Shown here: one piece after another, positions 1-37,368 of the stretch | How the letters are laid out: every line of letters starts with the position of its first letter | How positions within the stretch are numbered: position 1 is the first letter of the stretch | Source of the DNA: Clostridia bacterium | Lineage (GTDB): Bacteria; Bacillota; Clostridia; Oscillospirales; RGIG8002 | Length of the DNA stretch: 37,368 nucleotides | NCBI GenBank assembly: GCA_017620395.1 | Contig: JAFZQJ010000028.1 | Span: 1-37,368, forward strand | Reading direction: 5' to 3' | Made by a program: the position numbers and the translations under genes | The notes under the pieces: model-generated | Database searches by the model: none | The model's input: the letters and a program-made list of their open reading frames with translations, nothing else | Told to the model about the DNA's origin: nothing

Positions 1-344
<344 letters not shown>

Positions 345-355
345 TTATTATCCAT

Positions 356-910
356 TCAGTTGGCGACCTTTACGGTCGCGGGACGTATTACTGTTTCGCC
401 GAGCCTGTAGCCCTTGCGGAAGACCTGCGCGACGGAGTTCTCCGGCAGGGACTCGTCCTCGACGTGCATAACCGCGTCGTGAAGCTTCGGATCGAAAGAT
501 TCGGTCTCGATCTCCTCGACGCCGGCGTCGGCAAGCGCCTTCGCGCACTGCTTCGCGATAAGCTCGACGCCGCTGCGGAGCTTCTCCGCGTCCGCGTTTT
601 CGCTCGCGAGCGCCGCCTCGATGCTGTCGAGCACCGGCAGGAGCTTCGCGACGGTGTCCGCCGCGACGGAGGTATAAAGCTCCGTCTTCTCGCGCGCGGT
701 ACGCTTGCGGTAGTTATCGTATTCGGCGGTGGTGCGCAGCAGCAGGTCGTTGACCCTCGCGAGCTCGGCTTCCGCCGCTTCAAGCTTTGTTTTAAGCGCT
801 TCAAGCTCCTTCTTCGAGGATTCCTTTTTCGCGCCGTCCTTCTTCGCCGGCTGACCGGCGGGCTTTTTGACTTCCTTTTCGGAAGCCGGCTTCTTCTCGT
901 TATCCGTCAT
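356..910 (-). CDS. grpE: Nucleotide exchange factor GrpE
   Basis: 184 residues, the usual length for GrpE. The N-terminus (about 1-35) is a Lys/Glu-rich, probably disordered extension. It is followed by a long coiled coil (about 35-95) containing the family signature DNYRKRTAREK, and then the C-terminal beta domain with SFDPKLHDAVMH and VRKGYRLGETVIRPATVKV-like sequence (here VFRKGYRLGETVIRPA). GrpE dimers speed ADP release from DnaK in the cytoplasm. The start ATG follows AGAGGTAATCAGG and lies 12 bp after the hrcA stop, so the two are translationally close. The order hrcA-grpE-dnaK is the standard Firmicutes arrangement and supports the call. Confidence 0.97.
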   Translation of the reverse strand: MTDNEKKPASEKEVKKPAGQPAKKDGAKKESSKKELEALKTKLEAAEAELARVNDLLLRTTAEYDNYRKRTAREKTELYTSVAADTVAKLLPVLDSIEAALASENADAEKLRSGVELIAKQCAKALADAGVEEIETESFDPKLHDAVMHVEDESLPENSVAQVFRKGYRLGETVIRPATVKVAN

Positions 911-922
911 CCTGATTACCTC

Positions 923-1936
923 TTATCTGTACTCGTCCGAAAGCAGCTCGGAGAGGGTTTTCGCAATGAAATCGACGCTGGCGACGGCGTCGCGGTAGTT
1001 CAGGCGCACCGGCCCGATGAGCGCGACGCTGCCCTCGCCGGAGGGCGAATCGTAGCCGCATCCGACGACCGCCGCGTCGGAAAGGCGCTCATCCGCGCTG
1101 TCGCTGCCGAGCAGGACGGTCGCGCTGCTGCCGTGGATCCTGCGGAGCAGGTCGCTGAGCGCGTCGCGCCGGTCGAAAAGCTCGACGACGCGGTGCGCGG
1201 TAACGGCGTCCGCGCGGTGAAGCAGCTGCGAAACGCCGCCGATGTAGACCGAGCCGCTGTCGCAGTCCGAAAGCGTCGCGAGCGCGGTCGCGAAAAGCGC
1301 GTTTCCGTCGCCGCTGAGCTCAAGCTCGCGGCATAGGTCTTCCATTTCCTTCGCGAGCTCGGAGTTGATCTCGCGGTCGGCGAAACGTTCGTTTATCGCC
1401 CTGCTGAGCATTTCAAGCTCCTCGGGCGAGACCTCGCCGCGCGTGCGGCAGCTTCGCGGATTCGCCGCGCCGTCGTTCGTCACGGCGACGACGACGTAGA
1501 CGCAGCTGTCGGCGACGATGAGGTTCATCTTCATCAGCCGCAGGCCCTTTATATACGGGGTTATCGCGACGGAGGCGCACTCCGTCATACGCGAAAGGAG
1601 CTGACTGGCGCGGTCGAGGAGCGTGCCCGCGGAGGGAGCTCCGCTGCGCAGCTCGGCGAGAACCTCGGAGCGCACCGCTTCGGGCAGCGGCTCCTTCGGC
1701 ATAAGCCTGTTGACGAAAAGGCGGTACGCCTCCACGGTGGGAACGCGGCCGGATGAGGTGTGCGGCTGCTCAAGCAGTCCCGCGCGCTCCAACTCCGCCA
1801 TGTCGTTGCGGATCGTCGCGGAGGAAACGCCGCCGAGCTTTTCGGCAACGAGCTTCGAGCCGACGGGTTCGCCGCTTTCGACGTAGCCGTTGACCACGAT
1901 GCGCAGTATTTCGTTTCTTCTGTCGCCTATCTCCAT
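923..1936 (-). CDS. hrcA: Heat-inducible transcription repressor HrcA
   Basis: 337 residues from the ATG at 1934-1936. The N-terminal winged helix reads RRNEILRIVVNGYVESGEPV, then SSATIRNDMAELERAGLLEQPHTSSGRVPT, the classical HrcA DNA-recognition region. The rest is the GAF-like dimerisation domain with its inserted segment, ending SELLSDEYR. HrcA is the cytoplasmic repressor that binds CIRCE and depends on GroE for activity. The frame stays open upstream to about 2032, but that extension would run through the CIRCE element and the promoter, so the ATG at 1936 is chosen; it has a GGGGGTGA site just upstream. It is the first gene of the operon and so should be autoregulated. Confidence 0.97.
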   Translation of the reverse strand: MEIGDRRNEILRIVVNGYVESGEPVGSKLVAEKLGGVSSATIRNDMAELERAGLLEQPHTSSGRVPTVEAYRLFVNRLMPKEPLPEAVRSEVLAELRSGAPSAGTLLDRASQLLSRMTECASVAITPYIKGLRLMKMNLIVADSCVYVVVAVTNDGAANPRSCRTRGEVSPEELEMLSRAINERFADREINSELAKEMEDLCRELELSGDGNALFATALATLSDCDSGSVYIGGVSQLLHRADAVTAHRVVELFDRRDALSDLLRRIHGSSATVLLGSDSADERLSDAAVVGCGYDSPSGEGSVALIGPVRLNYRDAVASVDFIAKTLSELLSDEYR

Positions 1937-1977
1937 TCCGTTCACCCCCGGGGGCTGTCCGTTTCTTTCTCTGTCCG

Positions 1978-2004
1978 TTAGCACTCTTGACCTCCGAGTG
2001 CCAA
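1978..2004 (-). promoter_or_regulatory. CIRCE operator of the hrcA operon
   Basis: On the plus strand the site reads TTAGCACTC, 9 bases, GAGTGCCAA. The consensus is TTAGCACTC-N9-GAGTGCTAA, so there is a single mismatch in one arm. It sits directly downstream of the -10 box, across the expected transcription start and 5' leader of hrcA, where bound HrcA would block initiation. Confidence 0.96.
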
Positions 2005-2011
2005 CTCTGTT

Positions 2012-2039
2012 ATTGTACACCTTTTTACACAAAAGTCAA
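2012..2039 (-). promoter_or_regulatory. Sigma-A-type promoter of hrcA-grpE-dnaK
   Basis: Reading the minus strand, -35 TTGACT (2034-2039) and -10 TACAAT (2012-2017) are separated by 16 bases. The expected start falls at about 2004-2006, at the edge of CIRCE. Confidence 0.85.
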
Positions 2040-2061
2040 TAAATAAATTGTGAAATTTTTG

Positions 2062-2097
2062 AAAAAACGCCGGAGCGTCCGCAAGACGCTCCGGCGT
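2062..2097 (-). terminator. Rho-independent terminator after the MscS gene
   Basis: A 13-bp perfect GC-rich stem (2067-2079 with 2085-2097, loop of 5) is followed on the minus strand by six T residues. It lies 29 bp beyond the stop codon of the mechanosensitive channel gene and insulates the hrcA promoter from it. Confidence 0.88.
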
Positions 2098-2125
2098 ATG
2101 ACGTTATATAGCTTTTTTCGACGCT

Positions 2126-2977
2126 TTAATCCTTCTTCCCGGCGTCAACGACGTTGACGTAGGTGTACGGGATCTCAATGCCGACGGCGATGAGCGCCTC
2201 GCGCACGCGGACGTTCACGTCGTCGATAACAAGCTCGGTGCGGACTCCCTTGTCGTAATACACGGTAACGGCGAGGATGAGCGCGCTGTCGGCGAACTGC
2301 AGGAAGTACGGCGGCGTATAGCCGGTCTTTTCACTGTGGGTGCGCTTGATGGGCTTGGAGTATTCGCTGCTCTCAACGGCGGCGGCGATGGCGTCCTTCG
2401 CCTTCTGCATATCCGTATCGTAGCTGACGGCGTATTTCAGCTGCACCGACTTATCCTTGCGGCCGTAGCTGAAGTTGACCAGCTTCTGCGCGTTCAGCAC
2501 GCTGTTGGGGATGACTATTCGCTGCGTGTCGACGCCGATGAGCACGACGTGACGGACGTTCATTCCCTCCACCGTTCCGGAGGTGCCGTCGTCGAGCACT
2601 ATGCGGTCGCCGATTTCGAACGGCTTGTGGATGCTGATCATCAGGCCGGCAAGGATGTCCTTGATGACGTCCTGCGCGGCGAATGCGAGCACGGCGCTGA
2701 TTATCGCCGTTCCGCCGAGGAGAGTCTGCCATATCGCCTCGAAGCCGCTGAAGAACGAAACCGTTATCACGAACGCCGCGATCACGATAACGACCGCGTT
2801 GACGCGCTCAAAGAACACGAGCTGCAGTCCGCCGCGGCGGCGCTGTATCCTGCGGAAAACGGCCTTGTTTATGCGCGTGGCGACCCACGCGAGGAACGCT
2901 ATCACGACGACTACTCCCGCGTAAGCAAGGATACGCCACGGAAGTTCAAGATTGTTTATAAGCGTACGCAAATCCAC
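2126..2977 (-). CDS. MscS-family small-conductance mechanosensitive channel
   Basis: 283 residues. Three hydrophobic helices are visible: about 14-33 (ILAYAGVVVVIAFLAWVA), 58-78 (VNAVVIVIAAFVITVSFFSG) and the pore-lining TM3 at about 85-120, which is Gly/Ala-rich and contains AFAAQDVIKDILAGLMI. The soluble beta domain follows with KPFEIGDRIVLDDGTSGTVE and IVIPNSVLNAQKLVNFS, both typical of MscS. The channel opens under membrane tension to release solutes in hypo-osmotic shock. The start is uncertain. A GTG at 2975-2977 begins the frame, but the ribosome site AAGGTG is almost touching it; the TTG two codons later has a better spacing of 7 bases. The gene stands alone between two terminator/promoter boundaries. 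Confidence 0.92.
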   Translation of the reverse strand: MDLRTLINNLELPWRILAYAGVVVVIAFLAWVATRINKAVFRRIQRRRGGLQLVFFERVNAVVIVIAAFVITVSFFSGFEAIWQTLLGGTAIISAVLAFAAQDVIKDILAGLMISIHKPFEIGDRIVLDDGTSGTVEGMNVRHVVLIGVDTQRIVIPNSVLNAQKLVNFSYGRKDKSVQLKYAVSYDTDMQKAKDAIAAAVESSEYSKPIKRTHSEKTGYTPPYFLQFADSALILAVTVYYDKGVRTELVIDDVNVRVREALIAVGIEIPYTYVNVVDAGKKD

Positions 2978-3145
2978 ATCACCTTCGCTGTCTGTTTGTT
3001 TGAACCGATACTATATAATACACCACTTTGCCTCCGTTGCGCAATAGAAAACCGCAAAAAAGCTGAAAATCATGCGCTGTGCGCCGAAACATAGGCGGTA
3101 TCCGCGTTTCCGCGCTTTCAAAAGGCAAATTTTGATAAAATTGTG

Positions 3146-3174
3146 TTGACAATCACCGCTTTGTCATATATAAT
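3146..3174 (+). promoter_or_regulatory. Consensus sigma-A promoter of the zinc-ribbon membrane protein
   Basis: TTGACA (3146-3151), 17 bases, TATAAT (3169-3174): a perfect match to the housekeeping consensus, 39 bp before the start codon. Confidence 0.92.
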
Positions 3175-3212
3175 CAAAGTAGACTCTAATTATTACAGAG
3201 GAGGAAAATTCT

Positions 3213-3797
3213 ATGTTTTGTCCGAAATGCGGAATGGAGCTGCCCGACGGCTCCCAGTTCTGCCCCGCTTGCGGCGCTCAGTTGGGCGCTCAGGCTCCCG
3301 CGCCTCAGGCCGCGCCCCAGCAGGGTGCCAAGCCCGCAGGAATCTTCACCATGCCCAGCGTCGGAAGCTTCGCCGCGATGTTTGTCGCTCTGCTTTGCTT
3401 CATCTTCGGTTTCCTGCCGCTCATCAGCTCTAAGTACGGCGGATCCGCCGGTCTGTTCTCCGGCGGCAGCGCGTTCGATGTTAACGTGCTGCTTGGTTTC
3501 GGCAAGATCTTCATGATCATCCAGATCATCCTGTTCTTCGTGTATCTTGCTTCCCAGTTCGTTGATTTCAACAAGTTCCTCAACATCCCCTTCAAAGTAT
3601 CCGAAAAAATGCCTATCATTTATTTCGCGTGCTTTGGCGTAGCGCTTCTCTTCACCTTCATCGGAGCGCTTATCGGCGTCAGCGGATTCCACTTCTCCCC
3701 CGCCGTCTGCTGGTACTTCGCGGTTGTCTTCTGCATCTGCGGATTCGTGCTTGTTTTCAAGCCCGACCTGCTCAACGGCCTCATCAAGAAGCAGTAA
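3213..3797 (+). CDS. Zinc-ribbon integral membrane protein, unknown function
   Basis: 194 residues with a strong AGAGGAGG ribosome site. Residues 1-22 form a short zinc ribbon with two CxxC knuckles, CPKC and CPAC ([20 protein letters not shown]). A flexible Gln/Pro/Ala linker follows (about 25-42), then four hydrophobic stretches at about 50-72, 95-118, 133-155 and 165-183. This zinc-ribbon plus multi-helix design is common in Firmicutes, but the proteins are mostly uncharacterised. The ribbon should be cytoplasmic and probably has a structural or interaction role. It is a single-gene unit with a perfect promoter and a strong terminator, so it is likely well and constitutively expressed. No specific function can be assigned. 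Confidence 0.88.
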
Positions 3798-3818
3798 TCC
3801 AAGACTCAACTTCAAAAA

Positions 3819-3848
3819 GAACCGCCGATATCGGCGGTTCTTTTTTTA
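3819..3848 (+). terminator. Rho-independent terminator after the zinc-ribbon gene
   Basis: A 22-base perfect palindrome (3819-3840, GAACCGCCGA and its complement) is followed by a run of T residues (TTCTTTTTTT), 22 bp after the stop codon. Confidence 0.92.
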
Positions 3849-3964
3849 CGCGCAAAAGCGCGGATATTGCGGTTTTCCGGCGCAGCCGGAGGTATATTTT
3901 GTGTACGCGTCGCAGCGTGTCGCCGCAGGTCGAACGGTTCTCGGGCGCATTATGCGGAAAACGC

Positions 3965-3993
3965 TTGAAAACCCGTGAAGCGTGCATTATAAT
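3965..3993 (+). promoter_or_regulatory. Sigma-A-type promoter of the Spo0A-like gene
   Basis: TTGAAA (3965-3970), 17 bases, TATAAT (3988-3993), about 67 bp before the ATG. Between 3849 and 3964 I see no gene. Confidence 0.78.
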
Positions 3994-4060
3994 ACAAGAA
4001 GACCGAAGAAAAAGGCAACTCACGACCGCAAAAAAACAATATTTGAGAGGAGCTCGCAGT

Positions 4061-4813
4061 ATGAAGTACAAGGTGCTTATTGCGGACGAATGCTTCGGAA
4101 ACAGCGACGAAGCAAAGCGCATTCTCAAAGGGTATGATATGCAGGCGGTTTTCTGCGGAAGGGACGGCAGAGAGGTCATAAAAATGACAGAGGATCTCAA
4201 GCCGGACGCAGTTGTGATGAATATGGCGATGCGCAGCATAGACGCGCTCGGCGTTCTTTCGCTGATGAAGGCGAGGAAGGACGCGCCCGGGTTCATAGTG
4301 ACCTATTCGGGAAGCGACGGCGCGGCCGCCGCCGAGGCCGTCGAGCAGGGCGCGGCATACTGCCTCGAGCTGCCCGTCGACAGGCATTTGCTCGCGGCGC
4401 GGCTCGATATGCTGCGAATGCGGAACGACGTCAGGCGTATGATAAGCGCGCCGCCGGAACGGAAGCTCGACGCGGAAGCGGAAATCACGGAGCTGCTCCA
4501 TACGCTCGCCGTACCGGCGCACATAAAGGGATACCAGTATCTTCGTGAAGCGATCTCGCTTACGCTCCGGAATATGGACCTGATAAACTCCGTGACGAAG
4601 GAGCTCTATCCGATGGTCGCAAAGCGCTTCGGCACGACGCCTTCGCGCGCGGAACGCGCGATACGGCACGCGATAGAGGTCGCGTGGGACCGCGGCGACG
4701 TCGACGTGCTCAACGGATTTTTCGGCTACACGATACGCTCCGACCGCGGCAAGCCGACGAACAGCGAATTCATAGCGCTCGTCGCCGACAAGCTGCGGCT
4801 GAAAGCGATCTGA
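4061..4813 (+). CDS. Spo0A-family response regulator with a degenerate receiver
   Basis: 250 residues from the ATG at 4061, with GAGAGGAG eight bases upstream. The C-terminal half (about 140-248) is a clear Spo0A DNA-binding domain: [16 protein letters not shown], then [29 protein letters not shown], then [17 protein letters not shown]. In Bacillus and Clostridium, Spo0A phosphorylated on the receiver Asp is the master switch for sporulation and stationary phase. Here the receiver has lost its chemistry. The phospho-acceptor position reads VVMNMAM, with Asn (AAT) for the usual Asp of VLDIIMP. The following MPHLDG is MRSIDA, and the LKPFD lysine motif is ELPVD. It may act without phosphorylation, or be a paralog of a true spo0A elsewhere. 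An open frame extends upstream but lacks a ribosome site and homology. Confidence 0.92.
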
Positions 4814-4825
4814 ACGGTAACTGTC

Positions 4826-4868
4826 AAAAAAGGACCGTACCAAATTGATTTGGTACGGTCCTTTTTTG
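4826..4868. terminator. Bidirectional Rho-independent terminator
   Basis: A long perfect stem (AAAGGACCGTACCAAAT paired with its complement, loop TGA) is flanked by A-run and T-run. It lies between the Spo0A-like gene (plus) and the ABC permease (minus), which converge here, so it can serve both. Confidence 0.93.
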
Positions 4869-4878
4869 TTGCAAAGCG

Positions 4879-7800
4879 TCAGTTGACGTCCGTCAGCTTC
4901 AGGTGCTTGATCTTGCGCAGCGCGATCATATTCACGACGACGGTGAATATCACCGTGATGACCGCCGCGGCGCCCCACGCGAGGAAGTTCACGCTCCGGT
5001 CGAACTGCAGGAAGTTCTGCTCGAGCGTGCGTATGATGGCGTAGCCGATGCCGGCTCCGGCGAGGACGCCGAGGATAACGCCGAGCGCCGTCGTCACGAA
5101 GGTCTCGCGCAGGACGTAGCCCTTCGCCTCTTTGACGCTGAAGCCGTTGATCCGCATTACTGTCAGCTCGCGCTTCTTGTGCAGGATATACATATTCGTC
5201 AGGTTCATCAGCACGACGCCGGCGAGCACCGCCGCGATGAAGATAAAGAGCGCCACGACGGCGTCCGCCATCGAAGTCGAAGTTTCGACTATCGTCCTGT
5301 CGGCGTCCGCGCGGGTCACGGTATCGAAACCTTCCACGTTATGCAGCTTTTCGGTGAGCTGAGCTTCGTCCGCGCCGTTCAGGTCGACGAGGAAAGCGTT
5401 AGAGGGGCAGTAATCAAAGAAAAGCGACCAGTAATAATCCTTGCTCATTACTATCGTTCTGCCGATATAATTCTCGAAGACGCCGCCGACCCTCACGAAG
5501 ACCGTCCGCGCACCGAGCGTGAGGTCGAATTCGCTGCCGACGTCAAGCCCGAACATTTCCGCGGTGCGCCGCTGTATCAGCACGCCCTCGTTCGTCGCGA
5601 AGAGCGGCTTGCCGCTTCTCCAGTCGTTCAGGTGCATGAAATTGTTTATCGGGTCGATGCTGCCGCAGATGAGCTCGCCCATCTGCATATCTTCCGCGTT
5701 ATAAGTGACGTCCGCGCGGTAAACGTCTGTGAAGTCCACGCCTTCGTCGATCAGTATTTCACAGAATTTTTCGCGTCTTTCTTCCAGGTAGTCCGGCTCG
5801 TATTTAACTACGATATCATAGTCGGTCACGCCGCCGTACTGCTTATCGACGCAGCCCTTCATGGCGGAGCGGAGCGTGAGACCGACGACTATCAGCGCGC
5901 AGCATCCCGCCACGCTGACGATTGTTACGATAACGCGCTTCAGATCGCTGCGCATATTCAGAAGGATGAGGCGCGAATAGAGCGAAAGTCCGCGCCTGCC
6001 GCCCTGGCCCTTTCTGCCCGCGGGCATCTTATCCTGCATCAGCCTTACCGCCGGCTCACGCAGCAGCTTCGTGCAGGCGAACCATACCGCGACGGCGGCC
6101 ATTACCGCGGCGGCGGCGATGACCAGCACCGTCGGGAGCAGCATGAAGCGCGGCTTTGATATATCGAAGAAATAGTACTTGTTCAATCCGTTCAGCAGGA
6201 ACGGCTCTACGCCTAAGCGCGCGGCGGCGACTCCGAGGATTATGCCGAGCACCGTCGGCGAAACACCGAAGATGAGATACTTCGCGAATATTTCCTTATT
6301 GAAGAAGCCGAGCGCCTTCGTCGTGCCGATAAGCTTTCTGTGCTCGTCGACCATCTTGCCGACCGTGGCGAAGATAACGAGCGCGCCGACGATTATGAAA
6401 AGGAGGGAGAAGGTCATCTTTATGCTTGAGATGCTCTCGCTGCCCATTCGCAGCTGCGAGAAGCTCGCGTTTCCGTTGCCGGCGAAGGAAATCCAGCGGC
6501 ACGGCGGGATCGAATCGACCTTTTCACGCGCTTTGTAGTATTGCTCTCTTCCGTTGTCGAGCTCGACCTGGCCGTCTTCGATCTGCTTTTCGCCGTCGTC
6601 GAGCTTCTTCTGACCGTCGTCGATCTGCGCTTGTCCGTTCGCGGCTTCCGCGACGCCTTTTTCGTATTTCGCTTTCTGCGCCAGATACTCTTCCAGCCCG
6701 GCCTGATACTCTTTCACTCCGTCGTTATACTTCGCCTCGCCCGCATCGAACTGCGCCTTGCCGTCTTCGTATTTCGCAAGGCCGTCGCGGTACTGAACGA
6801 GGCCGGCTACGTATTCGTCGTGGCCTTTGTCCCATTGAGCGCATGCGTCGGCGAGCAAGTTGTAATCCTTCAGCATCGCGGAGGCGTTGCTCACAAGCGT
6901 GGCGCGGACGACGTCCATATCGTATTCGCCGTCTCCGGTGCGCGGAGGCTCGCTTAACATAGAGACCTTATAGAGCGCGACGAGCAGCTTGTCGGATATG
7001 CTCTCGGAATTGACTATCGCGCCGGCGACGTCCTCTATCGCTCTGCCGAGGTCGACTCTCAAGCTGTCGGTGAGCCAGAGATAACGCGCCGTTTCGGCGG
7101 GATCGTCGGCGTTCGCCTTTTCAACTTCCGCCCATCGTATCAGACTGTAGCCCTCGCCGTCCTTGAAGGCGAGCTTGTAGGCTTCCTTGAAGATATCGCG
7201 TATCTTCGCTTTGCCCTCCTCTATTGCGTCGAAGCCGTCCTCCAGCTCCTTTTTGGCGCTGTCGAGCTTCGCCTTTGCGGCGTCGAGCTCCTTTTTGCCG
7301 TCGACGAGCTTGACCCTCTCGGTATCGAGCGTCTTTTTTGCGGCGTCGAGCTCTTTTTTGCCCGCCTCTATCTTTACGCGTGCGTCGTCAAGGGCGGTCT
7401 TGCCGAAATCGAGCTTGACCTCGGCGTCGTGCAGCTCTATTATTCCGTCGATCAGCTCGGAGGTTTTTTCCGTTATTTCGCGGCGCGCGTCCTCAAGCTG
7501 TTTTTCCGCGTCGTCCAGCTTCTTTTCGTTCTCGTCAAGCTCGGCGTTCCAGCCGCCGCGCACGAACTCGTCGCGTTTCTCCGCGCGTTCGACCGCGATT
7601 TCATCGATCCTCTCCATAACGGCGTTGACAAGCTTGTTGTATTTCGCGGAAAAGCGGTTTATGCCGTCCGGCTTGTCGATGACGAGCTCCGCCCGCATGA
7701 AGCAGCCGTCGAGCTCCTCGTCGTCGAACGCCTCCCACTTGACGACGGCGTAAGGCACGTTCGGGACGATGGAGTTCACGTGATCGGGGTGTTTGACGAC

Positions 7801-8313
7801 GCCGACGATGACGAATTCGTTGACTTTAAGATGTTCGGCTTTTTTCTTGCCCTCGGCGTCGTAGAGGGTTATCCTGTCGCCGATACGGAGTCCCAGATTC
7901 TGTGAGGCGAACTCTTCTATCGCGCATTCGGAAACCTCCTGCGGCATACGCCCCTCGATAAGTTCCGCGACGTTGATGCGCTCGGTAACGGTTATCGCCT
8001 GGATATCCTCGCGCATATCGCCTTTCGGGATCTTCGCGTCGGTCAGGCGTATCGGCTCGGCGTCCGTGACGCCCTCGATCCCGCGGAGCGCCTCGAGATC
8101 CTCCTGCGTGAACATCAGCGTCGAAATGACCTCGATATCGCGGAAGTTGTACTTGTTATACAGCTCCGAACCGTTTATGCGCATCGCGTTCGCCGAAAAA
8201 TCGATGCCGAGGAAGGTGGTGGCGCCGATCATTGCGATTATTACGATGGAAAGGAACGATACCTTTTGTTTCCATATGTTCCTTATCGCGTCTTTTAACT
8301 GCGTTTTTTTCAT
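4879..8313 (-). CDS. ABC transporter permease, FtsX type, with long heptad coiled coils
   Basis: 1144 residues. It has an N-terminal membrane helix (about 18-38, FLSIVIIAMIGATTFLGIDF) and a MacB-type extracellular part (about 45-230). A first coiled coil runs at about 255-375, a helical spacer at 375-495 and a second coiled coil at about 500-600. A first FtsX block of three helices follows (about 630-750), then a helix near 793-815, a second extracellular domain, and a final three-helix FtsX block (about 1015-1135). The coiled coils are built of regular heptads with Asp-Gly pairs, such as YEDGKAQ and LDDGEKQ. Similar permeases in Firmicutes belong to the FtsX/SalY group that move lipids, peptides or transmit force rather than import nutrients; the substrate here is unknown. 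The ATPase gene ends 6 bp upstream, so the pair is one operon. Confidence 0.93.
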   Translation of the reverse strand: MKKTQLKDAIRNIWKQKVSFLSIVIIAMIGATTFLGIDFSANAMRINGSELYNKYNFRDIEVISTLMFTQEDLEALRGIEGVTDAEPIRLTDAKIPKGDMREDIQAITVTERINVAELIEGRMPQEVSECAIEEFASQNLGLRIGDRITLYDAEGKKKAEHLKVNEFVIVGVVKHPDHVNSIVPNVPYAVVKWEAFDDEELDGCFMRAELVIDKPDGINRFSAKYNKLVNAVMERIDEIAVERAEKRDEFVRGGWNAELDENEKKLDDAEKQLEDARREITEKTSELIDGIIELHDAEVKLDFGKTALDDARVKIEAGKKELDAAKKTLDTERVKLVDGKKELDAAKAKLDSAKKELEDGFDAIEEGKAKIRDIFKEAYKLAFKDGEGYSLIRWAEVEKANADDPAETARYLWLTDSLRVDLGRAIEDVAGAIVNSESISDKLLVALYKVSMLSEPPRTGDGEYDMDVVRATLVSNASAMLKDYNLLADACAQWDKGHDEYVAGLVQYRDGLAKYEDGKAQFDAGEAKYNDGVKEYQAGLEEYLAQKAKYEKGVAEAANGQAQIDDGQKKLDDGEKQIEDGQVELDNGREQYYKAREKVDSIPPCRWISFAGNGNASFSQLRMGSESISSIKMTFSLLFIIVGALVIFATVGKMVDEHRKLIGTTKALGFFNKEIFAKYLIFGVSPTVLGIILGVAAARLGVEPFLLNGLNKYYFFDISKPRFMLLPTVLVIAAAAVMAAVAVWFACTKLLREPAVRLMQDKMPAGRKGQGGRRGLSLYSRLILLNMRSDLKRVIVTIVSVAGCCALIVVGLTLRSAMKGCVDKQYGGVTDYDIVVKYEPDYLEERREKFCEILIDEGVDFTDVYRADVTYNAEDMQMGELICGSIDPINNFMHLNDWRSGKPLFATNEGVLIQRRTAEMFGLDVGSEFDLTLGARTVFVRVGGVFENYIGRTIVMSKDYYWSLFFDYCPSNAFLVDLNGADEAQLTEKLHNVEGFDTVTRADADRTIVETSTSMADAVVALFIFIAAVLAGVVLMNLTNMYILHKKRELTVMRINGFSVKEAKGYVLRETFVTTALGVILGVLAGAGIGYAIIRTLEQNFLQFDRSVNFLAWGAAAVITVIFTVVVNMIALRKIKHLKLTDVN

Positions 8314-8319
8314 ATGCGG

Positions 8320-9540
8320 TCACCAGACGAGCTCTTCCGCGTGGAGCGGATGCATATTCTTCTTTATGCTGGCGATCTTGCCGTTGCGGACCTTGACCAC
8401 GCGGTCGGCCATCTTCGCGATCTCGGGGTTGTGGGTGACCATCATAACGGTCGAACCGTGGTTCCTGACTATATCCTCGATCACCTTGAGGACCTCGATG
8501 CTCGTCGTATAGTCGAGCGCCGCTGTCGGCTCGTCCGCGAGGATGAGTTTCGGATTCTTGACGAGGGCGCGGGCGATCGAAACGCGCTGCTGCTGACCGC
8601 CGGACATCTGGCCGGGGTAGTTGTTCGCCTTGTCCTTCAGCCCGACCTTGTCGAGCGCTTCGAGCGGGGGCATGGAGCCGTCCACCAGCTCCGCGATGAA
8701 CTGGACGTTCTCGAGCGCCGTCAGGTTCGGCATTAGGTTGTAGGACTGGAATATGAAGCCGACGTACTGCCTGCGGTACTGCGTAAGGTCGGCGTCGGAG
8801 GGATGCGAAAAGTCCCTGCCCTCGATCGTGAGCGCGCCTTCGGTGAGGAAGTCCATGCCGCCGACTATGTTCATCATCGTGGATTTGCCGCAGCCGGATT
8901 CGCCCAGCACCACGACGAACTCGTTCTTGTATATTTCGAGGTTGACGCCCTTGAGCACGCGGGAAACGCCGTCGCCGGACGGGAACTCCTTGACGACGTC
9001 CTTCAGCTCGGCGAGCACCTCTTTCTTTTCGCCGAGGTCGACCGCGAGCCCTTTTTCCTCGACGGTAATGGCGGCCAGAGCGGCCATCTGCTCGCAAAGC
9101 CGGAGCTCGTCGTCGTCGAAATGTCCGCCGTTCTTCTTGTTGACTATCTGGATGCAGCCGATCACGTCGTGAAGGTTATTCAGCGGCACGCAGATCATCG
9201 TCTTCGTCTGCAGGCCGTTGTCGTCGAAGACAGAACTGTCGAAGCGCGGATCGTTGAACGCGTCGGCGATTATTACGGACTTGCCCGTTTTCGTCACGGC
9301 GCCCTCGATCCCGAGTCCGTTCTCGACGGTGATTCCCGAGACGTCCGCCGGACCGATGTGGAAAATCGGGCTGAGGCGGTCCGTATTCTTATCCAGGATC
9401 CAGATCGCGCCCGCCTCGCTGTTGAGAGTTTCAACTATGATCTCGAGACTGCCCGAGAGGGCGTCCTCGATATTCTCCACGTTCAGCAGCTGCTCCATTA
9501 TCCGCCACGTCGCTTTTGTAAATCTCTTTTCTTCCGCCAT
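8320..9540 (-). CDS. GAF domain fused to an ABC transporter ATPase
   Basis: 406 residues. Residues 1-165 form a GAF domain: ALSGSLEIIVETLNSEAGAIW, then VIIADAFNDPRFD and MICVPLNNLHDVIGCIQIVN, the strand-helix pattern of GAF sensors. Residues 175-400 are a LolD/MacB-type ATPase with Walker A GESGCGKST (213-221), Q-loop FQ (264-265), signature MSGGQQQRVSIARAL (from 312), Walker B LILADEPTAALD (332-343) and H-loop THN (369-371). It should energise the FtsX-type permease encoded 6 bp downstream. ATPases of this type normally consist of the nucleotide-binding domain only, so the N-terminal GAF is unusual and suggests ligand or redox control of transport. The start ATG follows AAGGAG with 10-base spacing. 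Confidence 0.95.
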   Translation of the reverse strand: MAEEKRFTKATWRIMEQLLNVENIEDALSGSLEIIVETLNSEAGAIWILDKNTDRLSPIFHIGPADVSGITVENGLGIEGAVTKTGKSVIIADAFNDPRFDSSVFDDNGLQTKTMICVPLNNLHDVIGCIQIVNKKNGGHFDDDELRLCEQMAALAAITVEEKGLAVDLGEKKEVLAELKDVVKEFPSGDGVSRVLKGVNLEIYKNEFVVVLGESGCGKSTMMNIVGGMDFLTEGALTIEGRDFSHPSDADLTQYRRQYVGFIFQSYNLMPNLTALENVQFIAELVDGSMPPLEALDKVGLKDKANNYPGQMSGGQQQRVSIARALVKNPKLILADEPTAALDYTTSIEVLKVIEDIVRNHGSTVMMVTHNPEIAKMADRVVKVRNGKIASIKKNMHPLHAEELVW

Positions 9541-9593
9541 TATGCCGCATCTCCTTTTTTGTCGGGAACGATAGCCGTGTATATAATATGATT

Positions 9594-9622
9594 ATTTTAT
9601 ACGAATCCCGCGATTATTGCAA
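9594..9622 (-). promoter_or_regulatory. Promoter of the GAF-ABC operon
   Basis: On the minus strand, -35 TTGCAA (9617-9622), 17 bases, -10 TAAAAT (9594-9599), about 55 bp before the start codon. Confidence 0.7.
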
Positions 9623-9673
9623 GATAAAACCGCGTATTTTTGCGTTTTTTTGCGCCGGAGCGCGCGGGAGCGC

Positions 9674-9706
9674 AAAACAAAGAAGCGCCCGCAAAGCGGA
9701 CGCTTC
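9674..9706 (-). terminator. Rho-independent terminator after tRNA-Thr
   Basis: An 11-bp stem (9682-9692 with 9696-9706, one G-T pair, loop of 3) is followed on the minus strand by TTTGTTTTG. It begins 6 bp beyond the encoded CCA of the tRNA. Confidence 0.85.
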
Positions 9707-9711
9707 TCGCA

Positions 9712-9787
9712 TGGAGCTGTTGACGGGATTCGGACCCGTGACCTCCGCCTTACCAAGGCGGTGCGCTACCAACTGTGCCACAACAGC
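9712..9787 (-). tRNA. tRNA-Thr (anticodon GGT)
   Basis: 76 bases including an encoded CCA. The acceptor arms are GCTGTTG and CAACAGC with discriminator T, as in Bacillus tRNA-Thr. The anticodon stem CCGCC/GGCGG encloses the loop TTGGTAA, giving anticodon GGT. The T arm holds GGTCCGAATCC. All four arms pair. Confidence 0.97.
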
Positions 9788-9797
9788 AGCAACGAAT

Positions 9798-9826
9798 ATT
9801 ATATAAGCGCGGGTAGAAAAAGTCAA
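9798..9826 (-). promoter_or_regulatory. Promoter of tRNA-Thr
   Basis: On the minus strand, TTGACT (9821-9826), 17 bases, TATAAT (9798-9803), 10 bp upstream of the mature tRNA end. Confidence 0.88.
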
Positions 9827-9865
9827 GTGTTTTTTTATATTTTTTTGACATCTTGAAAATTTTGC

Positions 9866-9894
9866 TTGACAAGCGGGCCGCGTTGTAATATAAT
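9866..9894 (+). promoter_or_regulatory. Consensus promoter of tRNA-Met
   Basis: TTGACA (9866-9871), 17 bases, TATAAT (9889-9894): a perfect consensus match, back to back with the tRNA-Thr promoter. Confidence 0.92.
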
Positions 9895-9921
9895 CACAAT
9901 TACGGCTGTTGCCGAGAATAC

Positions 9922-9998
9922 GGCGGTATAGCTCAGTTGGCTAGAGCATTCGGTTCATACCCGGAGTGTCGTTGGTTCGAGTCCAACTACCGCTACCA
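9922..9998 (+). tRNA. tRNA-Met (elongator, anticodon CAT)
   Basis: 77 bases with encoded CCA. The acceptor GGCGGTA pairs with TACCGCT (first pair G-T), like the elongator tRNA-Met of Bacillus. The anticodon loop is TTCATAC. The initiator tRNA is unlikely because its typical CGCGGGG acceptor and GGG/CCC anticodon stem are missing. A tRNA-Ile2 read through lysidine is a lesser alternative. Confidence 0.95.
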
Positions 9999-10000
9999 CA

Positions 10001-10035
10001 GGGAAGACGATCCGCGAGTGTCGTCTTTCCTTTTT
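10001..10035 (+). terminator. Terminator after tRNA-Met
   Basis: GGGAAGACGA and TCGTCTTTCC form a stem with one irregular pair around a 10-base loop, followed directly by five T residues. It starts 3 bp after the tRNA CCA. Confidence 0.82.
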
Positions 10036-10069
10036 GTTCCACGAAATACCGAAATCGGACGCGATAATA

Positions 10070-10098
10070 TTGACTGTTTCACGCGGATATGCTATAAT
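10070..10098 (+). promoter_or_regulatory. Promoter of the SPFH protein-lipoprotein pair
   Basis: TTGACT (10070-10075), 17 bases, TATAAT (10093-10098), 36 bp before the ATG. Confidence 0.88.
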
Positions 10099-10133
10099 GC
10101 CGGTGTGAATAATAATATTCAGGAGGTATTATT

Positions 10134-11105
10134 ATGGAACCCGCAACGATCGTAATCATAGCCGTCGCCGCATTCGTGGTGCTCTTCATCCTCGCCAATA
10201 TGAAGATAGTGCCGCAGGCGCACGAGTACGTCATCGAATTCCTCGGCAAGTACAAGACCACGTGGGCGGCCGGTTTCCACGTGCTGATCCCGTTCTTCGA
10301 GCGCATCGCCCGCAGGATCACGCTGAAGGAGCAGGTGCTCGACTCCCCGCCGCAGCCCGTTATCACGAAGGATAACGTCACGATGCAGATCGACACCGTC
10401 GTCTATTTCAAGGTGTTCGACTCCAAGCTTTTCACCTACGGCGCGGTCAACCCCATCAGCGCGCTCGAGAACCTCACCGCAACGACGCTGCGTAACATCG
10501 TCGGCGAGCTGGAGCTCGACGGAACGCTCACCAGCCGCGACACGATCAACGCCAAGATGACCGAGATCCTCGACGAAGCCACCGACCAATGGGGCATCAA
10601 GGTCAGCCGCGTTGAGCTGAAAAACATCATCCCGCCCAGAGAGATCCAGGTCGCGATGGAGAAGCAGATGAAGGCGGAACGCGACCGCCGCGAAACCCTG
10701 CTTCAGGCGGAAGGCCACAAGGCCGCCGCGATCACCCGCGCGGAGGGCGACAAGCAGGCTATGATCCTCGCCGCCGAGGGCGAACGCGACGCGCGTATCG
10801 CCCGCGCGGAAGGCGAAGCGAAGGCCATCTACCTCGCGAAAAAGGCGGAAGCCGACGGCATTCAGGCGCTCAAGGACGCCGGAGCCGACGCCGCCGTCAT
10901 CGAACTTAAAAAGTACGACGCGCTCGTCCGCATGGCGGACGGCAAGGCGTCCAAGATAATCATTCCCACCGACGCGGTGGAGGCCGTCAACCGCAGCGTG
11001 CTCTTCTCCGAGGTCACCGGTCTCGGCGACGTGACGAAGCCCGCGCCCGAAGCGCCGCAGCCGCCTAAGGCCGACTACTGCTGCGACGACGATCCGCGCA
11101 CCTGA
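10134..11105 (+). CDS. SPFH/stomatin-like membrane scaffold protein (QmcA type)
   Basis: 323 residues with an AGGAGGT ribosome site. A single N-terminal membrane helix (about 4-22) is followed by the SPFH/band-7 domain (about 23-180: VPQAHEYVIEFLGKYKTTW, then VITKDNVTMQIDTVVYFKV, then WGIKVSRVELKNIIPP). An Ala/Glu-rich coiled coil (about 185-265) contains AEGDKQAMILAAEGERDARI, the sequence type by which stomatins oligomerise. The C-terminus is a Pro-rich tail ending in CCDDDPRT. These proteins form large rings in membrane microdomains and often work with an NfeD-type partner or FtsH-like protease; none is adjacent here. The downstream lipoprotein starts 29 bp later and probably shares the transcript. 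Confidence 0.94.
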   Translation: MEPATIVIIAVAAFVVLFILANMKIVPQAHEYVIEFLGKYKTTWAAGFHVLIPFFERIARRITLKEQVLDSPPQPVITKDNVTMQIDTVVYFKVFDSKLFTYGAVNPISALENLTATTLRNIVGELELDGTLTSRDTINAKMTEILDEATDQWGIKVSRVELKNIIPPREIQVAMEKQMKAERDRRETLLQAEGHKAAAITRAEGDKQAMILAAEGERDARIARAEGEAKAIYLAKKAEADGIQALKDAGADAAVIELKKYDALVRMADGKASKIIIPTDAVEAVNRSVLFSEVTGLGDVTKPAPEAPQPPKADYCCDDDPRT

Positions 11106-11134
11106 CGCGGATACTGCATAACGGAGGAACCGAT

Positions 11135-11698
11135 ATGAAAAAACGACTGATACTTTGTCTGCTTCTTATAGCTTCCGTGCTGCTGACATTCGGCTGCGGC
11201 TCCGGAAGTGAGACCGCCTCCGGCGGAAGCGGCTCCGGCGCCGGCAGCAGCGAGAAGGAAAGCTCGTCCGCCGGCTCGGTCGTCAGCTTCGATTGGGGCG
11301 AAAAAGAGGAGTTCACCGACCCGCTCGCCTACGAAGACGACGGAATCACGTTGAAGCTGCCCGCGAATCATCAGGGCAATCTCTTCACCGATATGGGCGT
11401 CAGCTGCATGGTCGAGGTCGACCGCTACGACGCCGACGTCGTCGCCTACCACGAATATGACAACGAGGCTCCGATCCAGACGAAGACCGTCAACGGACGC
11501 ACCTACGAATACCAGGAGATCATAAACCACTACGGTATGCCCGACTGGTGCATCTACGTTATAAAGATCGCCTTCACCGAGAGCAGAAACCAGATGGAGT
11601 GGAGCTATTACCGCATCCTTTACACCGTCTATAAAGAGGGTTATGACGCCTCGCAGGTCGAGAAGTTCATGAACACCCTCGAGTTTAAGTGGTATTGA
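11135..11698 (+). CDS. Predicted lipoprotein, unknown function
   Basis: 187 residues. A lipoprotein signal peptide ends in the lipobox LTFGC (Cys21), followed by a Gly/Ser-rich linker (about 22-48) that should hold the domain away from the membrane. The remaining 140 residues are rich in Tyr and acidic residues and look like a compact beta-rich fold (ITLKLPANHQGNLFTDMGVS, then TYEYQEIINHYGMPDWCIYV). I do not recognise the family. A GGAGG site precedes the ATG. It lies 29 bp after the SPFH gene, with a terminator beyond it, so both are probably one transcript. It should be exported and lipid-anchored on the outer face of the cytoplasmic membrane. Confidence 0.85.
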   Translation: MKKRLILCLLLIASVLLTFGCGSGSETASGGSGSGAGSSEKESSSAGSVVSFDWGEKEEFTDPLAYEDDGITLKLPANHQGNLFTDMGVSCMVEVDRYDADVVAYHEYDNEAPIQTKTVNGRTYEYQEIINHYGMPDWCIYVIKIAFTESRNQMEWSYYRILYTVYKEGYDASQVEKFMNTLEFKWY

Positions 11699-11721
11699 TA
11701 AGTCAGGGAAATACAGCGAAA

Positions 11722-11748
11722 GCCGCTCCGATCGGAGCGGCTTTTCTT
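11722..11748 (+). terminator. Rho-independent terminator after the lipoprotein
   Basis: A 20-base perfect palindrome (GCCGCTCCGA and its complement, 11722-11741) is followed by TTTTCTTTG. Confidence 0.9.
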
Positions 11749-11764
11749 TGCGGTTTTCGGTCTG

Positions 11765-11887
11765 TTATTCTCCGGATTCTTCCTCCGGCGGAGATGCCGG
11801 GCAGGTTCAGCGCGTCGTCGGAGTTCGGTACGGACGCTTCGCCCGCGAGTCTGCGGCGGCGTCTGCGCGCGACGGCTCGCACTTGAA
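11765..11887 (-). pseudogene. Frameshifted tail fragment of an LRR membrane-anchored protein
   Basis: Read on the minus strand, this stretch encodes ARRRRRLAGEASVPNSDDAL followed by NLPGISA. That matches the cytoplasmic tail of the intact LRR protein at 14938-16662 (RRRRRLAGEANVKSGSGDAL followed by NLPGISA). After GISA the reading frame shifts, and the remaining acidic end (PPEEESGE, stop) resembles the intact PPPEDNEE. There is no start, signal peptide or repeat region: the match begins right at the stop codon of the small membrane protein. It is best explained as the last piece of a deleted or rearranged paralog. A short conserved tail kept by chance is less likely. Confidence 0.62.
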
Positions 11888-12169
11888 CTATTTGCCGCTT
11901 CCGCCGAAAGATATGGCGGCAAGGATCTGAGCAATCGACAGTATTATCCCGACGGAGATGAGGATAAACCCCGCCTGTCCCTTATCCATTTCAAAAAGCA
12001 CGGCCGCGGCAACGAAAAGTCCTACAGTGACGGCAACCACGGTATACGCGATTATTGCCGCGATAACGCGGCGCTTCTTCGATCCGCGCTTTTCCTCCGG
12101 CGCGTTGAGGTTTATGAGCTCCGCATACATTGAAACGAACATCTCGCCGAGTTCCGCGATAAATTCCAT
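11888..12169 (-). CDS. Small two-helix membrane protein, hypothetical
   Basis: 93 residues from the ATG at 12167-12169. Two earlier in-frame ATGs (12178, 12175) lie too close to the AAGG ribosome site, which sits nine bases from the chosen one. The protein has an amphipathic N-terminus, a basic stretch EEKRGSKKRR, then two hydrophobic helices (about 38-60 and 67-88) and ends FGGSGK. I do not recognise the family. It has its own promoter and stands between the cohesin gene (upstream in the reading direction) and the gene fragment that starts at its stop codon. Confidence 0.72.
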   Translation of the reverse strand: MEFIAELGEMFVSMYAELINLNAPEEKRGSKKRRVIAAIIAYTVVAVTVGLFVAAAVLFEMDKGQAGFILISVGIILSIAQILAAISFGGSGK

Positions 12170-12206
12170 ATACATCATCCTTGCTGCCGGTTATCTGTTT
12201 CAATTT

Positions 12207-12235
12207 ATTATACCATAATTACAACTGAAAAGCAA
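12207..12235 (-). promoter_or_regulatory. Promoter of the small membrane protein
   Basis: On the minus strand, TTGCTT (12230-12235), 17 bases, TATAAT (12207-12212), about 38 bp before the chosen start. Confidence 0.75.
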
Positions 12236-12244
12236 CCGCTTGAA

Positions 12245-12272
12245 AGACAGCCGCCGAAACCGGCGGCTGTCT
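12245..12272 (-). terminator. Stem-loop terminator after the cohesin/LRR gene
   Basis: A 12-bp perfect stem (AGACAGCCGCCG with its complement, loop of 4) lies 22 bp beyond the stop codon. On the minus strand only TTTC follows, so the T run is short and termination may be leaky. Confidence 0.6.
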
Positions 12273-12294
12273 GAATAAGTCCGCGTTAAAACGC

Positions 12295-14715
12295 TTATGC
12301 GACGGTTATCCCGCCGTTCACCGCGACGAAGGGTACGTCTGTGTTTTCGCGATCCTTGAGGGCAGCAACATCGACAACTATATGCTTAAAACCTGACGCT
12401 CCGGACGGAATATCAAACTTCATTACAAAGAGATATTCGTAATTATTGCCCTCCTCTTTTTTGGAAGAGAGTGACGTCGTGATTGTGCCGTTCTTTGCGG
12501 TAGTATCATCCATATAAAAATTGATCTTCTCTCCGGCATTGATTTCATCATTCAAAACCGGATTCGTTTCGTAACCCTTGTAAATCAATCCGGCCGGATC
12601 AAAAAACAATTGCATACTAACCCAGTTCCATTTGCTGGCAGCGTTAACAATAATCTTGACTTCTACTCCCTTTGCGCCGGGAGCAGCTTCGACCGTCTCT
12701 ACACTGACTGTCACTTTGGCAGCCGGATCCTTAACAGTAACATTGTAGGTTGTCGTCGCACCGCCATAAGAGACCGTAAGCACTTGAGTGCCGACAATGG
12801 AGTTATCAAAACCGCTGACCATATCTACGGTCATCGGGAGCCGTTCGTTCCAACCATCGTATATAGCCATGATCGTACCACCCGAAACATCCAGTTCATC
12901 GCTGACTTTATATGCCGTCTTCGGCAAATTGACCACTACTATTCTCAATGCCGCCGTATTATTCTCTACAACGGTAATATTAAATGTAGCCTTTTTCCCA
13001 TGATATGTTACTGTAAGAGTATACGTACCGGCGGTGGAGCTGTCAAAGCCGCTGACCATATCCGCGGCGGTCATTGCGACCGTATCAGAAAAGTTGTCAC
13101 CGTAGAAAACCGTGATTTCTCCGCCGGTAACATCAAGCGCTTCGCCGATTCTATAGAGCGTCTTCGGCGGCTTGGTCACTACTATGCTCAATACCGTATT
13201 ATTCTCTAAAACGGTAATAACAAATGTATCCCTTTTGCCATGATATGTTACTGTAAGAGTATGCGTGCCGGCGGCGGAGCTGTCAAAGCCACTGACCATA
13301 TCCGCGGCGGTCATTGCGACCGTTTCGGAAGTGTTGTCACTGTAGTAAACCGTGATTTCTCCGCCGGTAACATCAAGCGCTTCGCCGATTCTATAGGTCG
13401 TCTTCGGCAGCTTGGTCACTACTATTTCCGCAAGCGTTGCGGCATGGCCGCCGTCGAGCGAGCTCGGAGTCGCCAGCTTCGCGGCGACGCGAAGGATCGC
13501 GAGGGCGTCGGAGACGGTGATCACGCCGTCGCCGTCGATATCGCAGGCGGCAAGCAACGTTTCCGTCGGCTCCGCAAGCTTCGCCGCAACGCGCAGCGCC
13601 GCGAGCGCGTCGGAAACCGTTGTTTCGCCGTCGCCGTCCGGATCGCCTTTTGTGACGGCACCGATAAGAACGAAAGGCACTCCGTTATTGATCGCATAAT
13701 TATGAGCACGCGAACCCTCGTATACCCTCAACGTCGTAGGATAATACGCTTCGCGTTCACCGTCGCCATCCTCGTCTTTCCAAGACACGAACGCCTCGTC
13801 GCCGATACCGGTGTTACGACTCAATATTGTTATGCTCTTCAAATTTGAACAGTTTTCGAACGCCCAGGCGCCGATGAAAAGGAGTGTGTCGCTTGTGTCA
13901 AGTATTTCGGCGCTCGTCAGGCCGGTGCAGCCGGAAAACGCCAACTGCCCTATGTTCACAACACCTTCCGGAATTGAAACGCTCGTCAGACCGGTACAAC
14001 CCTGAAACGTCGCCTCGCTTATGCTCCTCACGCTGCCGTCTGCGGGAATAACGCTGTTTTTGCAGCCGGCAATCAGAGACTTGTACCTCGTATCTATAAG
14101 GCAATTTCCGGAAACGTGATAGTTTGGGTTGTTTTCCGCTATCGTTATGGTTTCAAGATTCGGACATTCGGCGAACATGGCGCCTCCCGCGCTCTCCAAA
14201 CCGCTGCCTATCGAAACGGACGTCAGACCCGTGCAGCCGAAGAACAACTCATCGCCAAGCCATACCACGCTGTCGGGTATCACGACGGACGTCAGGCCGG
14301 TGCAGCCGGAAAACGCGCCATATTCAATTGTTTGGACTCCTTCGTGCAGTGCTGTGTCGGTCAGACCGGTACATCCGTAAAACGCGTAACTATATATGTT
14401 TTTAAGACTGTCCGGTATGCTGATGCTCGTCAACTCTGCGCAACCATAGAACGCATAGCACCCGATGCTTGTCACGCCCTCCGATATGATAACGCTTTTA
14501 ACGGCTCTTCCCCACGGCGCAGGATAATCCTCCCATATAAAATAGTCTTCCATTTGCCCCGTTCCGCTTATAGTCAGGACGCCGTCTTCGAGCGTCCACG
14601 TGAGATTATCGCCGCAGGTGCCGCTTTCGGCGCGGACTATCATCCCTGCCGGAAGCAAAGCGAGCAGCATCGCCGCCGTCAGTATCGCGGAAATGATCTT
14701 GGTGAGCTTTTTCAT
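12295..14715 (-). CDS. BspA-type LRR protein with internal dockerin, three Ig-like repeats and C-terminal cohesin
   Basis: 806 residues with a good GGAGGT site. It has a signal peptide (1-29), then LRR_5/BspA repeats (about 33-345) of the type AFYGCTGLT...VTSIPDSV. A type I dockerin (356-415) has two calcium loops, DPDGDGETTVSDAL and DIDGDGVITVSDAL. Three group-3 bacterial Ig-like repeats follow (about 428-505, 508-585, 588-663), the first two nearly identical. The last 140 residues (666-805) match a cohesin: a VTVSVETVEAAPGAKGVEVK opening, then MQLFFDPAGL, FVMKFDIPSGASG and a final VAVNGGITVA. Cohesins bind dockerins, so this secreted protein could both receive and be received. No sortase motif or membrane anchor is seen. 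The gene looks more AT-rich than its neighbours. Expression may be switchable (see promoter). Confidence 0.88.
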   Translation of the reverse strand: MKKLTKIISAILTAAMLLALLPAGMIVRAESGTCGDNLTWTLEDGVLTISGTGQMEDYFIWEDYPAPWGRAVKSVIISEGVTSIGCYAFYGCAELTSISIPDSLKNIYSYAFYGCTGLTDTALHEGVQTIEYGAFSGCTGLTSVVIPDSVVWLGDELFFGCTGLTSVSIGSGLESAGGAMFAECPNLETITIAENNPNYHVSGNCLIDTRYKSLIAGCKNSVIPADGSVRSISEATFQGCTGLTSVSIPEGVVNIGQLAFSGCTGLTSAEILDTSDTLLFIGAWAFENCSNLKSITILSRNTGIGDEAFVSWKDEDGDGEREAYYPTTLRVYEGSRAHNYAINNGVPFVLIGAVTKGDPDGDGETTVSDALAALRVAAKLAEPTETLLAACDIDGDGVITVSDALAILRVAAKLATPSSLDGGHAATLAEIVVTKLPKTTYRIGEALDVTGGEITVYYSDNTSETVAMTAADMVSGFDSSAAGTHTLTVTYHGKRDTFVITVLENNTVLSIVVTKPPKTLYRIGEALDVTGGEITVFYGDNFSDTVAMTAADMVSGFDSSTAGTYTLTVTYHGKKATFNITVVENNTAALRIVVVNLPKTAYKVSDELDVSGGTIMAIYDGWNERLPMTVDMVSGFDNSIVGTQVLTVSYGGATTTYNVTVKDPAAKVTVSVETVEAAPGAKGVEVKIIVNAASKWNWVSMQLFFDPAGLIYKGYETNPVLNDEINAGEKINFYMDDTTAKNGTITTSLSSKKEEGNNYEYLFVMKFDIPSGASGFKHIVVDVAALKDRENTDVPFVAVNGGITVA
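12961..13440 (-). repeat. Tandem 240-bp coding repeat (Ig-like domains)
   Basis: Two successive 240-base units (12961-13200 and 13201-13440) are nearly identical through most of their length, for example around ATGATATGTTACTGTAAGAG and the segment encoding MTAADMVSGFDSS. They encode Ig-like repeats 2 and 1. A third, diverged unit lies at about 12720-12960. High DNA identity points to recent duplication and possible copy-number change by recombination. Confidence 0.85.
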
Positions 14716-14778
14716 AATATTACCTCCGTTAGTTCACATAAACACGATAATTCTATTGATACGATTGAGTATATCTAT

Positions 14779-14810
14779 ATTATATAGTACCCCCCCCCCG
14801 AATTTGTCAA
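14779..14810 (-). promoter_or_regulatory. Promoter of the cohesin/LRR gene with a poly-G spacer
   Basis: On the minus strand, -35 TTGACA (14805-14810) and -10 TATAAT (14779-14784) are both perfect, but the spacer is 20 bases and contains a run of ten G (plus-strand C run 14790-14799). An alternative -10 TACTAT (14784-14789) gives 15 bases. Loss of three G would give the optimal 17, so the tract could set promoter strength by slippage. Confidence 0.72.
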
Positions 14811-14827
14811 GGGGTTTTACGAAATAT

Positions 14828-14866
14828 TTAACCACAGATAACAAATACTTAATTACAGATAATAAA
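14828..14866. repeat. 18-bp direct repeat pair 21 bp apart, putative regulator site
   Basis: Two copies of TTAAYYACAGATAAYAAA (14828-14845 and 14849-14866) differ only at three pyrimidine positions. Their period is 21 bases, two helical turns, so a regulator would bind the same face. They lie 17 bp upstream of the -35 of the cohesin/LRR promoter, an activator position. Confidence 0.6.
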
Positions 14867-14898
14867 ACAAGCTATTGACCGGCAAAGCGGCATATATC

Positions 14899-14923
14899 GA
14901 AAAAAACCCCCTCTGCAGGGGGC
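14899..14923 (-). terminator. Rho-independent terminator after the anchored LRR gene
   Basis: On the minus strand the stem CCCCCT/AGGGGG with loop GCAG is followed by seven T residues, 15 bp beyond the stop codon. A-run and T-run on both sides make it possibly bidirectional. Confidence 0.88.
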
Positions 14924-14937
14924 TTTTTATTTGTTCT

Positions 14938-16662
14938 TTATTCTTCATTATCCTCCGGCGGAGGGTCGGCGGAGATGCCGGGCAGGTTCAGCGCGTCGCC
15001 GGAGCCGGACTTTACGTTCGCCTCGCCCGCGAGGCGGCGCCTGCGGCGCTTGCGCGCGGCAAGCAGGATTATCAGCAGCGCGATGAGCAGAACGAGCGCT
15101 CCGGCGCCGATAAAGACGTAAAGCTTGTATTCCTCGTAAAACTCGAGCAGCTTATCGAAGAATCCGGGGTCGTCCGCCTTCGGCTCGGTTTTCTTCTTTT
15201 TGTCGGACTTGCCCCCGTCCTTCTTGGTGTCGGCGGAAGCTTCCTTGACCTTCATCTCGTAGCCGTTCTTTTTCGCGTATTTATACGCGTAGGTACCGTC
15301 GGTAACGGTCAGGACGATCCCGTCGTTATCGGCGAACGCGTAACTGCCGATAGATTCGACGTTATCGCTGAGCGTCAGCTTGGTTATGCCCGTGCGGCGA
15401 AGGGCGCTCTCGCCTATCTCCGTGACCGCGTCGGGAAGCTCGAGTCCGCCGAGCTCCTCGCAGCCGTAGAAGGCGTAGTGGCCGATGACCTTAACGTTTT
15501 TGCCCAGCTCGACGCTGCTGAGACGCGTGCAGTATTCGAACGCGCCTGCGCCGATCTTTTCGCAGTTGACGCTCACGCTCTTGATTTTTTCGCAGGCGCC
15601 GAAGGAATAGTCTCCGACCTCGGCTCCGTCCGGAATGCCGACGCTTCGCAGCTTCGGACAGCCGTAAAACGCCCAGTCGCCTATCTTTTTGACGCTGTCC
15701 GGCACCGTGACGCGCTCAAGCTCCGCGCAGCCGAAAAAGGCGCTGTCGCCTATCTGCTGCACGCCGTCGGAAATCACGACCTCTTCGATCCGTTCGTCGG
15801 CGTAAAAGACGTCCGCGACGGTCTTGACGTAACCCGGGATCTCGACCGTGGTGCGGTTGCTCCCGAGGTAGGCGACGAGCACTCCGTCGCCCAGCACGAC
15901 GAAGTCTTCGTCGGAATGCGTGGTCGTGTAAGTCGGGTAAAACGCGCGGCGCCCGATGTCTGAGAGCTTCTCCGGCACGCGCAGCACCTTCAGGTTCAGG
16001 CACCATGAGAAGGCTCCCGCGCCGACCTTTTTGACGCTGTCGGGAATGTATACCTCGCGCAGGATCTCGCAATCGTAAAACGCGTTTCTGCCGATCTCTT
16101 TGACGGAGGACGGGATGGTGACCCGCGCCAGATCCTTATTCGTGAAAAACGCGTGAGGCGCGATCTTCGTCACGCCTTCCGGTATGTCGAACTCGGTCGA
16201 ATGCGCAGGCGGATGGAGCTGGAGCGTCTTGCCCTTGTTTTTGTAAAGCACGCCGTCGACGGAGGTGTAGACCTCGTTGCCCGGCTCTACGGTGACGCTC
16301 TTCAGCCTCGTGCAGAGGCAGAACTGCTCGTCGGTTATATCCTTCATCGCCTTGGGAAGGTGAACGGTCTTTATTCTGTCGTCTTCGTTGAAGACGTTGC
16401 GGCGTATCTGCGCCGCCGGCAGTCCGCCGAGCGTTTCCGGTATCACGAGGTCGCCGCCCTTGCCGGTATAACCGACGATGAGCGCGTTGCTTCCGTTGAC
16501 TATGTAGCAGTAATCGCCGTCGTAAAGGATGTTTTCGTCCTTTTCGCCGTCCTCTCCGCGCGGCTCCGCGAAAGCGCAGAACGTACAAGCAGAAAGCGCC
16601 GTTATCAGCGCGAGCAGCAGGCACAGCAGTTTTTCGGTTGTCTTTTTCACGAAAATAGCCAT
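14938..16662 (-). CDS. BspA-type LRR surface protein with C-terminal membrane anchor
   Basis: 574 residues. The ATG has GGAG seven bases upstream. A signal peptide (about 1-32) is followed by about fourteen LRR_5/BspA repeats (about 60-440), recognisable by VTIPSSVKEIGRNAFYDCEIL-like units, then a Lys/Asp-rich spacer (about 455-490). A single membrane helix follows (about 505-532, YVFIGAGALVLLIALLIILLA) with a strongly basic stop-transfer RKRRRRRL, and a short acidic cytoplasmic tail ends in PPPEDNEE. The repeats should stand outside the membrane; BspA-type repeats typically mediate binding to host or matrix proteins. It has no dockerin or cohesin. A TATAAT lies about 54 bp upstream (16716-16721) without a good -35. 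A frameshifted copy of its tail lies at 11765-11887. Confidence 0.88.
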   Translation of the reverse strand: MAIFVKKTTEKLLCLLLALITALSACTFCAFAEPRGEDGEKDENILYDGDYCYIVNGSNALIVGYTGKGGDLVIPETLGGLPAAQIRRNVFNEDDRIKTVHLPKAMKDITDEQFCLCTRLKSVTVEPGNEVYTSVDGVLYKNKGKTLQLHPPAHSTEFDIPEGVTKIAPHAFFTNKDLARVTIPSSVKEIGRNAFYDCEILREVYIPDSVKKVGAGAFSWCLNLKVLRVPEKLSDIGRRAFYPTYTTTHSDEDFVVLGDGVLVAYLGSNRTTVEIPGYVKTVADVFYADERIEEVVISDGVQQIGDSAFFGCAELERVTVPDSVKKIGDWAFYGCPKLRSVGIPDGAEVGDYSFGACEKIKSVSVNCEKIGAGAFEYCTRLSSVELGKNVKVIGHYAFYGCEELGGLELPDAVTEIGESALRRTGITKLTLSDNVESIGSYAFADNDGIVLTVTDGTYAYKYAKKNGYEMKVKEASADTKKDGGKSDKKKKTEPKADDPGFFDKLLEFYEEYKLYVFIGAGALVLLIALLIILLAARKRRRRRLAGEANVKSGSGDALNLPGISADPPPEDNEE

Positions 16663-16775
16663 AGGTTTCTCCGCAAATCAGATTTCAGTAAGGACAATTA
16701 TCCATTCCGTTACTCATTATAAAACGGAAATATATTGATTTTATGAGAGATTGTTAAAAAAAGTGCAAAATCGCG

Positions 16776-19700
16776 TCAACCGAGCGACGCGGCCTTGCGA
16801 AGGATGAGAAGCGCGTCGGAAACGGTCGGAACTCCGTCGCCGTCGAGGTCGCCGGCGATCCGGACGCGGCGGGCGGGCGTTTTCAGTCCCAGCGCGGAAC
16901 GCAGCGCAAATAACGCGTCCGCGACGGTGACTTCACCGTCGCCGTCGAGGTCGCCTTCCGCGAGCGGCTGAGCCGCTCCGACGGCGAAGACGCCGGAGGA
17001 AGCTGATTGCAGCGAAGCCTTCCAGACCTTCGCACCAGCGAGGTCATCGACGCGGATCGCGCAGTTTTCCGCGGTCGAGGTCGCGCTGCCGAGCGCGACC
17101 GATGAGGACGGATCGTAAGCCGCAAAGCCGAGCAGCTTTATCACTCGCGGGCTCTCAACGTATTCGACCGGCATGGTGTAGTTTTCCTCGTTGATGTCCC
17201 AGTAGTAATAGCCGCCGTCCGCGTCGACGTTATGGCCGAGCGACATCTCGTATTTCTCACGCGAGGCGGAGAAGCAGCGGCTGGTTATCGTTCCGTCTCC
17301 GACGGTCATATAGCGGAAAAGTCCGCTGCCGCCGTCGCGCCATCTGTACCACATCACGGGGTCCATCTGGTAGCACTGGAGCAGTTCGGTGACGTTTCTG
17401 CCGTCGTAAGCGGCGCGTGTGCGCCTCGCAACTCCCGGCTCATGGCCGCAGAGGATCAGGCGAACGTTTTCGTTATCCTGAAGGTAGGCGTTCCAGAAGC
17501 TCTCGGCGTTCACGTACTGCGTCAGGAACTCCGCCTGCGGCGTCAGGTATCCGTGGAAGCAGACAACCGCCGTGCGGTTACGGTAGGTCGAAAGCACGCG
17601 GTTCGCCCACTTTATCGTGGCGGTGGAGGTTTCGTCTGTCCAGCCGATATAGAGGAATATGAAATCCTTGCCTCCGAGGGTTATCAGGTCGTAGTGGTTG
17701 ATATTGTCGTTAAGACCGCCGCCGTACCAGGCGCATCCGCCGTAATACTTCTCGCCGAAGTATTTCTGCCACATCCTGAAATCCGGGTGCCACACCTCGT
17801 GGTTGCCGGGGAGGATGCCGTTCGGCAGACCGGTATCGTAGATGCGCTGATATATCTGCTGCGCGACGACGTATTCCTGTTCCTCGTTCATCGTGTTGAC
17901 CGTGTCGCCGGTGTTGACCATATACGCGATATCGCCCGCGAGGTAGTCGGCGGCGATCTGATCGAACTGCTCCTCCATATAGAACTGTATATCCCTGTGC
18001 CCCGTATCCCAGTCTTTTTCGATATAGTATTGCGTATCCGTCGTCCATGCGAAGGTGTCGGAGCCGTTATCGACGGTGAAAAGCCCGACGCGGAAGCGAA
18101 CGTTGCCGTTATCCGCGTAGGCGGCGGTCGGGACGTCTGCGGCGAGCGTTACGGACGGCGCGTCGACAAGCGCGTCGGCGAGCTTCACCCACTCGCCCGA
18201 GGCCGGGTCGAGCACGCTGAGCACGAGCGTTTCGCCCATGTTCGCGCCGCCGGTGAAGGAAACGGTAAAGCTTTCCTTTTCGTAACCGGAAACGTCGACG
18301 TCGAAGGTCTGCGACGGGTATTTCCCGCCGGTCGCGGAGGTCACGGAGTAGGCGGATATCGGCTCTTCGGTCACGCCGTCCGAGCCGACGGCGGTCACGG
18401 GCAGGGCGTCCGTGTAGCCGGTGAAGGTCACCGGTTCGCCGGCGGAACCGAGCAGATCGACGTCAAGCACGGCGGAGCCGCCGCTGCGCGTCACGGAGAA
18501 TTCGCCGAACGAGTCGGCGGCGGAAAGATAAAACGCGAAGGATCCCTGCGCGGTAAAGCCCGCGCGGTCGGTCGCCTTCCACGCAACACGGTGCATTCCC
18601 GCATCTTCGCCGGAAAGCGGTTTCGGAAGCGTAACGGGTATTCCGTCCAGCCGCACCTCCGTCGTTTCAACGCCGGAGGCGGCGTCGGCGATCTTCAGGT
18701 CGAGCGCCGCGCCGGGCGCGGCGACCGCGCCGTCCTCGATCGAAGAGGATACAAGATACGGCGCGGCGGAATCAAACACTGCCTTCTGCTCAAACGCCAG
18801 ACGCGTGCCGACGGTCATGCGCAGAGTGTGCGCGCCGTCGCCGTAATCGGCCGTGTCGAGCGTGCATACGGTGTTGCGGTCGCCGTAGGCGTCGATTCGT
18901 TCGGAATCGGGCGCGATCGCTTCGCCGTCGACCGTCAGGCGCGGGAAAACGCCTCCCATGGTACGCAGATTGAATTCGCGCGCTCCGGTATAAACGCCGC
19001 TTTCATCGGCGTCCCAGAGATCTTCGTGGTATTCGCGGAAAACGCTCATCGAGCCGACGTAGTAGTAAGCGTCCGCGGAAACCCCGTCTTCCGGAGTCAC
19101 GACGAAGCAGAGCGCGTTTACCCGCGGCAGATATTTCGACATAAAAAGTTCGGGATCGGCGGTGAAACCGTCGACGCATTCCGCGCCGTCCCAGCAGACA
19201 TACGCGAAGCCGTCCCCGCCTACGGGATAATCCTTTGTCTCAAACACGAAGCCTTTATCGTAATCGGCGTACAACGCCGCCGCGGACTGCCCGCGCGACG
19301 GAGTCACGGCAGCGCGGACACGGACCGAGCCGCGCAGCGGCGCGGAGGTCGAGCCGGTACCCGTCATAACACGGATACGTATCCCGTCGCTGTCGGCGGG
19401 CGAAACCTCGCCGAACGCGTTAATAGTATTTCCGGAAGCGGCAGGATCGATATGCGCTCCCTGCGCGAACGGATCGTCGAAACTCGAATCCGGCGCGCGG
19501 CAGGTCGCAACGCTGAAGCTTTCGTAATCCGAAGACGCGCCCTTCACGCGGATGCCCTTCGTCACCTCCGGCGCGGCGTCGCCGCCGTCGAATGCGGCCG
19601 GCGCCTTCACGGCGTTGATATAAACCGTCGCGAGCGCGATGCGGTTATAGCCGGAAAAACCACTCAACTCGGTAAAGATATAGCTTTCTTCCGCGCCGGA

Positions 19701-19811
19701 CGCGAAGTAAAACGCGCCGGAAACGACGGAAAACGCGATGAGCATACTACAAATCAGCGCTGTCAGACGCAGCGCCTTTTTTGTTTTAACCGAATTTTTC
19801 CCGAGCTTCAT
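16776..19811 (-). CDS. Secreted metallophosphoesterase with C-terminal dockerin (copy A)
   Basis: 1011 residues from the ATG at 19809-19811, which has GGGGGTGA upstream; a GTG three codons earlier overlaps that site. Numbers below count from the GTG. A signal helix lies at about 17-42, and an N-terminal beta-rich domain (45-260) is shared with copy B. Ig-like segments follow (about 265-440 and 440-585). A calcineurin-like phosphoesterase (588-890) has DTQ (595-597), GDT (638-640), GNHE (672-675), FHGY (His756) and CGHEPG (791-796). A dockerin ends the protein (954-1014; DLDGDGEVTVADAL and DLDGDGVPTVSDAL). It should hydrolyse phosphate esters or diesters outside the cell while docked to a cohesin; the substrate is unknown. 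The first metal motif is D-x-Q, not the usual D-x-H. It follows copy B by about 20 bp, so the two form an operon. Confidence 0.9.
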   Translation of the reverse strand: MKLGKNSVKTKKALRLTALICSMLIAFSVVSGAFYFASGAEESYIFTELSGFSGYNRIALATVYINAVKAPAAFDGGDAAPEVTKGIRVKGASSDYESFSVATCRAPDSSFDDPFAQGAHIDPAASGNTINAFGEVSPADSDGIRIRVMTGTGSTSAPLRGSVRVRAAVTPSRGQSAAALYADYDKGFVFETKDYPVGGDGFAYVCWDGAECVDGFTADPELFMSKYLPRVNALCFVVTPEDGVSADAYYYVGSMSVFREYHEDLWDADESGVYTGAREFNLRTMGGVFPRLTVDGEAIAPDSERIDAYGDRNTVCTLDTADYGDGAHTLRMTVGTRLAFEQKAVFDSAAPYLVSSSIEDGAVAAPGAALDLKIADAASGVETTEVRLDGIPVTLPKPLSGEDAGMHRVAWKATDRAGFTAQGSFAFYLSAADSFGEFSVTRSGGSAVLDVDLLGSAGEPVTFTGYTDALPVTAVGSDGVTEEPISAYSVTSATGGKYPSQTFDVDVSGYEKESFTVSFTGGANMGETLVLSVLDPASGEWVKLADALVDAPSVTLAADVPTAAYADNGNVRFRVGLFTVDNGSDTFAWTTDTQYYIEKDWDTGHRDIQFYMEEQFDQIAADYLAGDIAYMVNTGDTVNTMNEEQEYVVAQQIYQRIYDTGLPNGILPGNHEVWHPDFRMWQKYFGEKYYGGCAWYGGGLNDNINHYDLITLGGKDFIFLYIGWTDETSTATIKWANRVLSTYRNRTAVVCFHGYLTPQAEFLTQYVNAESFWNAYLQDNENVRLILCGHEPGVARRTRAAYDGRNVTELLQCYQMDPVMWYRWRDGGSGLFRYMTVGDGTITSRCFSASREKYEMSLGHNVDADGGYYYWDINEENYTMPVEYVESPRVIKLLGFAAYDPSSSVALGSATSTAENCAIRVDDLAGAKVWKASLQSASSGVFAVGAAQPLAEGDLDGDGEVTVADALFALRSALGLKTPARRVRIAGDLDGDGVPTVSDALLILRKAASLG

Positions 19812-19833
19812 TACGCTCACCCCCGTGTTTTTT

Positions 19834-22800
19834 TCAAAGCAGTCCCGCGGCGCGGCGCAGGATGCGCAGCGCGTCGCTGACGGTCACTTCTCCGTCGCCG
19901 TCGACGTCCGCGGCGAACCAGCGCTTCGCGGTCACGCCGTCGTACAGTCCGACGGACATGCGCAGCGCGGCGAGCGCGTCGGCAACTGAAAGCGCTCCGT
20001 CGCCGTCGACGTCCGCGGCGGTGAAGGACACGCCGGAAAAGACGACGTCGCGGTTTTCGGAAGCGGCGCTTCCTTTTCCGCTGACGGCGACGACGCAGAC
20101 TCTCGCGCTTTCGCCTGCGGCGCGCGGAAGCGCACCGGTATATTCTCTCACGCCGCCGTCAAGTTCGGCGAGCGTTTCGCCGTCGGCGCGGATGATGAAA
20201 CCGTCCGCCGACGCGTTATCAGGCAGTTCCCAGCGGACCGTGAGCGTGCTGTTCGCGCCGTACGCGCCGGTTATGACCGGCTGCGGCGCGGATCCGCACT
20301 CCGACGGATAGACCGGAGAGGTCACGCCGCCGCAAACGACGTACCAGAGCCCCTCGGGGAGACCGGTGAAACTCGCCGTGCCGTTCGTTACGACCGCGGA
20401 AGCCGCCTGCTCGCCTTCTTCAGCGGTGCGCGCCGTGAATGAGAAGGTTTCAACGCGGCGTTCGTTGTCGATCAGCCGGACCGGCATAGTGTAGTTTTCC
20501 TCGTCCATATCCCAGTAGTAATACCCGCCGTCCGCGTCCGGATCACGCTTGTAGACTCTGATATAATCGTCCTTCGAAATCGTGAACGTGCGGTTGGTAA
20601 GAGTTCCGTCTCCGATGGTGACGTAGCGGAACAGACCGCTGCCGCCCTCAAGCCACTGCCACCACATGTTTGACGGCGAACCCGACTGATAGTCGTGAAG
20701 CATTTCAAGCACCGGCCGCCCGTCCGAGGTATATCGGATGTTCCTGGCCGTGCCCGGCTCGTGTCCGCACATTATCATGGCCAGATTGGGGCAGTCCTCG
20801 GCGATTGCCCAGAATTTGCGGGCGGTGTTGAAAAGTATCTCGCCGTCGGTGCCGAGGTAACCGTGGACCGCAAGGATGCCCGTGCGGTTCGGATAGGCGT
20901 TGAAAACGCGGCGCGCCCACGCGGTCGCTTCCGTGTTGTTCTCCATCGTCCAGCCGAGGCAGACGACGATGAGGTCGCGGCCGCCGACGGTCACAAGGTC
21001 GTAGTGACCGCGGTTGTCGTTGAAATCGCCGCCCCACCAGTCCTGATAATCATAGTATTTCGCGCCGTAATAGGGGCACCAGTTCGTCCAGTTGGCGTCG
21101 TGATTGCCGGCGACGACTCCGTTGGGAACGTTCGCATCGTCAAGGATATTGCTCAGTTCGCGGCACTCCGCAAACATAGCCGCGTTGTTCGGCTCGTCGG
21201 AGATGTCGCCGGTATTAAGCACGTAGCCGATCTTGCCTTCGCCGTATTCCTCGACGAAAAGCCCGAACTGATCGCGTATGTAATACGTGTAATCGCGGTA
21301 GGAACCGTCCTCATAGTTATGCTGGACCATATGCTGCCCGTCGGTGCACCACGCGAACGTATCCGCGCCGTTATCTACGGAAAGCAGGCTGACGCGGAAC
21401 TTCATCTTGCCGTCGGACACGCGGTCCGCGAGCGGGGCGGCGGCGGAAAGCGTTACGCTGTTCGCCTCCATACGGGCGCGGGCGAGTTCCTCCCAGCGCG
21501 ACTCCGTTTCGTTATACACCGTCAGGCGGAGCGTTTCTCCGACGTTCGCCGCGGCGGCGGCTGAAACGTAGATCTCGTCTCCGGCAACGCCGGAAACGTC
21601 AGCTTCGAACGCCTGATACGGATATTTCTCGTCGAGAGTCACCGTCTTTGCGCGGCCGGTGAACGCCGCTTCGCCCGCGGGAGTTTTCGCGGAAAGCTCG
21701 CCGAGCGCGACGGCGTTTTCGTACGCGGTCACCGGCAAGGCTCCGCCGGCGCTGTAAGCGTAAGCCGTCACGCCGTTCGCGCCGCTTATTTCAACGGCCG
21801 CGGCGCCCGCGTCCGCGGAAAAGCCTCCGTATGAAACGCCGCTTCCGACGTTGAAGATTATCGAACCGTTTTTCGTCATTCCGGCGCAGTCGGTTATGGA
21901 ATACGTGAGCGAATGGGCTCCCGCGGCGAGCCCGGAGTAGGAATAAGGCAGCGCTATCGGAGCGCCGTCCAGCCTTACGGAAAACGCGAATATGCCGCTT
22001 TCGCCGTCTGCGGCGCGCATATCGACCGTGCCGCGCGCGGCCTGAACGCTGCCATGCGTTATGCTGCTGCGGGCAATATACGGAGGCGTGTTATCGAAGC
22101 AGATATTCTTTTCGCAAACGCGCTCGCCGTCGAGCAGCAGGCGGAAGGCGTGGTTTCCGTCGCCCGCGGCGGCGGTGTCGACGCGGTATTCTATCCTGCT
22201 CAGCCCGTAGGAATCGGTGCGGACTGTTTTTTCATAATAGACCGGCATAGGTTTGCCGTCCATTTCGAGCGCGAGCGTTCCTTCGTGCTCCGAGATGCCG
22301 GAGATCGTCACCGTTCCCCCGCAGACGTCGTCCGCGGAGACATAAACGTCGTATTCGCGGCGCTCGCGGTAAGCGCGCAGTCCGCCGACGTAGTAGAAGT
22401 CGCCCGCGTTTATCGCGGCGTCCGGAGTTATGATTATATTCAGCACGCTCACGAGCGGCAGATAATCGGAGAGGAAGTCCGCATCGTCGGGAGTTCTGCC
22501 GTCGACCGGATGCGCCTTTTCAAAAAGCACGTTCACAAAGCCGTCCGCTCCGATATCGTAATCCGGAGTCTCAAAGACGAAGCCTTCCTCGTATTCTGCG
22601 TAAACGTCTCCGGTCGACTTCCCCTTAGCCGGAGCTGTTCCGAACTGCAGACGAGCCTTGCCCGCGACCGCGGTCACGGAGCCGGAGACGCCGGTCGCGA
22701 CGCAGAAGCGAACGCCGACGCTGTCGGAGAGATCGACGCCGTCAAAAACGCCGTATGTCTTTCCGGATGCGACCGGATACAGATGCGCGCCGTCGGCAAA

Positions 22801-23115
22801 CGGATCCGCGAAGCTCGAGTCGGGCAGGCGGCAGGAGGCGATGCTGAAGCTGTTGACGCCTTCCGCCGGCTCCGTCGCCGTCACGCGCACGCTTTTGCCG
22901 AGCCCCTCCGCCGGCATTTCCACAGTCGCGGGCTGCGGAGATTTCACGCCGGAAAGCCCGACCATCGCGAGCGCAACGCGGTTATAAGAATCAAAGCCCT
23001 GCATATCCGCGCAGATATATTCGGATCCCGCCGCCGAAACAAACGGAACGGCCGCGAATATACCGGTAACCATCAGGACACAAATCAAAAAAGCAATCAA
23101 CCTTTTCGTCTTCAT
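19834..23115 (-). CDS. Secreted metallophosphoesterase with FN3-like domain and dockerin (copy B)
   Basis: 1093 residues; GGAGGTGA precedes the ATG. A signal peptide (1-28) is followed by an N-terminal domain (30-250) closely matching copy A (SFSIASCRLPDSSFADPFAD here, SFSVATCRAPDSSFDDPFAQ there) and Ig-like segments (about 255-580). The phosphoesterase domain (585-890) has DGQ (592-594), GDI (636-638), GNHD (670-673), VHGY (His751) and CGHEPG (783-788). Unlike copy A it carries an FN3-like domain (about 944-1028) before the dockerin (1034-1093; DVDGDGALSVADAL and DVDGDGEVTVSDAL). It is the first gene of the minus-strand pair and diverges from the GH16 array; a TATAAT for it lies at 23158-23163, with no convincing -35. 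The role is inferred as extracellular dephosphorylation within a docked complex. Confidence 0.9.
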   Translation of the reverse strand: MKTKRLIAFLICVLMVTGIFAAVPFVSAAGSEYICADMQGFDSYNRVALAMVGLSGVKSPQPATVEMPAEGLGKSVRVTATEPAEGVNSFSIASCRLPDSSFADPFADGAHLYPVASGKTYGVFDGVDLSDSVGVRFCVATGVSGSVTAVAGKARLQFGTAPAKGKSTGDVYAEYEEGFVFETPDYDIGADGFVNVLFEKAHPVDGRTPDDADFLSDYLPLVSVLNIIITPDAAINAGDFYYVGGLRAYRERREYDVYVSADDVCGGTVTISGISEHEGTLALEMDGKPMPVYYEKTVRTDSYGLSRIEYRVDTAAAGDGNHAFRLLLDGERVCEKNICFDNTPPYIARSSITHGSVQAARGTVDMRAADGESGIFAFSVRLDGAPIALPYSYSGLAAGAHSLTYSITDCAGMTKNGSIIFNVGSGVSYGGFSADAGAAAVEISGANGVTAYAYSAGGALPVTAYENAVALGELSAKTPAGEAAFTGRAKTVTLDEKYPYQAFEADVSGVAGDEIYVSAAAAANVGETLRLTVYNETESRWEELARARMEANSVTLSAAAPLADRVSDGKMKFRVSLLSVDNGADTFAWCTDGQHMVQHNYEDGSYRDYTYYIRDQFGLFVEEYGEGKIGYVLNTGDISDEPNNAAMFAECRELSNILDDANVPNGVVAGNHDANWTNWCPYYGAKYYDYQDWWGGDFNDNRGHYDLVTVGGRDLIVVCLGWTMENNTEATAWARRVFNAYPNRTGILAVHGYLGTDGEILFNTARKFWAIAEDCPNLAMIMCGHEPGTARNIRYTSDGRPVLEMLHDYQSGSPSNMWWQWLEGGSGLFRYVTIGDGTLTNRTFTISKDDYIRVYKRDPDADGGYYYWDMDEENYTMPVRLIDNERRVETFSFTARTAEEGEQAASAVVTNGTASFTGLPEGLWYVVCGGVTSPVYPSECGSAPQPVITGAYGANSTLTVRWELPDNASADGFIIRADGETLAELDGGVREYTGALPRAAGESARVCVVAVSGKGSAASENRDVVFSGVSFTAADVDGDGALSVADALAALRMSVGLYDGVTAKRWFAADVDGDGEVTVSDALRILRRAAGLL

Positions 23116-23260
23116 ACGTCACCTCCGACATGTTAATGCGCATATATTTACAGTTTAATTATATTATTTCCCCCTTGGCGATTTCTTGTCGGTGTGTGAC
23201 TATTTTACGAATCCGTGATATTTTCAGGCCGTTTTTGTCTCAATTTTATTATTATATATG

Positions 23261-23289
23261 TTGACTTGACGAACGGCGTATGGTATCAT
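23261..23289 (+). promoter_or_regulatory. Promoter of the GH16 array
   Basis: TTGACT (23261-23266), 17 bases, TATCAT (23284-23289). The expected transcription start near 23296 excludes the ATG at 23294 and supports the one at 23336. The rest of the divergent region 23116-23293 is AT-rich with no gene. Confidence 0.78.
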
Positions 23290-23335
23290 TAGTATGAAGT
23301 ATGTTCAGTTATTGTGGGATAGATTCGGAGGGATT

Positions 23336-26300
23336 ATGAGAAAGATCGCGGCGTTTTCGGTAATAATCGCGCTGGCGTGCTCCGTCTTTGCGGGAACGGC
23401 CTTCTTTGCGTCCGCCGTTACGGCTCAAGAGGCGATGGCCGCGGCGAAGCCCGAGCTCTACGGACTCTACACCGCGCAGAGCGCGGGTCTGCTTCGCGAC
23501 GCTTACGACAGAACCTCCGCCGCGCTCGAAGCCGGCAGAAGCGGAGCCGAAGAGGCTTCTGCGCTTTCCGCCGCTCTCGACGCGCTCGTCCCCGTCGAAG
23601 ACTACAGGCGCGGAACACTGCTCGGATTCGACGGCGTTACGGACGAAGACTTGGCCGCGATGAGACTCAACCGCGGGAGCGTTTCCGTTTCCGACGGCGC
23701 CGTTTCGATAACCGGCGAAGGAACGCTCCGTTACTGCAACGCCGTTCGCGGCGGCATCGCCGGCGGCTCGCCTTTCGGTATCGCGACGCCGGAATACGAC
23801 GGCTTCGCGATAAAAATAAACTCCGCCTCCGACGCGGCGCTCGACCTTGAAATAGGCAGACGCGGCAGTCCGGACGACTGCGTTTTCACTATTTCCGATA
23901 TATACGTTTCCGCGGGAGAAAGGTATTACCTATTCCCGTTCAGCCGTTTCGGCGACCTGCCGCTCGACGGCACGCTGAACTATATATCCCTGACCTTCAG
24001 CGGAACGCAGGAGGTCTCGTTCTCCGACCTGCACGCGGCCGCCTCATCGGACGACGCCGTCAGGCGCTCCACGACCGAAACTCCCTTGACGTCGCAGAAT
24101 TTCTCGCCGACTGCTTTTTATAAAATCCTGCAGCGCGACACCGATCTCGCGCTGACGATGAACGACACCTCCGGAGGCCAGGACCGCTTCACCTTCACCG
24201 AAAACGCGGAAAACGACGATTCGCAGCTGTGGCAGATATGCCGCGATCCCGTTATGACGTCGAGATTCAGGATAACGAACAAGAAGTTCGGTACTTCGAT
24301 AGCGAAAGCTCCGTCCGGTGATATGACTCTCAGCGCAAAGGTCGCCGACTACACGGATGATTTGCAGAAATGGTCCTGCTCCTACAGCAGGACAAAGGGA
24401 TTCCACTTTTATCTCAGCGGCGTCGGCAAGCTGAGCTACAGCGGCACTCACGCCCGCTTCGCCGGCCCCGGCACGGCAACAAGATATTTCGACGTCCTCT
24501 GCGCCGGTGATGAAGAGTGGACGCAGGTCTGGAGCGACGAATTCGACACGCTCGACCGCAGCGTATGGTACGTCGTGAACTCCAAGAACCGCGGCGATAC
24601 CGAGCCGATGTTCAACCGCGACAGTCCGAACAACGTATATACGGAAAACGGCAACCTCGTCATCAAGACGATAAAGGAAGATTATCGCGGCTACCACGCC
24701 ACAAGCGCATACCTGACCACCGAGGACAAGATCCATTTCTCCTACGGCAGATTCGAGATGCGCGCCAGGCTCCCCGAAGGGCGCAAGATCTGGCCGGCGT
24801 TCTGGCTGATGGGCGACGACAACGTCTGGCCCTACTGCGCGGAGATCGACGTCGTCGAAGCAGTCGGCTCCGGCCCCGACGACGACTGGCTCGGCGACCG
24901 GCGCTCCATCGCGACGTTCCACTACTGCAACGCCGGGAATCACTACGAGATCGGCGGATGGAGCGACTTCAATATCCTGACGCACACCGAGAAACTCTCG
25001 GAAAACTACCATATTTACGCTGTCGAATGGGAATACGACCAGATACGCTGGTATTTCGACGATACGCTTTACCTGACTGTCAACGTCGAGGGCGACGCGC
25101 TGAAAAACGCCCTGCAGGAAAACCCGATGTTTATGATACTCGACACCTCCATCGAAGGCCCCGGCAACAACCGTCTGCCCGATGGAATGCCCGACGAGGC
25201 TTATTTCTATATCGATTATATCCGCTACTGCAAGCCCTCGACATCGGCGGCGCCCGCGGACAGTTTGCCGTATGAATACGTCAGCAGCTCCCCCGATTTT
25301 CATCAGATCATCTGGTCGCCTGCAAACGTAGGCGCGGTCAACATTGAAAAAAATATGTTCGTCTATAACGACGCCGCCTGCAACACGAGCGTTTTCAACC
25401 TGACGGAGATGAAGCGCGTTGCTTTCAGAAACCTCACGCAGTCCGGCTGGACGATGGCAAGCGCGGTCTCCGCCGACGGAAGCACACTCGCCTTCGGCAG
25501 GCAGAGCAGGTTCACGGTATGCGACTCCAATCTCAACGTGCCTTATAACGAAGACGCCCCGCTTGAATTCCCCGCGCTCGCGCTCAGCAACGACGGCTCG
25601 CGGCTGTACTACGGCGGCGTGCCAAGAAGCAACGGCGAGGAATTCGCTGAACGGTTCCATATTTACGACACCGTGAATATGCAATGGCTGAGCAGCGAAT
25701 ACACCGGCAGCTGGGTGGATTCCATCGCCGTCCGCGACGACGACGTCTACGCCTACGGCTGCTTCAACGGGCTCGTGCGCGTGCGCTCCGCAAGCGGCGG
25801 AGATCTCGGAGAATTCAACGCGGGGGGCAGAGCGCTTTCGCTCGCGTTTTCGCCCGACCGCAGGAAGCTCTACGCCGCCTGCGGCGATCAGAAGATATAC
25901 GTTTATGATATTGAAACCCGCTCCGCTCGCGTATTCGCGTCATGCGGGGACGAAATCTACCGCGTCGCCGTTTCGCCCGACGGAACGCGCGTTACCGCCG
26001 CCTGCGGAGACGCCTGCGCTCGCGTTTACGACACCGCGACGGGGCGGCTCGTCGCGCGTCCCTGCCTCGGCGACCTCGCGGTGACCTACGTCGACTACTC
26101 GCTCGACGGCAAGCTGCTCGCGCTCTGCGGTCTCGACGCCAAAGTCGGCGTCTACCGCGCTGACGACGGACTGCCGCTCGCGCTTCTGAGCAACACCGAC
26201 AGCACATGCTGGTACAACACCGTCGCGATCAGCGCGGATAATACCTCGGTCATGGCGATACGCGGCGTGGAAAACTTCAACTCCGCCGTTTCCGGCTGGA

Positions 26301-26722
26301 AGCTCCCCGCCGACCTGCTCCCCGCGGACGGAGGCGACTCATCCGCGCTGGACGCGCTTCCCTGTTACGACGAAACCGCATACACTCCCGAAAGCTACGC
26401 GCCTTACGCCGCTGCGCTGAAAAACGCGCACGCGGTCAGGGCGAACAGATACTCCTCGCAGTCCGATATCGACTCGGCGGCCGCCGCCGTTTCCGCCGCG
26501 GCCGAAGGGCTCGTTGAGCTTGATTACATGAAGGGCGACTTCGACTTTGACGGCGAGATCACCGTTTCAGACGCGCTCGCCGCGCTCCGCATCGCCGCGA
26601 AGCTCGCGGACGAAACGCCGGAAAGCGTTCTTATCGGCGACATCGACGGCGACGGACACGTCACCGTTTCCGACGCGCTTGCGATACTCCGCGTAGCCGC
26701 CAAACTTGCAGACGCGCTTTAA
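23336..26722 (+). CDS. GH16 glycosidase-propeller-dockerin protein, copy 1
   Basis: 1128 residues from the ATG at 23336, which has CGGAGGGA upstream. An earlier in-frame ATG at 23294 lies at the promoter start site. It has a signal peptide (1-30) and a FIVAR-like segment (about 33-86). A beta-sandwich-like region (95-235) ends NYISLTFSGTQEVSFSDLHA, and a trefoil-like region (257-390) carries QLWQI. GH16 (394-634) has the catalytic EIDVVE (503-508) and FGRF/WPAFWLMG context. A WD40-like propeller (651-991) has repeats such as VSPDGTRVTAACGDACARVYD. FIVAR (1003-1061) and a dockerin (1065-1128) end it. GH16 enzymes cleave beta-1,3/1,4-glucans or galactans with retention; the motif with an extra residue is laminarinase/lichenase-like. 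It is secreted and presumably cohesin-bound. First gene of the array. Confidence 0.9.
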   Translation: MRKIAAFSVIIALACSVFAGTAFFASAVTAQEAMAAAKPELYGLYTAQSAGLLRDAYDRTSAALEAGRSGAEEASALSAALDALVPVEDYRRGTLLGFDGVTDEDLAAMRLNRGSVSVSDGAVSITGEGTLRYCNAVRGGIAGGSPFGIATPEYDGFAIKINSASDAALDLEIGRRGSPDDCVFTISDIYVSAGERYYLFPFSRFGDLPLDGTLNYISLTFSGTQEVSFSDLHAAASSDDAVRRSTTETPLTSQNFSPTAFYKILQRDTDLALTMNDTSGGQDRFTFTENAENDDSQLWQICRDPVMTSRFRITNKKFGTSIAKAPSGDMTLSAKVADYTDDLQKWSCSYSRTKGFHFYLSGVGKLSYSGTHARFAGPGTATRYFDVLCAGDEEWTQVWSDEFDTLDRSVWYVVNSKNRGDTEPMFNRDSPNNVYTENGNLVIKTIKEDYRGYHATSAYLTTEDKIHFSYGRFEMRARLPEGRKIWPAFWLMGDDNVWPYCAEIDVVEAVGSGPDDDWLGDRRSIATFHYCNAGNHYEIGGWSDFNILTHTEKLSENYHIYAVEWEYDQIRWYFDDTLYLTVNVEGDALKNALQENPMFMILDTSIEGPGNNRLPDGMPDEAYFYIDYIRYCKPSTSAAPADSLPYEYVSSSPDFHQIIWSPANVGAVNIEKNMFVYNDAACNTSVFNLTEMKRVAFRNLTQSGWTMASAVSADGSTLAFGRQSRFTVCDSNLNVPYNEDAPLEFPALALSNDGSRLYYGGVPRSNGEEFAERFHIYDTVNMQWLSSEYTGSWVDSIAVRDDDVYAYGCFNGLVRVRSASGGDLGEFNAGGRALSLAFSPDRRKLYAACGDQKIYVYDIETRSARVFASCGDEIYRVAVSPDGTRVTAACGDACARVYDTATGRLVARPCLGDLAVTYVDYSLDGKLLALCGLDAKVGVYRADDGLPLALLSNTDSTCWYNTVAISADNTSVMAIRGVENFNSAVSGWKLPADLLPADGGDSSALDALPCYDETAYTPESYAPYAAALKNAHAVRANRYSSQSDIDSAAAAVSAAAEGLVELDYMKGDFDFDGEITVSDALAALRIAAKLADETPESVLIGDIDGDGHVTVSDALAILRVAAKLADAL

Positions 26723-26738
26723 GGAGGAAACGAATCCG

Positions 26739-29700
26739 GTGAAAAAACTGACGGCGGCCGTTTTGATCGCGGCTTTAATATGCGCCTGTTTCTCCGGCGG
26801 CGCTTTCACGGCGGCCGCGGATTCGCTCGACCGCGCCATGAGTACGGCAAAGCCGGAACTCTACGGATTATACACGCTGCAGTCCGGAAACGCCCTGCGT
26901 GACGTATATGATCGCGCAGCGGCAACAAAAGCGGCCGGCGGCACCGACGCCGCGCTTGCTGCCGCGCTGCGAAACGCGCTCGGCGGACTTATCCCGCTCG
27001 AAGATTACGGACGCCTCGAACTCGGCGGGTTCGGCAACGTGACAGACGCCGATATCGCTGGGATGAAGCTGAATTCCGGCTCCGTATCCTCCGCCGCGGA
27101 CGGCGCTATCACGCTCTCCGGCGAAGGAACGCTGCGCTACTGCAACGCGGCGCGCGGCGGGATCGCGGGCCCCGATCCCTTCGGCGCAGTTTCGCCATAC
27201 GCGGACGGAATCGCGCTGAAGATCGATTCTTCCGCTGACGCGTCGCTCGACGTTGAGATCGGGTCGCGCGGCGAAAACCGCTCCGTCTATACGATTTCGG
27301 ATATCGCGGTCTCTTCGGGCGAGCGTTATTACTTCTTCCCCTTCAGCCGCTTCGGCTGTCAGCCCGACGAAACGTTCAATTACATCTCGCTGACCTTCAC
27401 CGGCGCGGACGAGGTATCCTTCTCCGACCTGCACGGCGTCGCGGGAGCGCTCGACGGCACGCGGAAAGCGGAGTATTCCGAAACGCCCGTCACGCCGCAG
27501 GCGCTTGACGGCGGCGGATACTTCAAACTGCTGCAAAAAGGCACTTCGCTCGCGCTGACGATGCTTACTCCCGCAGATACCGGCGACAGATGCTGCGTTT
27601 TCGCCGATGACGACCCGAACGACGACAGTCAGCTCTGGCTGATATGTCCCGACCCCTCCTCCTCCAACGCGGTGCGCTTCATAAACAAACACTACGCCTT
27701 CGCTCTCCGATGCGACCCGAACATCGGATCGACCATATCGGCTTCGCGGCCGAATCTCACCGAACCCGAGCAGGTTTTCAACTATTCTTATAACAAAGCC
27801 CGCGGATTCTCGTTCACTGTTTCGGGTAATCAGCGTCTCTCTTATACCGAATCATCATTAAAGTTCGTCTCAATGACCGGCGGGATCAAATACTTTGAGA
27901 TCGTCTCCGTCGCCGCGCCCGAATGGAGCACCGTATGGAGCGACGAATTCGACGGCCGCGCTCTCGACAGAAACGTCTGGAACGTCAGGGACGGAGTCGT
28001 TGACGGCGGCGAGAACTGCTACGCCTTCCGCGACAGCGAAGAGAACGTCTATCTGCAGAACGGAAATCTCGTGATACACACCTTCGAGGGAGAGTACCGC
28101 GGGCGCCCCGCGACAAGCGGGCACGTCAGCACCGAGGATAACGTGCAGTTCGGCTACGGCAGGTATGAATTCCGCGTGAAAATGCCGCACGGACAGGGGA
28201 TATTCCCCGCGCTCTGGATGATGGGCAACGACGACCTGTGGCCGCTGACGGGCGAGATCGATATTCTCGAAATGGTCGGATCCGGCCCGTCCGACGGCTG
28301 GAGGGACGACAAAAAAGCAATCGCCACCTTCCACTATGCCGACGAAAACGGCGAGCACCGCGAGATCGGCGGCTACTCGACAAACGGTTTTCTCTACTGC
28401 CCGGAGCGTCTTTCCGAGGATTATCACGTATACGCCGTTGAATGGGAAAAGGATCAGCTGCGCTGGTACTTCGACGATATACTTTATCTGACTGTCAACG
28501 TCGAAGACGCCGCGCTCGCCTCCGCGCTGCAGGAAAACCCGATGTACATACGCATCAACGTTGCGCTGCACGGGCCCGGCGACTATCAGCTGCCCGAAGA
28601 TATGGCCGAGGCGTTCACGTACGTCGATTACGTCCGCTATATGAAGCCGCGCTCTTCGGCGGCGCCGCAGGACGGAATAAAATTCGACCGCGCGATTCCG
28701 ACGTATGATTTCAGCCGGGAGTTCTGGTATCCTGCCAATGCCGGAGCCGCTGACGCCGCGCAGGATAAAATGCTGTATGCAAGCGGTTCTTCCGCGCTCA
28801 AGATATTCAGCGTCGGGGATATGAGCGAGCTTTACAGCGCCGAGATCGGCGGCGACCGGTACTGGATAAAAAGCTGCGCTTTATCCGCGGACGGCAGCCG
28901 CGCGGCTGCCGGATACACCGGCGGCGTCGCGGCATACAACGGCAGATTGAGCATAAGCGCCAAAACCGACTTCGCTTCAAACTCGCCCGTTGTCGCGTTA
29001 AGTCCCGACGGCTCGCGCTGCTACGCCGGCGGACAACCTAACGACTCGAGCGGTTTCTGCGATTACTTTTACGTTTACAATGCGTCGAATATGCGCTTGA
29101 TCAAGAGCGAATACACCGGCAGCTGGGTGGACAGCATAGCAGTCCACGACAGCGGCGTTTACGCCTACGGGTGCTTCGACGGCACCGTGCGCGTGCGTTC
29201 CGCTTCCGACGCCGACCTCGGCGGTTTCACCGCGGGCGGCAGAGTGATAAGCATCGCCTTCTCTCCTGACGGAAAGAAACTCTACACCGCCGACGGCGGA
29301 TGCAATATTTACGCTTACGATATCGAAAGCGGCACCGCGTCGCTCCTCGCCTCGCTCGGCGACGAAGTTTACCGTATCGCCGTTTCGCCGGACGGAACAC
29401 GCCTCGCCGCCGCCTGCGGCGACTCCTGCGCGAGAGTCTACGACCTCGCGACCGGACGGCTCGCCGCGCGCCCCTGCCTCGGCAGATTGTTCGTCACCGC
29501 AGTCAATTATTCCGTCGACGGCAAGCTTCTGCTTCTCGGCGGTACCGACGGCAAGATCGGCGTTTTCCGCGCCGACGACGGGCATCCGCTCGCGCTGCTG
29601 ACGGAAAACGACAGACCGCGTTGGTTCGACACCGCCGTCATCTGCGCGGATAACTCCGCCGTCATGTCGATACGCCGCATTTACGACTACCGATCCGGAC

Positions 29701-30131
29701 CGATCGCGTGGACGCTTCCGTCCGATCTCATACCCGCCGACGGCGGAGATCCCTCCGCGCTGGACGCGCTTCCCTATTACGACGAAACGGCCTACACCGC
29801 CGAAAGCTACGCGCCTTACGCCGCCGCCCTGAAAAACGCACACGCGGTCAAGGTGAACAGATACTCCGCGCAGGCGGTCATAGACGCCGCCGCGCAGGCG
29901 CTTTCCGACGCCGAGTCCGCGCTTGAAGAAAAGACAGTCAGGGGCGACCTCGACGGCGACGGCGAAGTCACCGTCTCCGACGCGCTCCGCGCCCTCCGCT
30001 TCGCGGCGGGGCTTTCCGAGCCGGACGAAAACGCTCTTCGCTCAGGCGACGCTGACGCGGACGGCGAAATAACCGTGTCCGACGCGCTCGTGATACTCCG
30101 GGTCGCCATTGGGTTGACAAGCACACTCTGA
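26739..30131 (+). CDS. GH16 glycosidase-propeller-dockerin protein, copy 2
   Basis: 1130 residues from a GTG at 26739 (VKKLTAAVLIAALICACFSG). AAGGAGG overlaps the stop codon of copy 1 and lies 11 bases upstream. The frame opens at an ATG inside copy 1, but that gives a charged extension before the signal peptide. The domain order is as in copy 1. GH16 starts near residue 396 (EWSTVWSDEFDGRALDRNVW), with the catalytic EIDILE at 506-511. The propeller includes SPDGTRLAAACGDSCARVYD, FIVAR is YYDETAYTAESYAPYAAALK, and the dockerin loops are DLDGDGEVTVSDAL and DADADGEITVSDAL. The predicted role is the same as copy 1; cleft loops after the catalytic motif differ, so substrate details may too. It is transcribed with copy 1. 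Confidence 0.9.
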   Translation: MKKLTAAVLIAALICACFSGGAFTAAADSLDRAMSTAKPELYGLYTLQSGNALRDVYDRAAATKAAGGTDAALAAALRNALGGLIPLEDYGRLELGGFGNVTDADIAGMKLNSGSVSSAADGAITLSGEGTLRYCNAARGGIAGPDPFGAVSPYADGIALKIDSSADASLDVEIGSRGENRSVYTISDIAVSSGERYYFFPFSRFGCQPDETFNYISLTFTGADEVSFSDLHGVAGALDGTRKAEYSETPVTPQALDGGGYFKLLQKGTSLALTMLTPADTGDRCCVFADDDPNDDSQLWLICPDPSSSNAVRFINKHYAFALRCDPNIGSTISASRPNLTEPEQVFNYSYNKARGFSFTVSGNQRLSYTESSLKFVSMTGGIKYFEIVSVAAPEWSTVWSDEFDGRALDRNVWNVRDGVVDGGENCYAFRDSEENVYLQNGNLVIHTFEGEYRGRPATSGHVSTEDNVQFGYGRYEFRVKMPHGQGIFPALWMMGNDDLWPLTGEIDILEMVGSGPSDGWRDDKKAIATFHYADENGEHREIGGYSTNGFLYCPERLSEDYHVYAVEWEKDQLRWYFDDILYLTVNVEDAALASALQENPMYIRINVALHGPGDYQLPEDMAEAFTYVDYVRYMKPRSSAAPQDGIKFDRAIPTYDFSREFWYPANAGAADAAQDKMLYASGSSALKIFSVGDMSELYSAEIGGDRYWIKSCALSADGSRAAAGYTGGVAAYNGRLSISAKTDFASNSPVVALSPDGSRCYAGGQPNDSSGFCDYFYVYNASNMRLIKSEYTGSWVDSIAVHDSGVYAYGCFDGTVRVRSASDADLGGFTAGGRVISIAFSPDGKKLYTADGGCNIYAYDIESGTASLLASLGDEVYRIAVSPDGTRLAAACGDSCARVYDLATGRLAARPCLGRLFVTAVNYSVDGKLLLLGGTDGKIGVFRADDGHPLALLTENDRPRWFDTAVICADNSAVMSIRRIYDYRSGPIAWTLPSDLIPADGGDPSALDALPYYDETAYTAESYAPYAAALKNAHAVKVNRYSAQAVIDAAAQALSDAESALEEKTVRGDLDGDGEVTVSDALRALRFAAGLSEPDENALRSGDADADGEITVSDALVILRVAIGLTSTL

Positions 30132-30139
30132 CGGAGGCG

Positions 30140-33100
30140 ATGTGTTTGAAAAAACTCATATCCCTTCTGCTGCTCACAGCACTCGTGTGCGCGTGCTTTT
30201 CCGGCGCCGCTTTCACTGCGGCGGCGGACTCGCTCGACCGCGCGATGAACGCCGTCAAGCCCGAGCTTTACGGAATGTATACGCCGCAGTCCGGCAACGT
30301 GCTGCGAGATAAATACGACCGCGCCTCCGCGCTGAAAGCGACAGGCTCAACCGATATCACTCTCTCGAACTCGCTTCGCAACGCGCTCGGCAGGCTGGTC
30401 GCTCTTGACGAATACACACACGTCGCGCTCGCCGGCTTCGGCGGTGTGACCGAAAACGATATAGCCGCGATGAAACTCAACGCGGGCGGCGTTTCCATAT
30501 CCGGCGGCGCCGTGACGCTCATCGGCGAAGGGACGCTCCGCTACTGCAACGCCGCCGAAAACGGCATAGCCGGCCCGTCTCCCTTCGGCGCCGACCTCTC
30601 GGACGCGGACGGGCTCGCGCTGACTGTGACTTCTGCCGCGAAGGCGACGCTCGATCTCGAGATAGGCGTGCGCGGAAGCGAAAGCGACTGCGTTTTCATA
30701 ATTCCCGACGTCGCCGTTTCCGAAGGTGAAAAGACATACTTTTTCCCCTTTGAGCGCTTCGGCTGTGCGGCGGCGGACAATACGCTGAATTATATCTCGC
30801 TCGCGTTTACGGGGTCGCCCGAGGTCACCTTCAGCGACCTCCACGGCGTCGCGAACTCGCTCGACGACGCGAAAAAGAGCGAATACTCCGAGGCCGTCGC
30901 GACTCCCGAAACGCTGAACGCGAAAAAATACTACAAGCTGCTGCAGAAGGATTCCACGCTCGCGCTGACGATGTTCAAAGCGACCGGCGAGGGCGACGAG
31001 ACCTTCGGCTTCACGGAAGACGATCCCGACGACGACGCGCAACTGTGGCAGCTTTGCCCCGATCCGGATCAGCCGGAGCGCGTGCGCATAGTCAACAAGC
31101 ATTACGGCTATGCGATACGCGGGGCTTATAACTATACACTCGGCTTCCTTCCCATTTCGGCGCGGGCGAACCTCACGAGCAACGAGCAGCTCTGGCTATG
31201 GGATTATAACGACGGCGGCTTTGCTTTTTGCGTTCCCAACTGGACGCGCATATCCTACTCCGGCGACAAGTTCCGGATCACCGGCATAAACGCCGAGGTG
31301 AAGCGTTTCACCCTCGTCGAGGCCGGCGGTCCCGAATGGACGCAGGCGTGGAGTGACGAATTCAACGGCGCGCAGATTGACCGCGGCGTCTGGCACGTCC
31401 TGGAAGAAACGAAAACGTGTTACTCCCTGCGCGACAACACGAACAACGTCTACGTCAGAGACGGCAACCTCGTTATACACACCTTGAGGGAAGAATACAA
31501 CGGCCGTCAGGCGACGACCGGGCATATACGCAGCGAATTCAGCACCGACTTCGGCTACGGAAGATACGAATACCGCTCAAAACTGCCGAAAGGCGACGGC
31601 GTCTGGCCCGCCTTCTGGATGATGGGCGAGGAAGACCTTTTCCCCCACACCGCCGAGATCGACGTCCTCGAGATGATCGGCACCGGCGAAACGGACGACT
31701 TCGCCGGCGAAAAGAAGGCGTTCGCCACCTTCCACTACGCGGGGGACGACGGCAAGCACGTCGAGCAGGGCGGCTGGACGGACCTCGGCATTCTCCATAC
31801 GAAGGAACCGCTTTCCGACGACTACCACATTTACGCAGTCGAATGGGACAAGAATCAGCTCCGCTGGTACTTCGACGATCTGCTCTATATGGTCGTGAAT
31901 ATCGAGGGCGACGCGCTCGAACGCGCGCTTCATACGAATCCGATATATCTGATAATCAGCGTCGGGCTGAACTGCCCTGACGGTCAGCTCCCCGAACATA
32001 TGGTCGAGTCGTTCCTTTACGTCGATTACGTCCGCTATTACAAGGACGCCTTGTCGGCGAAGCCGCAGGGAAATATCGCGTATGACGTTACGGATTCAAA
32101 GCCCGAATTCTCGCAGATCTTCTCTTACGCCGCGCAGACCGGCGCTTACTGCGCGGCGACCGATACGCTCGTCTACTCGACCGGCGCGGGAGAATCGCGC
32201 ACCTACGGCGTCAGCGATATGGTGTTCCGTTCAATACTGAAACTCGCGGGCGGCGAAAGTGACTGGATCATGTCGAGCGCCGTTTCCGCCGACGGCAACA
32301 AAATCGCGCTCGGCAGCAGAGGCAAACTCACGGTGACGGATTCGCAGTTCGCCGCGTCGGAAAGCATCGAGTTTCCGTCTGAATATCCGGCGGCCGCGCT
32401 GAGCAACAACGGCTCGCGCTGCTACGCCGGCGGCACCGCGATCGACGATTCCGATTTCTGCAAATACCTCTACGTTTACGATACGTCCGATATGCATACG
32501 CTCCGCAGGGAATACACCGGCAGCTGGGTGGATACCGTCGCGGTCGCAGCGAACGATTACTACGCTTACGGCTGTTTCAACGGCGCGGTTTACGTCCGTA
32601 GCGCGAGTGGTATCGGCGCTGGAAACTTCAAGACGGACGGCAGAGTCGTCAGCATAGTCTTTTCGCAGGACTGCAAAACGCTTTACGCCGCCTCCGCCGA
32701 CGGCAATATATATGTTTATGATATAGATACTCAAACCCCCTCGATCTTCGCCTCATGCGTTGACGAGATATATCAGCTCGCGCTCTCACCCGACGGAAAG
32801 CATATAGCCGCCGCCTGCGGCGACTCCTGCGCCCGCGTCTGGGACACCGCGACCGGCAAGCTCATCATACGCCCGTGCCTCGGGCGACTGCTCGCGACGA
32901 ACGTCGCTTATTCATCCGACGGCAAACTGCTCGCCGTCTCCGGCACGGACGGCCGCATCGGGATCTACCGCGCCGATGACGGGCTCCCGCTCGAGTTGCT
33001 GACGGAAGGCGTTCCGCGCTGGTATAACACCATCGCGCTGAACGCGGATGCGTCCGTGCTGATGGCAATACGCTACGTTACGGATTACAAATCCGGCCCC

Positions 33101-33529
33101 GTCGCGTGGCGGCTTCCCGAAGACCTTATACCCGCCGACGGCGGCGACGCTTCCGCGCTCGGCAAGCTGCCCTATTACGACGAAGCTGCCTACACCCCCG
33201 AAAGCTACGCCGTCTACGCCGCCGCGCTGAAAAACGCGCACACGGTCAGGACGAACAGATACTCTGCGCAGGCGGTCATAGACTCCGCCGCTGACGCGGT
33301 CGCCGCAGCATCCGCCGGACTCGTAAAGGCGGGGCTGATGAAGGGCGATCCGACGGGCGACGGCATGATCACCGTTTCCGACGCACTGCGCGCGCTCCGT
33401 TTCGCCGCGAAGCTCGCGGAAGCGGACGCGACCGGACTTTACGTCTGTGACGTCGACTGCGACGGCGAGATCACCGTCGCGGACGCGCTGTTGATCCTTC
33501 GCGCCGCGATCGGACTGATACAGCTTTAA
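30140..33529 (+). CDS. GH16 glycosidase-propeller-dockerin protein, copy 3
   Basis: 1129 residues from the ATG at 30140, which is only two bases from GGAGG. The TTG at 30146 has eight-base spacing and gives a start like its siblings (KKLISLLLLTALVCACF), so it may be the real one. Domains are in the same order: FIVAR-like (about 33-87), beta-sandwich-like, trefoil-like (QLWQLCPDP near 301), GH16 from about 398 with catalytic EIDVLE (506-511), propeller, FIVAR and dockerin. The first dockerin loop is DPTGDGMITVSDAL, with Thr at a usual Asp/Asn calcium position; the second is DVDCDGEITVADAL. The gap after copy 2 is 8 bp. A small GC stem-loop (33533-33548) follows before copy 4. Confidence 0.9.
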   Translation: MCLKKLISLLLLTALVCACFSGAAFTAAADSLDRAMNAVKPELYGMYTPQSGNVLRDKYDRASALKATGSTDITLSNSLRNALGRLVALDEYTHVALAGFGGVTENDIAAMKLNAGGVSISGGAVTLIGEGTLRYCNAAENGIAGPSPFGADLSDADGLALTVTSAAKATLDLEIGVRGSESDCVFIIPDVAVSEGEKTYFFPFERFGCAAADNTLNYISLAFTGSPEVTFSDLHGVANSLDDAKKSEYSEAVATPETLNAKKYYKLLQKDSTLALTMFKATGEGDETFGFTEDDPDDDAQLWQLCPDPDQPERVRIVNKHYGYAIRGAYNYTLGFLPISARANLTSNEQLWLWDYNDGGFAFCVPNWTRISYSGDKFRITGINAEVKRFTLVEAGGPEWTQAWSDEFNGAQIDRGVWHVLEETKTCYSLRDNTNNVYVRDGNLVIHTLREEYNGRQATTGHIRSEFSTDFGYGRYEYRSKLPKGDGVWPAFWMMGEEDLFPHTAEIDVLEMIGTGETDDFAGEKKAFATFHYAGDDGKHVEQGGWTDLGILHTKEPLSDDYHIYAVEWDKNQLRWYFDDLLYMVVNIEGDALERALHTNPIYLIISVGLNCPDGQLPEHMVESFLYVDYVRYYKDALSAKPQGNIAYDVTDSKPEFSQIFSYAAQTGAYCAATDTLVYSTGAGESRTYGVSDMVFRSILKLAGGESDWIMSSAVSADGNKIALGSRGKLTVTDSQFAASESIEFPSEYPAAALSNNGSRCYAGGTAIDDSDFCKYLYVYDTSDMHTLRREYTGSWVDTVAVAANDYYAYGCFNGAVYVRSASGIGAGNFKTDGRVVSIVFSQDCKTLYAASADGNIYVYDIDTQTPSIFASCVDEIYQLALSPDGKHIAAACGDSCARVWDTATGKLIIRPCLGRLLATNVAYSSDGKLLAVSGTDGRIGIYRADDGLPLELLTEGVPRWYNTIALNADASVLMAIRYVTDYKSGPVAWRLPEDLIPADGGDASALGKLPYYDEAAYTPESYAVYAAALKNAHTVRTNRYSAQAVIDSAADAVAAASAGLVKAGLMKGDPTGDGMITVSDALRALRFAAKLAEADATGLYVCDVDCDGEITVADALLILRAAIGLIQL

Positions 33530-33581
33530 TAACGGCGGCACGCCGCCGAAAAGATAATGCAAACCAAAGGAGAGACTCAGT

Positions 33582-36500
33582 ATGAAGAAGATCATCGCAA
33601 CCATCCTGACCGCGATCATGGTCTGCTCGCTCTTCGCGGGCGCCGTCACCTTCGCGGACTCCGCCCTTTCCGCCGCGCTCGAAGCGGCGAAACCGGAGCT
33701 TTACGGACTCTATACCGCCCACACCGGCGGCTATCTGCGCGACTGCTACGACAGAGCGCAGGCGGCTCAGCAGGCGGGCGGAGACGGCAGCGACGAGGCG
33801 ACGGCACTCAACGCCGCGCTCAACGCCCTCACGCCGCTGACCGATTATACCCGCTCGCCGCTCATCGGCTTCGTCAACGTCGACGCCGCGGCGATAGCGG
33901 CAATGAAGCTGAACTCAGGCAGCGTCACCGCCGATCAGGGAGTTATCACCCTTTCCGGCGAAGGCAAGCTCCGCTATGCCAACGCCGCAGCGGAGGGGAT
34001 CTCCGGCGACTCACCCTTCGGCGTCGCGACTGACGACTGCGACGGCTTCGCGCTGAAGATCTCCGCAGACGCCGACGCCGTGCTCGACCTCGAAGTCGGC
34101 AGACGCGGCAGCGCGGACGATTGCGTCTTCACTCTTTCCGACGTCGTTATCACCGCGGGCGAGAGATACTACCTCTTCCCCTTCGACCGCTTCGGAGATC
34201 TCCCGCTCGACGGCACGCTGAACTACATCTCCCTGACCTTCACCGGCGCTTCGCTCGTTTCCTTCAGCGATCTGCACGCCGTGCTTGCGGAGGAAACCGC
34301 CGGCGAGTACGAATACACCGAGACCAAGCTGACCGCCCCCGTTTTCGACAGTTCCAAGTATTACAAGATCACCCTTTTCGGCGATCCCGACAAGGTCTTT
34401 GAAATGGTCGACGACACAGGCAACGGCAAGTATCTGCTGAAGGAACCGGTTCCGGGAAAAGCGAGCCAGGAGTGGCAGATCTGCCGCGACCTCTCCAACA
34501 CGTCGCGCTACCGCATAATCAACCGCCACTACGGCACGACTCTGTTCGCCGACGTGACCGGCGTCGCGCCGTCGCTCAACGACGGAGTTCCCAACCTCAC
34601 GGACACCAATCAGGAATGGTCGCTCTCGTATAAAGCCAGGACCGGTTTCACTATCCAGATCTCAGGCGTCACCAAGCTGACCACGTCTATAGACGGCAGA
34701 GTCCGCTGTCAGAGCGCCGGCACGACCAAGACCTTCGATATCTACGAGGTCCCCGGCGACGATTGGCGCCTCGTCTGGGCCGAAGAGTTCAACGACGGCG
34801 AAGTCGACCGCACCGTATGGCGCAACCGCACCGGCAAGTTCCGCCCCGTCAGAGAGCCTATCTACCACCGCGCAGGACCGGAGAATATGTACTTTGAGGA
34901 CTGCGACGACGACGGCGTCGTCAGCGGCAACCTCGTTATCCGCACCGACACCTCCCCCTGCGAGGAAACCACGCGCTACTACCAGACTCCCGGGCATGAG
35001 GAAGACGTCCTCGCGACCGGCGCGTATCTCGACTCCGTCGGCAACCACCTGTTCACTTACGGCAGAATGGAGATCCGCGCACGTCTGCCCGAAGGCGATC
35101 ACATCTGGCCGGCGGGCTGGATGATGGGCACCTCCACGATGGGCTGGGCCGCCTGCGGCGAGCTTGATATAATCGAAATGGTCGGCAACGGCGAACGCGG
35201 CAATCACACCGGCGAAAGTTCTCCGATAGCGACGATCCACTGTATGGCGGATACCGGCGTCGGCTACACGCAGGGAAGCAACGCGACCGGCAAGATGCTC
35301 ACCGACGATATACTCGCCCACAACTACCACAGCTATATAGTCGAGTGGGACGCCGACAGCGTACGCTGGTTCTGGGACGATATTCTCTTCTTCGTAATGC
35401 CCATTGACGTCAATCAGGAGCAGTACTCGTTCCTCTCCAACCCGATGTATCTGATACTCAACACCTCGATAGACACATCCAAGAGGGAGCAGGAAGGTAT
35501 CAGTTCTCTCCCCGATAACACTCCCGAGGAGAGCTTCTACTACATCGACTACATCCACTACTATAAAAAGACGAAGGAGGCAACTCCCGAAGCCGACTCC
35601 CCCGTCGAAACTTATAAGAACTTCGCCTTCTACGATCACTCCAGCGAGATCGAGAACGTCATGGCCGCCGACGGCACCGGCAACAAGGCGTTCATCACCG
35701 GCAAGAGCGGCAAAATAATGGTCTATGACATACCCACCGGCACCCTCGACCTCTCCCGCACGGTCAACTACGCCGACTGCCCGTGGAGCGGCGCCGTTTC
35801 TCCCGACGGCAGCAAATACGTCGTCGTCGAGCAGGGCGGCAACGACCGCGGCGACGTCAATGCCGGCCGCATACTCGTTTTTGAAAACGGCAACTTCAGC
35901 AACCCGAGAATAATTGAAGGCAGCTACGCCTCCTGCGCCGAATGCGCGATCACGCCCGACAGTAAATACCTGCTGCTCTTCGGCAGACCGCACTCCACGG
36001 AGGGCAGGAACACCGCGAAGAACGTCTACGTCTTCGACCTCGACACCGGCGAGATTGTTATGCAGGATCCCTACGCCGCTTACGGCCGCGAGCTCGTTAT
36101 GGCCGCGGACGGCCGCTTCGCCGCCTCCGGCACCGACGGCAAGGCGATGCTCTACTCCGCCGATTTCCAAAAGGTCGGCGAACTTGAGAACGACATACTC
36201 GTCAGCGCGATGGCGTTCAGCGGCGACAGCAGCCGCCTCGCTACCTGCAACACACGCGGCGTCATCCGCGTATGGGATTCCGCGACGGGCGAGCTTGTCA
36301 AAGCGATTGACGGACCCGGCGAATACGATATCCTCTCAGTCGCGCTGAACGCCGACGGAAGCCGCGTCGCCGTCGGCTGCTCCGACTTCTGCACGAGACT
36401 GTTCGACGTCGGAAGCGGCAAGCTTATCAAGCGTATGGCGGGCGCGCAGTCCTTTATCGCCACGGTCAGGTATTCGCCCGATTTCAGCGTTATAGCCGCC

Positions 36501-37103
36501 GCGTCCAACGACGGCAAAATCCGCGTCTACGACGCGGACGGCAACATCCGCTGCATCCTCGAATCCAACCGCGGCGATACCGGCTATATCGACAAGTTCC
36601 TCTTCTCAGCGGACGGCAAGCACATCGCCGCCGAGATATTCATTACTCAGAGAAGCTGCGTCGCCTTCTGGGAGCTTCCCGACGGCATAGCTACCGAAAA
36701 GGCCGACTTCTCCGCGCTCGAGGCGCTGTCGTTCCATGACGAAACGGCGTACACCGCCGAGAGCTACGCTCCCTACGCCGAGGCGCTGAAAACCGCGAAC
36801 GCGGTCAAGGCGAACCCGTACTCCGCGCAGAGCGCGATCGACGCCGCAGCGCAGGCGGTCGCGGAAGCCGCGGAAGGTCTCGTTGAAGGCGGAGACGAGC
36901 CCGATATAATGAAGGGCGACTTCGACGGCGACAAGCAGATCACCGTAAACGACGCCCTTTCCGCGCTCCGTATCGCCGCGAAGCTGGCCCCCGAAACGCC
37001 TGAAGCGTTGCTCATAGGCGATATTGACGGCGACGGCATGATTGCCGTCAACGATGCGCTCGCGATACTCCGCGTCGCCGCGAAACTGGTTGACAGCCTG
37101 TGA
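33582..37103 (+). CDS. GH16 glycosidase-propeller-dockerin protein, copy 4 (divergent cleft)
   Basis: 1173 residues, the longest copy, with AAAGGAGA upstream of the ATG. It has a signal peptide (1-25), FIVAR-like segment, beta-sandwich-like region (about 95-232) and trefoil-like region (255-390, QEWQI). GH16 runs from 394 to about 662 with catalytic ELDIIE (527-532). The GH16 domain has extra sequence at about 413-480 (around HRAGPENMYFEDCDDDGVVS) and WMMGTSTMGWAACGELD before the catalytic motif, which changes the cleft compared with copies 1-3. A propeller (about 670-1010), FIVAR and dockerin follow. The first dockerin loop is DFDGDKQITVNDAL, with Lys for the usual Gly; the second is DIDGDGMIAVNDAL. 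It may have a different glycan target. It lies 52 bp after copy 3. Confidence 0.9.
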   Translation: MKKIIATILTAIMVCSLFAGAVTFADSALSAALEAAKPELYGLYTAHTGGYLRDCYDRAQAAQQAGGDGSDEATALNAALNALTPLTDYTRSPLIGFVNVDAAAIAAMKLNSGSVTADQGVITLSGEGKLRYANAAAEGISGDSPFGVATDDCDGFALKISADADAVLDLEVGRRGSADDCVFTLSDVVITAGERYYLFPFDRFGDLPLDGTLNYISLTFTGASLVSFSDLHAVLAEETAGEYEYTETKLTAPVFDSSKYYKITLFGDPDKVFEMVDDTGNGKYLLKEPVPGKASQEWQICRDLSNTSRYRIINRHYGTTLFADVTGVAPSLNDGVPNLTDTNQEWSLSYKARTGFTIQISGVTKLTTSIDGRVRCQSAGTTKTFDIYEVPGDDWRLVWAEEFNDGEVDRTVWRNRTGKFRPVREPIYHRAGPENMYFEDCDDDGVVSGNLVIRTDTSPCEETTRYYQTPGHEEDVLATGAYLDSVGNHLFTYGRMEIRARLPEGDHIWPAGWMMGTSTMGWAACGELDIIEMVGNGERGNHTGESSPIATIHCMADTGVGYTQGSNATGKMLTDDILAHNYHSYIVEWDADSVRWFWDDILFFVMPIDVNQEQYSFLSNPMYLILNTSIDTSKREQEGISSLPDNTPEESFYYIDYIHYYKKTKEATPEADSPVETYKNFAFYDHSSEIENVMAADGTGNKAFITGKSGKIMVYDIPTGTLDLSRTVNYADCPWSGAVSPDGSKYVVVEQGGNDRGDVNAGRILVFENGNFSNPRIIEGSYASCAECAITPDSKYLLLFGRPHSTEGRNTAKNVYVFDLDTGEIVMQDPYAAYGRELVMAADGRFAASGTDGKAMLYSADFQKVGELENDILVSAMAFSGDSSRLATCNTRGVIRVWDSATGELVKAIDGPGEYDILSVALNADGSRVAVGCSDFCTRLFDVGSGKLIKRMAGAQSFIATVRYSPDFSVIAAASNDGKIRVYDADGNIRCILESNRGDTGYIDKFLFSADGKHIAAEIFITQRSCVAFWELPDGIATEKADFSALEALSFHDETAYTAESYAPYAEALKTANAVKANPYSAQSAIDAAAQAVAEAAEGLVEGGDEPDIMKGDFDGDKQITVNDALSALRIAAKLAPETPEALLIGDIDGDGMIAVNDALAILRVAAKLVDSL

Positions 37104-37138
37104 TCACATTAACTCACGCCGAACAGGCGGAAGATACA

Positions 37139-37168
37139 CTCGGCAGAGGACTGCGGTCTTCTGCCGAG
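37139..37168 (+). other. Intercistronic stem-loop between copies 4 and 5
   Basis: A 13-bp stem (CTCGGCAGAGGAC with GTCTTCTGCCGAG, one G-T pair) and loop TGCG. No T run follows, so it is not a typical terminator. It could stabilise or separate transcripts, as stem-loops do in some cellulosomal operons. Confidence 0.6.
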
Positions 37169-37188
37169 CTTCATAAGAGGGTGAACGT

Positions 37189-37368
37189 ATGAAAAAAACG
37201 ATAGCCGCGCTGCTTTCCGCGCTGATGCTCTGCTCGCTTTTCGCGGGCGCGATACCCTTCGCCTCCGCGGATTCCCTCGACGACGCGATCGCCGCCGCGG
37301 GCAGAGAGCTTTACGGTATGTATACGGCGCAAAGCGGAAACCTGCTTCGCGACTGCTATGACAAAGCA
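37189..37368 (+). CDS. GH16-array paralog, copy 5 (5' part only)
   Basis: The first 60 codons, cut by the right edge. GAGGGTGA precedes the ATG. The protein starts MKKTIAALLSALMLCSLFAG with a signal peptide, then ADSLDDAIAAAGRELYGMYT and AQSGNLLRDCYDKA, the same FIVAR-like N-terminus as copies 1-4 (for example KPELYGLYTLQSGNALRDVY in copy 2). The later domains cannot be seen; GH16, propeller and dockerin are expected only by analogy. Confidence 0.85.
   Translation, partial: MKKTIAALLSALMLCSLFAGAIPFASADSLDDAIAAAGRELYGMYTAQSGNLLRDCYDKA

Follow-up and report, generated by a model that had tools for sequence, protein, structure and literature searches.

How is a single secreted protein to be understood that carries leucine-rich repeats (LRRs) together with both a dockerin and a cohesin? 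The question is raised by a gene on the minus strand (12295..14715) of a 37,368-nucleotide stretch of Clostridia DNA (assembly GCA_017620395.1, contig JAFZQJ010000028.1), referred to here as the window. We call this gene and its product the target, and the genome under study (1.93 Mb, 98.7% complete) G000.

The open reading frame encodes 806 amino acids in the order LRR-dockerin-3xBig_3-cohesin, and all coordinates given for its parts lie on the minus strand. It starts with MKKLTKIISAILTAAMLLALLPAGMIVRA, from which a signal peptide can be read (residues 1-30; 14626..14715), and the structural model places a helix at residues 2-19. BspA-type LRRs (LRR_5) occupy approximately residues 74-345 (13681..14496; Pfam E 2.7e-50) and appear in the model as regular short strands. 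They are followed by a type I dockerin at residues 354-415 (13471..13656). In the Pfam search of the whole protein Dockerin_1 (PF00404) matches residues 356-407 with 23.9 bits, the cut-off being 22.9, and two Ca-loop/helix repeats, DPDGDGETTVSDALAALR and DIDGDGVITVSDALAILR, are present. Three Ig-like Big_3 domains, found by the same search (E 5.9e-36, in three stretches) and in the model, cover approximately residues 425-662 (12730..13443) and lead to the C-terminal cohesin at residues 667-806 (12298..12717), which ends in VNGGITVA directly before the stop codon. Because these last residues belong to the cohesin, the target is without an anchor; Pfam reported no SLH match, neither a sorting signal nor a C-terminal membrane helix was found, and the protein falls outside the anchoring scaffoldins. 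In the full-length model the Ig domains, the cohesin and most of the LRR region are of fair to good confidence and the dockerin is of low confidence (pLDDT 37-53), for which reason we make no statement on contacts between modules. The initial annotation had described one secreted protein with LRRs, a cohesin and a two-loop dockerin at residues 356-415, and the single reading frame, signal peptide, Pfam matches and fold bear this out; its module list left out the three Big_3 domains between dockerin and cohesin.

The Pfam scan of the whole protein reported no cohesin, and phmmer with the module as a single sequence found no match among the PDB sequences. Residues 667-806 alone reach 25.6 bits against PF00963 (cut-off 24.1, E 1.6e-5, 139/139 positions), and the module also lies over the cut-off in the genome-wide search with this profile (24.7 bits). 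A profile built from 36 cohesins matched 44 PDB sequences, all of them identifiable from their name or entry as chains of cohesins or scaffoldins, with 6kgc as the best (1.6e-18). The AlphaFold (AF2) model of the module (pLDDT 96.2, pTM 0.89) retrieved 6kgc_A in Foldseek at E 1.6e-10, the listed matches all being cohesin entries, and VIA-align superposed the two over 135 residues (Z 17.9, rmsd 2.3 Å). This best structural match is CohA2, a type I cohesin of Clostridium acetobutylicum, which differs from the target cohesin in sharing 25% identity with it; we know of no LRRs in the scaffolding protein from which CohA2 comes. The target cohesin is thus a divergent one, whose relation to the family is visible by profile and by fold and not by single-sequence search. 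The initial annotation had called residues 666-805 a cohesin and had named a missing PF00963 match or a different fold as what would speak against this; the profile matches, the fold is that of a solved type I cohesin, and the module can be securely predicted to be a type I cohesin with a well-formed jelly roll.

Does such a chain of modules exist as one gene? In a sister species (G002) the locus has the same gene order and includes a 762-aa orthologue of the layout LRR-dockerin-Big_3-cohesin that holds two Big_3 domains, against three in the target. Since module order and place agree, the target is not an assembly chimera, and an assembly error or frame fusion was ruled out on the same ground. 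An apparent second copy at the end of a sister-species contig (C86) was rejected as well, because an identical overlap of 141 bases joins C86 to C65 and the supposed copy is the tail of the same gene; on C86 a broken dockerin relic lies between genes, after the cohesin of the orthologue (L118 12936-13062). In the sister species LRR-dockerin genes flank the orthologue on both sides, whereas G000 is without them. Two further species of the genus lack the target at the equivalent place: in G001 the next gene after that of an LRR-membrane protein is the counterpart of the one at window position 10134, and in G003 an unrelated gene comes next. The closest named member of the genus is a MAG from water-buffalo rumen, RGIG8183, which identical match coordinates indicate to be G003. 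The target is therefore dispensable. Downstream of it, at 11786..11871 on the minus strand, lies a relic that corresponds to the 3'-terminal part of the LRR-membrane gene (81.7% identity to 14967-15058).

When the target is compared with its orthologue (window 12295-14715 against L117 35-2323), the divergence is uneven along the gene: dS is 0.083 in the LRRs, 0.96 in the dockerin, 1.30 in the first Big_3 domain and 0.011 in the cohesin, beside 0.58-0.72 in three neighbouring genes. By these distances the gene is a mosaic with an old middle and with LRR and cohesin ends that appear to have been exchanged recently, a pattern that resembles recent exchange combined with module swapping. One of the GH16 genes of the window (26706-30131 against L117 17136-20000) has a dS of 0.117 among neighbours at 0.6-0.9, which likewise suggests recent exchange.

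A rival reading of the protein is that it is one more LRR subunit carried into the complex by its dockerin, with a spent cohesin that binds nothing that matters. Nine of the 64 dockerin proteins of G000 contain LRR_5, the LRR-dockerin paralogues that flank the gene in the sister species are without a cohesin, and recombination relics are abundant in the region, all of which would suit such a cargo protein. The fold and the family signature of the cohesin are intact, however, and this segment is nearly identical in the two species in spite of the divergence of the three neighbouring genes. The near-identity is no proof of selection, because recent exchange could explain it. Taken together, we regard a spent cohesin as unlikely.

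The surroundings of the target point to a cohesin-dockerin complex. Upstream of it lies the gene of the LRR-membrane protein, a secreted LRR_5 protein (Pfam) with a C-terminal membrane helix and no dockerin (14938..16662, minus strand). Farther upstream on the same strand lie the genes of a metallophosphoesterase-type protein with a C-terminal dockerin (16776..19820) and of its paralogue (approximately 39% identity), again with a C-terminal dockerin (19834..23115). On the plus strand, four GH16 proteins stand in tandem (window 23294-37103), each with WD40-like propeller repeats between catalytic domain and dockerin and each with an ExDxxE motif: EIDVVE (23294..26722), EIDILE (26706..30131), EIDVLE (30140..33529) and ELDIIE (33582..37103). 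The window hence holds six other dockerin proteins, one fewer than the seven initially counted nearby; the initial figure of at least four GH16 proteins among them agrees with the four found.

Genome-wide, 78 dockerin stretches were counted in G000, which in the regions fetched fall into 74 reading frames. Cohesins occur in six proteins, the target included, and two of these have a C-terminal membrane helix. Cohesin and dockerin are combined in a protein with two cohesins and a dockerin (L017 15643-18042), in one with a cohesin and a dockerin (L017 13250-15589) and in a cohesin-Big_2-dockerin protein (L020 8018-8992). The candidate acceptors at the cell surface are a protein with two cohesins and a C-terminal membrane helix preceded by LPVAG (L018 11001-13640) and one with a single cohesin and a membrane helix (L019 10724-11863); the genome has two sortase matches. 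The domains borne by dockerin proteins include GH16, GDSL lipase/acylhydrolase, CBM_4_9, Y_phosphatase3 and LRR_5. A search of G000 for GH48, the exoglucanase that in a classical cellulolytic cellulosome bears a dockerin, gave no match, and the control genomes likewise gave none. Next to both cohesin-dockerin scaffoldin genes of L017 lie two GDSL/SGNH esterase-like proteins with N-terminal dockerins (L017 9507-12466, G000:C8).

Proteins with one dockerin and one cohesin are a named class, the monovalent adaptor scaffoldins, and the target chain has exactly this pair, by the published definition of the class (PMC11557425). Given that the genome encodes approximately 74 proteins with dockerins and six with cohesins, two of the latter membrane-anchored, a monovalent adaptor is the best reading; the target is probably such a scaffoldin extended by a BspA LRR module, working in a surface cohesin-dockerin complex of this uncultured Oscillospirales-type bacterium. 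The internal dockerin would plug into one of the cohesins of a scaffoldin that is anchored or has several of them, the C-terminal cohesin, spaced out on the three Ig domains, would receive one dockerin protein, for instance a GH16 enzyme, and the LRR face may bind a substrate, a host ligand or a ligand of a neighbouring cell. In this manner the target would add a binding function at no cost in docking positions. Support comes from the frequency of cohesin-plus-dockerin proteins in the order, from the presence of the gene at the equivalent location in the sister species, and from the commonness of LRR-dockerin proteins in G000 (9 of 64); the dockerin segment has a dN/dS of 0.12 against the sister species. 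An adaptor had already been proposed in the initial annotation, and that part of it which concerns the definition of one dockerin and one cohesin, and the presence of anchored cohesin proteins in the genome, stands; the docking itself we infer from the modules.

Which partners the two docking modules would choose is harder to read. Positions 10-11 (V-[SAN]) and 17-18 (L-R) recur in both repeats of nearly all of the 67 strong dockerins; the target dockerin has V-S/L-R in both repeats, and three other adaptor proteins show the same pattern. As judged from these residues, adaptor and enzyme dockerins form one sequence class, and therefore neither the direction of docking nor self-binding is readable from sequence; an assignment of partners by dockerin specificity classes was dropped, adaptors and enzymes being inseparable. 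A dockerin and a cohesin on one chain also invite the idea of a self-polymer, in which dockerin and cohesin of successive copies pair and the resulting head-to-tail chains display the LRRs. Equivalent recognition segments (V-S / L-R) are present in each of the two dockerin repeats, and in the model the three Big_3 domains appear long enough for intermolecular docking. Yet its recognition residues are the same as those of many enzyme dockerins, which gives no indication of a private self-interaction; binding to itself would moreover compete with enzyme loading, and no further sign of self-binding was found in the protein. We consider such chains decidedly unlikely.

On the cohesin side, identity is 29-35% to the L017 and L018 cohesins, 23% to that of L020 and 16% to that of L019. 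With identities of no more than 29-35% to the cohesins carried by the other adaptors and two-cohesin proteins of G000, the target cohesin may have an unusual partner or none. In the microarray experiments on Ruminococcus flavefaciens FD-1, most of the tested dockerins from LRR proteins did not bind the tested cohesins (PMC5301203). A distant cohesin together with a dockerin of the common class could also make the target a regulator of composition, which takes up docking positions of enzymes and puts an LRR subunit with another socket in place of an enzyme, thereby altering which dockerin proteins are held. A composition-changing role has been published for ScaC-like adaptors (PMC5301203; PMC11557425), and a possibly variable promoter, discussed below, would suit a switch of this kind. 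What speaks against it is that G000 has no clear second dockerin class that the target cohesin could select, and we hold this role to be very improbable.

With the monovalent adaptor as the preferred reading, how unusual is the addition of LRRs? Cohesins occur in 176 of 394 genomes of the order. Many of the 102 cohesin-encoding reading frames collected in the genus and the order combine cohesin and dockerin; these frames were drawn from strong cohesin matches, so that counts of architectures among them are not frequencies. Pfam confirmed LRR_5 in three cohesin proteins outside the genus: LRR_5-Coh-Doc (L115, G333:C9; 1774 aa), LRR_5-Flg_new-Big_2-Coh-Doc with nine Flg_new repeats (L136, G104:C7; 1413 aa), and LRR_5-Coh-metallophosphatase-nucleotidase-SLH, which has no dockerin (L089). 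LRR_5 with cohesin and dockerin is thus rare and not unique, being present in two other genomes of the order in a different layout. Like the target, L115 and L136 hold BspA LRRs, cohesin and dockerin on one chain; unlike it, they carry an adjacent C-terminal cohesin-dockerin pair and no Big_3 spacer. A scan of genome contigs with the dockerin-Big_3-cohesin segment found no relative. Long proteins that end in a cohesin-dockerin pair are common across the order, and in several of its genomes (L087, L093, L096, L101, L111 and others) a cohesin-ending gene adjoins one in which such a pair lies close to an end.

LRR-dockerin proteins as such are common, with 28 LRR entries in R. flavefaciens FD-1 (PMC2930009). 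These resemble the target in being secreted and in joining LRRs to a dockerin, and differ in that the architectures listed there have no cohesin. The initial view that scaffoldin modules are not combined with BspA LRRs was too strong in the light of L115, L136 and these LRR-dockerin proteins. ScaC and other adaptors of R. flavefaciens, as the published text presents them, resemble the target in that their secreted, anchorless chain bears a single dockerin and a single cohesin of type I-like character and that anchored scaffoldins accompany them; that text describes them without LRRs or Big_3 domains, whereas in the target the dockerin is internal and the cohesin C-terminal. We found no published description of the triple of LRR, dockerin and cohesin in the main text of papers, and the publications found on BspA with cohesin and dockerin were engineering papers. 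Those found on LRRs with the two modules were known cellulosome papers, in whose text this architecture was not seen. What is new is best filed as an LRR module added to a monovalent adaptor scaffoldin, a known class.

The expression of the target may be unusual too. A terminator-like hairpin (14907..14922, minus strand) follows the upstream LRR-membrane gene, and the target is therefore probably its own transcription unit. After the hairpin come, in this order, TTGACA-AATTC-G10-TAC-TATATAATATAG and a GGAGG site. The putative promoter TTGACA-AATTC-G10-TAC-TATATAATATA (14776..14810, minus strand) contains a homopolymer of ten G between the -35 and -10 hexamers (14790..14799, minus strand). A standard promoter scan did not list it, because the spacing to TATAAT is 20 and the scan covers 16-18. 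Runs of at least 8 G or C are very rare, with one in the 609 kb of fetched sequence and three in the whole of G000. In G003 the sole such run of the genome is again a G10, located between TTGACA and TAGAAT (L236/L228, G003:C126:16202-16232), directly after the LRR-membrane gene and before a gene different from the target. Related promoters of the sister species G002 have tracts of G6, G6 and G6AG3; two of these promoters precede LRR-dockerin genes, and the remaining one a gene with a target-like start. The region upstream of the G002 orthologue of the target is unrelated to that in G000. A promoter family TTGACA-A/T-rich-polyG-TA..AT can thereby be described (window 14776-14810, L236/L228, L117 5238-5261, L118 12833-12857, L246), with tracts of 10, 10, 6, 6 and G6AG3 before LRR-dockerin and other genes, as a candidate for phase variation; the reversed control pattern had no match anywhere.

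Phase-variable promoters with a poly-G spacer exist, for example that of Neisseria porA, and the target promoter is like this type in placing a G homopolymer between the -35 and -10 hexamers. It differs in how it is known, as the tract lengths are compared here across consensus assemblies of different species, and homopolymer lengths in metagenome-assembled genomes can be wrong. Phase variation is suggested by the rarity of G runs of at least 8 in G000 and by the 6-10 G carried in related promoters of the genus. It is possible, and we propose it tentatively, that slipped-strand events add G to, or remove it from, the run of ten that separates TTGACA from TATATAAT, which would shift the promoter spacing and switch the target on and off, and that LRR-dockerin paralogues in the genus are controlled likewise. 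To our knowledge, no poly-G phase-variable promoters have been described in cohesin-dockerin genes.

If the function is as we infer, gut Clostridia would use cohesin-dockerin plugs to build LRR adhesin-like surfaces besides assembling enzymes, and the adaptor would bring in an extra binding module without consuming a docking position. Among the parts that are still candidates, the possibly variable promoter is the most interesting. Should it be phase-variable, some cells of a clone would include the LRR module in their surface complexes and others would not; we know of no earlier sign of cell-to-cell variation in the composition of such complexes.

Follow-up and report, generated by a model that had tools for sequence, protein, structure and literature searches.

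The stretch of DNA analysed here (the window, 37,368 bp of contig JAFZQJ010000028.1, called C28 below) carries four complete GH16-dockerin genes at 23336-37103 and the start of a fifth, all on the forward strand. Copy 1 (23336..26722; GH16 E 5e-17) starts at GGAGGG-ATG and copy 2 (26739..30131; GH16 E 5e-20) at a GTG after AGGAGG. They are followed by copy 3 (30140..33529; GH16 E 1.5e-18), copy 4 (33582..37103; GH16 E 6e-12) and copy 5, which begins with an ATG at 37189 and is truncated by the contig end (37189..37368). The spacers between consecutive copies measure 16, 8, 52 and 85 bp, in agreement with the gaps of 8-85 bp given in an earlier note on this DNA. That note had also counted at least five paralogs, a number that is exceeded when the reading is carried past position 37368. 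The final 97 bp of the window are identical to the ends of two contigs of the same genome, C29 and C31, and these exact end overlaps chain C28 to C29 and then to the reverse complement of C31. Judged by the overlaps, the array in this genome is one of at least six copies. C29 also overlaps its own end, so that further copies may be collapsed there.

The product of copy 1 consists, in this order, of a signal peptide, a helical segment, a beta-sandwich, a beta-trefoil, the GH16 domain, an eight-bladed WD40 propeller, a helical hairpin and the dockerin. Copies 2, 3 and 4 have the same order, and the propeller is placed between GH16 and dockerin in each copy. The earlier note was thus right about a shared domain order, but its description lacked the helical segment, the beta-sandwich, the beta-trefoil and the WD40 propeller. 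GH16 lies above its curated cut-off (at over 22 bits) and PF00400 (WD40) above its own in all six array copies, and all 26 WD40 matches of the genome fall inside GH16 frames. The predicted propeller of copy 1 has 33 strands at high confidence and matches eight-bladed chains. In a fold search the full-length model matched 5mzh_A (Z 39.7, 2.4 Å over 329 residues), and the propeller matches ODA16, TBL1XR1, Fbw7 and Rsa4 had 12-17% identity in most rows; these rows cover the propeller almost alone for the full-length model and the trefoil almost alone for the N-terminal model. The array propeller would share the fold of these eight-bladed WD40 propellers, but unlike them it sits in an extracellular bacterial enzyme. 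Conservation of 90% or more is reached in only 15 of the 356 propeller columns, so that no fixed binding site can be made out. At the C-terminus, Dockerin_1 (Pfam cut-off 22.9 bits) scores 26.6 in copy 2, 21.1 in copy 1 and 19.8 in copy 3, and it is not among the families listed for copies 4-6 (25 families in the case of copy 4). Every array copy ends in two calcium-loop repeats (DxDxDG-like) as in type I dockerins, the loop of repeat 1 being altered to DFDGDK in copies 4-6. Since copies 1-4 all end in two recognisable repeats of this kind, the dockerin reading stands for them, with one dockerin per copy as had been noted.

The beta-bulge motif E-x-D-x-x-E is found in six of six array copies. 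Each of the four complete copies has one intact site, as the earlier note had stated, reading EIDVVE, EIDILE, EIDVLE and ELDIIE in copies 1-4. Inactivity of the GH16 domains had been named there as a finding that would speak against its proposal. In four genomes we tested 54 GH16-WD40 genes, and the catalytic triad is intact in all 54; we therefore rejected the reading of the array GH16 domains as inactive or lectin-like. The best PDB matches of the GH16 domain are laminarinases. According to the cited part of Viborg et al. 2019 (PMC6827312), the pattern WPA...Wxx...WPx is 'largely conserved' in GH16 subfamily 3, and the array resembles the GH16_3 laminarinases described there in its E-x-D-x-x-E beta-bulge, in a conserved histidine near the next strand and, for part of the copies, in the WPA...WxM...WPx pattern. 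Both Trp-Pro pairs are present in copies 1, 5 and 6, and one pair is altered in copy 2 (FPA), copy 3 (FPH) and copy 4 (WAA). Beta-glucan as substrate fits such a GH16_3-like sequence; for the idea of the earlier note that all copies act on one polymer we found no evidence. A loop on the active-site side varies among the copies and is largely conserved within orthologue sets; the array loops are copy-specific (e.g. TEPMFNR, ENCYAFR), unlike the NNELQ-type loop of four relatives outside. Unlike GH16_3, the array GH16 is fused to a WD40 propeller, and the words 'WD40', 'propeller' and 'dockerin' do not occur in the main text of the paper on GH16 subfamilies (PMC6827312).

A sigma-70-like promoter (TTGACT-17-TATCAT with TG before the -10; 23261..23289, + strand) stands before copy 1. 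It is one of two sites that reach 10/12 in a promoter scan, and equivalent hexamers are found in all four species of the host family. At 23182..23224 (+ strand) lies a 43-bp conserved element, TTTCTTGTC...TTTACGAATCCGTGATATTTT, a candidate operator that recurs in all four species and precedes copy 1 in 4/4 genomes; its core, with up to two mismatches, has six matches across the four genomes, of which the array accounts for four. The copy 3/4 spacer contains a hairpin without U-tract (33532..33549, + strand; dG -11.4 kcal/mol), and the equivalent spacer holds a hairpin in 4/4 genomes. Another hairpin without U-tract, of 13 pairs, lies in the copy 4/5 spacer (37139..37168, + strand; dG -24.0 kcal/mol); it occurs in three species, between which two pairs are changed on both sides, but of 500 shuffles of these three sequences 48 were equally good. 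As no Rfam family reached the gathering threshold in 19800-37368, the spacer hairpins match nothing curated. A strong terminator of 14 pairs follows copy 6, and no internal terminator above chance was found within the array. Given the promoter before copy 1, the spacings, the Shine-Dalgarno sites and the lack of an evident internal terminator, it is likely that the array is one operon. A lack of shared transcription had been named as a second finding against the earlier proposal; the layout of the array resembles one transcription unit, as far as sequence can tell.

In the Clostridium cellulolyticum cip-cel operon, spacer stem-loops set the stoichiometry of the cellulosome, according to the cited part of the report (PMC4423207). 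The probable operon of the array is similar to it in its long polycistronic cellulosomal layout with spacer stem-loops, and the energies of its hairpins (-24.0, -13.7) resemble those given there for cip-cel (-24.3, -14.1). The spacer hairpins could therefore tune product amounts. Unlike cip-cel, which combines a scaffoldin with different enzymes, the array consists of one enzyme family.

Components of a cellulosome-like system lie next to the array and elsewhere in the genome. On the reverse strand of the window, 12295..14715 encodes a candidate adaptor-type scaffoldin with LRR_5, a dockerin, three Big_3 domains and a C-terminal cohesin; dockerin and Big_3 were identified by Pfam, and the cohesin (PF00963, 24.7 bits, above cut-off, 12301-12714) by a genome scan, not being listed in hmmscan. 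Also on this strand are a metallophosphoesterase with C-terminal dockerin (16776..19820; PF00149 E 1.2e-8) and a divergent dockerin protein (19834..23115; Dockerin_1 above cut-off), whose resemblance to the former, rather than Pfam, points to a phosphoesterase. The genome has five cohesin matches, four above cut-off and one just below. They fall in four proteins, one in the window and the others on contigs C8, C22 and C32; among these carriers are one of 379 aa, with a membrane segment at its C-terminus, and one of 799 aa that combines two cohesins with a dockerin. The dockerin cargo comprises a GH92 alpha-mannosidase, 11 phosphatase-type enzymes, peptidoglycan-acting proteins, GDSL esterases and two rhamnosidase-type proteins, together with about 12 dockerin proteins in which no domain was recognised. 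Pfam recognised no classical cellulase (GH9, GH48, GH5) in 49 non-GH16 dockerin ORFs, and for this reason we call the system cellulosome-like only. Secreted dockerin enzymes, cohesin-plus-dockerin adaptors and leucine-rich-repeat proteins are shared with the Ruminococcus flavefaciens cellulosomes as described in the cited part of the literature (PMC4081043), where strain FD-1 has one Doc-GH16-GH16-GH16 protein. Unlike R. flavefaciens, this genome encodes about 13 separate dockerin-GH16-WD40 proteins and many dockerin phosphatases, with no recognised classical cellulase among the dockerin proteins.

What could be the role of so many related enzymes in one array? The earlier note had offered enzyme dosage or fine substrate variation. 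That a recent amplification was kept for more of one enzyme would be in line with the tandem layout, the shared promoter and the nearly identical end stretches of copies 4-6: the linker-dockerin parts of copies 4 and 5 are 95.1% identical, and the C29 and C31 copies are 94.6% identical over their first 668 bp. However, identity in the trefoil, GH16 and WD40 modules is only 36-48% among paralogues of the same genome versus 69-85% among orthologues, and in the core tree, which has stars on 44 of its 52 inner branches, the orthologue sets predate the species. The nearest core lies in the same genome in 0 of 19 cases and the nearest linker-dockerin in 8 of 18, the linker-dockerin ends of downstream copies being homogenised within each genome. 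That the cores pair across species and never with their neighbours, despite these homogenised ends, indicates old functional variation rather than dosage. Core divergence and orthology largely refute a recent amplification for dosage, and dosage as the main reason for the array, which finds no support in cores so far from near-identical, appears to us very improbable. The GH16 domains are under purifying selection (median dN/dS 0.14 in 23 orthologue pairs), which, together with the core identities, the nearest-core counts and the copy-specific loop, supports fine substrate variation at the level of sequence. The array copies look like old, specialised tools and not like extra doses of one enzyme. 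Exchange between copies does happen, as G001_arr1 groups apart from copy 1 over the GH16-WD40 core.

We argue that in this lineage of rumen Clostridia at least six GH16 enzymes of beta-glucanase type, secreted and not equivalent to each other, are encoded by one operon and belong to a cellulosome-like system, and we put the probability of this reading at about 0.6. The dockerins would plug the enzymes into cohesins, one of them membrane-anchored, and into adaptor scaffoldins; trefoil and propeller would offer recognition surfaces that differ from copy to copy and supply the GH16 cleft with different glycans, and the hairpins between the genes would set the relative product amounts. WD40 propellers usually bind proteins and are best known as protein platforms inside cells. 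It is conceivable, at somewhat worse than even odds, that the array propeller likewise docks the enzyme to a surface protein, a transporter or a partner enzyme, and not to a glycan. The eukaryotic WD40 domains that best match the copy 1 model, which are known as protein binders, would suit a protein partner equally well, and a GH16-WD40 protein on contig C3, membrane-anchored and with its catalytic residues lost, adjoins ABC permeases and a solute-binding protein and is conserved in the family. However, the propeller belongs to the modules that vary most from paralogue to paralogue (38%), which would be odd for a shared protein partner, and for docking the enzyme has a module already. Another question is the target of these putative glucanases. 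That they act on a wall glucan of microbes (fungi, yeasts or protozoa), and not on the mixed-linkage glucan of plants, is suggested by the mannosidase, the phosphatase-type enzymes, the peptidoglycan-acting proteins and the GDSL esterases among the cargo, and by a genome search for GH9 that gave no match, its control ringing in 2/14. We regard such a target as possible but doubtful, since the two rhamnosidase-type proteins could equally indicate plant pectin, the cargo includes the dockerin proteins with no recognised domain, and the control of the GH48 genome search was silent. Less probable still, and offered as speculation, is a non-cellulolytic cellulosome-like machine for phosphorylated microbial wall polysaccharides, peculiar to one family of rumen Clostridia, in which the eight-bladed WD40 propellers of the GH16 enzymes would form a new and diversifying class of modules for extracellular glycan recognition beside dockerin-borne phosphatases, alpha-mannosidase and esterases.

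In this array WD40 propellers are part of secreted glucanase-type enzymes, which belong to a dockerin system whose cargo is unusual. Should the propeller prove to steer substrate choice, a new type of module for carbohydrate recognition would be at hand; should it bind protein, surface enzyme complexes could be organised in a way that is new. Orthologues of the copies in four species provide a natural series for finding the residues that change substrate choice.

In the open-access literature we found neither GH16 joined with WD40 and dockerin, nor GH16 with WD40 and a beta-propeller, nor dockerin with phosphatase, GDSL and cohesin together. GH16-WD40 was absent from the titles and opening abstract lines of the matches listed for bacterial WD40-glycoside hydrolase fusions, and the only match listed for WD40, dockerin and cellulosome concerns fungal gene transfer. 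Among the genomes sampled, all within the phylum and in part of the searches scored for their best 3-4 candidates, the end-to-end GH16-WD40 fusion (profile A2) occurs only in four genomes of the host family. A wide spread in Clostridia was not found in this sample, where matches outside the family stop within the GH16 part or soon after; at four such loci GH16 is followed, by eye, by trefoil/Fn3-like or carbohydrate-binding-like sequence and not by WD40. No plasmid record among 309 matching ones covers 80% of the query, phages gave 0 of 3, and viral contigs gave no match. A transporter-protein origin of the fusion was also rejected: the C3 protein, retained at 75-85% identity in the three other genomes of the family, was found in only 4 genomes among 197 from the order, all of its own genus, so that no older source of the fusion was found. 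A profile search of genome contigs gave two loci, both in the host family, where GH16-WD40 genes number about 15 per genome.

The tandem array is conserved, and it is longer than it first appeared. The window comprises all of contig C28, one of 35 contigs in the 1.93-Mb genome. On its forward strand, C28 carries four complete GH16 genes (copy 1, 23336-26722; copy 2, 26739-30131; copy 3, 30140-33529; copy 4, 33582-37103) and the start of a fifth (copy 5, 37189), arranged head to tail with successive spacers of 16, 8, 52 and 85 bp. The start of copy 1 at 23336 in the earlier note is correct, since the longer frame from 23294 opens at the -10 region and GGAGGG stands immediately 5' of ATG 23336. 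The last 97 bp of C28 are identical to the starts of reverse-complemented contigs C29 and C31, and C29 (3582 bp, one array copy) carries the same 97 bp at its own end. The simplest path suggested by these overlaps, as distinct from reads, would be C28 to C29 to C31 with six copies, a minimum because C29 may be traversed more than once. The claim of at least five tandem paralogues is thus borne out and extended to at least six by contig overlaps. Beyond copy 6, a 14-pair hairpin with a U-tract is followed by a gene on the opposite strand, and the sequence 3' of the last array copy in the family genome G003 is similar to that in the source genome. Elsewhere in the window, self-comparison showed a perfect 32-bp palindrome at 3814-3845, intergenic or at a gene end.

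The earlier note had proposed that such an array was selected for enzyme dosage or for fine substrate variation. A tree was built from 55 GH16-WD40 rows, representing 54 genes of the four family genomes, and orthology labels were taken from it. Array copies cluster across species: copies 2 and 4 each in four genomes, copies 1 and 5 each in three, and copies 3 and 6 each in two. The order is partly changed, with a relative of copy 3 in second place in G003, and the first array gene of G001, labelled copy 1 by position, clusters with copy 6 over the GH16-WD40 core and is closest to copy 1 over GH16 alone. Mean identities between paralogues of the same genome (28-37 pairs) and between orthologues (17-23 pairs) are 57 and 76% for the N-terminal helix, 65 and 76% for the beta-sandwich, 36 and 69% for the trefoil, 48 and 85% for GH16, 38 and 78% for WD40, 75 and 79% for the linker helix, and 69 and 70% for the dockerin. 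The closest relative lies in the same genome for none of 19 cores, 2 of 19 N-terminal parts and 8 of 18 linker-dockerins, the last all from downstream copies. These identities and counts argue that the cores have been distinct since before the species split and that the docking ends of copies 4-6 have been exchanged. As the cores were kept apart for so long, the array is not simply a dosage device. Between orthologues, GH16 has a median dN/dS of 0.14 and WD40 one of 0.27.

The E-x-D-x-x-E motif is intact in 54 of 54 GH16-WD40 genes tested. Where the four outside relatives inspected carry an NNELQ loop, copies 1 and 6 have TEPMFNR, copy 2 ENCYAFR, copy 3 KTCYSLR, copy 4 EPIYHR and copy 5 DPYYYR, and the copy-specific form is mostly preserved within orthologue sets. 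This variation is the best sequence argument for a putative change in substrate contacts.

Each of the six copies has Pfam matches to both GH16 and WD40. Copy 1 in its mature form was modelled with AlphaFold2 (mean pLDDT 70.1, falling to 40-65 over much of the GH16 region; pTM 0.48). The model has a confidently predicted propeller that spans residues 613 to 962 or so, and its top fold-search matches are WD40 domains (Z 39.7, 2.4 Å over 329 residues); we make no claim on domain packing because of the low pTM. The 33 predicted strands are consistent with eight blades, the number in the top matches, as stated in part in their titles (Tako8). When modelled separately (pLDDT 79.5), the N-terminal part is predicted to contain a beta-trefoil (Z 17.6, 2.2 Å over 131 residues); the fold search of this model did not resolve the beta-sandwich that precedes the trefoil.

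The source genome has 18 GH16 matches, two stand-alone and 16 with a propeller, and all 26 WD40 matches fall inside those GH16 frames. A fusion profile built from 12 rows matched end to end in all four family genomes, which include the MAGs RGIG3742 and RGIG8183 from goat and water-buffalo rumen, and in none of the others sampled: 291 more from the order, 390 from a class draw and 397 from a phylum draw (the draws overlapping slightly and only 3-4 candidates per genome scored). GH16 on dockerins was already known in Ruminococcus flavefaciens (PMC4081043, in excerpt), so this kind of protein has a precedent; the novelty lies in the fusion of GH16 to WD40, in its expansion and, within the collections searched, in its apparent confinement to a single family.

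Among the fusions outside the array, the protein on contig C3 no longer has the catalytic motif; it bears a membrane-like segment at its N-terminus and is conserved at 75-85% identity in the three other family genomes (present in 4/4); this predicted membrane-anchored protein adjoins ABC permeases, a solute-binding protein and a DUF5696 protein (L037 7161-18500). On C27 (L027 16590 to L028 1854), a GH16-WD40-dockerin protein of 1754 aa has a C-terminal part resembling, by eye and not by Pfam, a BMP/PnrA-type solute-binding protein, and frames of similar length occur in G001 and G003. C14 (L030 8835-14640) carries two paired GH16-WD40 genes that lack a dockerin, and one of them has a lipoprotein-like signal; such a pair also occurs in the three other genomes, one member being broken by a stop in G002.

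The array is probably a single operon. A putative promoter, TTGACT-17-TATCAT, lies 5' of copy 1, with equivalent hexamers in 4/4 family genomes, and terminator-like sites within the array are not above chance (13 vs 14.6 in shuffles). Farther 5', a 43-bp element at 23182-23224 is conserved in all four genomes. Its core, with at most two mismatches, occurs six times in them, four times at the array, and a reversed-pattern control occurs in none; the element is possibly the operator of a small regulon. The two other copies (G000:C12:108094-108114 and G003:C6:3018-3038) fall in spacers close to genes for large predicted proteins. Hairpins without a U-tract stand in the spacers 5' of copies 4, 5 and 6 (-11.4, -24.0 and -13.7 kcal/mol). 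The copy 4/5 hairpin has 39/39 cells paired across three species and shows two two-sided changes; as 48 of 500 shuffles did equally well, its covariation is weak. By analogy with the cip-cel operon, where stem-loops of such a kind set stoichiometry (PMC4423207, in excerpt), these hairpins could set product stoichiometry.

Five cohesin matches, four above the cut-off, fall in four proteins. A 799-aa protein combines two cohesins with a dockerin, a 379-aa protein has a membrane-like segment at its C-terminus, a 323-aa protein carries Big_2, a dockerin and a cohesin slightly below the cut-off, and the fourth is the window protein at 12295-14715. The 64 dockerin matches lie in 59 ORFs, or 58 without a 16-aa artefact. 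Nine of the 58 are GH16-WD40 proteins, and four additional GH16-WD40 dockerins (copies 4-6 and one on C27) were recognised by motif alone. All 49 remaining dockerin ORFs were scanned for domains, and none had a recognised GH5, GH9, GH10, GH11, GH43 or GH48 domain; genome-wide, GH9 gave no match and neither did GH48, but the GH48 control was likewise silent. A phosphatase-type catalytic domain occurs in 11 of the 49 (4 Metallophos, 5 Y_phosphatase3, 2 Exo_endo_phos), and two further ORFs are probably of this type; the 49 also include 7 GDSL, 2 rhamnosidase, 1 GH92, 3 peptidoglycan-acting and 6 LRR_5 proteins. A second tandem array, on C20 (L035 3839-19605; G000:C20:28839-44605), encodes five secreted CBM4_9-dockerin-Y_phosphatase3 (tyrosine-phosphatase-like) proteins, each with two dockerin matches and four of them also with Big_3.
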